A DNA stretch of 64,000 nt from a virus, in the IMG/VR virus record IMGVR_UViG_3300005533_000009, positions 1 to 64,000 of that record; one strand, 5' to 3'. Made by a program: the position numbers and the translations under genes. Shown here piece by piece: positions 1-64,000 of the stretch. The notes under the pieces are model-generated. The model did no database searches. It worked only from the letters and a program-made list of their open reading frames with translations, and was not told where the DNA came from. The first letter of the stretch is position 1. Each line of letters opens with the position of its first letter.

Positions 1-11
1 AAAAAAAAAAT

Positions 12-44
12 ACCCCGACTATCCTTTCGGATGGCCGGGGTTTT
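12..44. terminator. Bidirectional rho-independent terminator
   Basis: A GC-rich hairpin (CCCCG arm at 13-17, CGGGG arm at 36-40, TTTC loop at 25-28) is followed by TTTT at 41-44 on the plus strand. On the minus strand it is followed by a run of ten U (A1-10). It lies just past the last leftward gene and should end the leftward transcript. Confidence 0.85.
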
Positions 45-50
45 CTTTGT

Positions 51-371
51 TTATGTAAGTTCAATGAACTTCAATTCAAATTTGATAGGTTTAACTTCTT
101 CAACTTGAACAAGTTCCATTTCTTCGTCATAAACTACGTTGTCGAATTTCTCAACAAATTTCTTAGCTACAGCAGGAAGATTAGCAATGTAATACTTATC
201 TCCCTTAAATACTTCCGCAGTTTCGCTGTCAACCATAACATCGTCATATCCCTTAGCTCTTAAAGCTAAAGCGATGGGACAATGGGAACCATCTGAAGGT
301 TCTCCCTGCGTAATATACTTCTTTGTAACGTTAACCTTCACTACCTTCTTCTCTACTTTTTTCTTTGCCAT
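51..371 (-). CDS. Small hypothetical phage protein (106 aa)
   Basis: Not recognised. The first 16 residues are very lysine-rich, the middle contains a CPIALALR stretch, and the C-terminus is acidic and then hydrophobic. There is no signal peptide or membrane segment. An AGGAG ribosome-binding site sits just upstream, in the context GACTCAGGAG that recurs at many gene starts here. It is the last gene of the leftward unit, directly before a terminator and downstream of the tRNA cluster. Its real start and ribosome-binding site make it a credible gene of unknown function. Confidence 0.7.
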   Translation of the reverse strand: MAKKKVEKKVVKVNVTKKYITQGEPSDGSHCPIALALRAKGYDDVMVDSETAEVFKGDKYYIANLPAVAKKFVEKFDNVVYDEEMELVQVEEVKPIKFELKFIELT

Positions 372-403
372 ACATTCTCCTGAGTCATATTTACTTCTAA
401 AAT

Positions 404-479
404 TGGTGGAACCGGGAGGCCACGATCCTCCACCTTGCAGATTAAAAGTCTGATACGCTGCCGATTACGCCACGATTCC
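404..479 (-). tRNA. tRNA-Lys(UUU)
   Basis: Full cloverleaf of 76 nt with encoded CCA. The 7-bp acceptor stem pairs fully (one G-U) and the anticodon loop is CTTTTAA. The 5' half (442-479) overlaps the 3' end of the neighbouring HNH reading frame on the same strand. Confidence 0.9.
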
Positions 480-894
480 CCTTGCGTTCTAATCTATGTT
501 TAGTAACGCATTCTTTACACCATTTCCTAAATCCATCGGGGCGAGTTTTGTCTTTCCAAAAATTACTGTCAGCTTTTAGAACTAATTTACAACGACCACA
601 TAATTTTGTTCCATCTTCTTTTAGTAATAAGGAATTTTTCTGCCCTATTCTGTTTTTAGAAAAAGATATTATTTCTAAATTTCCTATTTCATAATGACCA
701 ATATCTTTGTATCTAGATACGGAAGGCTGCTCATTTGGGTTCTCTATTAGAAACTTTTCATATTTAGAAACTGCCCAATTTAACCATTCCTCCATTGTCA
801 TTTTCAATTTTACATCAGTATATGTAGGATTTTTACCGTTCTTATTTTCACATCTTTCTATCATGCCGCGATAAGCTGCTTTAGCCCTATACAA
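442..894 (-). CDS. HNH homing endonuclease with C-terminal zinc finger
   Basis: Free-standing HEG lying between two tRNA genes. An AYRGMIERCEN segment and a later YKDIGHYEIGNLEII segment match the HNH family whose hallmark is YxNYGxRGI followed by LDRIDNxGHYxPGN, although several consensus residues are replaced here. The C-terminus is a four-cysteine zinc finger (CGRC...CKEC). The frame is open through the upstream tRNA-Lys(CUU), but a start inside a tRNA is unlikely. TTG at 894 and ATG at 864 are the candidates and neither has a good ribosome-binding site. The last 38 nt overlap tRNA-Lys(UUU). Family moderately sure, start uncertain. Confidence 0.7.
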   Translation of the reverse strand: MYRAKAAYRGMIERCENKNGKNPTYTDVKLKMTMEEWLNWAVSKYEKFLIENPNEQPSVSRYKDIGHYEIGNLEIISFSKNRIGQKNSLLLKEDGTKLCGRCKLVLKADSNFWKDKTRPDGFRKWCKECVTKHRLERKGNRGVIGSVSDF

Positions 895-926
895 AGCTGT
901 TCTATGTATGGAAGGGCTTTTAAATT

Positions 927-1002
927 TGGTAGGAGCAGAAGGATTTGAACCTTCACCTTGCAAATTAAGAGTTTGATATGCTGCCATTAACACTATACTC
1001 CT
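927..1002 (-). tRNA. tRNA-Lys(CUU)
   Basis: 76 nt, CCA encoded, acceptor AGGAGTA/TGCTCCT with one wobble, anticodon loop CTCTTAA giving CUU. It is closely similar in layout to the UUU isoacceptor 450 nt downstream, suggesting duplication. Confidence 0.88.
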
Positions 1003-1028
1003 GTTAGACGATAACTCCACATTAAAAT

Positions 1029-1106
1029 TGGTAGCGTTAACGGGACTCGAACCCGCATTTTTCTCCTTGAGAGGGAGATTTCCTATTCCAGTTAGAAGAC
1101 AACGCT
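1029..1106 (-). tRNA. tRNA-Glu(CUC)
   Basis: 78 nt, CCA encoded. Acceptor AGCGTTG/TAACGCT, anticodon stem TCTCC/GGAGA with loop CTCTCAA, T-loop TTCGAGT. It is separated by one nucleotide from tRNA-Arg. Confidence 0.85.
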
Positions 1107-1107
1107 A

Positions 1108-1183
1108 TGGTAGCCACACTAGGACTCAAACCTAGATTCACCGCTTAGAAGGCGGGTGTCCTGTTCAATTGAACGATGCAGCC
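1108..1183 (-). tRNA. tRNA-Arg(UCU)
   Basis: 76 nt, CCA encoded, anticodon loop CTTCTAA with stem CCGC/GCGG. The acceptor stem pairs over all seven positions but uses three G-U wobbles (GGCTGCA/TGTGGCT). The D stem is GTTC/GGAC. Confidence 0.8.
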
Positions 1184-1186
1184 ATA

Positions 1187-1278
1187 TGGTTGAGGTGGCT
1201 GGTGACGATCCAGCTTGCGAACACCAATCTAGTGTCAGTTCCGGCTTATAAGGCCAGCGCCCTTCCGAAGGCACCTCA
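1187..1278 (-). tRNA. Class II (long variable arm) tRNA with UAU anticodon
   Basis: 92 nt, CCA encoded. The acceptor TGAGGTG/CACCTCA is perfect, the T arm GCTGG/CCAGC has loop ATCGTCA, the anticodon stem is CTGGC/GCCGG with loop CTTATAA, and a long variable arm pairs through ACAC/GTGT. A UAU anticodon would read AUA (Ile), yet bacterial tRNA-Ile is class I, so the charging identity is unclear. The stop codon of the upstream HNH gene (1276-1278) is the first three nucleotides of this tRNA. Confidence 0.7.
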
Positions 1279-1911
1279 ATTTGAAATTATATATCCGTCC
1301 TCGATAAACTTTTTCTTGTCTACTGGATTTGTTTCAAAAAAATTATTTCCAGTGTTTATAAAATACAATTCTGACCATTTTAACTCTTCATTTAATGCCT
1401 CTCTGTTGTATTGTATTCTCTTTAATACAGGAGACAATAAACACATTTCGTCGAATGAAAACATGTCAGATTTTAAACGATTACAGATTGCACAACAAAC
1501 CACACAGTTTTCTACTGAATACCCCAGACTATTATCTTTTCTGTCTAAATGATAAGCTCTGCTAGAACTTTTGGTAGTATACTTTAACCATGAAATTTTT
1601 TTACCACAATAAAAACATTCCTTTTGATGGGTAAACTGTAAAAAATCTTCATATGAAATAGAGCTATGTTTTTTTGACTTTTTTACCGTGCGTACAAACT
1701 GGTTGTACAGAGCTTCGTATGGCCTAATTTTTACAGTGTCTTCAAAACACTTTCTACACCCTTTGGATAATCCGTGGTTTAAAGAAACCTCACTCACTTC
1801 CTTTTCTAAACCACACTCACATCGGCAGAGCCATAAATTTGTCCCATATTTTTTATTCTTTGGAAACTCTATAACTAACCATTTACCAAACTTTTTACCA
1901 ATCACAAACAA
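1276..1911 (-). CDS. HNH homing endonuclease
   Basis: The N-terminal half holds a zinc-binding module (CRCECG...CRKC, residues ~29-56) common in phage HNH proteins. The catalytic HNH/treble-clef part follows: CFYCGKKISW, then YHLDRKDNSLGYSVENC and CCAICNRLKSDM. The start is TTG at 1911, chosen because AGAGAAGG precedes it at good spacing. The gene ends exactly on the first bases of the class II tRNA, so the tRNA 5' end and the stop codon are the same sequence. It probably is a mobile HEG inserted next to a tRNA. Confidence 0.88.
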   Translation of the reverse strand: MFVIGKKFGKWLVIEFPKNKKYGTNLWLCRCECGLEKEVSEVSLNHGLSKGCRKCFEDTVKIRPYEALYNQFVRTVKKSKKHSSISYEDFLQFTHQKECFYCGKKISWLKYTTKSSSRAYHLDRKDNSLGYSVENCVVCCAICNRLKSDMFSFDEMCLLSPVLKRIQYNREALNEELKWSELYFINTGNNFFETNPVDKKKFIEDGYIISN

Positions 1912-2028
1912 TATCCTTCTCTATAAAAACGGTCTAAAATGTGCCCGATGGCGTTATTCAAAATAAGCCACGGCTCTCCTTGAACTTTTGTAGCCAGCTT
2001 ATATAGTATATCAGCCGACTCTAACAAG

Positions 2029-2448
2029 TCAAGCTTTTCTTTCTTTGCTCTTTTCTTCATAGTCATTCAATTCTATATTCACCAATTGATCAGCTAATTC
2101 ATTGCCGGGGATACCACTATGCCCCTTTATATGTGTTAAAGTGTGTTTACCTCTAATCAGTAAAGCCTGCGCTTCAGCGTGAAGAGGTTTCATGTTCTCG
2201 TGCTTTACTTTCCACTTGCCCATTACCTGATTGACTACTAAAGCACTGTCACAAAAAATTTCAGCGGGTACTTTCAGTTCACGTAACAAACCAATCAGTG
2301 CGCTGTATTCAGCCACGTTGTTCGTTTGTTCCCCAATGTACCATGAGCTATAGAGAGTTTTCTTCCCGTTCTCGTATATCACATAAGCACAGGCGGCAGG
2401 ACCGGGATTTCCTCTCGACCCTGCATCACAATAAGCAGTTATTGGCAC
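2029..2448 (-). CDS. rnhA: Ribonuclease H type I
   Basis: Cleaves the RNA strand of RNA-DNA hybrids, for example replication primers. The RNase HI catalytic set is visible: D8 in CDAGSRGNPG, E47 in NNVAEYSAL, D67 in FCDSALVVNQ, and the H110...D120 pair in KGHSGIPGNELADQ. At 139 residues it is a single-domain enzyme of normal size. Its first 10 nt overlap the end of the HNH gene upstream. It fits the replication and nucleotide block of the leftward operon. Confidence 0.93.
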   Translation of the reverse strand: MPITAYCDAGSRGNPGPAACAYVIYENGKKTLYSSWYIGEQTNNVAEYSALIGLLRELKVPAEIFCDSALVVNQVMGKWKVKHENMKPLHAEAQALLIRGKHTLTHIKGHSGIPGNELADQLVNIELNDYEEKSKERKA

Positions 2449-2894
2449 TGTGCTAATCTCCTGTTAAGTATTTGATCTTTTTTGGTTGCCCATCTAACAT
2501 TTCCGGGTTCGTAGTGACCATTGTTGTCTATCCTATCCAAAGTTTTATTTTTTGGTCTTGGTCCTAGCTCTTTATAAAAATCTTCAAAAGATTTGAATAA
2601 AAATTTTATGCCTCTACCACCATAATTTTTATAACTAATGTGCTTTGGATTACTGCATCTTTGTTTCGCTCCAGAATATGACCACCATTCCGGCGTTCTA
2701 GACATTCCATGAGTAACTACATATGCATCTAAAACTTTTCTTACCGACTTACTTTTAAAACACCCACAACTTTTTGTGATACCAGATTTTACATTATCTT
2801 TTCTGGCTTTAAATATGCGACCACAATCACACCTACATTCTACTTTAGTTTTTCTTTTAGTAGATTTAATTTCTTTTAATATTGTTATCGCCAT
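2439..2894 (-). CDS. HNH homing endonuclease wedged between mazG-like and rnhA genes
   Basis: N-terminal zinc module (CRCDCGRIFKA...SCGCF, residues ~19-46), then the classical HNH subfamily signature: WWSYSGAKQRCSNP, YKNYGGRGI, LDRIDNNGHYEPGNVRWAT. The start ATG lies 6 nt past the stop of the MazG-like gene, and its end overlaps the start of RNase H by 10 nt. It therefore occupies a whole intercistronic junction without disturbing either neighbour, as expected for a free-standing homing endonuclease. Confidence 0.92.
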   Translation of the reverse strand: MAITILKEIKSTKRKTKVECRCDCGRIFKARKDNVKSGITKSCGCFKSKSVRKVLDAYVVTHGMSRTPEWWSYSGAKQRCSNPKHISYKNYGGRGIKFLFKSFEDFYKELGPRPKNKTLDRIDNNGHYEPGNVRWATKKDQILNRRLAQCQ

Positions 2895-2900
2895 GTGTTA

Positions 2901-3323
2901 CTAGAATTTCTTCCCACCGGGAAGCAAGCGGTTTTCAATTTTATGATCTTCACGCTTAGCGTTATACGCCATCTTTTCTACGTAAGCTCCACCAAGGTCG
3001 TAACCCATAGCTGCGGCATAGTCGAAGATACGAATCACAGCATCAGCCAGTTCCACTTCTGCCATCTTACGATGGGGAAGCTTATCGTCCATTAATTCTT
3101 TGCGCTCACCTTCCATAGCTTCAGCAATCTCTGAAACCATGAGCATGAGTTTTGTTCCCTTAAGTTCAAAATTGGATTTATCTAGTGGTTCTCCAGTGTT
3201 GATATTCTTCCACCATTTTTCATTTGCCTTATGAACTTCTCTAGCCATCTCATTAATTTGATCACGTCGATTGGTGTAAAACTCAACCATATCGTTGTAT
3301 TCTTTTTCTGTTAACTGAATCAC
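2901..3323 (-). CDS. MazG-like nucleotide pyrophosphohydrolase
   Basis: All-alpha NTP pyrophosphatase fold predicted from the metal-binding pattern: SEIAEAMEGERK (ExxxE-type helix, residues ~63-74) and later EVELADAVIRIFDYA (ExxD, residues ~88-102). MazG-like phage enzymes hydrolyse (d)NTPs or ppGpp-like nucleotides, and the exact substrate is unknown here. GTG start at 3323, overlapping the stop of the GMP reductase gene by 4 nt (translational coupling), with AGGAG upstream. It belongs to a nucleotide-supply operon with GuaC, RNR and DNA polymerase. Confidence 0.85.
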   Translation of the reverse strand: MIQLTEKEYNDMVEFYTNRRDQINEMAREVHKANEKWWKNINTGEPLDKSNFELKGTKLMLMVSEIAEAMEGERKELMDDKLPHRKMAEVELADAVIRIFDYAAAMGYDLGGAYVEKMAYNAKREDHKIENRLLPGGKKF

Positions 3324-4288
3324 TGAGTCCTATACTCCTTTAAGCTTTCATTTAGAATTCGTCTAACTTTTATGAACGTTGCACACTTGGGGAAGTCTTT
3401 AAGCTTCGTTGCACCGATATAGGCACCACAGCTTCTAAGGCCACCTTCAATTGTTTGTAAGGTTCCGTTAAGTCCTCCTCTTTTGGGAAGAACCAACTCA
3501 AAACCCTCAGAAGCCCGATAATCTTTGAGCCCACCAGAATTTGAAATATTTGCTCTCTCTGAGGATTCTCCGTAAAATTCGGAACCGTTTTCATCGTGTC
3601 CAGCAAGCATTCCTCCAAGCATTACAAAATCAGCACCAGCGCAAAATGCCTTAGCTACATCCCCCGGAGTAGTACAACCACCGTCAGACATAATATGCCC
3701 ACCCAAACCATGAGCAGCATCGGCACATTCAACAACTGCGGAGAACTGCGGGAAACCAACACCAGCCACACTACGAGTAGCACAAGCAGAACCGCTACCA
3801 ATACCAACTTTAACAATGTCTGCTCCTGATAGAATCAACTCTTGAGTCATCTCAGGGGTTACAACATTACCAGCGATAATTATAGAAAACTTTGCTTCTT
3901 CTCTAGTGCGCTTTACAAGATCAGCAAACCTTTCCATATAACCATTCGCCACATCTAAACAAATAATTCTTGGGAACAAAGATTCTCTAAAAGTGCTTAA
4001 GCCTTCCATGCCAAACGTGTTGATATAGTTTCTATTGACTGAAACTAAACTGAGATTTTTAGGCATACAAGCCAGCATACCTCTTTGATGCATAGTAGAG
4101 GCAGTTTCCCAGTTTGTAACACTGGACATGTTCGATGAAACTATGGGAATTCCACTCCAAGTTCCATAAGCATGTTTGAAATGGAATTCCCTTGTGATAT
4201 CTACTTCTTTTCTACTCGTTAGACTAGAACGATGTGGCACAAGCAACACATCCGAAAAATCTAACTTCTCTGAGTCAATTATTCTCAT
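3320..4288 (-). CDS. guaC: GMP reductase
   Basis: Converts GMP to IMP with NADPH, feeding purine pools. The protein is a TIM-barrel of the IMPDH/GMPR family. It lacks the CBS domains of most IMP dehydrogenases, is 322 residues long (E. coli GuaC is about 347), and has the GMPR-type loop [12 protein letters not shown] with the catalytic cysteine C169, followed by GVGFPQFSA and [20 protein letters not shown]. The start ATG overlaps the upstream HNH stop by 14 nt, and the stop overlaps the MazG start. GuaC is favoured over IMPDH on motif wording and length. Confidence 0.85.
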
Positions 4289-4826
4289 TTTTACTAATCA
4301 GTTGGCACCAAGTTATAAATTCTTCTTGATCCAAGTCTCTTTTTATATAGTTTACTGTTTTATGAACCCACTGAATATTGTTTAATATGTACCCCTTCGT
4401 AGAATCAATTCTATCTAAAGAAGCTGTAATTTTTGAATAATCAGGGTTGCACTTTTTCAAGTCACTAGAAAGCTGTATATCTACTCCAGACAAAGCACAT
4501 TTTCCATTTTGTTTAACAAATAGTTCCCACGCTTGTTCTATAGTGATATCAAATTCTATGTTTCTTTTCTGTGCTCCTTGACGTATGGCATACCAATAAG
4601 TTTTGGTAATATCTCCTACACCAAAATGAGCACGCTTAGCAAATACGGGATTTGGGTGATTTTTTAATGTCTCTTTAGCAGAACATGATTTACAAGAAGT
4701 ACTTCTACCAGTATCAACCCAGTCCGCTCTGCGAAAACCTATATACCCACACGAACATTGCACTTCATATTTTCTTCTCTTATCCTTGTACACTTCTTTA
4801 ATTATTTTCCATTTATTAGCTACCAC
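4275..4826 (-). CDS. HNH homing endonuclease between RNR and guaC
   Basis: Zinc module CSCGYIGF...CKSC near the N-terminus, then a long linker and the catalytic region GKCALSGVDIQ...ASLDRIDSTKGYILNNIQWVHKTVNYIKRDL, a variant HNH fold in which metal ligands are partly His/Asn. The open frame extends to 4865, but GTG at 4826 is preferred because AAAGGTGG precedes it, giving an 11-nt overlap with the RNR stop. Its own stop lies inside the first codons of guaC. Both ends are embedded in neighbouring coding sequence. Confidence 0.82.
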   Translation of the reverse strand: MVANKWKIIKEVYKDKRRKYEVQCSCGYIGFRRADWVDTGRSTSCKSCSAKETLKNHPNPVFAKRAHFGVGDITKTYWYAIRQGAQKRNIEFDITIEQAWELFVKQNGKCALSGVDIQLSSDLKKCNPDYSKITASLDRIDSTKGYILNNIQWVHKTVNYIKRDLDQEEFITWCQLISKNENN

Positions 4827-6471
4827 AAGGCCCACCTTTACCTGAGATGTCACAGATATCCCCACTCTCTATAAAAACTTCTCCAACATGTTTTGAGGCG
4901 GTTTTATAAGAAACAGTGTTTAATGGTTGTCCTGCTCTAGCTCCATCTGGATATGTTGTGATCCCTCTTAGTTTTGGCAAATATTTTATCAATATTTTTC
5001 CAAAATCTTGTACCGTATTTTTGTTGTTTAACTCACTGCCCCATGACGGTAAATTTAAAGTGGATGATATAGCATGGTCAACGTATTGTTGTACGTGTGC
5101 TTGAAAAGAGAGTCTACGCTCTGGATCAGCAGCCAGTGAGTATGCATCTTCTAATTGATCTGGGTTTAATCCATTGTCAACAAGATTTTTAGCTACAGGA
5201 TCAAGAACATACTGATAATGCCAAGTGTCCCCTTTAAGATATCTACGTTTATATGCAGAACAAAAAATAGGTTCAATACCAGAAGAAGTCTCTGCTACTA
5301 TCGAAATACTTCCTGTAGGTGCAATAGCTCTTGTTGCAACTGGTCTTGATAGTTCCCACTCGTCAGCATAAGCATTGGCATATTTTCCAGTAGTTTTATA
5401 AATTCCTAAATACTTGTCTAGTTCTTCATCTACTCCGTATCGTTTTCCACGAGACATCAAGAACTCGTGTATGCCCATTAATCCAAGCCCGAGACGACGA
5501 TTCTTAGTTCTAACTTGATCTACTTTCGGATAAGGCACATCGCTATAAACAGTGCCAGCCAAAAGGAAGGCAGTAGAACACTCAACCAACGCTCCCATCT
5601 CTTCAACAGAGCCCACACGCGCAAGGTTGATACTACCCAAATTACAGATATCGCTATCGTCAGCGGAAGTAATCTCAGTACAAGCATTTCTTAAAGTTTC
5701 CTTTGAATTCTTCCCAAGGTCTATGCTAAATCCGGGTTCACCTGTTTTAAGCATTCTTTCCACAGTAGCCCAGTACACATTTTGTGCCAAACTATTCTTG
5801 GGATGCTTGTCATTATGATATGCCGCAAAGAATTCATCATCTAAAAGAACACTTATGTTGGTCATATCCAGAGTAGCAGGGAAGCTAAAATCTTTTAACT
5901 TTAAATCTCTAACTTCTGGTATCCAGTTTTTTACTGTAATAAATTTAAAAATATCGGGATGCGACCAATTTAATCCTGCCCATATTGCTGAGCGTCCTTG
6001 TCCACCACGCATTACACCTCTACCGGATTCATTTACCATCTGCATTAGATATACAGGTCCAGTAGCATAATTTCCTGTACGTCTAACTAGTTTTCCTTCA
6101 CCACGTACCAAAGAGTAGTCTACTCCAATACCTGCTCCTGTCATAAGAGCATTAGTGGCTTTGGACATTAAATCCGCCCAGCCCTCTCTACTATCTTCGG
6201 CTCTTAATAACAAACAGTTTTGAGTTTGGTGATACGGCTTACCAACATTATGCAGGTACCTACCACCGGGAATAAACTTTCTCTCAATAATAAATTGCTC
6301 TACTTGATCAATAAGGGACTTTTTAGCATGGACCGATTTTAGAACTGCTCGTTGTCGTTTTGCTATCTCTTCCCAAGTTTCTTTTCTACCATCGCCAAGA
6401 TCATGACTATACTTCTGCTCCATCACTGTCTTTGAGAACGGCGACATTTTAGTAAAGTCTTTATAATTCAT
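4816..6471 (-). CDS. nrdJ: Class II (adenosylcobalamin-dependent) ribonucleotide reductase, compact
   Basis: Reduces ribonucleotides to deoxyribonucleotides through a B12-generated thiyl radical. The ten-stranded barrel residues are present: C86 in QNCLLL, the N262-C264-E266 set in RNACTEI, and C276 in DICNLGSINL. The redox-shuttle tail CDISGKGGPC has C540 and C549. No separate radical-generating subunit lies nearby, which supports class II. At 551 residues it is shorter than the roughly 700 of monomeric reductases. HNH genes overlap both ends (11 nt each). It supplies dNTPs without host ribonucleotide reductase. Confidence 0.85.
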   Translation of the reverse strand: MNYKDFTKMSPFSKTVMEQKYSHDLGDGRKETWEEIAKRQRAVLKSVHAKKSLIDQVEQFIIERKFIPGGRYLHNVGKPYHQTQNCLLLRAEDSREGWADLMSKATNALMTGAGIGVDYSLVRGEGKLVRRTGNYATGPVYLMQMVNESGRGVMRGGQGRSAIWAGLNWSHPDIFKFITVKNWIPEVRDLKLKDFSFPATLDMTNISVLLDDEFFAAYHNDKHPKNSLAQNVYWATVERMLKTGEPGFSIDLGKNSKETLRNACTEITSADDSDICNLGSINLARVGSVEEMGALVECSTAFLLAGTVYSDVPYPKVDQVRTKNRRLGLGLMGIHEFLMSRGKRYGVDEELDKYLGIYKTTGKYANAYADEWELSRPVATRAIAPTGSISIVAETSSGIEPIFCSAYKRRYLKGDTWHYQYVLDPVAKNLVDNGLNPDQLEDAYSLAADPERRLSFQAHVQQYVDHAISSTLNLPSWGSELNNKNTVQDFGKILIKYLPKLRGITTYPDGARAGQPLNTVSYKTASKHVGEVFIESGDICDISGKGGPCGS

Positions 6472-6982
6472 TTACTGTAGCCTTTCGTAAGTAATTTATT
6501 GCTTTAAGTAAGAGCAGTTCTTTATCTTTGAACTGTCCCAAACCAAGGTTACAGTTGTGACATAATATACCTCTAAATTTTTTTGTTACATGGTCATGAT
6601 CAAAATGCCAGCCTTTTCCGGTGGTTTTATCAGAATCACAAATTCTGCATTTTTTTATTGCATATTGTTTTACAATCTTTGGTATATCATTTACATCAAT
6701 GCCTAGACGAGATACTGTAATTTTAATTCTACAAGTACTACAGAGTTTATTTCCATCTTCCGGCTTGTTGTCACACTCTAAACAAATTCCTTGTTCTGCT
6801 CTTTTTCTATCTCTTTCAACAGAATATTCTGGGTTTTCTTTTCTCCAATTTTTTAAATACTCTGAATTTTTATGTGGAAATTTTTTCCTTTGTTTTTGGC
6901 TGTTTTTTCTATTCCACTCATTTTTGCATTCTTTGCATGATCTAGTAGGAAATTTTCCATGCTTACAAATTTTTGCTCTCAT
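6461..6982 (-). CDS. Endonuclease VII-type HNH nuclease
   Basis: The C-terminal half has the recombination endonuclease VII (T4 gp49-like) zinc and catalytic pattern: CRICDS, HFDHDHVTKKFRGILC, CHNCNLGLGQFKD. The N-terminal half is very basic with extra Cys clusters (CKECKNEW and CLECDNKP...CSTC), looking like a DNA-binding extension. T4 gp49 resolves DNA branches, but small relatives scattered between genes, as here, usually behave as homing endonucleases. It overlaps the RNR start by 11 nt and the small zinc-protein gene by 20 nt. Confidence 0.85.
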   Translation of the reverse strand: MRAKICKHGKFPTRSCKECKNEWNRKNSQKQRKKFPHKNSEYLKNWRKENPEYSVERDRKRAEQGICLECDNKPEDGNKLCSTCRIKITVSRLGIDVNDIPKIVKQYAIKKCRICDSDKTTGKGWHFDHDHVTKKFRGILCHNCNLGLGQFKDKELLLLKAINYLRKATVNEL

Positions 6983-7133
6983 CTACCCTACTATCTCCAT
7001 CATCTCGGACATTTAATTCTCTTTCAATATAAAATCTGTGTTTGGCTGGGCACTCATATAAAACCAAAGAGTCCCGCTCACTCTTGATGTAAGACTGAGC
7101 GGGACAAAAAGGACATTGCAAATAGGTCGGCAT
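6963..7133 (-). CDS. Small zinc-ribbon protein (56 aa)
   Basis: Starts at ATG 7133 (MPTYLQCPFCP), one nucleotide past the polymerase stop, with TAAGGA upstream as ribosome-binding site. CPFC near the N-terminus and a later single ECPAKH give an incomplete zinc ribbon. No function is assigned. Its last 20 nt overlap the endonuclease VII-type gene. Confidence 0.6.
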   Translation of the reverse strand: MPTYLQCPFCPAQSYIKSERDSLVLYECPAKHRFYIERELNVRDDGDSRVDESKNL

Positions 7134-7134
7134 G

Positions 7135-9615
7135 TTATTCCTTAACCCAACGATTCGATACATGACCATCGAATTCCATTACCACTTTATGCATTACTTC
7201 GGCAGCAGCGCGTTTAAACGCTTCTCCTACCATTTGCTTAACCGCTTCTCCATTTCGCTTTGGGCACTGGATGATCAATTCATCATGCACCATGCTCAAT
7301 AGCTTTGCTTGTAGAGAAGGAAGAGTATGCCACAAATAAGGACGACCTTCTTTATCAATCCCTGCACCCATAGCACGCTTAATGATACTAGCGTTCGTGC
7401 CTTGAATACGATGGTTCTTTCCACGTCTTGCGATAGAACCCATCAAGGCTTTTATTCCCCAGAAAATCTCTTGCTGATTTGGGGCTCTGTGAGTGAGGTT
7501 GAATTCTTCTTCTTTTGTCGGCTTTCTTAAATTAACAGCTTTGAATTCTTCAATGTTTAATTCTTGTTCTTCTTCAGGCAAAGCTAGCTTTTCTGGATGC
7601 TCTTCCATGATCCAGCGAGAAGCCACTTCGGGAGTAGGAGTAGGAAATGCTCTTCTACGTCCGTACATATCTCTTGCTTCTTTATCAGCTTTTGCTTGTT
7701 CTCCTGAACGCTCCAAGAAATTCCACACATCAGGAAATGCTGCTCTGTGCTGTGACATTAATTCTTTAGCTGCATTGACAGTGATATTCAATTCGTCGGC
7801 CAAAGCATCAGGCCCACCACCGTAACACAACAAGAAGTTAATAGCCTTCGTGTTCTCTCTCAGCTTCTTATGTTCTTTACAAGAACACTTCAACCTCATA
7901 GGTTGACCGTCAGCACCTAACTTGAAATATTTACAACCTTCCTCAGTTCCCGCTTTCCACTTTTCTCTTTCAAGAATTTCAGTAGAAACTGAGTGAACGT
8001 CCCAGCCTTTATTAAAGGCCATGATCCAAGTTTTAGCGTCGGCTAGGTCAGCGATAATACGAAGTTCAGCACCAGACATGTCCACCGTGACAATACAAAA
8101 CTCTTCCCCTGTAATAGGGTCTGGTGGATCACATATAAAACAATCTCTTACTTCTTTTTCTCTTGGAAGATTCTGCCCATTTGGTTTGGATGAAGAACTT
8201 CGTCCAGTTTCTGCCTCTAGTTGGTTAAATACACAGTGCAGTCTTCCATCGCCGGGATGTCTCCAGCCTTCTTCTTTGCAAGGCTTGGTAACCCAGCGGT
8301 TGATCCATGACATTCCGTAGGTAGAAGTGCTTTTCTTGCCCTTCTTGTATTTACGTAATGTCTGAATAACTTCTTTATCGTTGTAGTGCAGCAATTCTTC
8401 ATCAGAAGTGCTCTTCAACGCTTTCATGCCGGGAAGTTTTTGAAGTGCTTCTAAAAGCTGTGTAGAGGAATCATAATTGATGTATGCCTCGCCTTCACAC
8501 TTCTCGACATTTCTGGCCCACTTTGTTTTTAGTTTGTTCTTCTCACTAAAATTGGAACGGGCTTCTGCTTTCTTGATGCGTCTAAACAACTCAAGATTTT
8601 TTAGTACTTTCTTTAGTTCTGATTTTTTCTCTTTGTCTTTTTCAGCGCGTACTAAAGCGGCCTGAGCTTTTTCTTCTGGAGTTGCTTCTTCAAACTGAGT
8701 CTTCCAGATCATCTCCAAACGGTGAAGTTCTTCTTCATCCACTTGGGAATTTTTATGACCCACAATTGGTAAGAACGCTTGATCCAAAAGCTTTATTTCT
8801 TCAATTCTTTTCTCTTCTAACGCTTTAATTCTCTCAACCCATTTTGTATCGTCAAGGTTTTGTCCATTGAGATGCATGTCTACGTAACTACCGATTGCAT
8901 CATTTTCAATTTGGGTTGTTACTAACAACTGTTCTTTTACCAGACGCTTCATCTGTGCGTCTCGCATAGGAATTGGCAGCCTGCTATCTAGAGCCGCATA
9001 TGCAATCTGTTTGTCTGTCAAACGGTTGACAAGATCAAAACCACGCTGCTCGTCTTTATCAACAATCAAACCAAAGTAGCGTTTTACAATCGCTACCATG
9101 GAGAACTCACTGTATTGTTTTAAAGAGATTGTTCCGGCTTGAATAACACGCTCGGCAAGATCGGTACTGTACAAGTGCCAAATACGCAGGCCGAAGTTCC
9201 AACGCATCACTTCATATTCGAAGGAAAGGTTCTGCCCTACTTTTAAGAATTCATTATTGCAGAGGATGGGCTCAATAATTTCTAGAAGCTCTTTGTAATG
9301 CTCCCCGTTGTTTACTCCGTAGTTCCCCTGCGTGTCTATCAACAAATCTGTGTCCCAATCAAGTAGACCCAGAATATCAACTACGAACTGTTCGAACTTG
9401 TCACCAAACTGCATGGTGCGAACGCGACGGTTCCAAAAGTCCACAGTCCAATTTGTTTCCGTATCAAATCCGACAAATAGACTTTTATTTTTTCGCTTGC
9501 GTTCAAAGAAGTCTTTCAAAAGGTACAGATCACTCTTCTTGTCGATGAAGGTGATCTTCATTGGTGGTTGAAGCTCTTCCATCACCAATGGTTTAAAGCT
9601 AGAGTTATCTGACAT
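7135..9615 (-). CDS. Family A DNA polymerase (PolA-like, 3'-5' exonuclease plus polymerase)
   Basis: Replicative polymerase of 826 residues. The N-terminal DnaQ-like proofreading domain has FVGFDTETNW (D51, E53). The polymerase palm has motif A TVDMSGAELR (D512), motif B in the fingers RENTKAINFLLCYGGG (residues ~588-603) and motif C MVHDEL (D778). No 5' nuclease domain precedes the exonuclease, as in phage polymerases generally. The start ATG 9615 has AAGGAAAG upstream, after a GACTCAG heptamer. It heads the replication and nucleotide genes, behind one small leader gene. Confidence 0.93.
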   Translation of the reverse strand: MSDNSSFKPLVMEELQPPMKITFIDKKSDLYLLKDFFERKRKNKSLFVGFDTETNWTVDFWNRRVRTMQFGDKFEQFVVDILGLLDWDTDLLIDTQGNYGVNNGEHYKELLEIIEPILCNNEFLKVGQNLSFEYEVMRWNFGLRIWHLYSTDLAERVIQAGTISLKQYSEFSMVAIVKRYFGLIVDKDEQRGFDLVNRLTDKQIAYAALDSRLPIPMRDAQMKRLVKEQLLVTTQIENDAIGSYVDMHLNGQNLDDTKWVERIKALEEKRIEEIKLLDQAFLPIVGHKNSQVDEEELHRLEMIWKTQFEEATPEEKAQAALVRAEKDKEKKSELKKVLKNLELFRRIKKAEARSNFSEKNKLKTKWARNVEKCEGEAYINYDSSTQLLEALQKLPGMKALKSTSDEELLHYNDKEVIQTLRKYKKGKKSTSTYGMSWINRWVTKPCKEEGWRHPGDGRLHCVFNQLEAETGRSSSSKPNGQNLPREKEVRDCFICDPPDPITGEEFCIVTVDMSGAELRIIADLADAKTWIMAFNKGWDVHSVSTEILEREKWKAGTEEGCKYFKLGADGQPMRLKCSCKEHKKLRENTKAINFLLCYGGGPDALADELNITVNAAKELMSQHRAAFPDVWNFLERSGEQAKADKEARDMYGRRRAFPTPTPEVASRWIMEEHPEKLALPEEEQELNIEEFKAVNLRKPTKEEEFNLTHRAPNQQEIFWGIKALMGSIARRGKNHRIQGTNASIIKRAMGAGIDKEGRPYLWHTLPSLQAKLLSMVHDELIIQCPKRNGEAVKQMVGEAFKRAAAEVMHKVVMEFDGHVSNRWVKE

Positions 9616-9644
9616 CTTTCCTTTCTGAGTCTAAAGGGCTACAA

Positions 9645-9908
9645 TCAGTATACACCAGTTGCAAACCTGTGATTGAAGAACTCCGTATTCCTGCCCTCTG
9701 ACTGTATGCCCTCATTGCGAGAGGAGTATTCTAGAGCAGCATTTAATTTGGAGAGAGCTTCTTTATACTGACTCATGTTCTCTATATACTCTTTAGAATC
9801 AACATGATACTTACTCTTTGTCTCTATTATCTTTGACTCTATCTCTATTATTCTATTCCTAAGTCTCTGTCTTTTCTTAGATATAGAGGGACTAGTCTTC
9901 TTCATCAA
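9645..9908 (-). CDS. Small coiled-coil protein (87 aa), first gene of the leftward operon
   Basis: Charged, alpha-helical sequence with heptad-like spacing over residues ~10-62 and no recognised domain. It is the first gene after the leftward promoter at 10067-10095, so it should be expressed early. Positions like this often hold small regulators or host-takeover proteins, but nothing in the sequence shows that. Confidence 0.55.
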   Translation of the reverse strand: MMKKTSPSISKKRQRLRNRIIEIESKIIETKSKYHVDSKEYIENMSQYKEALSKLNAALEYSSRNEGIQSEGRNTEFFNHRFATGVY

Positions 9909-9922
9909 TACCTACCTTATAC

Positions 9923-10018
9923 TAAGTTGTTTATTATCAACACTTTATACTAATTACCACTCCTAAACCACTGAGCACCTAGTACTTATCTACTATACTA
10001 CTGATAATAAACAACTTA
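9923..10018. repeat. 16-bp perfect inverted repeat in the leftward leader
   Basis: TAAGTTGTTTATTATC at 9923-9938 is matched exactly by its reverse complement at 10003-10018, with 64 nt between. It lies between the predicted leftward start (~10060) and the first leftward gene, so the transcript could form a long stem-loop. As DNA it could also be a protein-binding or origin element. Confidence 0.8.
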
Positions 10019-10066
10019 AATACTATAGTATCTAATACATATGTGCCGGGGGAGAATCTATTTTCA

Positions 10067-10095
10067 ATAGTAGCATGTGATTTTGCAATTGTCAA
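10067..10095 (-). promoter_or_regulatory. Sigma70-type promoter, leftward
   Basis: On the minus strand, a perfect -35 TTGACA (10090-10095), a 17-nt spacer and a -10 TACTAT (10067-10072). Transcription should start near 10060 and run into the coiled-coil and DNA polymerase genes. Confidence 0.8.
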
Positions 10096-10153
10096 CTTTT
10101 TAACTATTTTCTTTATTTTCATACAGATACAAAGAATATATGAAAAACAGTAA

Positions 10154-10170
10154 TTGAAAATCATTTTCAA
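10154..10170. promoter_or_regulatory. 17-bp palindrome, candidate operator
   Basis: TTGAAAAT C ATTTTCAA is a perfect 8+1+8 palindrome, midway between the divergent promoters. Its half-site resembles the nearby TATTTTCA repeats. It is a typical size for a dimeric repressor site. Confidence 0.5.
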
Positions 10171-10272
10171 GATGGTGCAAGTCTTTTATTTTCATAAATA
10201 TATAAGGACGATTTTTTAGAATTTATTTTGAGTGTGATTTTTCATGTTATTTTAATTTGTTTAAAACTGATC

Positions 10273-10291
10273 TGCCCCAGACTCTGGGGCA
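10273..10291. promoter_or_regulatory. 19-bp GC-rich palindrome, candidate operator or attenuator
   Basis: TGCCCCAGA C TCTGGGGCA is perfect, 30 bp upstream of the rightward -35 box, in otherwise very AT-rich DNA. With no poly-U after it, a binding site is more likely than a terminator. Confidence 0.5.
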
Positions 10292-10321
10292 CATAGTTAA
10301 AATTTATTTTCATTCACCCCC

Positions 10322-10349
10322 TTGACAAATGGATTTCCGGGTTTATTAT
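10322..10349 (+). promoter_or_regulatory. Sigma70-type promoter, rightward, placing the start at or near the ATG
   Basis: Perfect -35 TTGACA (10322-10327), 16-nt spacer, -10 TATTAT (10344-10349). The next gene starts at 10356, only 7 nt past the -10 box, so the transcript would be leaderless or nearly so. Confidence 0.75.
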
Positions 10350-10355
10350 TAAAGT

Positions 10356-10997
10356 ATGGAGAAGAACCAATTTACTCCCGAGGAATACAAAGCCCGTAGA
10401 CAAGAGATAAAAGAGCTTATTGAAAGCGGTGCTTCTCTCTCGGATATAGCAAGAAAATTTTCAATTTCACGAGAACGTGTACGACAATTGAATCATTCAC
10501 TAGGATTGCCCACCAAAAGAAGTTTGGTTGCTCAATATAAAGAAAAAGCTTTAGCTTTAATAAAAAGCAAAGAACTTCATGATACAGAAGTAGCTGATAT
10601 GACAGGATTATCCCCCACTACTGTAGGGTATATAAGAAAAAGAGACTTGGGTATTGACTCTATTGTAATTCGTAAAACTTTAAAACGACAATATCCAGCA
10701 GAGTTTAATGCGTATAGGATGGCTGAAAAAAGGTGTCAAGATAAGGACCACCCAAATTATAGTAGTTATGGTGGTAGAGGAATCCAGTTTAAATTTACAT
10801 CTTTTGGTGAATTTATGGCGGAATTGGGTCCAAAGCCTGCTGGAATAACACCTTCTGGAAGATCAGCATATAGCTTGAATCGCATTGATAACAATGGACA
10901 TTACGAAATAGGTAATGTGGAATGGACAACACAAGATGTACAATGTAGGAACAGAAGAAAACGGGTATTGACAAATTTAAAAAAATTACCCTATTGA
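10356..10997 (+). CDS. HTH-HNH fusion: sigma region 4-like DNA-binding domain plus HNH endonuclease
   Basis: 213 residues. The N-terminal ~110 residues contain helix-turn-helix elements: SLSDIARKFSISRERVRQL (residues ~28-46) resembles sigma70 region 4.2, and DTEVADMTGLSPTTVGYIRK (~76-95) looks like a second one. The C-terminal half is a complete HNH domain: AYRMAEKRCQ, YSSYGGRGIQF, LNRIDNNGHYEIGNVEWTT. It is the first rightward gene, behind a strong promoter. It could be a HEG that borrowed a DNA-binding domain, or a HEG that also regulates the control region. Confidence 0.88.
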   Translation: MEKNQFTPEEYKARRQEIKELIESGASLSDIARKFSISRERVRQLNHSLGLPTKRSLVAQYKEKALALIKSKELHDTEVADMTGLSPTTVGYIRKRDLGIDSIVIRKTLKRQYPAEFNAYRMAEKRCQDKDHPNYSSYGGRGIQFKFTSFGEFMAELGPKPAGITPSGRSAYSLNRIDNNGHYEIGNVEWTTQDVQCRNRRKRVLTNLKKLPY

Positions 10998-11030
10998 TTT
11001 TCTCTATGAGTATGGTAATATTGAATCAGC

Positions 11031-11120
11031 CCTAAATAGGGCTTGCATTGTTCGACATTCATGGGGGACGTGCCTATTAACTCCTTTCTCGCGCATATCG
11101 TCCCCCATTTCGATTTTTGT
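11031..11120 (+). terminator. Hairpin cluster and probable terminator
   Basis: A small hairpin (AGCCC/GGGCT near 11034-11049) is followed by a 10-bp perfect stem, ATGGGGGACG (11061-11070) with CGTCCCCCAT (11099-11108), and then a T-rich tail. It sits after the HTH-HNH gene. The 28-nt loop is long for a terminator, so another RNA role is possible. Confidence 0.5.
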
Positions 11121-11181
11121 TGTATTCTTTCTGCGGCTGTGGCATCCTGTATGTGTAAGTCCAACCCGAGATACGACATTT

Positions 11182-11226
11182 AAACCTGTGGTCCCCTCTG
11201 CAACATTTGACAGAGGGGCAAGGTTT
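11182..11226 (+). promoter_or_regulatory. Two-tier hairpin upstream of an HNH gene
   Basis: An 8-bp stem CCCCTCTG (11193-11200)/CAGAGGGG (11211-11218) is nested inside AAACCT (11182-11187)/AGGTTT (11221-11226), 8 nt before the start codon at 11235. The rest of 10998-11234 shows no coding frame. Confidence 0.55.
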
Positions 11227-11234
11227 GTGCCAAA

Positions 11235-11753
11235 ATGACATATAGTTTTGAATTTGCGTCTGTGGATGGAATGAGACTAAAATATACTAAAGAAATTTTA
11301 GAGCCTGTAGTTAAAGAAAGTTTGTCTATGGCTCAGGTACTTAGAAAATTAGGAAAGAGACAATCTGGTGGGAATCACTTTCATGTGAAGAAGGTGATCG
11401 AAAAACTTGGAATTGATACGTCTCATTTTACAGGCAAATTATGGAATAAAGGAAAGACGCTTCCTTGTGTTAATCCAGAAGATATTCTGGTTTTGAGAAG
11501 CTATGATGATCCTAGAACACATGGTAAATCCTTAGAAAAAGCGTTAATATCTATTGGAAGAAAATACCAATGTGTTGACTGTGGCTTAGGAAATACATAT
11601 AACGACAAACCTATTAAGTTACAAGTAGATCATGAGAACGGTAAGTTTTGGGATAACAGAGAAGAAAATTTAAATTTTAGATGTCCAAATTGCCATTCTC
11701 AAACGAATAATTTTAGTGGTAGAAGTAGTAATAGTGCGCTTATGGTGGAATAA
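11235..11753 (+). CDS. HNH homing endonuclease upstream of tRNA-Leu
   Basis: 172 residues. The C-terminal third is a canonical zinc HNH domain: CVDCGLGNTYN, LQVDHENGKFWDNREENL and FRCPNCHSQTNNF. The N-terminal part has a short helical region resembling a DNA-recognition HTH (SMAQVLRKLGKR, residues ~31-42). The stop codon (11751-11753) lies 18 nt inside tRNA-Leu, repeating the HEG-on-tRNA arrangement seen elsewhere in this genome. Confidence 0.9.
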   Translation: MTYSFEFASVDGMRLKYTKEILEPVVKESLSMAQVLRKLGKRQSGGNHFHVKKVIEKLGIDTSHFTGKLWNKGKTLPCVNPEDILVLRSYDDPRTHGKSLEKALISIGRKYQCVDCGLGNTYNDKPIKLQVDHENGKFWDNREENLNFRCPNCHSQTNNFSGRSSNSALMVE

Positions 11754-11821
11754 GCAGACACGTAAGGTTTAGACCCTTATGGTGAATAACCGTGGGAGTG
11801 CAAGTCTCTCTAGGCGCACCA
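11736..11821 (+). tRNA. tRNA-Leu(UAG)
   Basis: 86 nt with long variable arm and encoded CCA. Acceptor GCGCTTA/TAGGCGC, anticodon stem TAAGG/CCTTA with loop TTTAGAC, T arm GGGAG/CTCTC with loop TGCAAGT. Its first 18 nt overlap the preceding HNH gene. Confidence 0.9.
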
Positions 11822-11828
11822 AATTTTT

Positions 11829-11902
11829 GGATGTGTAGTTCAGTGGCAGAACACAATCTTGGTAAGATTGCAACGAAGGTTCGATTCCTTCCTAATCCTC
11901 CA
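11829..11902 (+). tRNA. tRNA-Thr(GGU)
   Basis: 74 nt, CCA encoded, loop TTGGTAA in stem CAATC/GATTG, T arm GAAGG/CCTTC. The acceptor has mismatches at positions 5:68 (G-A) and 6:67 (T-T). Confidence 0.8.
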
Positions 11903-11903
11903 T

Positions 11904-11978
11904 GCGCTCGTGGCTCAATGGCACAGCAGCGGTTTTGTAAACCGCCATTTCTCAGTTCGACTCTGAGCGTGCGCTCCA
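11904..11978 (+). tRNA. tRNA-Thr(UGU)
   Basis: 75 nt, CCA encoded, anticodon stem GCGGT/ACCGC with loop TTTGTAA, T arm CTCAG/CTGAG. One acceptor mismatch at position 5 (T-T). Confidence 0.88.
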
Positions 11979-11985
11979 AATTGTA

Positions 11986-12013
11986 ACAAAACCCCCTTTT
12001 GTGAGGGGTTTTG
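11986..12013 (+). terminator. Hairpin between tRNA genes
   Basis: CAAAACCCC pairs with GGGGTTTTG across a short loop. The stem is strong but no U-run follows, so it may be an attenuator or a processing signal rather than a full terminator. Confidence 0.45.
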
Positions 12014-12025
12014 ATGAAATAAAAT

Positions 12026-12100
12026 GCGCTTGTAATTTAATGGCGAGAATACCTCTTTCGTAAAGAGGCTGTGAAGGTCCGAATCCTTCCTTGCGCTCCA
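12026..12100 (+). tRNA. tRNA-Thr(CGU)
   Basis: 75 nt, CCA encoded, anticodon stem CCTCT/AGAGG with loop TTCGTAA, T arm GAAGG/CCTTC. Acceptor positions 5 and 6 are T-T mismatches. It is the third threonine isoacceptor in a row. Confidence 0.82.
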
Positions 12101-12177
12101 GTTTTGGGTGGGTGTAGACTATAAAGCCCTTCAAAATAGTGGTGCTTTCGTCTAACCACAGCCCAATAAATTTTTAT

Positions 12178-12253
12178 ACTCTGGTAGATTAGCGGCTAAA
12201 TCATCTGCCCTACAAGCAGACTACCGTAGGTTCGAGTCCTACCCGGAGTACCA
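12178..12253 (+). tRNA. tRNA-Val(UAC) with C33
   Basis: 76 nt, CCA encoded, acceptor ACTCTGG/CCGGAGT, anticodon stem TCTGC/GCAGA, T-loop TTCGAGT. The anticodon loop is CCTACAA, so the nearly universal U33 is a C. Confidence 0.85.
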
Positions 12254-12259
12254 ATTTAT

Positions 12260-12371
12260 CCTAAGTCCTCATACGTACACAATAAGTTTAATATTGACTT
12301 ATTGTGATTAGTAAATTAGACTGTGCTAATGAGGCTGCTAAGATCAGAGGTAATGCTCCCGAATACTTAGG
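12260..12371 (+). ncRNA. Structured RNA of unknown function inside the tRNA array
   Basis: A 112-nt unit closed by CCTAAGT (12260-12266)/ACTTAGG (12365-12371). Directly inside, CCTCAT pairs with ATGAGG, which encloses two further hairpins: CACAATAAGT/ACTTATTGTG (10 bp) and ATTAG/CTAAT. It has no anticodon arm or T arm. It is not a tRNA I can recognise and may be a novel small RNA. Confidence 0.55.
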
Positions 12372-12409
12372 GTCTAACCAATTAAGTGCGTGAATAATCC
12401 GCATAGACT

Positions 12410-12489
12410 GTGACGATGGCAACTATGAGAATGTTGCGGCAGACTGTGAACCTGTCCTCTTGTCGGAGCATCCCCGACTCGTCACCCCA
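12410..12489 (+). tRNA. tRNA-His(GUG)-like, unusual T and D loops
   Basis: Acceptor GTGACGA/TCGTCAC is perfect, followed by C73 and an encoded CCA. C73 is a histidine identity base. The anticodon loop is CTGTGAA (GUG). The D arm (GCAAC/GTTGC) and the T arm (GTCGG/CCGAC) pair, but the T-loop is AGCATCC instead of the TTCRANN consensus, A31-C39 mismatches, and no G precedes G1. It may be divergent or decayed. Confidence 0.6.
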
Positions 12490-12493
12490 TTAT

Positions 12494-12570
12494 GTACGTT
12501 TGGCGAAGTGGCTAAACGCGAACGGCTGCAACCCGTTTAAGCGTAGGTTCGAATCCTACAACGTACTCCA
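12494..12570 (+). tRNA. tRNA-Cys(GCA)
   Basis: 77 nt, CCA encoded, perfect acceptor GTACGTT/AACGTAC, anticodon stem AACGG/CCGTT with loop CTGCAAC, T arm GTAGG/CCTAC with loop TTCGAAT. Confidence 0.93.
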
Positions 12571-12579
12571 TTTTTACTG

Positions 12580-12635
12580 GCGGTTCGTTTAACAGAAACG
12601 TTTGAGGACGAGTTCAATTCTCGTACTTCGCTCCA
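12580..12635 (+). pseudogene. Truncated tRNA-like sequence
   Basis: Only 56 nt. A T arm ACGAG/CTCGT with loop TTCAATT, an acceptor-like 3' end and CCA are present, with one hairpin (CGTTT/AAACG) in place of separate D and anticodon arms. It is likely a tRNA that lost about 20 nt. Confidence 0.6.
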
Positions 12636-12637
12636 AA

Positions 12638-12713
12638 GCGAGGCTGGTGTTCAACAGCAGCATGTGAGTCTTCCAAACTCAGGGAAAGGGTGCAAGTCCC
12701 TTGCTTCGCTCCA
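12638..12713 (+). tRNA. tRNA-Gly(UCC)
   Basis: 76 nt, CCA encoded, acceptor GCGAGGC/GCTTCGC, anticodon stem TGAGT/ACTCA with loop CTTCCAA, T arm AAGGG/CCCTT with loop TGCAAGT. Confidence 0.9.
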
Positions 12714-12716
12714 AAT

Positions 12717-12792
12717 AGGTCATTGGTCTAACGGCTATGATATCCGCCTCCAAAGCGGTAAGGTGTGGGTTCGAATCCTGCATGACCTGCCA
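12717..12792 (+). tRNA. tRNA-Trp(CCA)
   Basis: 76 nt, CCA encoded, perfect acceptor AGGTCAT/ATGACCT, discriminator G, anticodon loop CTCCAAA in stem CCGC/GCGG. Confidence 0.92.
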
Positions 12793-12843
12793 AAGTTTCT
12801 CCAAACTTAAAATGGAGTGGTCGAAAAGTGTTCTTAACCGGGC

Positions 12844-12878
12844 TACTACTATTTATACTCTGAGAAAGAGAAGTAGTA
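12844..12878 (+). promoter_or_regulatory. Hairpin covering the start of an HNH gene
   Basis: TACTACT (12844-12850) pairs with AGTAGTA (12872-12878), which ends directly before the ATG at 12879 and flanks the GAGAAG ribosome-binding site. It could hide the start from ribosomes. Confidence 0.5.
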
Positions 12879-13220
12879 ATGCCTTTAGCAACAAAAGAAT
12901 TACAGTCTGAGTATCAAAAGAAACATTATCGTTGGAATAAAGAAAGATATTTACAACGTAATATTGATAGAAGAAATAAATACAGACAAATAATACAAGA
13001 AGCCAAAGAAAATAAACCTTGCACTGATTGTGGAGTTTGTTACCACCCAGTAGCCATGGACTTTCACCATGTATTTCCAGCAGAGAAATCTTTTGAAATT
13101 TCTGATGCATGTAGAATAGCTTCTTCAGAAAAAGTTTTGAAGAATGAGATAGCAAAATGCATAATTTTATGTTCTAATTGCCATCGCATTCGAGAATTTA
13201 ATCTGTGTGTAGGATCGTAA
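12879..13220 (+). CDS. Small HNH homing endonuclease upstream of tRNA-Pro
   Basis: 113 residues. A basic helical N-terminus precedes the zinc HNH core: CTDCGVCYHPVAMDFHH (first zinc pair and catalytic His), then IILCSNCHRIREF. The stop codon (13218-13220) falls inside the downstream class II tRNA, an 18-nt overlap identical in length to that of the HNH gene on tRNA-Leu. Confidence 0.88.
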   Translation: MPLATKELQSEYQKKHYRWNKERYLQRNIDRRNKYRQIIQEAKENKPCTDCGVCYHPVAMDFHHVFPAEKSFEISDACRIASSEKVLKNEIAKCIILCSNCHRIREFNLCVGS

Positions 13221-13291
13221 ATAGCAGCGAGCCTCCCTTGGAAGGAGGTGTCAGTATGACCTTGGAGGTGCAAGTCCTCCCACGCAGACCA
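13203..13291 (+). tRNA. Class II tRNA with UGG anticodon (nominally Pro)
   Basis: 89 nt, CCA encoded, acceptor CTGTGTG/CACGCAG, anticodon stem CCTCC/GGAGG with loop CTTGGAA, T arm GGAGG/CCTCC with loop TGCAAGT. A 15-nt variable region forms GTCA/TGAC, which is not expected of tRNA-Pro. Identity is uncertain. Confidence 0.75.
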
Positions 13292-13304
13292 TTTTGATTG
13301 TACA

Positions 13305-13373
13305 GTAGGACCATCTAAGCTATCATCCTACCAACGGTGCTGAAGTGCGCTTGAGAGTGATGGATAATGCACT
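13305..13373 (+). ncRNA. Two-hairpin structured spacer
   Basis: GTAGGA (13305-13310)/TCCTAC (13326-13331) and AGTGC (13344-13348)/GCACT (13369-13373). No cloverleaf or coding frame is visible. It may be tRNA remnant or processing signal. Confidence 0.35.
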
Positions 13374-13384
13374 GCGAATTTAAA

Positions 13385-13462
13385 GGTCTTTTAGGGGAGT
13401 CTGGAGTCCCCGGCTCTCTGTCTAAGAGCAGATCATGGGTTCAAATCCCATACGGTTCGCCA
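13385..13462 (+). tRNA. tRNA-Asp(GUC)-like with poor acceptor stem
   Basis: The anticodon stem GCTCT/AGAGC with loop CTGTCTA, the T arm ATGGG/CCCAT with loop TTCAAAT, G73 and CCA fit tRNA-Asp. A GGGGA/TCCCC D arm is present. The upstream sequence pairs with the 3' acceptor strand at only about four of seven positions, so the 5' end or the function is uncertain. Confidence 0.6.
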
Positions 13463-13469
13463 ATTTTAT

Positions 13470-13544
13470 TGCTGATTAGTTCAGTGGCAGAACGCCGCGC
13501 TCATAACGCGAATGTCGAAGGTTCGATTCCCTCATCAGCGACCA
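13470..13544 (+). tRNA. tRNA-Met(CAU) copy 1
   Basis: 75 nt, CCA encoded, acceptor TGCTGAT/ATCAGCG, D stem GTTC/GAAC, anticodon stem CGCG/CGCG with loop CTCATAA. It could be elongator Met, or Ile if C34 is modified to lysidine. Confidence 0.85.
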
Positions 13545-13547
13545 TAT

Positions 13548-13619
13548 TGCGGGGTAGTGTAGTAGAGCATCAAAGCCTCATAAGCTCTGGGACCAGTGCA
13601 ACTCTGGCGACCGCAACCA
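13548..13619 (+). tRNA. tRNA with CAU anticodon, copy 2, mismatched acceptor
   Basis: 72 nt, CCA encoded, anticodon loop CTCATAA, T-loop TGCAACT. The acceptor pairs at five positions (TGCGG/CCGCA) with mismatches at 6 and 7. It may be Ile2 or a decaying Met gene. Confidence 0.65.
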
Positions 13620-13705
13620 TATTAACCCCACTAAAAACGTCCATGCCGAAAAATACGGGCGTTGACTCAGATACTTCGGCAATCCCTCTTCCCCAGAGGT
13701 CACCG

Positions 13706-14716
13706 ATGCAAAGAATACTATTTATCACTAAGAAAGGGCAGAAGTATTCTGAGGAATATGGGTATACTCACTGCTCAAGCGGATTAAAAAATTCAGCAAG
13801 GTTCGTAGTAGATATGCTACGAGCTAACGGCGTTGATGCAAAGTTAGTAGATGTTATTGACAATAATGATATTGACAGGGAAGTATTTAAGTTTAAACCT
13901 GATATAGTGATAATTGAAGCTCTTTGGGTAATTCCAGAAAAATTTAGCATTTTAAAAAAACTTCATCCCAAGGTTAAATGGGTAGTAAGAATACATAGCG
14001 AGGTTCCTTTTCTAGCTACTGAAGGTATTGCTATAAAATGGATTATAGAGTATTTAAGAAAGAACGTATTTGTTGCTTTTAATTCCCTTCGTGCTCAGTT
14101 TGAGTTTATGGAATTAACCAAGTCAGATAAAATCATTTATCTGCCTAACTTTTTTCCAACACACGATGTTAAAAAAAATAAAAAGCGCACATCTGACCAT
14201 ATTTTGAATGTGGGATGCTTTGGCGCAATTAGACCAATGAAAAATCAGCTTATGCAAGCCTTGGCAGCTATCCGATATGCCGAATTGCATGATAAATTTT
14301 TGGTATTTCACATAAATGCTTCTCGTGTAGAACAAAACGGTGAACCTGTGCTAGAAAATATTAGGGCACTATTTAAATACACTCCTAACACTTTTTTGGT
14401 AGAACATTCATGGTTAAATCAAAAGAATTTTCATGATTTACTACAAACCATGGATTTGAACATGTGTGTATCGTTAAGTGAAACGTTTTGTATTGTAGCA
14501 GCCGAATCGGTTGCACTGAATGTTCCTTTAGTATGCTCAGAAGAAGTTCATTGGGCTAACAAGATATCGAAGGCCGATCCTACTAGTATGAACAGCATAG
14601 TAAACCGAATAGAAGCTGTGTTGAATAATAAGATGTATGCAAACTTTATCAACAAGTACAACTTGAATAAATACGATAAGAAAAGTATTAATACATGGTT
14701 ACAGTTTGTAAAGTAA
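13706..14716 (+). CDS. Glycosyltransferase, GT-B fold (GT4-like)
   Basis: 336 residues from ATG 13706, chosen for the AGAGGT site just upstream. The longer open frame runs back through the tRNA genes and is not real. The C-terminal nucleotide-sugar site resembles family 4: LSETFCIVAAESVALNVPLV carries the E-x7-E type pattern. The N-terminal Rossmann part starts RILFITKKG. The acceptor is unknown. It is embedded in the tRNA array, away from the main sugar island. Confidence 0.75.
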   Translation: MQRILFITKKGQKYSEEYGYTHCSSGLKNSARFVVDMLRANGVDAKLVDVIDNNDIDREVFKFKPDIVIIEALWVIPEKFSILKKLHPKVKWVVRIHSEVPFLATEGIAIKWIIEYLRKNVFVAFNSLRAQFEFMELTKSDKIIYLPNFFPTHDVKKNKKRTSDHILNVGCFGAIRPMKNQLMQALAAIRYAELHDKFLVFHINASRVEQNGEPVLENIRALFKYTPNTFLVEHSWLNQKNFHDLLQTMDLNMCVSLSETFCIVAAESVALNVPLVCSEEVHWANKISKADPTSMNSIVNRIEAVLNNKMYANFINKYNLNKYDKKSINTWLQFVK

Positions 14717-14727
14717 AATTTTAATGT

Positions 14728-14802
14728 GGGCGATTAGTTTATTCAGGAAAACTCTCGGTTTGCACCCGAGGGAGGGCGGAGCGTAGCCGCCATTGTCCAC
14801 CA
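14728..14802 (+). tRNA. tRNA-Ala(UGC), unusual T-loop
   Basis: 75 nt, CCA encoded, acceptor GGGCGAT/ATTGTCC, anticodon stem CTCGG/CCGAG with loop TTTGCAC. The T stem GGCGG/CCGCC is solid but its loop is AGCGTAG, not TTCRANN. Confidence 0.75.
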
Positions 14803-14823
14803 AAATTTGTTGATTGGAAAACC

Positions 14824-14860
14824 GCCTCAGGGAGACTAAAAATCTCCTTGGGGCTTTTTT
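14824..14860 (+). terminator. Strong rho-independent terminator after the tRNA array
   Basis: A 12-bp stem starting GCCTCAGGGAGA, a 7-nt loop and a run of six T. It separates the tRNA unit from the packaging genes. Confidence 0.9.
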
Positions 14861-14922
14861 ATTGCTTGACTCAGACCCACCTTGCTCGAAAGTCTATGAC
14901 GGTGAGCTTGGAGAGTCCATGC

Positions 14923-15267
14923 GTGAAATCGGATTATAAATTAAAAAAGCTGTATAGAGAACTTAACGAAAAATACTTTGATAATTCCCTACCAGATTTA
15001 CAAGTAGCCTTCTTTTCTCCAGAACATTTCAAACAAAAGAAATGGGGTGGAAAAATGACTGTGGCTGCAACAGAATTTCACGATAACAAGCCAGCAATAG
15101 TAGCTCTAAAAAAGCAAAAAGAAAATTGTTATACCGATATAAAACTGTCTTTATTACATGAGATGATCCATGTTAAGACGGGCATTATAAATTGCGAAAA
15201 AAGCAAAAAGTTTAAGAAAGAGATTCGTAGGCTTGCCGCAGAGGGAGCTTTCGACGACGTACTATAA
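14923..15267 (+). CDS. SprT-like zinc metalloprotease
   Basis: 114 residues from GTG 14923, preferred because GGAGAG lies 9 nt upstream. ATG 14896 in the same frame has a weaker site. The opening YKLKKLYRELNEKYFDNSLP and the HEMIH zinc motif in LLHEMIHVKTG are typical of SprT/spartan-like proteases. It has no C-terminal zinc ribbon, so only the catalytic half is present. Confidence 0.75.
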   Translation: MKSDYKLKKLYRELNEKYFDNSLPDLQVAFFSPEHFKQKKWGGKMTVAATEFHDNKPAIVALKKQKENCYTDIKLSLLHEMIHVKTGIINCEKSKKFKKEIRRLAAEGAFDDVL

Positions 15268-15285
15268 GACTCAGGAGACTAAAAT

Positions 15286-15627
15286 ATGTCAGTTGTTGAA
15301 GAAGTAAAAGCAGAAGTGGAAAAAGTTGTAGAAGAAGTTAAGAAAGTTGAAGATCGTGTTCGAATTGATCTTGAAGATGGTGAAAAGTTTGTTGTTACTA
15401 AACTAGAAAATGACTTCTTGAAGGCACAAGTAGAACTACAACAAATTGAAGCTCGTGCAAAGCACTTGAGAGAAGTGGCTCAGAACGTTTCCAAGGCTTA
15501 CACTACAAAGCTAGAAGAATTGGCAAAGAAATATGAAATCAGCTTGAAAGAATTCTTCTACAATGCCGTAGAAACTGCTTTTATGAAGAATCAGACCCCA
15601 CCTCCACAACCTCCAGCACAGGGATAA
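15286..15627 (+). CDS. Coiled-coil hypothetical protein
   Basis: 113 residues, highly charged and helical through residue ~95, ending in a proline-rich tail. Start chosen by CAGGAG upstream. It lies directly before the terminase genes. Unknown function, possibly an internal or packaging accessory protein. Confidence 0.65.
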   Translation: MSVVEEVKAEVEKVVEEVKKVEDRVRIDLEDGEKFVVTKLENDFLKAQVELQQIEARAKHLREVAQNVSKAYTTKLEELAKKYEISLKEFFYNAVETAFMKNQTPPPQPPAQG

Positions 15628-15630
15628 GCA

Positions 15631-16149
15631 ATGGAAGAAGACGTAAAGACGGAAGCGACTCCTCCTACGCCCACAGCTATCGTCATACGTAACAGAGATG
15701 GAAAGATTAGAACTGGGCTTAGAGACGAAGCGGGAAAATTTGTTAGAACCAAACCAAGATCAGTGCCAGATAGTAGAGAAATCAAAAAAGTAGGCAGAAA
15801 ATTCCTGATGGAGTATGAAGCCGATGAATCTGGTAAGATCACAAAGCGTTCTAAGACAAGACTCAGAAAGATAGTAGACACTGCTTATAAGCACGCCACG
15901 TATGATGGTGAAGATGCCAAGATGGTAGGTGCAGCTAAGCAGTGGGCGGATTGGTTAATGCTCTACTTTGTTGGAAAACCCGGCCCTATGGATGAAGACA
16001 GAGAAGAAAAGGGGCAGGGCATACAATTTGTTATTGGTATGATGCCAGAATTACCTAACAAAGAAGTTATTGACGAGCATGTTCCACCTTCAAAACCTAC
16101 TTTTGCTAAAGTAGTTTCAGTGGAGACTAATCCAGTAAATAAGGAATGA
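15631..16149 (+). CDS. Candidate terminase small subunit
   Basis: 172 residues, basic middle (KRSKTRLRKI) and acidic N-terminus. There is no motif that proves TerS. The call rests on size and on lying one nucleotide upstream of the large-subunit gene, where TerS usually is. It would recognise the packaging site and load TerL. Confidence 0.45.
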   Translation: MEEDVKTEATPPTPTAIVIRNRDGKIRTGLRDEAGKFVRTKPRSVPDSREIKKVGRKFLMEYEADESGKITKRSKTRLRKIVDTAYKHATYDGEDAKMVGAAKQWADWLMLYFVGKPGPMDEDREEKGQGIQFVIGMMPELPNKEVIDEHVPPSKPTFAKVVSVETNPVNKE

Positions 16150-16150
16150 A

Positions 16151-17848
16151 ATGCCTAGAAAAACAGCAACTAAAGAACCTAAAAAGGACATATCTCCTTA
16201 TATTTCTGCTGATGGCACGCTGGATATTAGTAAAAAGTTTAAACACCAAGCTAAACAGATGGAACTATGGAGATTGAAGGTCCGAGATGGAATTCAATAC
16301 ATAGTTCCGGCTGCTCCTCAGTGCCTTGCCGTGGGCGGTATCCGTTCTGGTAAGACAAGCGGCTGGATGATGTTTCTTGTCATGAATTACTGCATGGCTT
16401 GGGAAAAATGTGATATTTTAATTCTTCGACGTACATTTAAAGAATTGGAATCAGGCGCAATTGCCGATTTTAAAGCTTTTGTACCAGAAGAACTTTATAG
16501 TTATGATTCTACTAAACACGTTGCTACATTAGTTAATGGTTCGCGTGTTGTTTTTGGTCATTGCCAGAACAACAAAGAAAGAGATATTGAACAGTATCTT
16601 GGACAAGCTTACCCCGGCATATTAGTAGACGAATGTGGTCAGTTTTCTCCCGATGCGTGGATGATGTTACGTTCTCGTAACACCGTTAATGCATCCTGTG
16701 TTCCTAATAAACATGGGCACATGCCATTACCCTGTATGGTTGGTTGTACCAACCCTCTTGGTCCTTTTTACGAATACTACAACACGGTATTCGTGCAAAA
16801 AGAACCATGGCAAAAGCCAGAAGATGCCAAGAAGGATGATAACGGCTACTGGTGGACATTTGAAACAGGAGATTGGCGCTTAATATATGATCCTAATGAA
16901 TGGGCTTATAATAGAACTACCGTATTAGATAATCCTAAGTTATTAGAGCGTGATCCCGGCATCATTGCTCGTCTTAATACTTTCCCTAAAGCCAAGAGAG
17001 ATAAAATGCTACTTGGTCTTGATGGGCCAGTAGAGGGACAGTATTTTGATGTGTGGTCAGAAGATTACCACGTAATCAATCTGAGAGAAGACCCCGAAGC
17101 TATTATATGGCAACCATGGCAACCCGTATGGGCCAGCCAAGACTGGGGTATGGGACACGCTAACGCTGCTTATTTATTTACAAGAGCAGATGTTAAGACT
17201 CTGAATGGTGAGTATAGAACTAAAGTAGTATGCTTTAAAGAAATAGTTACTACAGGCGGAAAAGCTCATAGAGAGTGGGCTAACTTGCTAGCTAAAAGTT
17301 GTAAGTTGCCATTTTCTACTCCTGAGTATCCTACAGGCTATCCAGTAAAATTAAAAGCTATTTACTTCTCTCACGAAAAGTTTAATAGACAGATGGATGG
17401 TTTTGGACATACTCCAGCCGATGAGTATTCTCGTTCACTTAGAGAAGTTGGATTACCTCCAGTTACTAGAGGCACGCAAGATCGTATCGGATCAGCCTCA
17501 TTGATGTATAACTTACTAAAGAACGGTGAGTTAGTAATCCTTGATACTTGCAAAGATATTATAACTGCAATTCCTACATTAATGCGTGATCCTGATTTGA
17601 TGGATGACGTTTTGAAGACCAGTGCTAAAGGCGACGACTGTTATGACGGTTTTAGGCTAGGTCTTTATGGAATGCTAGCGTCTAAACGACAACCAAGAGA
17701 AGAATTATTGATGGCACACGCTGAAACTCTTGATCCTCTGGCTAAACATTTTTATTTAATGAAATTAGCAGCGGAACAAGCAAACAGAAGTACAGTGTTC
17801 ACTCAGACAAAAGAGCCAGTGTGGGTAAGCAAGTTAAATAATAGTTAG
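16151..17848 (+). CDS. terL: Terminase large subunit
   Basis: Packaging motor of 565 residues. The ATPase domain has Walker A GGIRSGKTS (residues 62-70) and Walker B GILVDECG (D160, E161). The nuclease domain has SQDWGMGHANAAYLF with D331 as a metal ligand, and a late GDDCYDGFRLGLY segment likely supplies another acidic ligand. It cuts concatemers and drives DNA into the prohead through the portal encoded downstream. Confidence 0.9.
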   Translation: MPRKTATKEPKKDISPYISADGTLDISKKFKHQAKQMELWRLKVRDGIQYIVPAAPQCLAVGGIRSGKTSGWMMFLVMNYCMAWEKCDILILRRTFKELESGAIADFKAFVPEELYSYDSTKHVATLVNGSRVVFGHCQNNKERDIEQYLGQAYPGILVDECGQFSPDAWMMLRSRNTVNASCVPNKHGHMPLPCMVGCTNPLGPFYEYYNTVFVQKEPWQKPEDAKKDDNGYWWTFETGDWRLIYDPNEWAYNRTTVLDNPKLLERDPGIIARLNTFPKAKRDKMLLGLDGPVEGQYFDVWSEDYHVINLREDPEAIIWQPWQPVWASQDWGMGHANAAYLFTRADVKTLNGEYRTKVVCFKEIVTTGGKAHREWANLLAKSCKLPFSTPEYPTGYPVKLKAIYFSHEKFNRQMDGFGHTPADEYSRSLREVGLPPVTRGTQDRIGSASLMYNLLKNGELVILDTCKDIITAIPTLMRDPDLMDDVLKTSAKGDDCYDGFRLGLYGMLASKRQPREELLMAHAETLDPLAKHFYLMKLAAEQANRSTVFTQTKEPVWVSKLNNS

Positions 17849-17860
17849 TAGTATGATTTT

Positions 17861-17933
17861 ATCAAAAGCCTAATTAACTTTTGATTGTTACACGGTGGGG
17901 AGTGCCGACACACTCCTCACTAACTTTTGTCGG
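17861..17933 (+). promoter_or_regulatory. HEG leader pseudoknot, copy 1
   Basis: Hairpin 1 ATCAAAAG (17861-17868)/CTTTTGAT (17878-17885). Hairpin 2 is 10 bp (17895-17904/17911-17920) with loop CCGACA. TGTCGG at 17928-17933 complements the whole loop and touches the ribosome-binding site. The GIY-YIG gene follows at 17942. Confidence 0.85.
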
Positions 17934-17941
17934 AAAGAAAA

Positions 17942-18451
17942 ATGAATAAATTTTATTGTTATTTTTGGCTACGTGAAGATGGTACCCCTTATTATGTGGG
18001 AAAGGGCACAAGACATCGAGCATACACAAAGTATTTTCATTGCTCTGATGTACCTAAAGACAAATCTAGAATTATAATACAATATTATAATTCGGAAGAA
18101 GAGGCTTTAGAAGCAGAGGTATTCTTTATAGAATACTTTGGAAGATTAGATTTAAATACGGGTATATTACGAAATTTGACCAATGGAGGTGATAACCCTC
18201 CACGCTATAAAGGCAAGAATAAAAAAGCGCAATGTCATCCCGATAGAAAACATAAAGCCTTAGGATTATGCCAACTCTGCTATAAAGACAAGTGGAGAAG
18301 AACAGCAGGAATACCTAAGAGAGAATTAAAAACACACTGCATTCATGGTCATCCTTTAGATGATCAAAATACATACATATTAAATGGCGTAAGACGTTGT
18401 AAAAGATGTATGCATAGATACTATATCAACCGTAAGATGCGTGAGCAATAG
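17942..18451 (+). CDS. GIY-YIG homing endonuclease
   Basis: 169 residues from ATG 17942. The GIY-YIG core YCYFWLREDGTPYYVGKG is at the N-terminus, with the catalytic Arg region RHRAYTKY and a Glu at AEVFFIEYFGR. Two zinc clusters follow: CHPDRKHKALGLCQLC, and a THC...GH...NTY...CKRC module shared with endonuclease VII-type HEGs in this genome. Inserted between terL and the next virion-region gene. Confidence 0.9.
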   Translation: MNKFYCYFWLREDGTPYYVGKGTRHRAYTKYFHCSDVPKDKSRIIIQYYNSEEEALEAEVFFIEYFGRLDLNTGILRNLTNGGDNPPRYKGKNKKAQCHPDRKHKALGLCQLCYKDKWRRTAGIPKRELKTHCIHGHPLDDQNTYILNGVRRCKRCMHRYYINRKMREQ

Positions 18452-18932
18452 GACTCAGAAAAAGATGGGTAGACCAAAAGGTTTGAGAAAAAACAAAGAA
18501 ACAGGCGAATGGTATATGAAAAATACCACTAAGAAGAAAGCCAAAAATAAAAAGGTTGAAAAATCAAACCTTTTGGACTCATTTTCAGAAAAGCTTATAG
18601 ATAGACTAGAAACAGACCTCGTAATGCTGCGCCAAGATTATGAAAGACGCTTGCAAGATAAGGACGTAGTTATAGCCAATCTAAGAGAAGAAAAGCAACA
18701 GCTAATATCTAAAGTTGCTCTCTATGAATTAACCATTTTACCCCGCGCATCCGTACAGGGTGCCGAGGTGGTAGCGTATCAGAAGCCTACAAAGCCTACC
18801 TTTTCAGCTAAAGATTTTCTATCCAATCCTCCTATCATGACTAGATGGCAGCAATTGAATCAACAGCATGAAGAGCAGATGAAAGCAGAAGATGAAGCGG
18901 AAAAGGCTGCTAAACAAGATTCTCAAGGATAA
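18441..18932 (+). CDS. Coiled-coil hypothetical protein
   Basis: Basic N-terminus (KKMGRPKGLRK), a long coiled coil over residues ~45-95 and a charged C-terminus. GTG 18441 overlaps the HEG end by 11 nt. ATG 18465 lies downstream of a GACTCAG heptamer and is the other likely start. Lies between terminase and portal; function unknown. Confidence 0.65.
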   Translation: MSNRTQKKMGRPKGLRKNKETGEWYMKNTTKKKAKNKKVEKSNLLDSFSEKLIDRLETDLVMLRQDYERRLQDKDVVIANLREEKQQLISKVALYELTILPRASVQGAEVVAYQKPTKPTFSAKDFLSNPPIMTRWQQLNQQHEEQMKAEDEAEKAAKQDSQG

Positions 18933-18935
18933 ATT

Positions 18936-19409
18936 ATGGCATTTCAAACAGCAGACAAGCAGAAAACATTTGGTTCACGTTTTCGTCAGAAAAAGTATGA
19001 TCAGCACCACCCAGCCGAAGAAGAAGGTTCAATGAAGAAAATGGCTCCTGACCATGAAAAGCAGGAGTCTCCAGAATTTGAAGCGGGTGAACAAGAAGGT
19101 CAAGTTGAAGGTTCCGATGAGATGAATCAAAATGAGGCACCTCAGTCAGTAGTAGGAGCCCATGGTAAAGCAACCAGCGTTCATGTAGCCCATGATCACG
19201 GTGCAAACCAACATCACGTAACCTCAACTCATGCCGATGGTCACGTACATAAGAGTTCACATGCATCATCTAAGGATGCTCATCAAGCCGCAGGTATGCT
19301 AGGTGGAGCAGAAGAAAACCCTGCTGAGCAAAATCCAGAAGACGCTATGCTAGGCGGCGAACCAGAAGGCCCAGAGTCTGATGGTTTTAGAATGCCTAGA
19401 TTGGCTTAA
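18936..19409 (+). CDS. Histidine-rich acidic hypothetical protein
   Basis: 157 residues, low complexity, with a striking His-rich block around residues 75-110 (alternating HVAHDHG, NQHHV, DGHVH). It could bind metal or be disordered. No domain recognised. Stop and next start share TAATG. Confidence 0.65.
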   Translation: MAFQTADKQKTFGSRFRQKKYDQHHPAEEEGSMKKMAPDHEKQESPEFEAGEQEGQVEGSDEMNQNEAPQSVVGAHGKATSVHVAHDHGANQHHVTSTHADGHVHKSSHASSKDAHQAAGMLGGAEENPAEQNPEDAMLGGEPEGPESDGFRMPRLA

Positions 19410-19576
19410 TGCCATTTGCATCGAAGGCGCAGCAAAGATATCTCCACGCTCATCCTGAAAAGGTAGGTGGAGAGTCTGCTCTTAAAGAATGGGATAGTGC
19501 CACCGATTTTTCCCATCTTCCAGAGAGAAAAGATAAAAAGTTTAGCTACGCCAAGAAAAAGAAAAAGGAAGAATAG
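19409..19576 (+). CDS. Small conserved-type protein (55 aa)
   Basis: ATG overlaps the upstream TAA. The sequence opens MPFASKAQQRYLHAHPEK and ends in a lysine-rich tail. The SKAQxRYL...P...W opening resembles a widespread small phage protein family of unknown function. Stop is directly followed by the next ATG. Confidence 0.7.
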   Translation: MPFASKAQQRYLHAHPEKVGGESALKEWDSATDFSHLPERKDKKFSYAKKKKKEE

Positions 19577-19783
19577 ATGGCTACTGGACTTGGACATAAG
19601 TGGGCACAAAAAGCAACAAAGAAGATGAAAGAAAAGGGAACGGAAGGTTCTCTTACTCGTGCTGCACATTCAGCAGGGTACGATTCTCCTTTAGAGTATG
19701 CTCACCATATTAAGTCTCATAAAGACGAATATTCCGGTAAGATGCGTAAAAAGGCGAATTTCGCCGCGAACATTAACGCTTAA
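19577..19783 (+). CDS. Small basic hypothetical protein (68 aa)
   Basis: Starts immediately after the preceding stop. Lysine-rich helix, then a GYDSPLEYAHHIKSHKD segment. Tightly packed in the terminase-portal interval. Function unknown. Confidence 0.65.
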   Translation: MATGLGHKWAQKATKKMKEKGTEGSLTRAAHSAGYDSPLEYAHHIKSHKDEYSGKMRKKANFAANINA

Positions 19784-19788
19784 AGTTT

Positions 19789-19849
19789 GCTGTCAGCCTA
19801 ATTAACTGATGGCGGGGAGTGCTTACACACTCCCCAAACTCTATGTAAG
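19789..19849 (+). promoter_or_regulatory. HEG leader pseudoknot, copy 2
   Basis: Hairpin 1 (19789-19796/19806-19813) has loop CCTAATTAA, identical to copy 1. Hairpin 2 GGGGAGTG (19814-19821)/CACTCCCC (19828-19835) has loop CTTACA. TGTAAG at 19844-19849 complements the loop and runs into the AAGGAGAG ribosome-binding site. Confidence 0.85.
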
Positions 19850-19859
19850 GAGAGTTGTA

Positions 19860-20312
19860 ATGGTTGTAGTAAAATGTAAGGGATGTGGTGTAAACATATA
19901 CACATATCCCAGTGTAAACAGAGTTTATTGTAGTCGTGAATGTAAATCCCTAAATATTAATTGGGGAGGTGGTAGACCCATTGACCCAACGGCCAAAATT
20001 CACGATCCTAACTATCATACTTTTAGGCATTGGAAATTATCTTATAAATTATCTGAGGAAGATATTCTTAGAAAAATCCAAGAACAAAACGGCGTGTGTC
20101 CTATATGTAAACTTCCATTGGTTTTATTTTTGGATGGCAAAGTACAGATTTATATAGACCATGATCATTCTTGTTGCCCTAAAAGTAAAACTTGTGGAAA
20201 ATGTGTTAGAGGCATAATACACATAGGATGCAATATAGGTTTAGGAGCTTTTAAAGACAATGCTACTATATGTAGAAACGCCGCAAAATACTTGGAAAAT
20301 TTTAATAAATAA
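19860..20312 (+). CDS. Endonuclease VII-type homing endonuclease
   Basis: 150 residues from ATG 19860. An N-terminal zinc finger (CKGCGVNI...CSRECK) precedes the nuclease: GVCPICKLPL, YIDHDHSCCPKSKTCGKCVRG, then IHIGCNIGLGAFKDN. The insert between the DHDH motif and the RG motif carries an extra CCxxxxxxCGxC zinc knuckle, shared with the HEG at 29578. Inserted just before the portal gene. Confidence 0.9.
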   Translation: MVVVKCKGCGVNIYTYPSVNRVYCSRECKSLNINWGGGRPIDPTAKIHDPNYHTFRHWKLSYKLSEEDILRKIQEQNGVCPICKLPLVLFLDGKVQIYIDHDHSCCPKSKTCGKCVRGIIHIGCNIGLGAFKDNATICRNAAKYLENFNK

Positions 20313-20326
20313 TTTAAGGAAGGTAC

Positions 20327-22972
20327 ATGCCCGAAGAATTTAACACAGATGTGCCTTCCAATGCCACAGATGTTGCTTCTCCTATACAACCAGAAAAACC
20401 AGAAGACAGTCCTATTGGAGTTTATGCTTCATTTGACTATAGCCCTGAACCTTTCGCAGAGTTGTCAGAAGAAGCTAAGAATGCGTTGGTGCAGCTAGAT
20501 AACGTCGCTACAAAGACAGACGTGGCTGCACGCAGACTTGAAGTAGAACAGGCATGGGAAGCTATACATTTTGATCGTGGATACCAACACCTGTTCCGAG
20601 GGAAACAGGGAGGGTGGATATTACCGGGAAATAACACCGGATATGGTGCCCAACAACAGCTAGCGAATAATGGTATTTATGAAACTAACGTTTACGGACC
20701 AAAGGGTGACATTATTGTTGCAGCTTTGTCGCGTGAAGTACCTAAGATAGAATTTTTCCCTGATAACCCTAATTATGGCCCAGATATCATTGCTGCTGAA
20801 GAAGCAGACAATTTTAAAATGATATGGGCAAGAAACAATAATCTACATCAGTTATTGGTAGATGTTTCTAGAATTTTTTGGAATGAAGACCGTGTATTGC
20901 TGTGGACTCGATATGAGTTGAACGGTCAAAAGTACGGGTTTGAAGATGATGATGCAAACGCACCTACAGTGCCTCAGGATCATCTCACTCCTCCGTCTGC
21001 TACACCTACTGGACAAGAAGAACTTGACGAGATTTTAAATCAAACTGAATCATTAGTACAACCAGATATCAGTGTAGAAGAGAAGTTAGGGCAAGATGCA
21101 GATCAAGCATTAAAGCCTACTCCGGTAATTAACAAAAAACCGCTAGGACGAGAAGTAACGACTGCATACGGCAAGTTGGATCATAAAGTCCCTATTGCTG
21201 TAGATAATCTATGTGATATGCAGTTTGTTCAGATTTTTGAAGATATTGACTTTGTAATTGCAAGAGCAAGATACCCTTGGATTGCAGATAAGATTAAGCC
21301 ATCAGGTAAAAATCAATCTGAATCTGAATTAGATAGAATTGCGCGTGAAAACACTAGACAGGCTGTTTTAGGAGCCTATGTTACTGGTGATTCATTTGCG
21401 AGACATGTCACTGTTACTCATACTTGGTTCAGACCTTCTATGTTTAATGATGACAGCATTGAAGACCATGTAAGAGCAGAATTGTTGGAGAATTTCCCAA
21501 ATGGTTGCTTACTTGTTAAAGTAGGTTCTGAATATGCCTTTTCTAGAAACGAAAGCATGGACGACCATATAGCCATCGCTCATCCTTTCGCTGGCAAAGG
21601 CCAAAACAGAAGAGCCATGGGAACTGCTCTTATCTCTGTACAAAAGAGAATTAATGATTGGGTAGATTTGATGGATGATTTCTTCAAGCGTACAGTGCCT
21701 AAGAAATGGTATAACGCAGAAGCTTTCGATATGGAAGCTATGAAGAAGTCGCCTAATACGCCGGGAACCTCTGGGCCATTTATGGTTCAGCCGGGACTAA
21801 CATCTCGTGATCAATACATGTTTGTGGAAGAAACTCCACAACCACAAAATGCTCTTGGTGATTTTATTAAGTGGTTTATTACCTCTGTTTCAGAAGAAAT
21901 TTCTGGAGCACTTCCTTCTTTGTTTGGTGCTGCTACTGGTGAAGAAACTGTAGGAAATGCAGTTATTCAGCGTGATCAGGCTCTACAGAGAGTAGGGTGC
22001 CCTTGGAATGCGGTTCAGGATTTGTTTGCAGAAGCTGCTAGACAAGCGGTTAAATGCGCGGCTGAATGCCGTGACGGTAAGAGTTTTTCTCAGTTGGTAA
22101 CAACTGGCCCCGATGGGCAAAACAAAAACATTACTGTTAACACTGCCAACCTATCAAAAGGTAAGGTTCTGTGTTATGCCGAATCTAACCCTGCATTCCC
22201 TGAATCATGGCAGCAGAGAGAGCGCAAGCTTCTTGAAATGATAGATACAGCTATGCAACAGCCTGCACTAGCTCAATGGTTATTCTCAACAGAGAACCTA
22301 CCAGTATTGGCTGACGGTATCAGAATGAAAGACTTCAAGATACCGGGAGCAATTTCTGTTACTAAGCAGAAGAATGAATTTGAAATCCTTTTGCGTAGTG
22401 GACCTACAGATAACCCTCAAAAGTTAATGGCCCAGCAACAGATGGAACAAGCTCAACAAGGCTATCAGCAAGCACAACAAGCTGCGGCTGTGAGTGGTCA
22501 ACCACTACCTCAAGAAATGCAAGCTGCTCCACAAGTGATGCAGCAATTGCAACAGGCTATTGAAGCTCTACCTCCTCAGGTAAGCACAGTGCCTATTGCA
22601 CAAGATGAAAGTGAAAATCATGCGGTTGAAGCCGATGTATGCTTTAGCTGGATGAATAGTAATGAAGGTCAGAAGTTTAAATTTGGTACACCAGAACAGA
22701 AGGAAGCTTACGAAAACGTACACCTTCACTGGCAAGAGCATTTGGCTATGGCAAAGAAGATTGCCGCAGCTAACGCTAAACCAGAAACTAAACCACCTTC
22801 TGAAAGCATAAGCGCCCCAGTAGACAAGATGCCAACTAACGTGGCAATTCAATTGTTGAAGAAAATGAATGTAGATGCTACTCCAGAAGATTTTGCTGAG
22901 CATCAAAAACAACAATTAAATGATAAAATTGCTGCTAAAAGCATTCCTGATGCTATGAGAGATAACGGGTAA
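20327..22972 (+). CDS. Portal protein
   Basis: 881 residues, dodecameric DNA gate at the head vertex (family knowledge). Portal-like features: long mixed alpha/beta body, a segment EEISGALPSLFGAATGEETVGNAVIQ (residues ~525-550) like the region before the stem helices, and a Gln-rich coiled C-terminal region (~705-760). Placement after terminase and before a scaffold candidate supports the call. Start has AAGGAAGG. Confidence 0.78.
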   Translation: MPEEFNTDVPSNATDVASPIQPEKPEDSPIGVYASFDYSPEPFAELSEEAKNALVQLDNVATKTDVAARRLEVEQAWEAIHFDRGYQHLFRGKQGGWILPGNNTGYGAQQQLANNGIYETNVYGPKGDIIVAALSREVPKIEFFPDNPNYGPDIIAAEEADNFKMIWARNNNLHQLLVDVSRIFWNEDRVLLWTRYELNGQKYGFEDDDANAPTVPQDHLTPPSATPTGQEELDEILNQTESLVQPDISVEEKLGQDADQALKPTPVINKKPLGREVTTAYGKLDHKVPIAVDNLCDMQFVQIFEDIDFVIARARYPWIADKIKPSGKNQSESELDRIARENTRQAVLGAYVTGDSFARHVTVTHTWFRPSMFNDDSIEDHVRAELLENFPNGCLLVKVGSEYAFSRNESMDDHIAIAHPFAGKGQNRRAMGTALISVQKRINDWVDLMDDFFKRTVPKKWYNAEAFDMEAMKKSPNTPGTSGPFMVQPGLTSRDQYMFVEETPQPQNALGDFIKWFITSVSEEISGALPSLFGAATGEETVGNAVIQRDQALQRVGCPWNAVQDLFAEAARQAVKCAAECRDGKSFSQLVTTGPDGQNKNITVNTANLSKGKVLCYAESNPAFPESWQQRERKLLEMIDTAMQQPALAQWLFSTENLPVLADGIRMKDFKIPGAISVTKQKNEFEILLRSGPTDNPQKLMAQQQMEQAQQGYQQAQQAAAVSGQPLPQEMQAAPQVMQQLQQAIEALPPQVSTVPIAQDESENHAVEADVCFSWMNSNEGQKFKFGTPEQKEAYENVHLHWQEHLAMAKKIAAANAKPETKPPSESISAPVDKMPTNVAIQLLKKMNVDATPEDFAEHQKQQLNDKIAAKSIPDAMRDNG

Positions 22973-22977
22973 AATAT

Positions 22978-23046
22978 TTCAAAGGGTTGCTCCTTTGAAC
23001 AGGGAAGAGGGTTGCCTAGAACAATCCTCTTTCCGACTTTTCTAGG
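22978..23046 (+). promoter_or_regulatory. HEG leader pseudoknot, copy 3
   Basis: Hairpin 1 TTCAAAGG (22978-22985)/CCTTTGAA (22992-22999). Hairpin 2 is 13 bp (23002-23014/23022-23034) with loop CCTAGAA. TTCTAGG at 23040-23046 complements it and merges with the AGGAAG ribosome-binding site. Confidence 0.85.
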
Positions 23047-23057
23047 AAGTTATATAA

Positions 23058-23579
23058 ATGGATAAAAGAATAAAAGCAAAGAGTTTAGTAGGAAAAATAT
23101 TTGGTAAACTAACGGTTGTATCTAGAGCACCAAATACTCCTAAAAGTCCACAGTGGAATTGTGTATGTACCTGTGGAAATAAAGTAGTTGTACCAACACA
23201 AAGATTGATAAAAGGTACGTCTAAGAGTTGTGGATGTTTGAGAGAAGTAGATAATGCAGCTTTTACATTACTCTTTCGTACTTATAAGTTAAATGCAAGA
23301 AAGAAAGACTTAGAATTTAAATTAACAGAAGAGCAATTTAGAAATATTACAAGCTCTAATTGTTATTATACAGGAAGAAAGCCCACAAAAACTCTAACAA
23401 CAGTTAGTGGAGATATTTACAAATATAATGGTATAGATCGTCTAGATAACACACAGGGATATGTTTTACATAATTGTGTCCCATGTTGTACAGAGATTAA
23501 CTATGCCAAACGCACTCTTCCTTTCAAGCAATTTATTGCTTTATGTGCAGAAGTTACAAAACAGCACAAGCAATTATAA
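23058..23579 (+). CDS. HNH homing endonuclease
   Basis: 173 residues. N-terminal zinc module (CVCTCGNKVVV...SCGC, residues ~35-60). Catalytic region NCYYTGRKPTK, YNGIDRLDNTQGYVLHNCVPCC and INYAKRTLPFKQF, the same subfamily as the HEGs at 1276 and 4275. Between portal and scaffold candidate. Confidence 0.9.
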   Translation: MDKRIKAKSLVGKIFGKLTVVSRAPNTPKSPQWNCVCTCGNKVVVPTQRLIKGTSKSCGCLREVDNAAFTLLFRTYKLNARKKDLEFKLTEEQFRNITSSNCYYTGRKPTKTLTTVSGDIYKYNGIDRLDNTQGYVLHNCVPCCTEINYAKRTLPFKQFIALCAEVTKQHKQL

Positions 23580-23601
23580 AGACTCAAGGAGATTCCTTTA
23601 A

Positions 23602-25059
23602 ATGGCAGCAGATGTTTTAGATTTTGCTGGACTAGAAGATTCCGCTTCAAGCTCTACAACCGTAGACGCTAGCGTTGATACAACTTCTACTACGGATACA
23701 ACTAACGATTCAGACAATGTAGATTCTAGTGTAGATAGTACAGATACTACTGCAACCGACTCAGATAAAACTACTACGGAAGGTTCTCCTAAGGGAGAAA
23801 CTAAAGAAGCATCTTCTACAGAAACGGATGATGACTTACCGGGGAATGCTAAAACTCCCGCCGAAGTACGTAAGGCATTGAAAGCTTTCCGTGACGCTAA
23901 TCCAAAAGCAAACGCAGCTTTGGTAAAGCTTATCCATGGAAACTATGAGCGATGGGAAGCTGCTAAGCAGTACTTTCCAAGTGTTCAGGCCATGGAAGAA
24001 GCCAAAGCATTTATTGATTTGGTTGGTGGTCAAGAAGGTTATGATAAACTTCAGAATATTGTTAATAGTGTGACAGAAAGCGACCGTCTACTTTATGAAG
24101 GTGGTCAGAGTCATACTCAATTAATTAACAACATTTATGAAGACATGAAGAGTGAGGGTAAGACTGCTCAGTTTATTCAGCTAGCAAACCCTATTCTCGA
24201 TAAGATTAAAGAAGTAGACCCAAAAGGTTATGTTCAAGCATTAACTCCTCACCAAGTATCATTTTTGGAGCAGGCAAACCTTCCCGGTGTATTGAAGGAT
24301 TTGTCAGACGCTATTGCTAAAGGTGATGAAGGTTCAATTAAGACTGCAAAGGCTCTTGTTGAAGATATTCAGGCGTGGTTTGGTGATCTAAAGAATTCTG
24401 TTCAAAAACAGAAAAGCACCCAGTCTGATCCTGAAAGATTGAAGCTTCTAGAAGAACGTGCTCAATTTGCAAAAGAAAAAGAAGAATTTACTAGTAAGCA
24501 AACCAAACAGTTTCAAGAAGCTGTTGGTAAGGAAGTAGATACTACCAGTGCGAAGGCTCTTGGATCACACCTAGGCAACCTTCGTAAGACTCCTTATTTC
24601 AAGGCGTTTAAGACTGAAAATCTTCGTCCTCTTGCTAACACTATTCTTTACAACTTGAGACAAGAGTTGGAAAAAGACAATGCTTACAGAACTCAGATGA
24701 AAGCATTGTGGGGAGAAAAGACTCCTAACAAGGAAAAGATTTTAAACTACCACCGTACAAAAGTTGAAAGTATCGCAGAACGTATTGTTCGTGAAACAGC
24801 TAACTCTATGTACCCAGATCATGCGAAGGGTGGTAGTGCAGCGGGACGTATTGCTGCAAAGAATGATAAGCAAGAAGCTCAAGCAGTTGTAGATAAGGCA
24901 GCGGCTTCTGCTGGACAACCACAATATGTGCCTGTAAAGCCTAAGAATCTCAACAGACAAATGGACCCTAAGGGATATCTGGAAATTGCTGGAAAAGGAT
25001 ATATCCCCAACGGTCGAGGCGGCTGGAAATTTATCACTTGGCGGAAGCCGATGGTGTAA
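23602..25059 (+). CDS. Scaffold or prohead core candidate
   Basis: 485 residues. The first ~75 are a Ser/Thr/Asp low-complexity acidic stretch, the rest mostly helical with charged coiled-coil segments. No protease motif. Between portal and capsid genes, a composition like this suggests a scaffolding protein. Start ATG with AAGGAGA after a GACTCA motif. Confidence 0.5.
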   Translation: MAADVLDFAGLEDSASSSTTVDASVDTTSTTDTTNDSDNVDSSVDSTDTTATDSDKTTTEGSPKGETKEASSTETDDDLPGNAKTPAEVRKALKAFRDANPKANAALVKLIHGNYERWEAAKQYFPSVQAMEEAKAFIDLVGGQEGYDKLQNIVNSVTESDRLLYEGGQSHTQLINNIYEDMKSEGKTAQFIQLANPILDKIKEVDPKGYVQALTPHQVSFLEQANLPGVLKDLSDAIAKGDEGSIKTAKALVEDIQAWFGDLKNSVQKQKSTQSDPERLKLLEERAQFAKEKEEFTSKQTKQFQEAVGKEVDTTSAKALGSHLGNLRKTPYFKAFKTENLRPLANTILYNLRQELEKDNAYRTQMKALWGEKTPNKEKILNYHRTKVESIAERIVRETANSMYPDHAKGGSAAGRIAAKNDKQEAQAVVDKAAASAGQPQYVPVKPKNLNRQMDPKGYLEIAGKGYIPNGRGGWKFITWRKPMV

Positions 25060-25064
25060 GATAT

Positions 25065-25139
25065 TTTCACTCTTAGCGGGGTGAAATTAAGTAATAGGGG
25101 GTTAGCCTCGAACTAGCCCCCTATGAAACTCTTTCGAGG
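25065..25139 (+). promoter_or_regulatory. HEG leader pseudoknot, copy 4
   Basis: Hairpin 1 TTTCAC (25065-25070)/GTGAAA (25081-25086) with CTTAGCGG in its loop. Hairpin 2 is 12 bp (25094-25105/25113-25124) with loop CCTCGAA. TTCGAGG at 25133-25139 complements it and overlaps GAGGAGAG. Confidence 0.85.
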
Positions 25140-25144
25140 AGAGT

Positions 25145-25651
25145 ATGCCTTACAAAGACTCAAATAAAAATAGAGAATGTAGATTAGCTTGGCAGAAAAG
25201 AAATAGGACAAAGGTAAACGCTTATAAAAGAAAGCGTAGAGCCGAAAATTCTGAAGTTAGAGCCAAGGAATCAAGTTATACAATAGAATACCAACGTAAA
25301 AAGTATAAAGAGAATTCAGAGTTTAGACTTAAAGAGTCTTTTAGACACCATAAAAAGCGTCAAGATGAAAAGGTAGAAGCTCTAGTTCAATATGGTAAAA
25401 ATAAAAGCTTGCAGTGTTGCTGGGAAAACTGCAATGTAGACGATCCAGACATGCTGTCATTGGATCACGTCAATAATGATGGAGCAATAGATAGAGAAAT
25501 CAGAGGTACTGGAATTAATCTTTACAGAACACTAAAGAAAGAAGGTTATCCAGAAGGATTTCAAACTTTATGCTTCAATCACCAGATGAAGAAAGAAATG
25601 ACGCGACTCAGAAACAAATACAAAGATAGCATTAAGGAGAGAATTTTATGA
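25145..25651 (+). CDS. HNH homing endonuclease (DHVNNDG type)
   Basis: 168 residues. A very basic N-terminal half (repeated YxRKRR-like segments) is followed by CCWENCNVDDPDMLSLDHVNNDGA, INLYRTLKKEGYPEGFQTLC and FNHQMKK. These are the zinc and His-metal residues of a distinct HNH subfamily, also seen at 55137. The stop overlaps the next start. Confidence 0.88.
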   Translation: MPYKDSNKNRECRLAWQKRNRTKVNAYKRKRRAENSEVRAKESSYTIEYQRKKYKENSEFRLKESFRHHKKRQDEKVEALVQYGKNKSLQCCWENCNVDDPDMLSLDHVNNDGAIDREIRGTGINLYRTLKKEGYPEGFQTLCFNHQMKKEMTRLRNKYKDSIKERIL

Positions 25652-25845
25652 GTGATCCAGTAACAAATCGTGCAGGAAAGCCAGTTACCACTGGTGATCA
25701 AGTCACAGTAGTAGGAACCGTTGCTTCAGTACCAGGTAGCGGTCCCACTGGTTCTGTTGTAGTAACTCTTGCCACCACCGGAACTAACGTAACGGTTGAG
25801 GGACAAGATGTGTACAACACAACTAACAGCTTAGCTAACGGATAA
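25648..25845 (+). CDS. Small beta-rich protein, single repeat (65 aa)
   Basis: One domain of alternating Val/Thr strands: TTGDQVTVVGTVASVPGSG. It matches each of the two repeats of the protein at 63507. It could be a decoration or spike accessory. Start overlaps the HEG stop by 4 nt. Confidence 0.65.
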   Translation: MSDPVTNRAGKPVTTGDQVTVVGTVASVPGSGPTGSVVVTLATTGTNVTVEGQDVYNTTNSLANG

Positions 25846-26522
25846 TGAAACCTTTTATTTCCATAATAAGTTGTTTAGATTATGCTAGAAATGGAATTAA
25901 TCAAGCGGTACGAGACACTTTTCTTTCAAATATTTCTGATGTAGATTATAAATTTTTTTTAGGAGACGGTACTAAAGTACAGGAATCTGAAAAATTTAAA
26001 TTTTCTTGGGAAAAGAGAGGCAGTAGGTACACAGATAAACCTACTGATGTAGAATATATATCTTACACCCCCCAATTTGATGAGATTATTGTTCCAGTGC
26101 CGGATGATTATAAGCACATATCTTTTAAGACTAGAGAAAGTCATAGATGGGCCTTAAATCAAGGCTATGATTTTCTCTTTCAATCTTATAGTGATGTGTT
26201 AATAGACGTAGAACGTTTATTACAGTCTGGATATGAATCTATGAAGTATTGTGGAGGAGAAAATGGTGGGGGATATTGGTTAAATAGAGATTCACTTGAA
26301 ATAACTGCAAATTCAGAAGTTACATCGTGGAATGATGACGGTTGGGTAAGAGACATGTTGGGGAATCATGGTATTGATTTAGTGGTTGATCCCAGATATG
26401 GAGCTTTTCCAACGTTACCTAAACCAAATAACAATGTGATCACATCGCATTTATGTATTAGTCCAGAAGTATATACGGCTGATAAGATGTTGACTAGCTA
26501 TAAACAATCGAAGGAGATTTAA
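25845..26522 (+). CDS. GT31-like glycosyltransferase
   Basis: 225 residues. Opens ISIISCLDYARNG, then a RDTF...DYKFFLGDG pattern and a YSDVLID acidic cluster in the position of the DxD motif. It resembles paralogous sugar-transferase genes at 36709, 42646 and 46899. It lies in the middle of the head genes, so a virion glycoprotein substrate is plausible. Confidence 0.55.
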   Translation: MKPFISIISCLDYARNGINQAVRDTFLSNISDVDYKFFLGDGTKVQESEKFKFSWEKRGSRYTDKPTDVEYISYTPQFDEIIVPVPDDYKHISFKTRESHRWALNQGYDFLFQSYSDVLIDVERLLQSGYESMKYCGGENGGGYWLNRDSLEITANSEVTSWNDDGWVRDMLGNHGIDLVVDPRYGAFPTLPKPNNNVITSHLCISPEVYTADKMLTSYKQSKEI

Positions 26523-26523
26523 A

Positions 26524-26844
26524 TTGAAAACTATCACAAAAAGTTTTTCTCATTCATTTGGAGCAGGGCAGTCTGGTACAAGCGTATCTTTAGCAAGTTT
26601 TAATCTACCTACAGGAAATTATATTATTTCTGTGTTTTCTACAGGTGGAGGAAGTGATGCAAGCATCAGTCTTGATCAAGCGTCTACTTATTACCAATAT
26701 TACCAAGGCAGTTTTCAACCATCAGTATTTGCTTTAGCAGAACCGGATAGTTCTGGAATTATAAGTTTTCATATCACAGCTTCTACTAACAATGCTAGCA
26801 CTACTACCGGAGTTATTGTTATAGAACACGTCGATAATGTGTAA
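26524..26844 (+). CDS. Beta-rich virion protein candidate (106 aa)
   Basis: TTG start behind AAGGAGAT. Ser/Thr/Gly-rich beta sequence without signal peptide. It sits just upstream of the capsid gene and could be a head decoration protein. No family recognised. Confidence 0.55.
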   Translation: MKTITKSFSHSFGAGQSGTSVSLASFNLPTGNYIISVFSTGGGSDASISLDQASTYYQYYQGSFQPSVFALAEPDSSGIISFHITASTNNASTTTGVIVIEHVDNV

Positions 26845-26877
26845 AAAGTTTTATGGAGCTACTAAGTGTGGCTCCTT

Positions 26878-26955
26878 ATGCTGTAAAATCTGGTTCAATA
26901 GTAGAACGCCCTACGGGGAGAATGAAGGGTGCAAGTCCTTTCAATTTTACAGTAT
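26878..26955 (+). pseudogene. tRNA-like element without usable anticodon arm
   Basis: CTGTAAAAT and ATTTTACAG form a 9-bp closing stem, with a GTTC/GAAC D-like arm and an AAGGG/CCTTT T arm with loop TGCAAGT. The middle (CCCTACGGGG) cannot form a 7-nt anticodon loop, and CCA is absent. Confidence 0.5.
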
Positions 26956-26974
26956 AAAGAACCATACTTTATAA

Positions 26975-27060
26975 GTTATAACCTATTCGAAGTACCTTGT
27001 GGTGGCGATAACACCTTAAATATGCTCAGGGAAAAGAGTAGAGGCAGTACATAGGTTCTC
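26975..27060 (+). ncRNA. Structured leader region upstream of the capsid gene
   Basis: AACCTAT and ATAGGTT close a three-way-like fold containing GTAC/GTAC, GGTG-GCGATAA-CACC and CTC/GAG pairs. A further hairpin TGAAGT/ACTTCA follows before the capsid start. It may be a regulatory leader. Not matched to a known riboswitch. Confidence 0.45.
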
Positions 27061-27132
27061 ATTATGACTCACATGGCATTGGTGAAGTGACAGAAACTTC
27101 ATGGATGTACATTAATAATGGAAAAAAATTAA

Positions 27133-29467
27133 ATGGCTGCATTACTAGAAGCGGCTGTGGAAGCTGTCGAACTTGATGCGTTTGCAAAAGAGATTCCCGA
27201 CCTAGTTTTCCATGGCACTACTGCTTACACTCTTTTCAAGAATGAAGCAACTAAGATTCCTGTAAGCAACCAGTCTAACGCAGGCGGCGTTCAGCGTCCA
27301 TCATTCCGTGTTCCTTTCCGTGTACAAAGCGGTGCGGCAATTTCGCAGGGAACTGGTAACGCTGATTCAATGCTGCGTGGTTCTGGTTCACAGTGGGCAT
27401 CATTTGCGCTTGCCCCTGTATATTTGTTCAACGTGTGTGAAATCTCATGGTTGGCACAGGCATCAACTGACAGCAAGCAAAAGGGCTTGTTCGCTGTTAA
27501 TACTTTAGCAGCGGCTGCGTAGTAATACATGGCGTAGAAATAATCTTGCTATATCGGGGAAAACCTGTTATCCTAAAGATGGAAATAGACAATCCCGAGG
27601 GAAGATAGAATGACAAAGCAAAGTAAGTTTTCATACCTTGCAGGTTTCATGGATGGCGAAGGAACATTCGCTATCGTCAAAACCTTCTCGGTTCAAAGAA
27701 AACCGGATGGAAGTAAGAAGCGTTACGTGGTATATAAACTGAATATCTCAGTAAGTAATACCAACAAAGAAGTCATGGAATGGATAGCCTTGAATTTTGG
27801 AGGCAAGCCACTGCCGGGAAGCAATGAAGGTCGAAAGCCTCATTATAAAACTCGGTATGCATGGCACGTAACACACAGAGACAAACAAAAGAGTTTTATT
27901 CTTGGTTTGTTACCTTACCTAGTTGCGAAAAAGGAACAAGCAAAAATAGCACTACAATTCATTGAGACTTATTCGAATGAGATTGGGGTGCCGCTTGATT
28001 CTGCGGTGGTAGAGAAAAGAGACCAGTTGAGAAAGCAAATGCAAAAACTCAACGGTACACTACCTTCCGATTCTAAACCCGTAGAGACTACACGCAGGAC
28101 TCCAAAGTGTACAAAATGTAATCATCTAGTTTCAGAGCATACTTCCACAGGATGTAATGTAAAAGTATGTGATGCTGCTGGAGATTTAGATTTTTGTCCT
28201 TGTGGATGATGATATAGTCCGAACTGCATAGTGATATGCAGAGTGTGGCAGAAATGTCATACCTAGCTTTTAGCTAGTAACATATTTGTAAAGCACAAGA
28301 AATGAAGAATTCGCTAGACGCTGCTATGCAGGGTATTGAAGGTCTGATTAACTCAGACGGTTCTGGTGCAATTGACCAGATTCCTTCAACCGCAACTATC
28401 ACTCTAAGTGGTGGTTCACCCGCAGCACAGACTGCTAGCATTGTTGGTATGAACGTGGCAGTTGCATTTTCAGATCAGCAAGTAGTTAAGTTCTACAGCA
28501 CTGGTGGCGTACAGCGTACTGGTGGTGGTATCACTTCCGCAACGATTTCCTACGTTGACGGACCTAGCAACACTCTATATTTCAGCACTGCTCTGCCTTC
28601 AGACGTAGTGGTAACTGACTATGTAGTTGTTCAGGGTGCAACTTATGGAGCAGGTAACTCAATCCTTGGTATCAAGGCATGGGACGTTAACTCAAACACT
28701 GGTACTATTGCAGGTTTGAACCGTAACGCTTATCCCGGTCGTCTAAGCACTCCAACTATTAACCTAGCTGGTGCTGCATTGACTCCAAACATTGCCCAGA
28801 GAGCAGAAGTGCTCCTAGGTCGTGCATTGGGTCCAGACGCTGATAGCATCGAAAGTGGTATCTGGTACGGTCCTCCTGAGCAGGCAATGGCTCAGAGCAA
28901 TTTGTACTACAACGTACAAATCATCAATGCTCAAGAAGTAAAGGGCGACAAGACACTCGATATGTCTAAGAAGCACTTTGCTAATGAGTTTGGTGGCCGT
29001 AAGTATCACAAGAGTTGGACATTCTCACCAAACCGTATGGATTTGCTGGTAATGGACAACTGGTACATGGGCGAACTTTCACCTCTTGAGCTTTATGACT
29101 TCGGGGGCGGGAATGTAGTTGCTCCAGTGCCTGATATCGGTAACAGTACCTCAAGCGGGTCATACCTTACCTCACACATGTTGAACGTTACGTTAGGACA
29201 TGTATAAATTTCTTCTGATTGACTCGAACCCTGAAATGGCAACGAGGCGGAACCCAATAGGGACCGTGAGAGACTAAGCGAAGAAACGTCTAAATGACGA
29301 TGCAATAGTCCGATCACATGGGAATAAAACCATGTGAGTGCAACAGAAATGATTGCACCTCATACACTGAGTAACAACAATGCGCGTATAATTGCTGCTT
29401 CAATTTGGCAAACGCTGCTCCAAGAGCAGGTCTGTATATCCAGAATGCAGCAGTTCCGACCATCTGA
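27133..29467 (+). CDS. Major capsid protein candidate, interrupted by two group I introns
   Basis: Exon 1 is 27133-27497, exon 2 starts at 28289, and exon 3 ends at TGA 29467. Splicing intron 1 joins ...KGLFA-V-KAQEMKNSLDAAM in frame, with codon GT|T split between exons. The last exon encodes ...NLANAAPRAGLYIQNAAVPTI. The call rests on position after portal and scaffold and before connector genes, on the expected size (roughly 400 residues), and on the known liking of introns for essential conserved genes. The exon 2-3 junction is not resolved, and the in-frame stop at 29205 would lie in intron 2. Confidence 0.7.
27498..28288 (+). mobile_element. Group I intron 1 (td-like) carrying a LAGLIDADG gene
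   Basis: P1 forms between exon CGCTGT and the guide GCAGCG with the required U-G pair at the splice site. P3 is TCTTGC (27544-27549)/GCAGGA (28094-28099), and P7 is AGACTA (28085-28090)/TAGTC (28215-28219). CGGGG...ATCCCG resembles the td P4-P6 region. P9 hairpins follow, and the terminal G is 28288. Both ends give an in-frame exon junction. Confidence 0.88.
27610..28209 (+). CDS. LAGLIDADG homing endonuclease in intron 1
   Basis: 199 residues. LAGFMDGEGTFAI (residues ~10-22) is the first LAGLIDADG helix, and only one clear copy is visible, so it probably acts as a homodimer or has a degenerate second motif. The C-terminal ~40 residues are a cysteine-rich tail (CTKCNHLVSEH...CPCG). The 3' third of the gene overlaps the intron catalytic strands of P7 and P3, so this tail is coded by ribozyme core sequence. 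Confidence 0.9.
   Translation: MTKQSKFSYLAGFMDGEGTFAIVKTFSVQRKPDGSKKRYVVYKLNISVSNTNKEVMEWIALNFGGKPLPGSNEGRKPHYKTRYAWHVTHRDKQKSFILGLLPYLVAKKEQAKIALQFIETYSNEIGVPLDSAVVEKRDQLRKQMQKLNGTLPSDSKPVETTRRTPKCTKCNHLVSEHTSTGCNVKVCDAAGDLDFCPCG
29160..29397 (+). mobile_element. Group I intron 2, no ORF (ends approximate)
   Basis: P3 TTTCTTC (29209-29215)/GAAGAAA (29280-29286), P7 AGACTA (29271-29276)/TAGTC (29306-29310), P8 CGTC/GACG (29287-29299). P9 hairpins CACATGG/CCATGTG and GTGCAA/TTGCAC follow. A P2-like ACATGT...ACATGT stem lies upstream at 29176-29203, so the 5' splice site is upstream of that. The 3' site is one of the G residues between 29382 and 29408. Confidence 0.8.
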
Positions 29468-29502
29468 TTTTAAATAACTTAGATGTGTTTTTGATTGTGA
29501 AA

Positions 29503-29569
29503 CTTTGAGCCTCATGAACTCAAAGCGTGGAGGGGATAGCCTAATCTATCCCCTTCTCACTCTATTAGG
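29503..29569 (+). promoter_or_regulatory. HEG leader pseudoknot, copy 5
   Basis: Hairpin 1 CTTTGAG (29503-29509)/CTCAAAG (29519-29525). Hairpin 2 is 9 bp (29531-29539/29546-29554) with loop CCTAAT. ATTAGG at 29564-29569 complements it and is part of the AGGAGAG ribosome-binding site. Confidence 0.85.
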
Positions 29570-29577
29570 AGAGAAAA

Positions 29578-30096
29578 TTGGTACAAAAAAGAAGAAGTAC
29601 AAAACCTTATGAAGGCTACCCTTGGCATGAACAACATAAGGAAGAATTAAAAGAAAAAGCTCGTAAATATAGAGCGGAAAACCCAGAATACTTAAAGCGC
29701 AATGCTGAAAAAGCAAGACGTGATCGTTTAGAAAACCCAGAATTTTATCGTGCCAGAGAGTTTGCACGAGAAATGAAAAAATATGGTGTAACTGTAGAAT
29801 GGTACAGAGATAAACTTATTGCTCAAAATGGACTTTGTGCTATTTGTCAGCATTTAAGTCATCATCATGGTACTATTCAAAGATTACAGGTAGATCATAA
29901 TCATCAGTGTTGTGATGTTAAAACCAAAAGTTGTGGAGAATGCGTGCGCGGTCTTTTATGCGCCGATTGTAATATTAATCTTAGCTATTTGGAAAAAATT
30001 TTGAAAGACATATACGGTCTGTATGAAGCCCGATGGGACTCATGGACCTCTAAGGCATTAAAATATTTGACTCAGTACGAACTTACTGCCAACTAA
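29578..30096 (+). CDS. Endonuclease VII-type homing endonuclease
   Basis: 172 residues from TTG 29578, supported by the AGGAGAG site. Basic N-terminus (KRRSTKPYEGYPWHEQHKEE), then GLCAICQHLSHHHG, LQVDHNHQCCDVKTKSCGEC and RGLLCADCNINLSYLE. Same extra zinc knuckle as the HEG at 19860. It follows the capsid gene directly. Confidence 0.9.
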   Translation: MVQKRRSTKPYEGYPWHEQHKEELKEKARKYRAENPEYLKRNAEKARRDRLENPEFYRAREFAREMKKYGVTVEWYRDKLIAQNGLCAICQHLSHHHGTIQRLQVDHNHQCCDVKTKSCGECVRGLLCADCNINLSYLEKILKDIYGLYEARWDSWTSKALKYLTQYELTAN

Positions 30097-30183
30097 CCAC
30101 GGTAAAAAGTGTGGCAGGAACCCTCTAATTCTGGCTATTTCACCGTGAATTTTAGCCAGTTAGAGGAACAAATGGAGACTCAG

Positions 30184-30408
30184 ATGCAAAATAATCCAGC
30201 AGTAAATATCGGTAGTACATCCGATCCATGGGTATTTAATACCCCCCAGCCTTATACTTATTATTACAATACTTATGCCCAAGCGAGAACAATTGGACAA
30301 GAAATTGTAGATGCGTATAAGGCCGGAATTTTAGACCGAGACGAAGCAAGAAAAGCTTTCAAAAGAAATTATCCATACATATTAGTAGACGAGACTCAGG
30401 AGCAATAA
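30184..30408 (+). CDS. Small hypothetical virion-region protein
   Basis: 74 residues from ATG 30184 (GGAG then ACTCAG upstream). ATG 30172 or GTG 30109 in the same frame are alternatives. Asn/Tyr-rich N-terminus, then a helical RTIGQEIVDAYKAGILDRDEARKAF segment. Function unknown. Confidence 0.6.
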   Translation: MQNNPAVNIGSTSDPWVFNTPQPYTYYYNTYAQARTIGQEIVDAYKAGILDRDEARKAFKRNYPYILVDETQEQ

Positions 30409-31032
30409 ATGGGATTAGGTGGTGGAGATAAGCTGGCGAAGGGCGCTAGAAGTGCTCAATTCGCTGGCGGTCATGCTACTGTAGACGACGAGATTATTAT
30501 TAATCCGTCTATGGTTTCTCAGGAAAATCAAGAGGAACCGTCATTAACAGTAATTGACAAAAGACATAATTACCTTGATTCATTCAAGGAAGTTAAAGTA
30601 GCAGAAAACACAGTTGTAAAAGAATTTCCAGATAAAGAATACGAAATAGGTAGACCTATTCTGGATCGCCTACTTGTTATGAGAGTGTCTATTGATCCTG
30701 ATGAAGAACTGCTAGAAGATGGAAGCGTAAGAAATAAAAAGACAGGAATTATCACTTCATCGGCTTATAGACAACATACTAATACTGGTATTGTTTTGGC
30801 TACTGGAGGCTCAGTAGTTATGGGTGGAGTAAAGTTTCCTACTAGTGACTTTGTTAAACCCGGAGATAGAATTTTTTATGGAGACTACAACTCAGAGTTG
30901 TTTCCTATTGATGAAGAGCGAGTAAAACAACTTTGTAGAGCTATTAAAGTAAACTACGAAAAAGTTGAAAACGGCATTCGTCTAATCAGGGTACAAGATG
31001 TGCGTATGGTTGAGAGTCCAAAGGAAAACTGA
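30409..31032 (+). CDS. GroES-like co-chaperonin domain protein
   Basis: 207 residues. The centre matches the GroES plan: RPILDRLLVMRV (~81-92) as the first strand pair, a mobile-loop-like stretch around TGIITSSAYRQHTNTG, IVLATGG, then VKPGDRIFYGDYNSELFPID. T4 gp31 is the precedent for a phage co-chaperonin that helps host GroEL fold the capsid protein, and this gene lies next to the capsid gene. The N-terminal ~75 residues are extra. CAGGAG precedes the start. Confidence 0.6.
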   Translation: MGLGGGDKLAKGARSAQFAGGHATVDDEIIINPSMVSQENQEEPSLTVIDKRHNYLDSFKEVKVAENTVVKEFPDKEYEIGRPILDRLLVMRVSIDPDEELLEDGSVRNKKTGIITSSAYRQHTNTGIVLATGGSVVMGGVKFPTSDFVKPGDRIFYGDYNSELFPIDEERVKQLCRAIKVNYEKVENGIRLIRVQDVRMVESPKEN

Positions 31033-31331
31033 TGTCAGAAATCATTAGACCAGATGATGTCATACAGCAAGCTCTTTCCCCTGATTGGTGGTCACAACCT
31101 GTAAGCCGTAGAGCTTTCCAAGCGCAATTACAAGCTATAAGTCAACATTTAGCTGATTTATACACGGCTGCTGATACGGCTGCTATATTGATTAATTTCA
31201 TTATGGAAGAAAGACTTGCTAAGACAGAAGAAGAAAAAGCCGCTCTGCGTACCGAAGTGGATGAATATGTAAAGAAAAAGAAGGCTCAGATAGAAGCATT
31301 AAAGAAGGCTCAGAGCAATTCAAATGAGTAA
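31032..31331 (+). CDS. Small helical hypothetical protein (99 aa)
   Basis: Start overlaps the preceding stop (TGATG). Central helices ADLYTAADTAAILINFIMEE and a Lys-rich coiled C-terminus. Overlaps the next gene by 8 nt. Function unknown. Confidence 0.6.
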   Translation: MSEIIRPDDVIQQALSPDWWSQPVSRRAFQAQLQAISQHLADLYTAADTAAILINFIMEERLAKTEEEKAALRTEVDEYVKKKKAQIEALKKAQSNSNE

Positions 31332-32094
31332 TCGTAAAGATACTTACCAACTTTATCAATGTCCCCAAGAATTTCAAGATAGGCTAAATGAAGTTGGTGG
31401 TTTTAACCGCTACGACATGCCCAATTTTATAGTACGTTGGGGTCAAGGCGGTGAAGACGAGTGCTTATATCGCGCAGGGGGACATTGGCACCCGGAGAAT
31501 CAGCCCTCCTTTAAAGGTTATAGAGATTTACTTATTGGTCATGGTAGCCCTTGCTGGCTCCTGATGCAATGGGAAGACGCTGTAGTTTATGGAACCCCCG
31601 AAAGCTACTATGTAGGAAACTACGATGACGAAACAGGATTACAAACCCTAGGTGAGTATCCTTATCAAGGTAAATACAAAGTGCTTTACCATTTACAGTG
31701 GAGAGATATGAAGAATGGTAATATGAAAACAGAGCCTATGCCTCTGAATTCTTACCTGATTCAAACTATAGTTCCTATTATCATGATGGCAAAAGATATA
31801 TCTGATGCTAAAAAAATGGAAGCTATAAAGCAGCAAAAAGAACAAGAAGATAAAGCTGACCTTCAAATGATTGAAGACGTGATGAGAGACTCCTCTCTGT
31901 CGTTTAAAGGTCCAGTATCATATTCAAGACAAGGTTGCCGTACATCTATCATTGATAAAAAGGTAGAAGAAATGACTCATTACTGGAACAAAATGGTAAC
32001 CAATGCAAAACAACTAGGTCGAGGACTCAGTGCTCATACAGTAGACAGTGAGATTGGCCGACAACAGTGGATGACTCAAGGAGATAAAACTTAA
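31324..32094 (+). CDS. Hypothetical phage protein (256 aa)
   Basis: N-terminal half rich in Trp, Tyr and Gly (VRWGQGGEDECLYRAGGHW), C-terminal half helical and charged. No family recognised. Coupled to both neighbours (8 nt and 1 nt overlaps) in the head-completion region. Confidence 0.65.
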   Translation: MSNRKDTYQLYQCPQEFQDRLNEVGGFNRYDMPNFIVRWGQGGEDECLYRAGGHWHPENQPSFKGYRDLLIGHGSPCWLLMQWEDAVVYGTPESYYVGNYDDETGLQTLGEYPYQGKYKVLYHLQWRDMKNGNMKTEPMPLNSYLIQTIVPIIMMAKDISDAKKMEAIKQQKEQEDKADLQMIEDVMRDSSLSFKGPVSYSRQGCRTSIIDKKVEEMTHYWNKMVTNAKQLGRGLSAHTVDSEIGRQQWMTQGDKT

Positions 32095-33026
32095 TGGCTG
32101 ATGTTAACGCCGGAATTACAACTCGCCCAGATTTGACTAGGGCGAAAAACGAAGCATTTAATCTTGGTTATGAGTTTAATGCGTTCGATTATTTGCTAGG
32201 AAGAGCGCCAGAATACTATGTATACCTATATAATGTCTCAGAAGAAGTATACAAGGTTTCTAGACCTCCTATTGCAAAAGAAATTATTTTAGTTGGAAGA
32301 CCAAAGGGTAAGAAATTTCAAGTATGTGGTAGATTCCCACAGCCCATGGTTCTTCCTCGTACCAGCGTAGATCAGAGTGCTATGGGATTTGATACCTTAG
32401 ATGCCCGTCGTTTTGCTATGGACGTTATCAACTCAGAAAACCTGACTCTAAACCAAGATGCAGTTATTGACGCAAGAAATTCTTTTAGTGTTGGTCATGA
32501 TCTTGGTAAAAAGGGTGTATTCTGGAGTTTGAATGGTCCCGGCAACGTTGGTAAGCGTGGTCCTAATGGTGAAGAGCTATTAGCGGAACCCACCGAAAAA
32601 GAAATTAATCGTGCCTATGATCGTATGGAAGGTTATTATAAGTTCCTGATTGATCAAGCTGACACTGTACAAGCATCTGCTCCTGCTAAGCTCGGGGAAA
32701 TTCTATCCCCAGAGCATCACGCAGCATGTGAGTACTTTGGTGAAGAGCGTCAATGGCACGCTAAGAGAAGTCGTCCCGCAGATTGTCCTAATTGCGGTGC
32801 CCGTATTAAAGAGGGCATGGCTTACCATATTGATGCGTCCGGTGATCTATGTATCATTGATTGGGAACGCACTGTGAAATCAGGTAAGCGCACTCGTGCT
32901 CAGGCATTTGAAGCAACGGGTGATCCAAAGTTCGCTCCTAAGGAAGCTACAGTAGCAGTTGCAGAGGTGCCTCAGACACCCGCAGCCCCTAAGGTTGTAA
33001 GACCTACTGGTATTCCGTCAGAGTAA
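32094..33026 (+). CDS. Hypothetical virion-region protein with zinc finger (310 aa)
   Basis: Contains a CPNCGARIKEGMAYH zinc motif at ~235-250 and an ALPAP-rich end. The middle is charged and helical. Translationally coupled to the upstream gene (AATGG overlap). No family recognised. Confidence 0.65.
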   Translation: MADVNAGITTRPDLTRAKNEAFNLGYEFNAFDYLLGRAPEYYVYLYNVSEEVYKVSRPPIAKEIILVGRPKGKKFQVCGRFPQPMVLPRTSVDQSAMGFDTLDARRFAMDVINSENLTLNQDAVIDARNSFSVGHDLGKKGVFWSLNGPGNVGKRGPNGEELLAEPTEKEINRAYDRMEGYYKFLIDQADTVQASAPAKLGEILSPEHHAACEYFGEERQWHAKRSRPADCPNCGARIKEGMAYHIDASGDLCIIDWERTVKSGKRTRAQAFEATGDPKFAPKEATVAVAEVPQTPAAPKVVRPTGIPSE

Positions 33027-33112
33027 ACAAGCTTGGCATTTGAAAATCATAGCCAAGTAAGCGTTCTGAGTCCGTTGAACGGTTCTGATCGTAAGATGCC
33101 ATGTAACATTTG

Positions 33113-33160
33113 CGCCACTCTGCCGAGGTTGTAATTACTTCCGGTAGGGTGGCGCTTTTC
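33113..33160 (+). terminator. Rho-independent terminator
   Basis: GCGCCAC...GTGGCGC with inner TGCC/GGTA pairing, followed by TTTTCTATTTT. The spacer before it also holds CTTGGC/GCCAAG and CCGTTGAACGG hairpins. It separates the head genes from the tail genes. Confidence 0.8.
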
Positions 33161-33177
33161 TATTTTATGGAGAGCGC

Positions 33178-34041
33178 ATGAGCAGCCCGACAATTAATAT
33201 ACCATCGAATACAGGGGATACTTCCCTTCTGACCATTATGAATCTCGTGCGTGCTTATGTAAACGACTCTCAAGCTGGAGCCACAAGCACACCGGGAGAA
33301 GGACAGGTATTTACTGATAATCCTGCTATTTCACCTTTTACACAACCATTTCTTAATGCATCCATCAGAGAGTTATACAGAGAGTTAAGAAACGTTGGAC
33401 AGCCTACTTTACTTAAAGACAACGTGATCGTATCTGGTCTTACTCCACTTAACAGCTTGGAGAATGGACTAGGTGGGCCTAACCCTGATGTGCAGACGTA
33501 TTTAAGTTTTAACGGGTACTTTGACGGTTTGACTTTAAATTCAAACCTTAAATTACCTGCCGATATGATTTACCCTGTAAGACTATGGGAAAGACAGACT
33601 GGTTCCAACGACATATTTGTACCCATGGAACAACCTCAGTTTGGTCTACCATCCTGCTATCAAGGTCCAAAGCTTTGTTACTGGGAATGGAGAAATGATA
33701 ATATCTGGTTTGTAGGTGCTACACAAACTAATGACGTTAGAATGCGTTACTGGTGTACACTTGCTACCTTCTTTAGTCAAACCTTGGATTTTGCTTCTAC
33801 TTACGTGCCTATCATTGATTGCACTGACGCAGTAGCTTTAAAGACCGCAGTAAAGTATGCGGTGATGTTGGGTAGTCCCGGTTTGAACGACCTTAAAGTG
33901 TTGGCTGCTGATGCTATGTTCCAATTGAAGAATGGAATCACTCGCAGACAACAAAGTATTGATTACGCTAGGCCTCCGTATGGAAGTTACAATGGTGGAG
34001 ATTCTTATACGAACGGCACCTATAATTTATTCTGGCAATAG
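33178..34041 (+). CDS. Head-tail connector or tail adaptor candidate
   Basis: 287 residues. The N-terminal part TIMNLVRAYVNDSQ and NASIRELYRELRNVGQPTL looks like the helical start of podovirus-type adaptor proteins that plug onto the portal; a beta-rich middle follows. No decisive motif. First gene after a terminator, GGAGAG upstream. Confidence 0.45.
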   Translation: MSSPTINIPSNTGDTSLLTIMNLVRAYVNDSQAGATSTPGEGQVFTDNPAISPFTQPFLNASIRELYRELRNVGQPTLLKDNVIVSGLTPLNSLENGLGGPNPDVQTYLSFNGYFDGLTLNSNLKLPADMIYPVRLWERQTGSNDIFVPMEQPQFGLPSCYQGPKLCYWEWRNDNIWFVGATQTNDVRMRYWCTLATFFSQTLDFASTYVPIIDCTDAVALKTAVKYAVMLGSPGLNDLKVLAADAMFQLKNGITRRQQSIDYARPPYGSYNGGDSYTNGTYNLFWQ

Positions 34042-34050
34042 GAGTTAGTG

Positions 34051-34782
34051 ATGGCAAACGTACCAACCTTTTTTAGAGATGACGGTTTTGTAAAAGGAAC
34101 ATTAGGACCAGCCGTACCGGGAGCGCAAGTTTTCGTAGTACAGCAGCCTGCAAATGTGCCTTCTAGCTTAACCGCAGCTAATCCTACTCCTACCCCACTC
34201 CAAAATATTTTTAGTGATCCAAACGGGTTAGTGCCTATAACCCAGCCTATTATAACTGATGGTTTTGGGCACTATGATTTTTATGTAACTCCCGGCACTT
34301 ATACAGTGTGTGTTTATCTTAATGGTCTATTGAGTCAATCTTACCCAGATCAAACAATCGGTTTGGGTGGAGGGTTAGTTGCTGGTAATGGAATTACTAT
34401 CAACGGTACTACCATCGCATTAAGCCCACGAGTTGCCGCTATTAACTACACCATAGACGGTGGAGGATCAACCCCCGGCACTGGTGTTAAGGGCCAGTTA
34501 AGTATACCTTTTGCCTGTACGATTACAGGCTGGGTGATCACATCTGATGTATCAGGATCAGCCGTTGTAGATGTGTTGCGTTCAACATACGCGGGTTTTC
34601 CTACCACTGCTTCTATAGCGGGTACCGATAAACCAACTCTGTCTTCAGCGCAAAAGAATGAGAACTTAACTTTAACACAGTGGACTACAGCTATTAATGC
34701 TGGGGATCAACTACAGTTTAATTTGAACTCAGTTGCTACGGTAACAAGAATCAACGTTACCTTAAATATAACGGTGCCATAA
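34051..34782 (+). CDS. Tail appendage protein with carboxypeptidase-regulatory-like fold
   Basis: N-terminal domain VPTFFRDDGFVKGTLGPAVP through SDPNGLVPITQPIITDGFGHYDFYV resembles a prealbumin-like beta domain used in phage fibre and baseplate proteins. The C-terminal half is a beta sandwich-like region. Start ATG 34051 follows GGAGTTAGTG; ATG 34048 is equally possible. Paralogue of the frameshifted gene at 35539. Confidence 0.6.
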   Translation: MANVPTFFRDDGFVKGTLGPAVPGAQVFVVQQPANVPSSLTAANPTPTPLQNIFSDPNGLVPITQPIITDGFGHYDFYVTPGTYTVCVYLNGLLSQSYPDQTIGLGGGLVAGNGITINGTTIALSPRVAAINYTIDGGGSTPGTGVKGQLSIPFACTITGWVITSDVSGSAVVDVLRSTYAGFPTTASIAGTDKPTLSSAQKNENLTLTQWTTAINAGDQLQFNLNSVATVTRINVTLNITVP

Positions 34783-35534
34783 TGAGCATTGCATTAGCAC
34801 AATCGTTTCTTGGTGGGAATGGAAACACTACAAATACTACACCATTTACATTAAATACTAGTGCAACATTTCCTAGTAATGTAGCAGCCGGAAGCCTTAT
34901 ATTAGTGCATGGAGCAGCGAACGTTACCGCATCTACTTTAGGTAACCGTGAAATTCCAACCATGCAACCAGCGGTGCCGGGAGCGGCACAGTCGGATTGG
35001 GTACAGACTGCACAAACAGCCATAAATATAGCATCTCCAATTTCTGCGAGAGGAAATTATTTATATTACTTACAAAACTGTCCCGCTATATCAGCAGGAA
35101 GTACAATATCTGTTCCATGGATTTTTGCTGGTTCTGGCGTAACTCACACCATAACTGCTGAATTTGCTGTGTACGTATTCACTGGTGTATTAACAGCCGG
35201 AAACAAATTTACTGTCCAAGAGACTAACCATAATAATACTGGTACAGCCAGCACACCAAGCACTGCTAATCTTGTAATAGCTAACACTGATTTATGTGTA
35301 TGTTCATTCGTTGGAGATTCGGGCAATCTTTCGGCTGGTACTGGTTATACTCCCGGCATTAATATGTCTGTGGCTACATTTGGATCGTTGCAGTATATTC
35401 TTAATCAAGCTTCAGGGTCTATTGCAACCGCATTTTCTGGTGGTACTGAAGCAAATTGGGCTGCATCTGCTGCTGCGTTTAAACCAGCACCTCCAGCAAA
35501 AGGATTTTCTTTCGGATCAATTTTAGGAGCTTAA
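34782..35534 (+). CDS. Beta-rich tail fibre or receptor-binding candidate (250 aa)
   Basis: Gly/Ala/Ser/Thr-rich strands throughout. A short FSFGSILGA end could be an assembly tag. Start overlaps the preceding stop (ATAATG). Between two tail appendage paralogues, so probably part of the host-recognition apparatus. Confidence 0.55.
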   Translation: MSIALAQSFLGGNGNTTNTTPFTLNTSATFPSNVAAGSLILVHGAANVTASTLGNREIPTMQPAVPGAAQSDWVQTAQTAINIASPISARGNYLYYLQNCPAISAGSTISVPWIFAGSGVTHTITAEFAVYVFTGVLTAGNKFTVQETNHNNTGTASTPSTANLVIANTDLCVCSFVGDSGNLSAGTGYTPGINMSVATFGSLQYILNQASGSIATAFSGGTEANWAASAAAFKPAPPAKGFSFGSILGA

Positions 35535-35538
35535 TCTT

Positions 35539-36706
35539 ATGGCTGTACCAACTTACTTTAGAATGGATGGATGGGTTAAGTCAGTAACTGGTGCAGCCGT
35601 ATCTGGAGCCCAGATATATGTGGCAACCCAGCCAGCAAACACTGCGTTCCTTCCCCCATCTCCGTTAGCCACCTATTTACAGTGATCCTAACGGTTTAGT
35701 TCCTATAACACAACCTATTCTTACGGATGGCTTTGGACATTATGATTTTTACGTACTTCCCGGCACATACACAGTTGTAGTAGGGTTGAATGGACAGGTA
35801 TCTCAAGTATACCCCGATCAAAGTATAGGACAAGCTGGAGGAGGCACTAGCGGTACGGTTACCAGCGTAGGTTTAGTTGATAGCTCAGGATTTTTGACTA
35901 TCACTGGATCACCAGTAACTTCAGCAGGTAATATAAGCATTGCATTTGCTACTGAGCCTGCTAATAAAGTGTTCTCTGGACCTTCCAGTGGGCCTGCTGC
36001 ATCTCCTACCTTCCGTTCATTAGTATTGGCAGACCTTCCTAGCATAGGATTTTCAAACCTTACAGGAAATATTTCTGTTAACCAGATGAACAGTGGTACT
36101 AGCGCATCTTCTTCAACTTTTTGGAGAGGTGACGGTACATGGGTAGCAGCCGGAACAGCTTTTTCGACATCTGGACAGGGTTGGTTCTTCCCTGATTTGG
36201 GAATTATAGGAGCAAACACTTCTTCTTCTGGACAATACACCCCAGCAAACAACGACAACGAAGTATTGGCATATCAGTTTGTATTGTTAGCTTCTTACAC
36301 AATTAGAAAAATATCGGCTATACCTAATAGTGCTGGTGGTAATGGAAATGCTAGCTGCGCTATATATTCATTTGATGGAAACACAAAGTTAATAGATGCT
36401 GGAGCAAATGCATTCCCCGGCACACCGGGAGGATCAGTAGTAACTGTAAGTATTACACCTGTTACACTTAGCCCCGGTGTTTATTGGTTAGGATGCAGTT
36501 CCACAAATCACTTGATGACATCTGCTATGGGATTTACTTTGTCATCTGGTTCTGCTGGTTATTTTTCTATTGTCAACGGAAGCCAAGTACGTACAGGTAA
36601 GGCTGCTAATAGCATGTCTGGTGGAGCTATGCCATCTACTCTTGGAGCAATTTCATCTATTTCTGATCCAGCCTCAGGGTTTGCAAGATTCTTGTTTGAA
36701 TGTTAA
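35539..36706 (+). pseudogene. Tail appendage gene with a +1 frame break
   Basis: Frame 1 runs 35539-35685: PTYFRMDGWVK...SPLAT then stops. Frame 2 continues IYSDPNGLVPITQPILTDG to TAA 36706. Compared with the paralogue at 34051 (TPLQNIFSDPNGL), the alignment is unbroken if one T near 35674 is skipped. It could be a mutation, a sequencing error or a programmed +1 shift. The downstream ~270 residues are an intact beta-rich fibre-like region. Confidence 0.7.
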
Positions 36707-36708
36707 TG

Positions 36709-37395
36709 ACACACAAAATTTTAATAGCAATAGTTACTTGTAACGGTAGAGAAGATTGGGTAGAAGTAATTAGAAATACATGGATGCCCTTGGTAAAAGG
36801 AGCCGATGTACGGTTCTTTAAAGGTACAGAAGATTTGCACACTACAGAAGATAACTTTAGTGTGCAACTTAACTGTAGAGACGATTATCAAGGGCTTCCA
36901 AATAAAGTTCAAGAAATTGTCAAATGGGCATTAAATCATGAATATGATTATATGCTTAAGTGTGACGATGACGTGGTTATAAACCCTTGTAAGATACTTC
37001 GCTCGGGGTTCGAACAATACGATTTTGTTGGACACGAATGTGCGCCTAATAATCAGACCCCATGGGGATTCAATTATTGGCTGTCAAAAAAGGCTATGAA
37101 AATAGTGGCCGATGATATTCTCCCCAGCGATAATAACGATGAAGCTTGGGTATCCAGAGCGATGAATCGTAATGGTATACTACTAAAACACGATGACCGC
37201 TACATGCTGCATTACGGCAGAAACTTAGGAATAATGCCAGAGCGTAGATCGCTCAGAAAGCCTGTAGAAATGCCTAAGTATGAATCAGAAATATTTTCTT
37301 GGTGTATGCATAATCACAATGTAGACAGAAAGATACTGATTCAAGAGTTTATTAGGGTGTATGAACGAGAGGTTAAGACTCAGTGCCAAAGATAA
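36709..37395 (+). CDS. GT31-like glycosyltransferase
   Basis: Opens ILIAIVTCNGREDWVEVIRN and has the metal-binding DDD in MLKCDDDVVINPCKIL (~85-100), the layout of family 31 galactosyltransferases. Preceding ATG 36700 (MTHKI) is the alternative start. First gene of the sugar island. Its end overlaps the GIY-YIG gene by 13 nt. Confidence 0.7.
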   Translation, partial: THKILIAIVTCNGREDWVEVIRNTWMPLVKGADVRFFKGTEDLHTTEDNFSVQLNCRDDYQGLPNKVQEIVKWALNHEYDYMLKCDDDVVINPCKILRSGFEQYDFVGHECAPNNQTPWGFNYWLSKKAMKIVADDILPSDNNDEAWVSRAMNRNGILLKHDDRYMLHYGRNLGIMPERRSLRKPVEMPKYESEIFSWCMHNHNVDRKILIQEFIRVYEREVKTQCQR

Positions 37396-37922
37396 AAACA
37401 TTTTATACTTATATGTGGCTTAGAGAAGACGGAACTCCTTACTATGTAGGTAAAGGCAGTTATAAAAAGAGAGCCTTTGAAAGACACAAGGTTGGCAATA
37501 GAATACAATATGCTCCTCCAAAAGATCGTGTTCTTATTCAAGAATTTCCTACCGAACCTGATGCTTTTGAAGCAGAAAAGTTTTTGATTTTTTACTATGG
37601 TAGAAAAGATTTAGGGACAGGAATTCTTAGAAATCAAACAGATGGAGGAGAAGGAAATACAGGTACTTCTGAAGGACATAGAAAACAGGCAGAAGCTTTA
37701 AGGGGCAGAATATTTTCGGAAGAACATAGACGTAAGATAAGTGAATCCAAAAAAGGTAATAAAGCTCGTTTAGGTATAAGAAGGACGCATTGCAAAAGAG
37801 GTCATGAATTAGTTGAAAGTAATGTTTACTTGACTCCCAAAGGCAATAGAGAATGCAAAGTTTGTAAGTCTTTTATAGCTAAGGAATATTATAAAAGGAA
37901 AAAGACAAATGCAGCATCCTAA
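37383..37922 (+). CDS. GIY-YIG homing endonuclease
   Basis: 179 residues, GTG start directly on a GACTCAG heptamer. Core YTYMWLREDGTPYYVGKG, a NUMOD3-type segment (SEEHRRKISESKKGNKAR) and a C-terminal THC...GHELVESN...CKVC zinc module. Overlaps both flanking glycosyltransferase genes (13 and 14 nt). Confidence 0.9.
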   Translation: MPKIKTFYTYMWLREDGTPYYVGKGSYKKRAFERHKVGNRIQYAPPKDRVLIQEFPTEPDAFEAEKFLIFYYGRKDLGTGILRNQTDGGEGNTGTSEGHRKQAEALRGRIFSEEHRRKISESKKGNKARLGIRRTHCKRGHELVESNVYLTPKGNRECKVCKSFIAKEYYKRKKTNAAS

Positions 37923-38868
37923 ATGTTATACATCTAGTGCCATAGGTGATGCACCTGATTTAAATAAAAATTTTATGAAAAGAGAAGAATCTGTAAGTAT
38001 ATATTGGGATGACGCCATTTTAAATCCCGAATATAACGATGATTCTTATTTTAAAGTTGTGCATCAGTGTGAGCCGCCAGAAACCTTAAACATAATAGAC
38101 AAGTTGATTGCTAATCACCGATTCTACGACCTTATAATGGCATGGGATGAACGAGTACTAAGAGAGTGCCCTAATGCTGTATTCCTTACTGAATCCGCAT
38201 GTAGTTGGCTACCTCGCAAATGGGACACAGTTGATCCATTCGGTGTGATGAATTGGGACGGTATAAAGCATAAAAATCCCGTAGAAATGAACTATGTACC
38301 TTGTGACGTGACCAAGAAAGAGTTTGCGGTTTCATTTCTTACCAGTTCTAAAAACTTTTTTCCCGGCCACAGACTTAGACAGGAAATCTATGAAGTATTG
38401 CCCGAATCTATTGGTGATCTTAGAGTATTTAAGCATCGCTCTCCTCCTATCATTCCTGATAAGAGGGCTGTTTTAGAACCATACATGTTCAGTATAGTAC
38501 CGGAGAATTCAAGACACAATGGATATTACTCAGAAAAAATCATTGATTGCTTCATCGCCAAAACCGTCCCTATCTACTGGGGAGCCCCAGATATCGGAGT
38601 ACATTTTGACGAAAATGGAATCATTACCTTCTCTACTACAGAAGGATTGCACAGGATACTATCCACGCTTACTAGAACATCATATGATTCATTACTATTG
38701 GCTATACAAAATAACTATGAACTTGCTTTAAAGGGCGTACACCAGTGGGACTTAATTGAGAACTACATAACTGCTGGGATTGAAAAGAAACGAACACAAG
38801 GTTCTGCGAGGGTTGAGTCTGTGCCTGCCGAAAAGAGCTTGATATACAGACCATTAAGAAAACAATGA
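37909..38868 (+). CDS. Family 10 fucosyltransferase
   Basis: 319 residues. The alpha-1,3/1,4-fucosyltransferase donor motif is clear: FSIVPENSRHNGYYSEKIID, then CFIAKTVPIYWGAPDI (~195-235). It would use GDP-L-fucose, which the genes at 40769 and 41730 make. The acceptor may be a virion protein or a glycan built by neighbouring transferases. Confidence 0.82.
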   Translation: MQHPKCYTSSAIGDAPDLNKNFMKREESVSIYWDDAILNPEYNDDSYFKVVHQCEPPETLNIIDKLIANHRFYDLIMAWDERVLRECPNAVFLTESACSWLPRKWDTVDPFGVMNWDGIKHKNPVEMNYVPCDVTKKEFAVSFLTSSKNFFPGHRLRQEIYEVLPESIGDLRVFKHRSPPIIPDKRAVLEPYMFSIVPENSRHNGYYSEKIIDCFIAKTVPIYWGAPDIGVHFDENGIITFSTTEGLHRILSTLTRTSYDSLLLAIQNNYELALKGVHQWDLIENYITAGIEKKRTQGSARVESVPAEKSLIYRPLRKQ

Positions 38869-39611
38869 CTCCTAGAGACACTACTATTGTGGTACTCAGT
38901 AAATATCCTACAATACTAGAACAGTTTGTAAAATACAAAGACCTCTATGCTAAAGACACTCGCTGTGTGCTGGTAGTAGATGGTGGAAGCATATTAAAAG
39001 AACATATCCCCTATGATTGGCATGTAGTGTACGGCCCACAAAAGTTTAGCATGGCTGGAAACGCTACGATGGGCTGGATGAATGTGCCCTACACCAATGA
39101 CATATTGTATATGGGAGATGATGTACTGTTCCAGCAGCCTAACACAGTCGAAGAGCTAAGAAGGCTGGCATATTCTGATCCTAAGATAGGAATGCTTTCC
39201 CCAAGAATAATTGGAGGGGCAGACAATCCTTTACAAAAGCAAGAGTCTGATAAAGAACTAATTTACTCTAACCGATACCTCGCTTTAGTATGCACTTTCA
39301 TAAAGCGTGAAGTGGTCGATAAGGTAGGGTATCTGGACGATAAGACATTTGTTGGATACGGCTGGGAAGATTGTGATTACTCTAGAAGAGTAGTTAATGC
39401 TGGTTACAAACTGGCCGTAGCGCCCCAACTGTATGTTCAACATGGAGTGTTTAGAGTTCAAAACCCAGAGACGGGTGAGGGAGTTACGGGTAGGGGAACT
39501 GAAACCTTTATGCGTAATGAGAATTGGGAATACGATAAGATTCAGGAACAAACCGACGTTAATAAATGGGCTTACGAACATAAGTGGAAAGATACTAAGC
39601 AGGAGTTTTAA
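38865..39611 (+). CDS. Family 2-like glycosyltransferase
   Basis: 248 residues. A DILYMGDDVLF acidic motif in the DxD position, a later GYGWEDCDYSRRVVNAG typical of the GT2 catalytic ED loop, and an N-terminal TTIVVLSKYP strand. Coupled to the fucosyltransferase gene (ATGA overlap). Confidence 0.72.
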   Translation: MTPRDTTIVVLSKYPTILEQFVKYKDLYAKDTRCVLVVDGGSILKEHIPYDWHVVYGPQKFSMAGNATMGWMNVPYTNDILYMGDDVLFQQPNTVEELRRLAYSDPKIGMLSPRIIGGADNPLQKQESDKELIYSNRYLALVCTFIKREVVDKVGYLDDKTFVGYGWEDCDYSRRVVNAGYKLAVAPQLYVQHGVFRVQNPETGEGVTGRGTETFMRNENWEYDKIQEQTDVNKWAYEHKWKDTKQEF

Positions 39612-40270
39612 TGCGAGTGTTATCTGGTGTACTTATATTTGCAATACCTGATCTTACTAGAATTTGTTTAAGATCATTAATAAGTACACCAACGGATGTA
39701 CTTGTGGTAGATAATTGCGCTCCTCAGGATGTAAAAGAGGAAGCTTACAGATACGGAGATAGAATCAAAGTCATAACTATGGCAGAGAATACGTACTGTA
39801 ACGGTGGCTGGAATGAAATCATGCAGTACGGATTAGAGCATGACTATGATCTTATAGGTCTAGGCTCTTCAGATGTTGAACTTCATCCCGGTTGGTACAA
39901 TCTGGTAATCAACAGGGCTACAGAGCATCCAGACGAAATTATTCTTCCGCGAGTAGGAGAACCTGTAAGTAACGCCGATATAAACAACGTTACTATAGCC
40001 TCTTCTACTCCGGGGTTTTTCACTTTCCTACCAAAACAGGCAGTAGCACAGGTTTACCCTATACCAAGAGGCTTAAGACATTGGTTTGGGGATGAATACA
40101 TGTTTACCATACTAAGACAGATTGGATGGAAGACAGTTATTCTCAATGATTTTACAGCCTATCACCAATGGTCTTCTAATACAGCCCAGAACCCAGAGGC
40201 TTATAGAGTGATAGAGCAGGATAAACTAGAATGGCAACGACTCAGAAATCAGCACTTATTACAAAGATAG
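39611..40270 (+). CDS. Family 2-like glycosyltransferase
   Basis: 219 residues. VLVVDNCAPQ and AENTYCNGGWN give the GT-A nucleotide pocket, IGLGSSDVELHPGW the acidic motif, and HWFGDEYMFTILRQIGW a likely catalytic base region. One nucleotide overlap with the gene before. The 3' 40 nt are shared with a LAGLIDADG gene. Confidence 0.7.
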   Translation: MRVLSGVLIFAIPDLTRICLRSLISTPTDVLVVDNCAPQDVKEEAYRYGDRIKVITMAENTYCNGGWNEIMQYGLEHDYDLIGLGSSDVELHPGWYNLVINRATEHPDEIILPRVGEPVSNADINNVTIASSTPGFFTFLPKQAVAQVYPIPRGLRHWFGDEYMFTILRQIGWKTVILNDFTAYHQWSSNTAQNPEAYRVIEQDKLEWQRLRNQHLLQR

Positions 40271-40782
40271 ATAAAAAACCGGAAATACGTCAATTTACCA
40301 CAGCAGAAGCAGCTTGGTTAGCAGCGGTTATTGATGGAGAAGGAAGCTTTGGATTGTATAACTACGGGAAAGAAGGACGTAGAGTGATGATCCAAATGGG
40401 GAATACTAATAAAAGTTTTGTAGAAGAAATGCGAAGAGTTATAGGATGTGGTTCTTCTATACGTAGGGTATCTTTTGGTAAAAGTCATATTGGAAGAAAA
40501 CCTATGTATCATTATGTGTTGAAAGGCTCAGCAAGATGTTATTGGGTTTTATTTCAAATTGTTAGTTTTTTGATAATAAAAAAAGAAAAAGCCAAATCTA
40601 TATTGAACGAGTTAGAAACAAAGCCATTTGGCCGATGGGCGAATGCAACGCCAGAAGCAAGGAAAAAACAATCTGACAGACTTAAATTGCAGTGGAAAAA
40701 TCCAGCTATTAGAGCAAGACGTATGGCTGGCATAAAAAAGTCCATTGCCAGAAAAAAGAAGGCTAAAAATGGCAGAGCGTAA
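40231..40782 (+). CDS. Free-standing LAGLIDADG homing endonuclease
   Basis: 183 residues. The single helix motif [18 protein letters not shown] (~27-44) implies a homodimer. The basic C-terminus ([14 protein letters not shown]...KKSIARKKK) resembles a NUMOD DNA-binding tail. Start lies 40 nt inside the glycosyltransferase, end 14 nt inside the gmd gene. There is no intron around it. Confidence 0.88.
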
Positions 40783-41749
40783 AGTCGCCCTCGTTTCTGG
40801 AATCTCGGGCCAAGACGGATCATATTTGGCCGAATTACTTTTAGATAAAGGATATTCTGTACATGGAATTCTCAGACGATCTAGTAGCTTCAATACTGGC
40901 AGAATCGACCATATATTCGACAGATTACACCTCGTTTATGGTGATCTTACCGACTCTGGATCAATTGCAGAGATTGTTTCCTCAATTCGACCAACAGAAA
41001 TATACAATCTTGGTGCCCAATCTCATGTGCGCGTCAGTTTTGATGCACCCAGATACACAGCCGATGTGGATGCGATTGGAACCCTTAATTTATTGCAGGC
41101 TGTAAAGGCACATTCGCCCGAATCTAGAGTGTATCAGGCAAGTTCTAGTGAACTGTTTGGTATGCCGCTGGAAGTACCCCAAAGAGAAACAACCCCCTTT
41201 TACCCTCGTAGTCCTTACGGAGTGGCGAAGTTATTTGGTTATTGGACCGCAGTAAATTACAGAGAAAGTTACGGTATATTTGCCAGCAATGGCATATTGT
41301 TCAACCATGAATCGCCACGAAGAGGGGAAACCTTCGTATCCCGCAAGATCACTAAAGCTGTTGCTCGAATCCACCACGGATATGAGCACAGATTGCTACT
41401 TGGCAACCTCGACGCAAAGAGGGATTGGGGATACGCTAAAGAATACGTTGAATGTATGTGGAAGATGTTACAACATGAGAAACCAGACGATTTCGTGGTG
41501 GCTACTGGAGAAACCCACACGGTTAGAGACTTTGTTACTGAAGCTTTCGAGTATGTTGGTTTGGATTGGAGTTCCTTTGTTGGGATTGATCCTAAATATT
41601 ATCGTCCTGCCGAAGTGGATATACTACAAGGTGATGCTAGCAAAGCAAGAAATGCATTTGGATGGGAACCAAGAGTAAAGTTTAAAGAACTTGTCCGTCT
41701 GATGGTAGATCACGATATAAGGGAAGAATATGGCAGGACTCAGAGATAA
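40769..41749 (+). CDS. gmd: GDP-mannose 4,6-dehydratase
   Basis: 326 residues from ATG 40769. NAD(P)-binding [15 protein letters not shown], then [17 protein letters not shown], the catalytic SSSELFGMP and [11 protein letters not shown] (Tyr-x3-Lys), and the [20 protein letters not shown] signature. Makes GDP-4-keto-6-deoxymannose from GDP-mannose, the first step towards GDP-L-fucose. Overlaps the next gene by 20 nt. Confidence 0.93.
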
Positions 41750-42677
41750 AAAAGTGCTTGTTACAGGTGGTTCAGGATTTCTAGGATCACATGTAGTGGA
41801 AGAGCTTTATAAAGCAGAATGCGGAGAAGTAATTCGTTCCAGTAGTCATTACTGTGATTTAGTAAAACCTAAAGAAGTAGATTTGTACCTAGGATGGTTA
41901 AAGCCTGATGTAATCATACATCTTGCAGCTACTTGTGGTGGTATTGGAGCTAATCAAGCTGAACCCGGAAGATTCTTTTATGAGAATTTGATGATGGGCG
42001 TTAACTTGATGGAAACTTCACGCAAGCTGGGAATAAGTAAGTTTGTGCAGGTAGGAACGGTTTGCTCTTACCCTAAGTTTTGCCCTACACCTTTTAAAGA
42101 AGAGGACTTGTGGAATGGTTATCCCGAGGAAACGAATGCGCCCTACGGCATTGCGAAGAAAGCATTGCTTACCATGGCGCAAGCCTACCGTCAACAATAC
42201 GGATTCAACGCCATCTACCTCATTCCGGTTAACCTATATGGGCCAAGAGATAATTTCGACCCACAAACGTCTCACGTAATTCCGGCTATGATAAAGAAAT
42301 GTGTTGATGCACGTAACGAAGGAAGAAACACAGTAGAAGTTTGGGGTACTGGTAAAGCTAGCCGAGAATTTCTATATGTAAGAGATGCGGCGGTTGGTAT
42401 AGTAAAAGCTACAGTGCAGTATGATAGACCAGAGCCTGTTAATCTTGGCACAGGAGAAATGACTCCTCTGAGCAATCTTTATCATATAATTGCTTCATTA
42501 GTAGGTTTTAACGGAACGTTTAATTATGTGGGTGGTCCTGATGGTCAACCGCAAAGACAATTAGACACTTCAAAAGCTCTAAGAGAATTTGAGTTTGAAG
42601 CATTTACTCCTCTATGGAAGGGTTTGGACGAAACTATAAAGTGGTATGAAGATACTTATATCAATAAGCTCGTGTGA
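41730..42677 (+). CDS. fcl: GDP-L-fucose synthase
   Basis: 315 residues. Short-chain dehydrogenase-type epimerase/reductase: [43 protein letters not shown], and the catalytic [11 protein letters not shown] (Tyr-x3-Lys). Converts the Gmd product into GDP-L-fucose. Adjacent to gmd, as in bacterial fucose loci. A GACTCAG heptamer lies in the first codons. Confidence 0.92.
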
Positions 42678-43278
42678 AATATTTGAAAAATCAGGACTAA
42701 ATGATCCTTTGCGAGAAACTTGGTTACCTGATGCAGTTAAACTGGGCATGGATTATAAGTTCTTTCATGGAGCAGGCTCTACAGAAAAAGAAGATGTAGT
42801 TGTTCTGCCAGTAGATGATTCTTTAGGTGGATTGACCGAGAAGGCCAAAGCAAAGGCGAAATGGATGGTGGATAATGGCTATGATTATGCTTTTTCATGT
42901 TTCCCCGATACTTACGCTTGTGCTATTCGCCTCTATAATAGCGATTACGCTAAGTATGACTACTACGGTCGCATACATCAGCACGTTGGCGGTCCTCCGT
43001 ATTGCCAAGGCGGTCCCGGTTATTTTCTCAGTCGTAAAGCGTGCGAAAGAATTTATCAAAATCCGACTAGCTACTTAAATGATGACTGTTGGATTGGTGA
43101 CGTTTTAAATGTACCAGATATAAAAAGAGGACACTCAGACGACTTCACATATGTCGGTCCCGGCCCTCTAGTTGGGAACACTTCTATTACAAATCATCTT
43201 TCTACTCAGCCGGGAGGATTTACTCCCGAGGGGATGAGGGCAGAGCACCAAAGATGGCTAGGATCGTATGATTATTGA
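42646..43278 (+). CDS. Glycosyltransferase, GT31-like paralogue
   Basis: 210 residues. Begins [15 protein letters not shown] and keeps the RETWLPDA...YKFFHGAG opening of the paralogues at 36709 and 46899, but the central acidic triad is replaced by SCFPDTY. It may use a different donor or be less active. Overlaps fcl by 32 nt and the GIY-YIG gene by 11 nt. Confidence 0.55.
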   Translation: MKILISISSCEIFEKSGLNDPLRETWLPDAVKLGMDYKFFHGAGSTEKEDVVVLPVDDSLGGLTEKAKAKAKWMVDNGYDYAFSCFPDTYACAIRLYNSDYAKYDYYGRIHQHVGGPPYCQGGPGYFLSRKACERIYQNPTSYLNDDCWIGDVLNVPDIKRGHSDDFTYVGPGPLVGNTSITNHLSTQPGGFTPEGMRAEHQRWLGSYDY

Positions 43279-43813
43279 TGCTTTTTACACATATTTGTGG
43301 CTGAGAGAAGATGGTACTCCTTACTACGTAGGAAAAGGTAAGGGAAATAGGGCATACTGGCGCAGACCTTCAGAAAAACTACAGCCTCCCACCAAAGACC
43401 GTATCATTGTGCAGGAATGGCCTTCCGAAGAAGACGCATTTGCTGCCGAAAAGTTTTTGATTGAGTACTATGGAAGAAAAGACCAGAAACTAGGGTTATT
43501 GGTAAATTTCACTGACGGTGGAGACGGAGCTTCCGGTGCAGTTCGCACAGAAGAATTTAAAAAGAAATTAAGAGAAGCCAACGTAGGAAAACAGATACCT
43601 GAAGAAGCAAAAGAGAAAATGCGTCAGGCCAAGATTGGTATTAAACACACCGAAACTTGGAAAGAAAACCACCGTAAGATGATGATGGGTAGAAAACACT
43701 CTTCAGAGACTAGAAAAAAGATGTCCCAATGGCAAATTGGCAAAAAGCTTAGCGAAGAAACTAAGCAGAAAATAAGAGAGGCTGCATTACGCAGATTTAA
43801 TAATGGTAATTGA
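43268..43813 (+). CDS. GIY-YIG homing endonuclease with NUMOD3 repeats
   Basis: 181 residues. Core YTYLWLREDGTPYYVGKG, then at least three NUMOD3-type DNA-binding repeats (KLREANVGKQ, HRKMMMGRKHS, KKMSQWQIGKKLSEET). Its opening MIIDAF mimics the MVIDAF opening of the next gene, as if insertion duplicated that gene start. Confidence 0.92.
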   Translation: MIIDAFYTYLWLREDGTPYYVGKGKGNRAYWRRPSEKLQPPTKDRIIVQEWPSEEDAFAAEKFLIEYYGRKDQKLGLLVNFTDGGDGASGAVRTEEFKKKLREANVGKQIPEEAKEKMRQAKIGIKHTETWKENHRKMMMGRKHSSETRKKMSQWQIGKKLSEETKQKIREAALRRFNNGN

Positions 43814-44708
43814 TGCCTTTCCTTTTTGTGACGAACTTGATATGTTAGAGCTTCGTTTGGGGCAGATGGATGAAGTTGTAGATCATTTTGTAATGATTGA
43901 AGTAGAACGAACCTATAAAGGTGATCCTAAGCCCCTTTATTACACTCAGAATAAAGAACGATTTGCTAAATGGAACCATAAGATTCATTGCATCACCCCT
44001 TATTTAGGAATGGCAGGGTCTTGGGAATTCGAGGTTATACAACGAAATGCACTCTTGGACACAATCAAAGCCCTTACCCCAGCCCTCGGGGACACCATTA
44101 CGTTTTCAGATTGCGATGAGATACCCAACCCAGACGTGGTTAGAGTTCATACACCCATATTGGGTCTTAGAAACCTCAGACAGTATACATACTGGTATAA
44201 CTATAACCGACTCTTCAACTATGGCGGCAGGGCTTGGTCAAGAGCTAGAATAGGCACTATAAAGGAAATGTATGAACGAGGGCCAATGCACTTCAGGGGT
44301 GGTCCGCAAGATGACTTGGACCCAAACTTCCCTTCAATTGATAATGGAGGATGGCATGGTACGTACTTTGGTTCTTCCATTGAGCGAATCAGAAGAAAAG
44401 TACATTCGTTCTCTCATGACGACCTTGTACCCTTCATTGACTCAAGAACAGACAAACAGATAGCAGAGGATATTCACAATGGGATTTGTATTTATCATTT
44501 GCAGGGAGTTCCACAAGCTGAAGTGGTGGATACAAATGATCCTGTTCGTGTTCCTCCGTATTTTAGACAGAATCTATCTCGTTTCGAGCTATTCACAGAT
44601 AATTTTTTTGTTAATAAGTATCGTCATTTATTTGATAATCCAGAAACAGGAAAAATCACTTCAGTTACAGAACCAGTAAAACCAAGACACTTTAGACCAT
44701 TAGGATAA
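43803..44708 (+). CDS. Family 17 glycosyltransferase (beta-1,4-GlcNAc-transferase-like)
   Basis: 301 residues. IDAFPFCDELDMLELRLG at the N-terminus, VDHFVMIEVERTYKGDPKPL, and FSDCDEIPNPDVV (DxD region ~100-112) are hallmarks of family 17. The last residues lie before a GACTCAG motif at the next start. Probable sugar addition to a growing glycan. Confidence 0.82.
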   Translation: MVIDAFPFCDELDMLELRLGQMDEVVDHFVMIEVERTYKGDPKPLYYTQNKERFAKWNHKIHCITPYLGMAGSWEFEVIQRNALLDTIKALTPALGDTITFSDCDEIPNPDVVRVHTPILGLRNLRQYTYWYNYNRLFNYGGRAWSRARIGTIKEMYERGPMHFRGGPQDDLDPNFPSIDNGGWHGTYFGSSIERIRRKVHSFSHDDLVPFIDSRTDKQIAEDIHNGICIYHLQGVPQAEVVDTNDPVRVPPYFRQNLSRFELFTDNFFVNKYRHLFDNPETGKITSVTEPVKPRHFRPLG

Positions 44709-44716
44709 CGACTCAG

Positions 44717-46039
44717 ATGTATGATGCTCAGAGAATCAATTTAATAAACTCCTTATCGGAAGACCTTTCGCCTTACGTTCCGTTTACCAAAGAATTTATA
44801 CCGGGACAAACCCAAGTATTGTACTCTGGGCCTTATTGGAATCAAAAAGAATTCCAGATGGCTATGCAAGCCCTGTTGATGGGTAAATGGATAACCTCTG
44901 GAGAATATGTAGCTCGATTCCAAAACGTATTTGCTCAGTATTTTGGAGTTAAATACGCTCACATGGTTAATTCAGGAAGTTCTGCTAACCTCGTAATGAT
45001 TGCAGCCCTGAAGAAGCATTTCAACTGGCAAGATGGAGATGAGGTCATTGTTTCTCCGGTAGGGTTCCCTACAACGATTGCTCCTTTGATGCAGCATGGG
45101 CTGAAGCCTGTATTTGCTGATATCGAGTTAAACACTCTCAACTTCAACTTAGATCAAGTAGAAGCCAAGATAACACCCAAAACAAAAGCCATTATAGTCT
45201 CCCCTGTATTGGGTAATCCGCCCGATATGGATAGACTAAAGAGTATGGCAGAATACCATGGCATAAAGCTAATTGGAGATAATTGTGACAGTATCGGAAC
45301 CAGATGGAATACACAGCATATTAACAAATACTATTTTTGCTGGTCATCATCTTTCTATCCCGCCCACCACATATCAACTGGAGAAGGTGGAATGGTCTGC
45401 TGTGACGATAAAAGGTTCATTGATGAAGTCAGAAGTATTTCATGGTGGGGACGTGATTGCTACTGCGTGGGTGCCGCTAACCTGTTATCCTGTGGAACCT
45501 GCGGAAAACGATTTGATAAATGGCTAGAGAATGAAGACGCTGTTATCGACCATAAGTACGTATTTACCAACGTTGGTTATAATTTAAAGCCTCTGGATTT
45601 GCAGGGGGCCATCGGTCTAGCTCAGATGGAAAAAATGCCAGATATTGAGCGTAGACGTAGAGAGTATAAGACTAAGATTTCACAATTTTTTGCTGCTGAT
45701 TTACCTGTTTCTACTTATGTTCGCATGGTAGAGACGTTACCACAAGCCGATCCTTGCTGGTTTGGTGTGCCTATATATTGCCACGAACAAGTAAGAAAAG
45801 AACGCTTTGTTGCTTTCCTAGAGGAAAACAAGATTCAGACCAGAAGTTATTTTGCTGGAAACATCTTAAAGCATCCGGCGTATAAACATCTAGACGACGC
45901 TGCTAAATATCCCAATGCGAATTTGGCGCTTACCAACGTGCTATTCATTGGGTGTGCTCCCCACTATACTCCAGAAATCATCAAGTATATCGGAGAGAAA
46001 GTTAAGATGTGGGCAGAGTTGGAGGCTAAACGTGGATGA
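44717..46039 (+). CDS. rfbH: RfbH-type NDP-4-keto-6-deoxyhexose 3-dehydrase
   Basis: 440 residues of the aspartate aminotransferase fold. The usual PLP lysine is replaced by histidine in SFYPAHHISTGEGG (H218), as in E1/RfbH and ColD, which use PMP to remove the 3-hydroxyl. WWGRDCYC...CGTCGKRF supplies a cysteine set like the [2Fe-2S] ligands of RfbH, and KYVFTNVGYNLKPLDLQGAIGLAQ matches its C-terminal domain. This is a step to 3,6-dideoxyhexoses. Not an aminotransferase. Confidence 0.82.
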   Translation: MYDAQRINLINSLSEDLSPYVPFTKEFIPGQTQVLYSGPYWNQKEFQMAMQALLMGKWITSGEYVARFQNVFAQYFGVKYAHMVNSGSSANLVMIAALKKHFNWQDGDEVIVSPVGFPTTIAPLMQHGLKPVFADIELNTLNFNLDQVEAKITPKTKAIIVSPVLGNPPDMDRLKSMAEYHGIKLIGDNCDSIGTRWNTQHINKYYFCWSSSFYPAHHISTGEGGMVCCDDKRFIDEVRSISWWGRDCYCVGAANLLSCGTCGKRFDKWLENEDAVIDHKYVFTNVGYNLKPLDLQGAIGLAQMEKMPDIERRRREYKTKISQFFAADLPVSTYVRMVETLPQADPCWFGVPIYCHEQVRKERFVAFLEENKIQTRSYFAGNILKHPAYKHLDDAAKYPNANLALTNVLFIGCAPHYTPEIIKYIGEKVKMWAELEAKRG

Positions 46040-46896
46040 CAAATCTAACAGTACTTGGTGGAAGAGGGTTTGTAGGTAGTACATATGTAAAAAAGTACTA
46101 TGATCAAGCCGTTGGAAACATAGTAAGTATAAACGAACGAAATGATTTGAACGTGTACAGCAAGGACGTGTTGTATTTCATTAGCACTGTTCATAACTAC
46201 AACGTTTTTGATAATCCAACATTAGACATAGAAACAAACCTTATAATACTTGTAAAAGTGCTGGAGAACTGGAGAAAGCACCCAGATTCAAAAGATGGTG
46301 TGTTTAACTTTATAAGTTCATGGTTTGTATATGGTAAGCAAGAACATCCCCATGGAGTGAAAGAGGACGCAATTTGCGACCCCAAAGGTTTTTACTCTAT
46401 AACCAAGCGTTGTGCTGAACAACTCCTAATATCTTACTGCTCTACTCACAATCTTAAGTACAGAATATTGAGATTAGGTAATGTGATTGGTGAGGGAGAC
46501 AAAAAAGTTTCGGCTAGAAAGAACGCTCTTCAATACATGGTTAATCATATATTAGAAGGTAAGCCTGTCGAAGTGTATGGAGACGGTCACTTTCATCGAG
46601 ACTTTATACACGTAGAAGACTGCGTAACCGCGATAGATTTAGTGATAAATAAAGGGAATGTAAACAGTATTTATAACATAGGAAATGGCAAGATGTGGGA
46701 TTTTATTACCATACTTTCCTACGTTAAAATCATGTCAAATTCTGGCAGTAAGATAGAGCACGTAGAACCAAAAGAATTTCATAAGGCTGTACAGATACCA
46801 AGCTTTTACATGGATGTGTCTAAGCTAAAAGCACTAGGTTTTGAACCAAAGTACAAGTATGCCAAACTGTACGCCACTTTACTCAGAGAGGATTAG
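46036..46896 (+). CDS. NAD-dependent sugar epimerase/reductase
   Basis: 286 residues. VLGGRGFVGSTYVKKY cofactor loop, SSWFVYGKQ, the YSITKRCAEQLL catalytic Tyr-x3-Lys and FHRDFIHVEDCVTAIDL. Immediately after rfbH (4-nt overlap), so it may be the C4 reductase that completes a 3,6-dideoxyhexose (abequose/paratose synthase-like). The product cannot be told from the sequence. Confidence 0.75.
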   Translation: MTNLTVLGGRGFVGSTYVKKYYDQAVGNIVSINERNDLNVYSKDVLYFISTVHNYNVFDNPTLDIETNLIILVKVLENWRKHPDSKDGVFNFISSWFVYGKQEHPHGVKEDAICDPKGFYSITKRCAEQLLISYCSTHNLKYRILRLGNVIGEGDKKVSARKNALQYMVNHILEGKPVEVYGDGHFHRDFIHVEDCVTAIDLVINKGNVNSIYNIGNGKMWDFITILSYVKIMSNSGSKIEHVEPKEFHKAVQIPSFYMDVSKLKALGFEPKYKYAKLYATLLRED

Positions 46897-46898
46897 CG

Positions 46899-47636
46899 TT
46901 GCGTACTTTGATAGCAGTAGTGTCTGCTCGTCATCGCAGTGAATGGAGAAAAGCTATAAGAGAAACTTGGTTGCCATTAGTACCGATAACCAAGGCTGAA
47001 GTTAAGTTCTTTGTAGGCTCTGGGGATTCTCCCATAGAACCTGATGTTGTAGAACTTGATTGTGATGATTCTTACCAAGGGCTTCCAGAGAAGATACGGG
47101 AGATAACCCGATGGGCGCTTAAGAATCAGTTTGACTATATGCTCAAATGTGATGATGACGTTATATTAAGGCCGGAAGGCATTCTTTACAGTGGTTACGA
47201 AAACCACCTTTACTCAGGCAAGACTAACAGATATCCCACCACAGAACAGCCCTTTCCTGTAACCGTGGGATTCAACTATTGGCTACACAAAGATGCCATG
47301 AAGTTAGTGTCTGAGCATGAATTACCTCCCGAGTTAGGGCCGGGAGTGAAAGACAACGATGATGAGAAGTGGGTAGCAGGAATAATGCACGACCATGGCA
47401 TTAAGCTACATCACGACCATCGTTATGAGATTTATGGTGGGGAATTACCTGAAAAGGAACCCACTATATTGTACCGTCCTTTACGTCCACCGAAAGTCAA
47501 TTCTGAACAAAATCGGGAAGCGTTTAGCTGGACAATTTTTTTGGAAGCAAACAGCGGTAATGGAATACCTTTAGATATAAAGATAAAAGAATTCTACAAG
47601 GTGTTTAATAAACTTTATAATAATCCCCAAGCTTAG
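46899..47636 (+). CDS. GT31-like glycosyltransferase
   Basis: 245 residues, TTG start after AGAGAGGAT. TLIAVVSARHRSEWRKAIRE, SYQGLPEKIREI and MLKCDDDVILRPEGIL closely parallel the gene at 36709. Stop codon sits in the hairpin 1 loop of the next HEG leader. Confidence 0.7.
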   Translation: MRTLIAVVSARHRSEWRKAIRETWLPLVPITKAEVKFFVGSGDSPIEPDVVELDCDDSYQGLPEKIREITRWALKNQFDYMLKCDDDVILRPEGILYSGYENHLYSGKTNRYPTTEQPFPVTVGFNYWLHKDAMKLVSEHELPPELGPGVKDNDDEKWVAGIMHDHGIKLHHDHRYEIYGGELPEKEPTILYRPLRPPKVNSEQNREAFSWTIFLEANSGNGIPLDIKIKEFYKVFNKLYNNPQA

Positions 47637-47692
47637 CGGCTTGGTGTTAGGGAGAGGTAGTGCTGACACATTATCTCTCCCGCCTTTGTCAG
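47627..47692 (+). promoter_or_regulatory. HEG leader pseudoknot, copy 6
   Basis: Hairpin 1 CCAAGC (47627-47632)/GCTTGG (47639-47644), loop TTAGCG. Hairpin 2 is 13 bp (47650-47662/47669-47681) with loop CTGACA. TGTCAG at 47687-47692 complements the loop and precedes AAGGAA. Confidence 0.85.
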
Positions 47693-47701
47693 AAGGAACA
47701 T

Positions 47702-48178
47702 ATGAATCAAAATTACAATAAAACCCATTGTATTAGAAAGCATGAATTTACTGAAGAGAATACTTACGTATTTCCCAACGGTAAGCGTGCATGTAAAACT
47801 TGTAGGTTACTGTGGTATAAAAAGCACAGAGACGGTAACAAGGAAAAGCGTGCTATAAGCAAAAAGAAATGGGATAATAACAATAAAACCCACACAAGAG
47901 AGTATCAACGAACAATAGAAAGAAAAAGAGTAGGTTGGACTAAAGAACTGTGGGATAGCACATTAAAAGAACAGAAAAGACGATGTGCTATTTGTAAACA
48001 ATATCTAGAGTTGGAAGGTAAGGGTAAGAGAAGCGCAACAGCGGATCATATCCATGTCAATCCTCCGATTCCTAGAGGTATTTTGTGTAGCCATTGTAAT
48101 ATGGGGTTGGGACTGTTTAAAGACAATCCCGCCATTTTAATAGAGGCAGCAAAATACGTCGAAAGACACAAACCGTAA
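47702..48178 (+). CDS. Endonuclease VII-type homing endonuclease
   Basis: 158 residues from ATG 47702. An N-terminal THC...KHEFTEENTYV...CKTC zinc module, then RCAICKQYL, SATADHIHVNPPIPRGILC and SHCNMGLGLFKDNP. Close relative of the HEG at 48721 one gene away, so a recent duplication or transposition is likely. Confidence 0.92.
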   Translation: MNQNYNKTHCIRKHEFTEENTYVFPNGKRACKTCRLLWYKKHRDGNKEKRAISKKKWDNNNKTHTREYQRTIERKRVGWTKELWDSTLKEQKRRCAICKQYLELEGKGKRSATADHIHVNPPIPRGILCSHCNMGLGLFKDNPAILIEAAKYVERHKP

Positions 48179-48227
48179 TTTAATTTACAGTATCCGGGGC
48201 AACATCTAGCCGGGGAAAGGAAAAACA

Positions 48228-48626
48228 ATGGCTTCAAATTTACCTTCAGTTACGTTTGCTGATTTATTTCCAACAGGCGTATCCATGGACTCTAAGACCA
48301 TTACCATGTGGCAACAGCTACAAATTGGTGCTGGAGTTTATGCAGTAGGTGGAATTCCTGCTGGAGTACAGAATTTGGCTGGACTTAAGACAATTGATTT
48401 CAGCACCTTCCTACAATCAACTGTAGTTAGCGAACTGACTGTACCTGCAACTGGAAGTACATATATTTATCGTTATGTACCTTCCACTGATAAATTGCAG
48501 ATTTTCCAGCAAACACTGTCAAATGGATCACAAACAGCATTTACGGAACTAACCGCATCTGCCGTGATTCCATCCGGTGTTCTGAACGACACAATAGTCG
48601 GTGAGTTTATCTTCAACAGATTGTAA
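48228..48626 (+). CDS. Beta-rich virion protein (132 aa)
   Basis: Starts ATG 48228 after AAAGGAAAA. Strand-forming Val/Thr/Ser sequence, FADLFPTGVSMDSKTITMWQ near the N-terminus. Flanked on both sides by HEGs. It may be a tail component. No family recognised. Confidence 0.6.
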   Translation: MASNLPSVTFADLFPTGVSMDSKTITMWQQLQIGAGVYAVGGIPAGVQNLAGLKTIDFSTFLQSTVVSELTVPATGSTYIYRYVPSTDKLQIFQQTLSNGSQTAFTELTASAVIPSGVLNDTIVGEFIFNRL

Positions 48627-48643
48627 GTTATAGAAAACAAAGA

Positions 48644-48711
48644 ACTTAGGAGTAATTACCCTGAGTAGAGTTGGGCGGTACTCATAATGCCGCCCTTCTC
48701 GCCTTTATGAG
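48644..48711 (+). promoter_or_regulatory. HEG leader pseudoknot, copy 7
   Basis: Hairpin 1 ACTTAGG (48644-48650)/CCTGAGT (48660-48666), loop AGTAATTAC. Hairpin 2 is 8 bp (48673-48680/48688-48695) with loop CTCATAA. TTATGAG at 48705-48711 complements it, next to GAGAGGA. Confidence 0.85.
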
Positions 48712-48720
48712 AGGAATTTT

Positions 48721-49206
48721 ATGGGAAGAACAAGACAAACACATTGCAAGAGAGGGCATGAATTTACGGAAGAGAATACTTATGTAGCTCCTCCTAATAA
48801 ACAGCATCCCTATGGATTAAAGCAATGTAGAATATGTCGTACATTAAGAAATCAGAAACGAAGAGAAGACCCTGTTGAGCGTGCTAAGATTAATGCTCGT
48901 AGCATTCAGTGGGCTTTAGATAATCCTGAAATAGTAAGAAAGCGCAGTAGAGAACATACGTGGAAAGAATCAGGTTGGTTACCTGAGATGATTGAAGACA
49001 AGTTAAAAGAGCAAGATAATAAATGCGCTATCTGTCTTAAGAAGTTTACTGAAGAAGATGGTCCTCATGCCGACCATGCTCATACTACACCTCCTAAACC
49101 AAGAGGTTTATTATGTGGAAAATGCAATAGAGGTATAGGCATGTTTAACGACAACCCTTTGCTTTTGCAATGGGCATCTCAATACATCTTGAAATACTCA
49201 AGCTAG
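48721..49206 (+). CDS. Endonuclease VII-type homing endonuclease
   Basis: 161 residues. Same architecture as the HEG at 47702: THCKRGHEFTEENTYV zinc module, then KCAICLKKF, HADHAHTTPPKPRGLLC and GKCNRGIGMFNDNP. The spacing of zinc ligands differs through a KQHPYGL insert. Confidence 0.92.
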   Translation: MGRTRQTHCKRGHEFTEENTYVAPPNKQHPYGLKQCRICRTLRNQKRREDPVERAKINARSIQWALDNPEIVRKRSREHTWKESGWLPEMIEDKLKEQDNKCAICLKKFTEEDGPHADHAHTTPPKPRGLLCGKCNRGIGMFNDNPLLLQWASQYILKYSS

Positions 49207-49257
49207 AAGGTTTCGTCACCGAAGTCGTGACCTTCTTTATAAATATAGGAGGTTACT

Positions 49258-52200
49258 TTGGGCCACAACTTACAACAACTAGGTACTGCCGCTCTAGATA
49301 TGATGGGCGGAATGATTACCTTAGCTAAACCAGAAGATTTGCCAGAAGGTGCATCTCCCCGTTGTCAAGACGTAGATTTTGACATCGGTTCAGTTCACAC
49401 ACGTCCCGGCTTGCTGTCTGTTTATACTTACGCTACAACTTTTAACATTACTTCTGTAGTAATCACCTATGGTACGGCCACTGTTACTTATACAAATTCA
49501 GCCGGAACTCAACCTGTAGTAAACGAGCAGTTGCTCCTACAGGGATTTACAGGTGCATTGATTTTTTTGAACGGCCAAACAGTTGTAGTAGAATCAGTAA
49601 CCGCAACGTCATTTACATTTGCAATTACTAGTCAAGATGTTTCTTTAACTGTAGTATCGGGTGCAACCGCTATCTCACTGACTGGTCAGTTTGCTGGTCC
49701 TAACGTACCAACTTTAGCAACAGATATTTCCGGTGGGTCTGCTCCTTGGGTATCTCCTAATAGCATTCTGGGAAATACAAGCTATGCATCATCAGCTACA
49801 GGCAGTACCGTAACGGCTCCCGGCGTTCCCGGTGCAGCCGCTAACGTAGATTCGGTTAGACCTTGGACAAGCCCTTCTAACGTGTTTTCTACCTCTTTAT
49901 TTGCCACAGTGTCATTATCCGCTGGGCAAACGTCTACAGCCATCCTAGCCAACGGAGTAGGGTATGCAATACCTTCTAATGCCTCCGTAAAGGGCATTTC
50001 CTTGGCTTTTAAGGCATCAACGACAGGGGTAGCTGGTTCTGGCTCGATTAATATTCAATTAGCCCAGAACGGCTCTCCTATAGGCACTGCGATCAACGTA
50101 CCAATAAGCAACACTCCTAATACCTATACCCAAGGGTCTTCAGCTTATCAATGGGGTACAAATTTAACCCCGGATATAGTTAATGGCACTGCTTTTGGTA
50201 TTTTATTGGATGCTCAGCAGGGTACCGGATCAGGGGCGTTCTCAGTAAATAGCTTAACTGTTACTGTGTATTATACCACTGCATCATCATCTGATGCATT
50301 GCAGGCACAACAATTTGTATTCGTAATCCCTTCAACCTCTGGTATTTCAGGTTTTGGAGTAAGCTTTCAAGCATATTCAACGACAAATACCTCAGTTACT
50401 GTTCAGATGTTAAAGGGTGGATTGCCCGTAGGTACTGCAAAGACGCAAGTTTTAACTACAGTCCCTACCATCTATTCTCTTGGTGCTTCCAACGATTTAT
50501 GGGGTAATACATGGCTATTCTCAGACGTAAACTCTAATCAGTTTGGTATACAAATCACAGCTTCAGGCACAGGTACAACGTTTATAAATGACGTTGACAT
50601 GCTAGTTTATATTACTCCTGCTCTAGTGAATTTTAATTGGATTAAAACCTACGAGCAAGATGATGGTGATATAAACACATTGGCCTTAGATGCTTCAGGA
50701 ATTATTTGGATAGAAGATGTAATCAACAATGAAGGTGCGTTGTCAGTAGCTTTAACAGGCATTCTACCTAATTCATATGCAAAAAGCAGTACGATGTTTG
50801 ATAGAGAGTATATTTGCTTTTCTAATGAATTTATAGGAAGTGATAGACCTAGAGTGTTTGATGGTACTAGTTTCTTACCACTATCAATGTATGCTCCCGG
50901 TGGTCAGTTAAGTGTTCAAGCTTCATCATCTGGAACTACTTCTAACCTTAACTTAACATCCTATGCTGTAACTGGTGGAGTAGCCACTTTCCAGTACACA
51001 GGTACTGAACCTGTAGCTGGTACGGTATATGTTCTAACCAACATTATACCTTCCGCAGCAGGAAGTACTACAGACACATTAATTAATAATAAGCCTTTCA
51101 TCATTTTGAGTAGTGGGTTATCTCCTACTCAATTTGAAATTTCTGTACCAAGTCATGCTAATTTAGGCTCAACTCCTTTGGTAAGCACTGCGACCGCAGT
51201 ACTTGCTCAGAATTTTTCTATTAGCAGCATTATACAGTCCTACAGATTCGTATCCCCTCCACCACCGCCAACTAACGCTGGAAGTGGAAGCTACGGTACT
51301 CCGGGTACAGCAGAAGGGCCAAATCCTAAAGGTAAATGGCAGCAGTTGTTACAGAGCGCAGGACCGGGAAGTTCTCAGCCGGGAAGCGTTGTAACAGTGT
51401 ATTATGCCAATGCATCCGTTGGTGGAGTTGGTATTCCCGGCGATGATAACCTAGTTGAACAATTTAATCAAGGAATTCCTACATACGTCTATATCACTGG
51501 TACAGGCACCTATAATGGTACTTGGCAGGTAACTAGCGTAGGTATTGGCATTCCTCCCGGTGGTGCTGGCGAAAGATACTTCTTTACATTCAACTTCACT
51601 AGCTCTACACACTTTGTTACAAATTCAACGACTGGCATGACTTATCAAAGATCATTGGCAGTTGTGAATACAACCACAGGTATTGCTGATCTACAAGCTG
51701 GATCACAAGTAACCATCACAGGGGAAACTCCTGCTGGATGGAATGCTACTTGGACAGTGGTACAGCCATTGAATAGCGGTAGTTTGAACATTACTAACGC
51801 TGCTGTAAGTGGTGACGGAAGCACTATTACATTCCAGTATAACGTGGCAACTGGTGTAGCACCTAAGGCAAGCGAAATTGTAAAGGTAACTAACGTACTT
51901 GTAAACTCTGGAACAGAACTAAATGGCACTTATGTCATTCAGACATCCACGAATACAAGTCCCGGTAGTTTTACAGTTATTGCTCCTGCTGGTGCAACGG
52001 CTGGTGAGAGTGTAACACAAACAAACGCTCAAGCCGTTGTATACGGTACACAGTTTTTGATTGATCCCGGCTCAACAACAGTGGGAACTACTACCAATCC
52101 TATTTATGGCAGTGGAACTACTGGTACTCTTAACGTTATCGGTGCAACTCCTAGTGGGGGCACACAGATATCAGCAGGTACTAGACAGGCTGTTTGCTTC

Positions 52201-54333
52201 TTTATAACTGATACCGGATATAACACCGCTCCTAATGTACCAGTAACTTTTGACGTAGCTTCGGGAAGTAACTCGATTGTAGTTAGCAATCTTCCTATAG
52301 GACCGCCTAACGTAATTGCCAGAGGTATCGCCATTACAGAGGCAGGGCAAAACGGTGTTCCGGGTGCTAATTTTTATGTAATTGAAAACGATGTAACTTC
52401 TACGATTGGTAATTCGGTGGTTACATTGGCAACATCCACAATTGTACGAGACAACACTACTCAAAGCGCAACCTTCTCATTCACTGATGCTGTTCTTCTT
52501 GAATCGAGAGAGATTGACATACAGGGTGACAACTTATTCAACTTGATTGAACTGGGAAGTTCAGCATGGTGTGTACCATATAAGAGCAGAATGTTCTACG
52601 GTATGCAATTGAATAAAGTACAGGGGTTCACAGCTATGGCATTTGATAGCTACGTAACTCCCGGTCAACCTGCTGGTTGGAGTTCTCCCGGCATTGGTGG
52701 AACCCTAGTAACAAGTACTGTTACAGGTTTTGCTTATTCTATTAGTAACACTACAGGATCAACCATAGCTACGGCTGGATTAATTCAGCAGGGGGCTTAT
52801 CAAGACTATTACGGAGTGCCGATTATAGAGCAGAATACTCTGTATTCAGTGCGAGTAGCGGCTAGAGCACCATCAGGAAGTGCGATTGGGACTCTAGTTA
52901 TAGACTTGTTTGATGGCTCAACGGTGTATGGTTCGTTCACTGTACCATTTTCACAAATGTCAACAATTACGCAGGTATTCTCTGGTAGCTTGTTGACCAA
53001 TCCATTTACTAGTGCGGTTAACCAAGGGGGTGCTCAAAGCACTTCTGGGTCTGTGCCAACAACCCTTGTTCTAAGAGTATATGCACAGAATCTGGGTAAC
53101 GGAGCAAACGTAGAAATAGATAGAGTGGAAGTTTATCCGACCGAAACTCCATTTATTGAAGCTCAGGTTTATGGTTCTTATATTAACCTGCCCGAGTCTA
53201 TAGACGCAAGTTCTAACGGAGGTATCATTGATACTTCGACCGAAAACAAGCAGCCTGTAACTGGGGCGTTTGTTATGCATGATCTGTTGTTCTTACTCAA
53301 GACTAAGAGCATGTATTCAGTGGAAGACAATGTAAACTCTGAACCCGGAGGTTGGGGATTAAAAGAAGTAAGTAATAGAGTGGGTTCTATTGGAATTCAC
53401 GCTTATGATGTTGGTGAAGAGTGGGCGGTTATGGCTTGCCGAGAAGGTATCTTCGGATTCAATGGTGGACAACCACAAAAGATGATGCAAGAAATCTGGC
53501 AAGTTTGGGAAGCTATTAATTGGGATGCTGGACATACTATCGTGTTAAGAAATGATATTATTAACAAGCGTATTCTATGTGCTATCCCTCTACCTACCGG
53601 AACCAACCCAACTACAGGTGTTAAAACTAAGTCAGTAGCTTGGTTACCTAATGCTACATATAATCCTACACCAACCACACCAAACGTTATGCTGTGCTTA
53701 AACTATCAAGGTCTAGGCACATTCGAAGAGTTGGTAAGTGGAGCAGAAATGCACACTACCATGTTTGGTACGCTGGCTGCTGTAGATATGCGTAGAAAAT
53801 GGACAATTTGGCAAATTCCATCACCTTATATGGACTTTGTAACAAGAAAGAATGGAATCGACGCACCGTTGTTTATTTGCAATGGTATTGATTCTTCTAA
53901 GGTTTATGAGCTAAGTACAGATCAACTCAGTGACGATGGAGTTGCAATCAATAGCTCATACACAACATACGGGTTCGTTAATGCTGAAAAAGCAGCTACA
54001 GTACCTATATTTGGATATCATACAAAGAGATACACTATTTTGCAGATTCTGGCTAGTGGAGCAGGAACGGCTCAATTGCGTATTCTTCCAAATACGTTGG
54101 ATGCTCGTTATCCATACACTGTACCTGTTGGTATCACACTAACTAGCCCAGAGCAAGATGATTTCTTTAGACCTATTAACGTAAAAGGAAACCGTGTATT
54201 CGTAGAGACATCTACTAATGCGGTCGGCGCTTGGTTTAGCCAAAGCAAAATAATGTTAACTGGTAAAGCAGATCATTGGTCAAGTCTCAACCCTACGGGT
54301 GGTGGGAACATTGGCATTACATCGTCTTCATAA
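49258..54333 (+). CDS. Very large tail or stopper structural protein (1691 aa)
   Basis: TTG start after AGGAGGT. Almost entirely beta-strand-type Thr/Ser/Gly/Val sequence. The N-terminus (EDLPEGASPRCQDVDFDIGSV) resembles the start of large podovirus tail-tube or nozzle proteins, and a conserved-looking C-terminal third (residues ~1340-1560: WGLKEVSNRVGSIGIHAYDV, then INKRILCAIPLPTG) has propeller-like repeats. Probably many stacked beta domains. Role inferred from position and composition. Confidence 0.55.
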   Translation: MGHNLQQLGTAALDMMGGMITLAKPEDLPEGASPRCQDVDFDIGSVHTRPGLLSVYTYATTFNITSVVITYGTATVTYTNSAGTQPVVNEQLLLQGFTGALIFLNGQTVVVESVTATSFTFAITSQDVSLTVVSGATAISLTGQFAGPNVPTLATDISGGSAPWVSPNSILGNTSYASSATGSTVTAPGVPGAAANVDSVRPWTSPSNVFSTSLFATVSLSAGQTSTAILANGVGYAIPSNASVKGISLAFKASTTGVAGSGSINIQLAQNGSPIGTAINVPISNTPNTYTQGSSAYQWGTNLTPDIVNGTAFGILLDAQQGTGSGAFSVNSLTVTVYYTTASSSDALQAQQFVFVIPSTSGISGFGVSFQAYSTTNTSVTVQMLKGGLPVGTAKTQVLTTVPTIYSLGASNDLWGNTWLFSDVNSNQFGIQITASGTGTTFINDVDMLVYITPALVNFNWIKTYEQDDGDINTLALDASGIIWIEDVINNEGALSVALTGILPNSYAKSSTMFDREYICFSNEFIGSDRPRVFDGTSFLPLSMYAPGGQLSVQASSSGTTSNLNLTSYAVTGGVATFQYTGTEPVAGTVYVLTNIIPSAAGSTTDTLINNKPFIILSSGLSPTQFEISVPSHANLGSTPLVSTATAVLAQNFSISSIIQSYRFVSPPPPPTNAGSGSYGTPGTAEGPNPKGKWQQLLQSAGPGSSQPGSVVTVYYANASVGGVGIPGDDNLVEQFNQGIPTYVYITGTGTYNGTWQVTSVGIGIPPGGAGERYFFTFNFTSSTHFVTNSTTGMTYQRSLAVVNTTTGIADLQAGSQVTITGETPAGWNATWTVVQPLNSGSLNITNAAVSGDGSTITFQYNVATGVAPKASEIVKVTNVLVNSGTELNGTYVIQTSTNTSPGSFTVIAPAGATAGESVTQTNAQAVVYGTQFLIDPGSTTVGTTTNPIYGSGTTGTLNVIGATPSGGTQISAGTRQAVCFFITDTGYNTAPNVPVTFDVASGSNSIVVSNLPIGPPNVIARGIAITEAGQNGVPGANFYVIENDVTSTIGNSVVTLATSTIVRDNTTQSATFSFTDAVLLESREIDIQGDNLFNLIELGSSAWCVPYKSRMFYGMQLNKVQGFTAMAFDSYVTPGQPAGWSSPGIGGTLVTSTVTGFAYSISNTTGSTIATAGLIQQGAYQDYYGVPIIEQNTLYSVRVAARAPSGSAIGTLVIDLFDGSTVYGSFTVPFSQMSTITQVFSGSLLTNPFTSAVNQGGAQSTSGSVPTTLVLRVYAQNLGNGANVEIDRVEVYPTETPFIEAQVYGSYINLPESIDASSNGGIIDTSTENKQPVTGAFVMHDLLFLLKTKSMYSVEDNVNSEPGGWGLKEVSNRVGSIGIHAYDVGEEWAVMACREGIFGFNGGQPQKMMQEIWQVWEAINWDAGHTIVLRNDIINKRILCAIPLPTGTNPTTGVKTKSVAWLPNATYNPTPTTPNVMLCLNYQGLGTFEELVSGAEMHTTMFGTLAAVDMRRKWTIWQIPSPYMDFVTRKNGIDAPLFICNGIDSSKVYELSTDQLSDDGVAINSSYTTYGFVNAEKAATVPIFGYHTKRYTILQILASGAGTAQLRILPNTLDARYPYTVPVGITLTSPEQDDFFRPINVKGNRVFVETSTNAVGAWFSQSKIMLTGKADHWSSLNPTGGGNIGITSSS

Positions 54334-54340
54334 ACCCCAA

Positions 54341-54377
54341 AGGAAGGGAGCCTAAAAAGCTCCCTTTCTATTTTAGG
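54341..54377 (+). promoter_or_regulatory. Leader pseudoknot before a virion gene (copy 9, without hairpin 1)
   Basis: Hairpin GGGAGC/GCTCCC (within 54341-54369) with loop CTAAAAA. TTTTAGG at 54371-54377 complements CCTAAAA (54351-54357) and forms the ribosome-binding site AGGAGAG. Same plan as the HEG leaders. Confidence 0.7.
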
Positions 54378-54384
54378 AGAGTAT

Positions 54385-55023
54385 ATGGCTCAGCAGCACA
54401 CAAATTTTGAAGCAGGTTCAGAACTTACATACCTATCTCAAAAAGACGCTTATTTAGGAAAGTTCTTGCGTAGATTAGTAGACGCTATGAATACATCGGC
54501 TCAAAATGCGGGAGTTTCGGCTGTTGGTAAGTTTCCTACCCCTCCTCCAGTAGATACAATAGATGTACAAGGAACTTTCAGTTCCAACTCGAACACAATT
54601 ACAACACCTTCAGAAATACTGCACTGGACGTTGACTCATAATCAGCAGATTCACAAGGGTATAAAATATTTTACTGAAGTAGATACTGATCCAAGTTTCA
54701 GTAACCCTCATGTTATAGATCATGGGACTTCAAGATCAGGATTTTTAACACTGCCTACCATGGATAATGATGGTGCAACACAGAATTATTACATGAGAAG
54801 TTATGCACAATATCCCGGCAGTGATCCTTCAGAAAAGACAATTTTAGGTGGTACTAACAATCCTACTGCCATCGTTATGACAGGTACAAGCAAAACTTCC
54901 CTGTTAACTTCTAAGGGCAGCGGTACTGCAAAAGCAGATGGTCAGCAAGGTGGTCAAGGTTTAGGTAAAGTTCTTACTCGTCCTGCAACGGGGCCGAAAA
55001 GATCGGTGGTACAGCATTCATGA
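54385..55023 (+). CDS. Virion-region protein (212 aa)
   Basis: An N-terminal helical part (LGKFLRRLVDAMNTSAQN) followed by beta-rich sequence resembling a fibronectin-like fold (TLTHNQQIHKGIKYFTEVDT), then a Gly/Lys tail. Preceded by the leader pseudoknot. Function unknown. Confidence 0.6.
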   Translation: MAQQHTNFEAGSELTYLSQKDAYLGKFLRRLVDAMNTSAQNAGVSAVGKFPTPPPVDTIDVQGTFSSNSNTITTPSEILHWTLTHNQQIHKGIKYFTEVDTDPSFSNPHVIDHGTSRSGFLTLPTMDNDGATQNYYMRSYAQYPGSDPSEKTILGGTNNPTAIVMTGTSKTSLLTSKGSGTAKADGQQGGQGLGKVLTRPATGPKRSVVQHS

Positions 55024-55055
55024 GTGCGTTAGTGCGAGACTATAACCACAAATAT

Positions 55056-55127
55056 TCTAAGGCTTAGCGGCTTTAGATTAGAGGGGGAGGAATGCCATCT
55101 ACATTCCTCTTTCTCGCCTTTAGATGG
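55056..55127 (+). promoter_or_regulatory. HEG leader pseudoknot, copy 8
   Basis: Hairpin 1 CTAAGGC (55057-55063)/GCTTTAG (55070-55076), loop TTAGCG. Hairpin 2 is 14 bp (55081-55094/55102-55115) with loop CCATCTA. TAGATGG at 55121-55127 complements it and precedes AAGGAA. Confidence 0.85.
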
Positions 55128-55136
55128 AAGGAAAAT

Positions 55137-55583
55137 ATGAATAAAACAGAGTACATGAAAAAATGGCGCAAAGAGAATCCAGATTATTTTAAAAATCTTA
55201 TGAGACGATGGAGAAAAAAGCATCCCATCAAAAATCGTAGAATTTGGAAAAAATCTGCGAAAAAGCATAGAAAAAAGCGCCTAATAGCTGCTAAAGAGCG
55301 TAGAAAATTAATAAAACATAAAGTATTAAAACATTACGGCAAACATGGAAAATTAATGTGTAAGTGGAGAGGGTGTTGTATTTCAGATATTGATATGCTT
55401 TCTATAGATCATATAAATGACGATGGAGCAAAACATAGAAAGTCTAAATACAAAAGAAGAGATTGGGGCGGTATAAATTTATATGAGACTCTCGTTAAGA
55501 AAGATTTTCCAGAAGGTTATCAAACTTTATGTATGAATCATCAGTTCAAAAAGCAAGCACTAAAAAATCTCAAGGAACAATAA
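55137..55583 (+). CDS. HNH homing endonuclease (DHINDDG type)
   Basis: 148 residues from ATG 55137. Extremely basic N-terminal ~70 residues, then CKWRGCCISDIDMLSIDHINDDGAKHR, INLYETLVKKDFPEGYQTLC and MNHQFKK. Close relative of the HEG at 25145. Overlaps the next gene by up to 55 nt. Confidence 0.9.
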   Translation: MNKTEYMKKWRKENPDYFKNLMRRWRKKHPIKNRRIWKKSAKKHRKKRLIAAKERRKLIKHKVLKHYGKHGKLMCKWRGCCISDIDMLSIDHINDDGAKHRKSKYKRRDWGGINLYETLVKKDFPEGYQTLCMNHQFKKQALKNLKEQ

Positions 55584-55984
55584 TTAGAGATTACGTTCAT
55601 GAAACTGATTTTGAAGCAGTAAAGAAAATCCATGATAGCACTGAGATAGACTATCAAATGCCCGACCTATCCTCTAAACTTTGGTTGGTTACAAAAGTAT
55701 TAGAAGTTGATGGAATAGTAAGAACTGCGTTAGGTACTTATATACAAGTAGAATTATACTTGTGGATGGACAAATCAGATTGGGCCAGCCCTGAAGAAAA
55801 GCACCTAGCAATTAAGTTGATTGAAGAAGAAACATTAAACGAAGCGTGGCTTAGAGGGGTAGATCAAGCCGTATTGTGGTTACCTCCCGGTATGGAACGC
55901 TTTGGAAAAAGATTAGAAACAGATTTTGGATTTACACCAGATAGGGATGGGTGGAAGTCGTACTCAAGACCCACAAAAATATGA
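55529..55984 (+). CDS. GNAT-like acetyltransferase-fold protein
   Basis: 151 residues if ATG 55529 is used; that start lies inside the HEG, so the true one may be later. IIRDYVHETDFEAVKKIHDS and the end AVLWLPPGMERFGKRLETDFGFTPDRDGWKSY resemble the strand-helix plan of GNAT proteins found beside phage internal virion genes. The acetyl-CoA loop is not obvious. Role unknown. Confidence 0.5.
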   Translation: MYESSVQKASTKKSQGTIIRDYVHETDFEAVKKIHDSTEIDYQMPDLSSKLWLVTKVLEVDGIVRTALGTYIQVELYLWMDKSDWASPEEKHLAIKLIEEETLNEAWLRGVDQAVLWLPPGMERFGKRLETDFGFTPDRDGWKSYSRPTKI

Positions 55985-55995
55985 GAGGGAACGAA

Positions 55996-56640
55996 ATGAA
56001 AGTAATTACTAAAGCAGTATTTCAAATGACCGAGAACATTGGCGAATATGTTCCCTTATATGAGGAAAGCTATTCTTACAAGGGAGAAGTAGCTCTATGT
56101 GATCGTGCCGCCCAATCTGCGGCTAAGCAAGCTGCTCGAACAGCCAGCGGGGTTGCTGGACAGGATGAGTCTTTGGCTCAATCACAAGAAGCCCAGTTGG
56201 ACCCCTTCTTTAGACGTGAGATGGGAGCAGAGCATTACTTTGATCCCAATCAAGTAAACGAAATGCTAACTGCTTCACAAGCTGGTACCGGGGCTGCTCA
56301 AGGGGCTGAACAAGCTGCTTTGAATAGAAATGCGGCTTCTACCAACAATGCCACTGCTCTAACGAAGAATTTAGATGAAATAGCCAGAGATAGAATGAAA
56401 GCTAATGCTGGCGCGGCTGAAGGTATTGCTGCACAAGATGTTCTTGGAGCAAAGCAGCTTAATCAGGCTGGAGCACAAGGCGAAGCTGGTCTGTTTCAAA
56501 CTGATACCGATGCGGCTCTTAAGGCAATGGGTATCAATACTAACGACATTAATACCCAGCTTGAAGCTGGCAAGAGTGGTTGGTTGCAGAACACTTTGAA
56601 TACTGTAAAAACTCTAAGTGGTATGGGAAGACCTAGTTAA
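55996..56640 (+). CDS. Alanine-rich helical virion protein candidate
   Basis: 214 residues from ATG 55996 (GAGAGGGAA upstream). Dominated by Ala/Gln/Asn helices (AAQSAAKQAARTASG, EQAALNRNAAS), like small internal proteins ejected with phage DNA. Ends 11 nt before the next gene. Confidence 0.6.
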   Translation: MKVITKAVFQMTENIGEYVPLYEESYSYKGEVALCDRAAQSAAKQAARTASGVAGQDESLAQSQEAQLDPFFRREMGAEHYFDPNQVNEMLTASQAGTGAAQGAEQAALNRNAASTNNATALTKNLDEIARDRMKANAGAAEGIAAQDVLGAKQLNQAGAQGEAGLFQTDTDAALKAMGINTNDINTQLEAGKSGWLQNTLNTVKTLSGMGRPS

Positions 56641-56651
56641 TTGGAGGAAGA

Positions 56652-59456
56652 ATGCTTTTAAGAAATAAGATGAAGAGATTACCTGTGTATGATCAGGGTG
56701 GTCCTGTTGATCCACAGTATGATTCTCCTCCTGACCCTAATGCAATAGGACAGTATGCTGATCCATCGGCTGCGAATGCAGTAGCTTCTGCACCTCCAGA
56801 TCAACAGCCTGAATTGTCTACATGGGGTAACATACAGAATGGTTTAGGTCAAGCTCAGAATATGATGGGTAGAGTGCTAGGTAAATCACAATCAGGAGAG
56901 ATTCCTGAAGCTCAAACTCGCATGTATCCTGTAGAAGGTCTTAGTGCAAAAGTATTTGATGATGGTGGGGTAGTTCAAAAGGATAAAAATACAGACGAAA
57001 ATTCTATGGGTAATGCTCAATGGTTAGCATACCGTATGAATCCGCTATATCCAGATAGACATCTTGAACCCTTTTTACCACCTGATCCAGAAATGCATAC
57101 TGCGCCTACTGCCGCGCACGCCCAAGATGTAGCGTCACAGTATGGAGATATGGGAACGGTAGCAAGTACTGTAGGTCAGCGACCAAGAACCCAAAAAATG
57201 AACAGAGATACTGTCCCTATATACGATGACGGTGGGCCTATAAAGAACGATCCTAATGATGGACATCATCAATTAGCCATAGTAGAAGACGGAGAAAGAG
57301 TATTAACTCCTGAACAAAATCAGCAATATGAGCAAGAACACGCTGCTGTATTTCCTACTATAGGGGCTGAGAAGCACTTAACACAAACTAATCCTCCAAC
57401 TGAAGTACAAAATTCAGATGAGCCTCTTCCTGCCGATGTACCAAGAGGTGCTAGAATGAATATTAATCCTTATGCTGAAGGTACAGCCAAAGGAACAGTT
57501 GGTACAGCACCTGATGCTAAAGTAGAGCCTCCTCAAATGAGAACGATGAGTAATACATCCGTTCCACAAAATAAGATGGCTCCTGTAGAGGGCGCTATGG
57601 CTGGTGAAGGTCAACCCGGAGGGGCACCTCCCGGTGGAGAAGGTGGTGGTGGAGCGGGAGAATCAACTCTTAACCCACTACATACAGCTTCTTCAAGCAA
57701 TCCACTTCCACATGAAAGAGAATGGCTGGAAGGTGAACGCTCACGCTTGAAGCAAAAGATGATGGACGCTGCTGAAGGTGTACATAACGGCGGTAAGTTT
57801 GATCACGTTGCTTACGGTGAAGCTAAAATGGCTTTGGCCGATTTGAACAGAATGCACCCATGGGGACAGCCTGAAAATCATCCCGGTATACTGGGAAAGA
57901 TTGGTCATGGTTTAGGCGTAGCTGGTAACATCGCGGCTGATGCTTTGGTTCCCGGTGTTGCACCGTTTATTCCCGGTTCTCGTGCCAACCTAGAACGTCA
58001 AGCTGCTCAAGGAGCAGAGGAAGTAGGTATGGGACAAGAAGCCGCTAAGGGTCAAGCTGAGATTCAATTGAAGCAAGCTCAAGCGAGAGCTTATGGTTTG
58101 CCTAAGTTGGTTCCCGGTCCAGATAGCAGTAGATTGGACCCTGAAACAGGCACTAGACAGAAGCAGTATAAGTATCCTGATGGTAGACTTGTTTGGGTTA
58201 CTGAGGGTGAACTTCCTCCTCTAGAAGAAGAGGCATTTCCTCAGGGAGTTTCACAAGAAGCTCCTCCAGTAAGAACAAATGAACCTAATCCAGTGGTTAA
58301 TGGTCAGGTTTCACAAACTCCTACTACTCAAGCACCACCTCAAGAACAGGTACTACCACAGCAAGGATTACCACAGCAACCACAAAAACCTGCGGCTCCT
58401 CCTGTAGCACCTAAACCTGCTGCTCCTGTTAAAACACCTAGATATGTTTATGGCAGTGGTAAACCTGAAACTACTACTCCTTCTCCTGAAGACATAGCGA
58501 TTACAAAATCTGCTATTCAGGATGCTCCGTTTTTACCTGCTCAAGTTAAGGATGATTTCTTAAAGGTATTAGACAACAATCCTTCTCAAGCTACTCTAAA
58601 CAGACTGCATGAACATATTAACAAATTAGAAAGTGAAAGCAGAGCCAAAAGCCAAGAGGATTTCCAGCACGAGATGGAAAAAACTCGTATGGAAATAGCT
58701 AAGATGATGGCTGATGCACATTTGTTAGAGATGCAACAGAAAGCTGCTTTAACTCAACAAACTGCTCGTACTACCGCAGACCAAGCTCGTCTCCAAGACT
58801 ATTCTCAGCAAGAATATGATACATACATGAGAAATTGGCAACGTAGCACGACTCCGGGGCAATATGCTAAAGATGTGGCCTTGATTACAGATCAAGTTAA
58901 CGCTGAAAAATCTAATCCCGGCCATTTATTTTCATATATAGCACCACTACTTTCAACTACCCCTGCGGGGGCAGCTACAGTAGTGGGAGCGGAAGCTTTG
59001 GCTGGTGCTTTAGCTGGGCCTGTTAGCGGGGCTCTGGATACTCTTAAGAAGAGAGGTCTTTCAGACCAAGCGTATCGTGCAATGCAAGCTTATTACAACG
59101 CATTGCCGGGACGTATGGCATATGAAATGAGTTCAGCAGGTGTTAAAGCTGGAGCTATGCGTTCTCAGCTATTGATATCTAAGGTACTAAATACGGTTCC
59201 ACCTCCAAATACACCTCCTGCACAATGGAGCAATGCATTTGGACAGTATTACAAACCTATGCATACTTTTATTGAACGTATGGTTAGTGGTATGCCTGTA
59301 GGAAAAGACTATACCCCTCAGACAAGAGAGGATGTATATGGCCCTCCTTCAGAAGGGCATTATAACCACATTGCTAGAAATAAAACTACTAAAGAGCCTG
59401 CATATTCATACGACGGTAAAACATGGTATGATGCAAAAGGTAATAAATTACAGTAA
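56652..59456 (+). CDS. Internal virion or structural protein (934 aa)
   Basis: Pro/Gln-rich and probably disordered N-terminal two thirds, containing three related YDDGGPV-type motifs (VYDQGGPV, VFDDGGVV, IYDDGGPI), and GHHQLAIVEDGERVLTPEQ (residues ~202-220). C-terminal helices hold a hydrophobic alanine-rich stretch (~770-795). Candidate ejection protein; no enzyme motif seen. Confidence 0.55.
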   Translation: MLLRNKMKRLPVYDQGGPVDPQYDSPPDPNAIGQYADPSAANAVASAPPDQQPELSTWGNIQNGLGQAQNMMGRVLGKSQSGEIPEAQTRMYPVEGLSAKVFDDGGVVQKDKNTDENSMGNAQWLAYRMNPLYPDRHLEPFLPPDPEMHTAPTAAHAQDVASQYGDMGTVASTVGQRPRTQKMNRDTVPIYDDGGPIKNDPNDGHHQLAIVEDGERVLTPEQNQQYEQEHAAVFPTIGAEKHLTQTNPPTEVQNSDEPLPADVPRGARMNINPYAEGTAKGTVGTAPDAKVEPPQMRTMSNTSVPQNKMAPVEGAMAGEGQPGGAPPGGEGGGGAGESTLNPLHTASSSNPLPHEREWLEGERSRLKQKMMDAAEGVHNGGKFDHVAYGEAKMALADLNRMHPWGQPENHPGILGKIGHGLGVAGNIAADALVPGVAPFIPGSRANLERQAAQGAEEVGMGQEAAKGQAEIQLKQAQARAYGLPKLVPGPDSSRLDPETGTRQKQYKYPDGRLVWVTEGELPPLEEEAFPQGVSQEAPPVRTNEPNPVVNGQVSQTPTTQAPPQEQVLPQQGLPQQPQKPAAPPVAPKPAAPVKTPRYVYGSGKPETTTPSPEDIAITKSAIQDAPFLPAQVKDDFLKVLDNNPSQATLNRLHEHINKLESESRAKSQEDFQHEMEKTRMEIAKMMADAHLLEMQQKAALTQQTARTTADQARLQDYSQQEYDTYMRNWQRSTTPGQYAKDVALITDQVNAEKSNPGHLFSYIAPLLSTTPAGAATVVGAEALAGALAGPVSGALDTLKKRGLSDQAYRAMQAYYNALPGRMAYEMSSAGVKAGAMRSQLLISKVLNTVPPPNTPPAQWSNAFGQYYKPMHTFIERMVSGMPVGKDYTPQTREDVYGPPSEGHYNHIARNKTTKEPAYSYDGKTWYDAKGNKLQ

Positions 59457-59468
59457 GGAGAACATAGG

Positions 59469-62400
59469 ATGGCTGATGATCAGCAAATAAGATTGCCTCA
59501 AGGATACGAAGATGCTGTTCCTTTTGATCAACAATCTCAGCAAGAAGCACAACGTTCTCAGGAACAACATCAAAAAGAGGTAGAAATGGGACAAACCCCA
59601 TTGTCTTTACCTCAAGGATATGAAGATGCTGTTCCAGCAGAGGGTGCTAATGCATATACATCTCAAAGCCATCCTAATATCTCTGGGGAGGCAGGAGTTG
59701 CAGCAGATACATATGTACAACCTGCTATGCATGAAATGCGTGCGGCTGAAAAGCCTTCTACCATGCAACGTTTTTGGCAAGCGGCGAAACACCCTATTGA
59801 TTATTTAGGGGATGTTGAATCCGATGTACAAGAGGGTGGAGGACGCACTATAGTAGGACGTACTTTAGGAGCTATGCAAGGAAGAGGAGATAAAGGATAC
59901 GATGTAGGACAAAGATTTGATCCTTCTATCGAAAGCTTTATGGCCGCTCCTATACAAGGACCACCAAAGTTAGCTCGTGGAGCTATGAGAATGTACAAAG
60001 CGGATACTCCTAAAGAGGCTGCTAGTGCATTTACAGAAACAGCTACTGGAGCATTACAAACGCTTCCATTAGTAGCCCCAGAAGCTATCGCTGCTGAAAC
60101 ACTTATTCCTAGAGCAATAGCAGGAGAAGCAGCAGGAAGAGCTACATCTGGAGCTTTGAATAAATTAGGTGTGGCTCCCGAATATTCAGAAGCTGCTGGA
60201 ACTGCTACTGGACTAGCTGCGGCTGGTGGGCCTGAACTGAAAGAGAGATTTACCGGAACAGGGCATGACCCAGCCTTTGCACATTTACAGAAGGATTTAG
60301 ATATCAAGCTTGCCGCTGCTAATGAAGCTGCTCAGAAAATGAAAGCTTATGAAGCTGGCGCAGAGCAAGGTGTTCCTATTCCTGACAAAGTAGTAAAAGA
60401 TTTTCAAAAAGCACGTTATGAAGCGGAATTGGCACAAAGACACCATGACGCTTATCTACAACGTGCTCACGAGCAACAGAGAGCCGCTAGACAGCAGTTT
60501 AGAGAGAATGTAGCATCTAAGACTCAAAGTGCTTTACATAAAGTGACAGGTACTGAACCAGCACCGATTAATCAGCCTATTAATTTAGAGCCTGAGATTA
60601 TTAATCCCGATGGTTCTGTGGCTACACCTCCTGCACAAGAGCCTCAAGCTCCATTGGCATTGCCTGCTGCTCCTGAAGCTACTGGTCCTGCGAATGTTAA
60701 AACTCCGGGGCAAGTACCACCAGAAGTAACTAGACCTGAACTGGTACAGAATAGACAGCAAGGTTTCGAAAACTTGCCACAGCCTAACACTATGCGTAGT
60801 GGACCTGTCCCATTGGCTAACGAACAAGGTGTAATGGGGCGTAGAATGGGACTTCCGGCAAAGCCTGAAGAGCCTATCGCTCCAGTACAAGCTGAACCAC
60901 CTTCTCCTACAGATGTTAGAGCCTTAAGAACTAAAATGGTTCCGGCTAAGGAGATGGCTGGATTTTATGCTCAACCTAAGGAAGCTGGTGCGGAAGTGCC
61001 TGCTATACCTAGACGTGAAGCAAGCACTGGATCACAAGTTGATCGTATTGCTGATCTAACTCGTCAAGGTCTGGGCGGTCAAGAACTGAAGCCTAACGTT
61101 CCTCTAAAAGAACAGACAGAACAAAAGCTATCGTCTCGCCCTGATAAGGCTGCTCTTCAAAAAGCTGGTGCTAGCGAAGAAGCGATGAACAAAATCCTAG
61201 CCATTAAGAATCCTGAACTATCTTACCTAGCTATGCAGTTGGGTGAAGATATGGGTACTAACGTGGTAGGACGTTCTAAGGGTGGAGTAGCGGCTGGTAC
61301 ACACGTTCCTAGAGAACAGATACTAGAAAAGCTATTGCAGAAGCACTCTCCTGATGATCTTGCTCATATGATTGATGAGGGCAAACACTTACCTCCTGTA
61401 GGTGGTGGTTCTCAGGCCGCTACTGAGGAGTCAGATCAGTATGCTGGTACGGCTCTATCTAAGGAAGCTGTAGGAAAAGAGAACGACTGGTACAAGATGG
61501 CTAAGGAAGAACTTGGTCCTGATGCTGGAGTTTCTCAAGTATTACAGCGTGCTCAAGAAATTAAAGAACAAGCTGCTAAACTTCCTCCCGTAAGTGGTGG
61601 ATCACAAGCGGCTGATGTAGAAGAAAAGATAGACCCAGCCACTGAAAGACGTGCTGCTAAGAAACAGTTAGCTGAGCACAATGAAGAAGGTGGCTCAACC
61701 TTTGATCGTTTTGGCAAAAGCCTAAAGGGAACGGATGGTTATGCCGTAGGTGTATACCCAGAAAGAACTCAGAAGATCGAAGGTAGAAACCTATCAGAAA
61801 AAGACATACGTGATTTCAAGAGTAAGAACTCTGATGTTCTTTCTCAACCAGATCACGCCGTTGGAACTTGGACCGACGAAGATGGTACTCATTGGCTTGA
61901 TATAACTAAAGTTATACCAGAACGTGAAGATGCTATTAAAGCCGGAAAAGAAGCTAATCAAAACTCTATTTATAATTTACAAAGTGGAGAATTAATTAAA
62001 ACTGGTGGTACAGGAAGTGCTTTCCATCCTTTAGCACAAGAACATCTTCCAACGGTAAGTGGTAGTTCTCCAGAAACAGAAGAATTGGTAGGACCAATTA
62101 CAAAAAAGTTGATTGAAAGATATGGGACTACTAAAGAACCTTTGGGTTCTGCTCAATTTATTACTGCTGATGGTAAACGAGTGCCTGTACAAGATCATGA
62201 CAGAGCAGTAGCATCAGTTTTAAATAAAAAGAAAATTGATCCTAATGATAGGGTAGACTATATCAACAACGAACAGGCTGTTAGAGTACGTTTTCGTTCA
62301 GGGCCACAAGGTAAAGAAGTAGTATTTTCTGTTCCTAAAAATGTAAGTCCAGAACAAATAAATCAGATGGAAAACACTGTAGCGGCACTAGGTAAATTTG

Positions 62401-62546
62401 GTAATATGCATATGGAGCAAGCTGATGCCAAAGGTAATTATGTTACTAAGGTAAATGCTACTCCAGAGATGGTTGAAAAATCTATAAAGGAAGTGAACAA
62501 ACCCTCTCAACCTTGGTCCCCTATGGTACGAGCTTTTCATCAGTAA
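59469..62546 (+). CDS. Internal virion protein candidate (1025 aa)
   Basis: Begins with two copies of LPQGYEDAVP (residues ~8 and ~48). A helical Ala-rich middle (~180-350) follows, then three LPPVSGGSQAA-type linkers (near 640, 705 and 860) separating soluble segments. RNAse/ADP-ribosylase-like domains are not recognised. Paired with the 934-residue gene upstream; both may be DNA-ejection proteins. Confidence 0.55.
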   Translation: MADDQQIRLPQGYEDAVPFDQQSQQEAQRSQEQHQKEVEMGQTPLSLPQGYEDAVPAEGANAYTSQSHPNISGEAGVAADTYVQPAMHEMRAAEKPSTMQRFWQAAKHPIDYLGDVESDVQEGGGRTIVGRTLGAMQGRGDKGYDVGQRFDPSIESFMAAPIQGPPKLARGAMRMYKADTPKEAASAFTETATGALQTLPLVAPEAIAAETLIPRAIAGEAAGRATSGALNKLGVAPEYSEAAGTATGLAAAGGPELKERFTGTGHDPAFAHLQKDLDIKLAAANEAAQKMKAYEAGAEQGVPIPDKVVKDFQKARYEAELAQRHHDAYLQRAHEQQRAARQQFRENVASKTQSALHKVTGTEPAPINQPINLEPEIINPDGSVATPPAQEPQAPLALPAAPEATGPANVKTPGQVPPEVTRPELVQNRQQGFENLPQPNTMRSGPVPLANEQGVMGRRMGLPAKPEEPIAPVQAEPPSPTDVRALRTKMVPAKEMAGFYAQPKEAGAEVPAIPRREASTGSQVDRIADLTRQGLGGQELKPNVPLKEQTEQKLSSRPDKAALQKAGASEEAMNKILAIKNPELSYLAMQLGEDMGTNVVGRSKGGVAAGTHVPREQILEKLLQKHSPDDLAHMIDEGKHLPPVGGGSQAATEESDQYAGTALSKEAVGKENDWYKMAKEELGPDAGVSQVLQRAQEIKEQAAKLPPVSGGSQAADVEEKIDPATERRAAKKQLAEHNEEGGSTFDRFGKSLKGTDGYAVGVYPERTQKIEGRNLSEKDIRDFKSKNSDVLSQPDHAVGTWTDEDGTHWLDITKVIPEREDAIKAGKEANQNSIYNLQSGELIKTGGTGSAFHPLAQEHLPTVSGSSPETEELVGPITKKLIERYGTTKEPLGSAQFITADGKRVPVQDHDRAVASVLNKKKIDPNDRVDYINNEQAVRVRFRSGPQGKEVVFSVPKNVSPEQINQMENTVAALGKFGNMHMEQADAKGNYVTKVNATPEMVEKSIKEVNKPSQPWSPMVRAFHQ

Positions 62547-62558
62547 TAAAAAATTTGT

Positions 62559-62580
62559 GGGGGAGCCTAAAAACTCCCCT
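62559..62580 (+). terminator. Hairpin in the 62546-62596 spacer
   Basis: GGGGAG/CTCCCC with loop CCTAAAAA, matching the loop of the leader at 54341, but the downstream complement is missing (only CCT/AGG could pair). Degenerate leader or weak terminator. Confidence 0.45.
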
Positions 62581-62595
62581 ACATAAGGAATTTCT

Positions 62596-63507
62596 ATGGT
62601 AAATAAAAAGATACCAGAATTAGCACAAGAAAGTCATGTGATGAAAGATGCACATGAGGTCGAAAAAGTAAAAGAAGACTGGAAACTCGTTACCATAGAT
62701 GGCACTCATATGTCTGGGTTTGTTAACAATGGTGAGAACCAGATGCCTAGACAGTGCCATAACTGTATTTGGTACAAAGATGATAAGTGTCACCATCCAG
62801 TTGTAATGGTAGACGAAGAAGTGCCGGGAGATTATGGTAAACCTAAATCAGTGGCCGATGATTCATGCTGCGGGTTTTTCCGTTCTCCAAAAAGAGATTT
62901 ATTGTATATCCTACGCCATGGGGAAGACGAATATGACGACCTTATTGGCGGTTGGGAAGATGCCGATATAGACGAAGCGGGTATAAAGGATGCTAAGGAA
63001 GCTGCTGCATTCCTGAAGAATAAAGGAATACGCCATATCTACTGCTCAGATATGAAGCGTTGCATGGAGACTTCCAAAATAGTTGCTAAAGAGCTTAATT
63101 TAGACCCCTATTGCATTGTGACCGATGTGCGCCTGCGTACTTGGAACAAAGGCATCTATAATGGACAAGAGAAGACTGAGCAGAACAAAGAAGATTTACA
63201 GTACTACAGAGAGAATCCACATAAGATCATCCCAAACGGTGAAAGCCACTATCAATTCGAAGATAGAAGTGATGAAGCCATGGCTTATTATATACACAAA
63301 GCCAGAAGCTGCGGGATTATCTTGATTGTTACACACAACTCATTAGTAAAGCAAGCACAGAGATTTGTGAAAGAATCTAGAACAGGCAAAGAGGTAAACA
63401 GTGCTAATGGTCCTATGGATTCTGTTATGCCGGGAGGAATTTTGAAGTTACATTCTGACTGGGATAAGCTTGCGTTTGATATAGTTCTAAAAGAGGGTAA
63501 GAAATAA
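62596..63507 (+). CDS. Histidine phosphatase with N-terminal zinc motif
   Basis: 303 residues. The RHG motif LYILRHGEDEYDD (~109) carries the phospho-accepting His, CSDMKRCMETSKIV the second Arg, and a late LIVTHNS the C-terminal catalytic His. The N-terminal ~95 residues add CHNCIWYKDDKCHHPV. Phosphoglycerate-mutase-like phosphatases act on small phosphates or proteins, and the substrate is unknown. Coupled to the next gene (TAATGG). Confidence 0.82.
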   Translation: MVNKKIPELAQESHVMKDAHEVEKVKEDWKLVTIDGTHMSGFVNNGENQMPRQCHNCIWYKDDKCHHPVVMVDEEVPGDYGKPKSVADDSCCGFFRSPKRDLLYILRHGEDEYDDLIGGWEDADIDEAGIKDAKEAAAFLKNKGIRHIYCSDMKRCMETSKIVAKELNLDPYCIVTDVRLRTWNKGIYNGQEKTEQNKEDLQYYRENPHKIIPNGESHYQFEDRSDEAMAYYIHKARSCGIILIVTHNSLVKQAQRFVKESRTGKEVNSANGPMDSVMPGGILKLHSDWDKLAFDIVLKEGKK

Positions 63508-63863
63508 TGGCTACAGGAATTAGCTTTGATGGAAAGGTTGTTGCAGTCAATGATCAGGTATCTGTGATGGGTAAAGTTGCTTCTCACTCAGGTACAGGTT
63601 CTACTGCTTCTTTAACCGTAACTACTCTATTTGGTGATTCTATCACCGTACCTGCTAACAATGCTTACGCTCCTCAAACTGATGGAGCTTTAATCAGCAT
63701 TGATGGCAAAGGGTTTTCTGACACAGATAAGGTCACCGTTCCGGGGGTAGTAACAGCCGTAGGTTCCGGTACAGGCCAAAATGCCCAGTTAACCGTAAAA
63801 TTACAAGGTGGCACATCTGTCACTGTAACTGCTGGTGCTTGCAGAAGCACTAGCCAATCATAA
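63507..63863 (+). CDS. Beta-rich protein with two repeats
   Basis: 118 residues in two copies of one domain: NDQVSVMGKVASHSGTG and TDKVTVPGVVTAVGSGTG, the same unit as the single-domain protein at 25648. Possibly a virion decoration or adhesin module. Confidence 0.65.
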   Translation: MATGISFDGKVVAVNDQVSVMGKVASHSGTGSTASLTVTTLFGDSITVPANNAYAPQTDGALISIDGKGFSDTDKVTVPGVVTAVGSGTGQNAQLTVKLQGGTSVTVTAGACRSTSQS

Positions 63864-63874
63864 TCGCAATTATC

Positions 63875-64000
63875 GTGAAGAAGCACAAAAACGTAAAAGA
63901 ATACCTTAAGCAGTATTATATTGATCATCCAGAAAAATTCAATAACAAAAAAACCAAGGAAAGAATTGCTCTCTGGAAAAAGAATAATAAAGCTAGGGTA
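63875..64000 (+). CDS. Partial gene at the window edge, probably another HEG N-terminus
   Basis: Open frame from GTG 63875 through the last base (42 codons, no stop). The very basic KKHKNVKEYLKQYYIDHPEK sequence resembles the N-termini of the HNH genes at 25145 and 55137. No clear ribosome-binding site and no leader pseudoknot, so the call is tentative. Confidence 0.4.
   Translation, partial: MKKHKNVKEYLKQYYIDHPEKFNNKKTKERIALWKKNNKARV

Follow-up and report, generated by a model that had tools for sequence, protein, structure and literature searches.

In the window, the whole stretch of 64,000 nucleotides that was analysed, the gap at positions 9909–10355 (28.4% G+C) contains two promoters facing away from each other, and the 17-bp inverted repeat and two of the three copies of TTTATTTTCAT found there are parts of one degenerate 25-bp pseudo-palindrome, approximately TAASTYNTTGAWWMTAAANRASTTA. 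The window belongs to an IMG/VR virus record (G000) with a length of 81,268 bases. The data support the gap as the main divergence point of this record, with two sigma70-type promoters back to back. As judged from the sequence, we consider the chances about even that it acts as the main divergent switch with a leftward promoter shaped by a host IHF-like bending protein.

Divergent promoters and neighbouring genes

The leftward promoter, TTGACA-17-TACTAT (10067–10095, minus strand), agrees with the consensus at 10 of 12 positions and carries TG before the second box (extended -10). The rightward promoter, TTGACA-16-TATTAT (10322–10349, plus strand), agrees at 11 of 12 positions. The corresponding transcription starts are expected near 10060 and 10356, respectively, the latter at the ATG of an ORF encoding an HTH-HNH protein. 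Since the -10 box ends at 10349 and this ATG lies at 10356 (window 10344–10358), the HTH-HNH message would be leaderless if the rightward promoter is used. The leftward promoter faces a small ORF and the DNA polymerase gene. The small ORF is basic (9645–9905, minus strand, ATG at 9905), similar ORFs were recognised by eye in L003–L006, and it is situated between the leader and the family A DNA polymerase gene (7135–9615, minus strand), with which the large genes of the leftward block begin.

The upstream regions of 24 of 63 polymerase loci were examined together with that of the window, and the removal of the duplicates L022 and L069 left 23 non-duplicate regions, window included. With a loose -10 test (3 or 4 of 6 positions), the rightward TTGAC-type promoter was present in 19 of the 23 regions compared to 5.5% of dinucleotide shuffles of the same regions, and the leftward promoter in 21 compared to 8.1%. 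Both promoters together were found in 18 of the 23 regions upstream of related polymerase genes, and in 0.26% of the shuffles. The number of promoter-like matches in a 3-kb scan was at the chance level (9 vs 8.1 ± 2.9 in shuffles), with three matches reaching at least 10/12 of the consensus, both promoters of the gap among them. Despite this count, both promoters are credible because they are conserved in relatives, and the pair proposed in an earlier note on this DNA is thus confirmed with high confidence.

After the removal of overlaps, 66 of the 67 ORFs of at least 150 amino acids in the record run away from 9909–10355. The proposal of a main early switch therefore holds as regards the main divergence point, given this ORF arrangement and the conserved pair; its use would presumably be early. 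Shortly after the expected leftward start, a CCGGGGG box (10046–10052, plus strand) gives the C-rich CCCCCGGCA in the transcript, and a C-rich box near the start is common to several leftward leaders of relatives. The folding of the leader RNA was no better than that of shuffles in the window (z -0.69) or in the L003 leader (z 0.14), and a leader RNA element was rejected on these grounds.

The contig L002 (in G023) is identical to the window across the compared stretch, which covers the control region, the polymerase and tRNA, and L003 is the closest relative after it. The named relatives are Tunturi_3 and Tunturi_4, with which the polymerase is shared at about 40%; closer relatives are present in IMG/VR. 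Window 7000–16000 had no near DNA match in the named phage records, and no relative was obtained from a scan of genome contigs with the polymerase alignment.

The HTH-HNH protein (10356–10997, plus strand) had been considered the only candidate for a repressor, but found no support in this role. In L003, blastn gave no match to the gene, and tRNA-Leu is the first recognisable gene downstream of the rightward promoter; the C-terminal half of the protein is an HNH endonuclease. Repressor families of PHROG were matched weakly by the HTH half (E 2e-5 and 3e-4), and L006 has a similar ORF in the corresponding position (by eye). Because blastn gave no match in L003 and matches are found at other places in G007 and G008, the gene is read as a mobile one, probably for a mobile endonuclease.

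Genes for nucleotide metabolism were observed in the leftward block (window 2901–3323, 3320–4288 and 4816–6471; L011 11653–12129 and 14241–14795). The types comprise pyrophosphatase-like, IMP dehydrogenase, ribonucleotide reductase, deoxyribosyltransferase and YfbR-like genes, the last below the cut-off, and they might serve nucleotide-pool remodelling or modified bases. The tRNA islands are located at 404–1183 and 11736–14802 of the window (15 tRNAs in the window) and at 214–7103 of L003 (26 in the L003 stretch). All 13 Rfam matches at gathering scores were tRNAs.

The 25-bp element and its placement

The inverted repeat, described earlier as 16 bp long, is real and perfect, and its length was determined to be 17 bp. 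The arms, 9923–9939 and 10002–10018, are 62 nt apart; a 17-bp repeat occurred in none of 1000 dinucleotide shuffles of the region, in which the largest was 15 bp. The three copies of the 11-mer TTTATTTTCAT are present at 10112, 10185 and 10303 with one further copy in the 81-kb record at 58925, and only 2 of 1000 shuffles held any 11-mer at least three times. Both of the reported palindromes were also found, but their rarity differed. The dyad TGCCCCAGA-c-TCTGGGGCA with 9-bp arms (10273–10291) was matched in 7 of 1000 shuffles, whereas the 12-bp palindrome ATACTATAGTAT (10020–10031) was equalled in 204 and is ordinary. The dyad, TGCCCCAGACTCTGGGGCA, lies between the promoters and scans as a terminator-like hairpin on the minus strand; no such dyad was seen on reading the L003 region.

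The 8-mers ACAACTTA and AAGGACTT were enriched in the 25 upstream regions with 13 and 12 occurrences, respectively, compared to 0.7 expected for each, and the largest count for any 8-mer across 100 shuffles was 12. The pseudo-palindrome of 25 bp was obtained by expectation-maximisation. Scanning was performed with an oriented 29-bp matrix from whose training the window was left out; this leave-one-out procedure is not fully blind, since the seed of the matrix was a consensus taken by eye from the same regions. At 18 bits or more, the matrix detected six sites in the 81-kb record and none in 8 shuffles, and five of the six are clustered within 422 bp (9783–10204).

Two of the clustered sites are located upstream of the leftward promoter. 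The site at 10176–10204 (minus strand, 22.3 bits) is centred at about -130 and contains the second copy of TTTATTTTCAT, and the site at 10103–10131 (minus strand, 19.7 bits), centred at about -57 against the -35 box, contains the first. In the leader, the site at 9992–10020 (plus strand, 19.1 bits, about +54) contains the right arm of the inverted repeat and the site at 9921–9949 (minus strand, 20.4 bits, about +125) the left arm. The arms thus fall in two separate elements and the two copies of TTTATTTTCAT in two more, while the third copy (10303) scored below 13 bits. The fifth site (9783–9811, minus strand, 18.2 bits, about +263) is inside the small ORF. The sixth is an outlying one at 48622–48650 (plus strand, 27.1 bits), in which TAA at 48624–48626 is the stop of the ORF 48228–48626. 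The earlier note contains neither of the last two. The exact sequence YAANNNNTTGATW occurs in one of the six sites, 9921–9949. With high confidence, a single element family explains the repeats which had been described separately.

In other records, 5 sites of at least 18 bits were determined in G011, 3 in G003, 2 each in G012 and G008, 1 in G007 and none in the closest relative, G001. An unsymmetrical G...A core was kept in 44 of the 49 sites of at least 14 bits, and the element is therefore not simply a hairpin, as this core breaks its symmetry.

The outlying copy at window 48622–48650 precedes an endonuclease VII-like gene (48721–49206). Outlying copies overlapping a stop codon were also seen at G001 797–825, G012 28980–29008 and G008 107051–107079 (the last by eye). 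In these three records the stop is that of a conserved gene homologous to window 28302–29207, which has no PHROG match and is perhaps a capsid gene. The window's own version of this conserved gene has a weak copy at the equivalent position (29455–29483, 13.7 bits; below 13 bits in leave-one-out). By eye, the homologue in G008 seems to be broken close to its 3' end (107100–107328), and group-I-intron-like text follows the same gene in G012 (28988–29412).

The placing of the elements relative to the leftward start was compared in 18 of the 23 regions, in 17 of which a leftward promoter was assigned. L025, L027, L030, L060 and L067 were dropped, as these regions look otherwise organised. The placing recurs among the relatives. 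Sites near both -98 and -56 were detected in L013 (-99, -55), L021 (-100, -57) and L046 (-99, -55), and the -98 position alone was occupied in L016 (-98), L020 (-98) and L028 (-97). The window and L065 have a site at -57, and L014 has sites at -88 and -45. In the leader, a pair at +68 and +111 was present in L016, L018, L020 and L021, and within 1 bp of these positions in L014 and L028, so that the spacing of 42–43 bp, i.e. four helical turns, is kept in six relatives. The phases vary, however, and the window has its sites at -130, -57, +54, +125 and +263. Eight of the 17 loci lacked a site of at least 11 bits within 10 bp of -56 or -98. Among these, L018, L024, L063, L017, L023 and L026 had no upstream site at all, and in L015 and L061 the upstream site was at -68 and -67, respectively.

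Distribution of the element and its candidate binding proteins

With up to three mismatches, the element pattern gave 24 rows in 13 of 30 phage records, corresponding to 21 places, one of which is common to G000 and G023; the reversed-pattern controls gave none. The Tunturi_3 and Tunturi_4 records had no match at this threshold. Among viral contigs, exact matches were found in 105 stretches, and a change of one base in the core lowered this number to 7; the core of the element cannot be changed freely. Exact matches were obtained also in 109 stretches of GTDB genomes; the core-change control covers the viral contigs. In eight bacterial genomes, each chosen for having an exact match, 2–11 rows were detected with up to three mismatches in comparison with 0–2 for the reversed pattern. 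The highest number was that of Tunturiibacter, with 11 rows (9 places) against 0 reversed, two of them exact (L181 and L191). A literature search with short forms of the element letters gave no paper on a phage control region, as judged from titles and the beginnings of abstracts.

Some further features of the bacterial matches were seen. In Tunturiibacter, element-like sites at L181 3590–3730 and L191 4200–4330 are followed by a G-tract with GGTAATA/GTAATACC; this module, present twice in the genome, resembles by eye the CCGGGGG box of the phage leader. The element and its flanks are near-identical in L121, L136, L138, L166, L207, L208, L214 and L221, the first four of which belong to one Thiotrichaceae MAG. 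In L158, L169 and L199, the element is placed just 3' of an apparent tRNA gene (by eye).

In one of its halves, the element comes close to TAAnnnnTTGATW, the IHF consensus given in PMC10380432. The strict consensus occurs in one of the six window sites, and the element matrix agrees with it except for the T before W, where A has a frequency of 0.57 vs 0.40 for T. The matrix was also applied to phages Mu and lambda. In Mu, IHF has its site between the repressor gene and ner, and this c/ner gap ranked first in the Mu scan (933–961, 18.3 bits; next 12.8). In lambda, the IHF places are H1, H2 and H' of attP and the stretch upstream of pL; H' ranked 7, upstream of pL 9, H1 13 and H2 19, and the six matches above H' are not known to be IHF sites. 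With reversed matrices, the lambda places ranked 113–206 and the Mu gap 3. Of 200 column-shuffled matrices, the rank was equalled by 1 for H1, 4 for H', 17 for pL, 18 for Mu and 62 for H2. Against altered matrices, the ranking is thus supported for H1 and H', less so for Mu and pL, and not for H2; the matrix ranks the Mu and lambda IHF places well, but not uniquely.

DNABII (HU/IHF) genes were found in none of 18 phage records, whereas a DNABII match was present in all 11 bacterial genomes searched, so an IHF-like binder would be supplied by the host. Tunturiibacter has three DNABII genes. The best DNABII proteins of Tunturiibacter and Acidicapsa scored 106 and 110 bits, respectively, with the IHF-beta family TIGR00988 (cut-off 120), compared to 73 and 79 bits with the alpha family TIGR00987. 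The G041 protein, with 101 and 97 bits, favoured neither beta nor alpha clearly, and one Vibrio had both IHF-beta and alpha matches above the cut-offs. A homodimer of an IHF-beta-like protein would suit the more palindromic site. The identification of an IHF-like protein as the probable binder of the elements is held with moderate confidence.

A bolder extension, which we regard as possible but rather doubtful, is that Acidobacteriota and other phyla possess a homodimeric IHF-beta-like protein with a palindromic operator of its own, TAASTYNTTGAWWMTAAANRASTTA, which serves at some chromosomal origins. Soil phages would have taken over this operator and flanked their main leftward promoter on either side with pairs of bends spaced by about 43 bp, so that the promoter is wrapped into a host-controlled switch.

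It is unlikely that the sites are instead operators of a phage-encoded regulator, such as the ParB-like protein of the clade, that would keep the two promoters either off or on. Near-palindromic sites flanking a promoter are classic operator anatomy, a ParB-N protein was detected in 7 of 24 records, G023 included, and in the more distant Tunturi_4 two annotated transcriptional repressor genes adjoin the polymerase gene (L009 7849–8419). However, matches to the element occur in G014, G019, G021, G025, G027 and G029, records that may be fragments and have no ParB-like match, which weakens this protein as the binder, and also in bacterial genomes. The ParB-like protein matched no HTH family, nor, with Pfam, did 20 further proteins of the record, a part of its proteome. 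A scan of viruses with the ParB-like protein returned its own contig only. The ParB-N-domain protein itself (G001 43269–44759, and in six further records) carries a long charged tail, and no HTH was recognised in it.

A similarly low probability was assigned to the gap being the replication origin of the phage, with the elements as iterons or as bending sites for an initiator complex. The AT-rich gap is beside the DNA polymerase gene, and the cumulative GC-skew minimum was at or near the divergence in 6 of 7 records; in G003, taken as linear, the minimum was at position 91 and the sign changed near 100 kb. At four-fold degenerate sites of codirectional genes, however, the skew ranged from -0.15 to +0.04 in six records, without a skew of the expected sign in five and at +0.04 in one. 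As these sites do not follow the skew, its minimum mostly reflects gene direction. The coding-strand four-fold skew of the head-on ORFs (n = 26) was -0.163 (C excess) vs -0.044 for codirectional ones. Seven of the 26 have homologues in other records, and their value was -0.256; four of these seven stand at the convergence boundary. The difference would be compatible with a small contribution of replication, or with unusual genes. The DnaA box TTWTNCACA was absent from the window region and present in 3 of 18 regions. About 10 of the 109 GTDB stretches with exact matches are beside dnaA, dnaN, gidA/gidB or parA (by eye), and a dnaA neighbour was verified by PF00308 in L339, L340, L348 and L354, and more weakly in L359. 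Against this, 17 of 24 dnaA loci had no site of 15 bits, the five strongest came from stretches chosen for their match, and the dnaA regions of Tunturiibacter and Acidicapsa had no such site. The placing of the elements follows the promoter start, and the origin suggested in the earlier note was left unsupported.

A third alternative is that the repeats have no specific protein and arose incidentally as AT-rich hairpins or terminators. The 28% G+C of the region and the many intergenic, often perfectly dyadic bacterial matches (the core-change control being viral only) would favour it, but it is very improbable in the light of the drop from 105 to 7 viral stretches on a one-base core change, the unsymmetrical core and the shuffle-level folding of the leader RNA.

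A putative IHF-type control of the leftward promoter

In the preferred reading, that of a divergent switch with IHF-type bending, one promoter would serve the leftward replication and nucleotide block with the small ORF, the DNA polymerase and ribonucleotide reductase, and the other the rightward block of tRNA and structural genes. The repeats would form a single family of IHF-type (DNABII) sites, each a 25-bp pseudo-palindrome; the leftward promoter has two of them upstream and no fewer than two in its leader. A host-encoded IHF-like dimer would bend the DNA on both sides of this promoter and fold it into a compact complex, which may set the balance between the two promoters, by analogy with the action of IHF in the control region of phage Mu. 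Confidence in the direction of such control is low.

The region is a variant of known phage control regions and not a new kind. According to PMC3820752, Mu carries a specific IHF site, and transcription from Pe is affected by IHF. The early control region of Mu is alike in that an IHF-like site lies in the gap between divergent promoters, "IHF-like" referring here to the sequence only. In contrast to Mu, which has a repressor gene beside the gap and one site in it, no conserved repressor was found next to the present gap and five sites were determined. The lambda IHF sites share a TAAnnnnTTGAT-like core, but the soil-phage element is longer and more palindromic. The stoperators of mycobacteriophages, described in PMC9283540 as numerous and distributed across the phage genome, are likewise repeated short sites in a phage control region. 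They are spread over the genome, whereas here five of the six sites form one cluster.

Features of the gap which looked separate are thereby brought together into one testable family of sites common to many uncultured soil viruses. The reading points to a host protein as the probable controller of the main switch in phages for which no regulation data were found. If the palindromic IHF-type site holds, it would offer a handle on DNABII specificity outside Proteobacteria.
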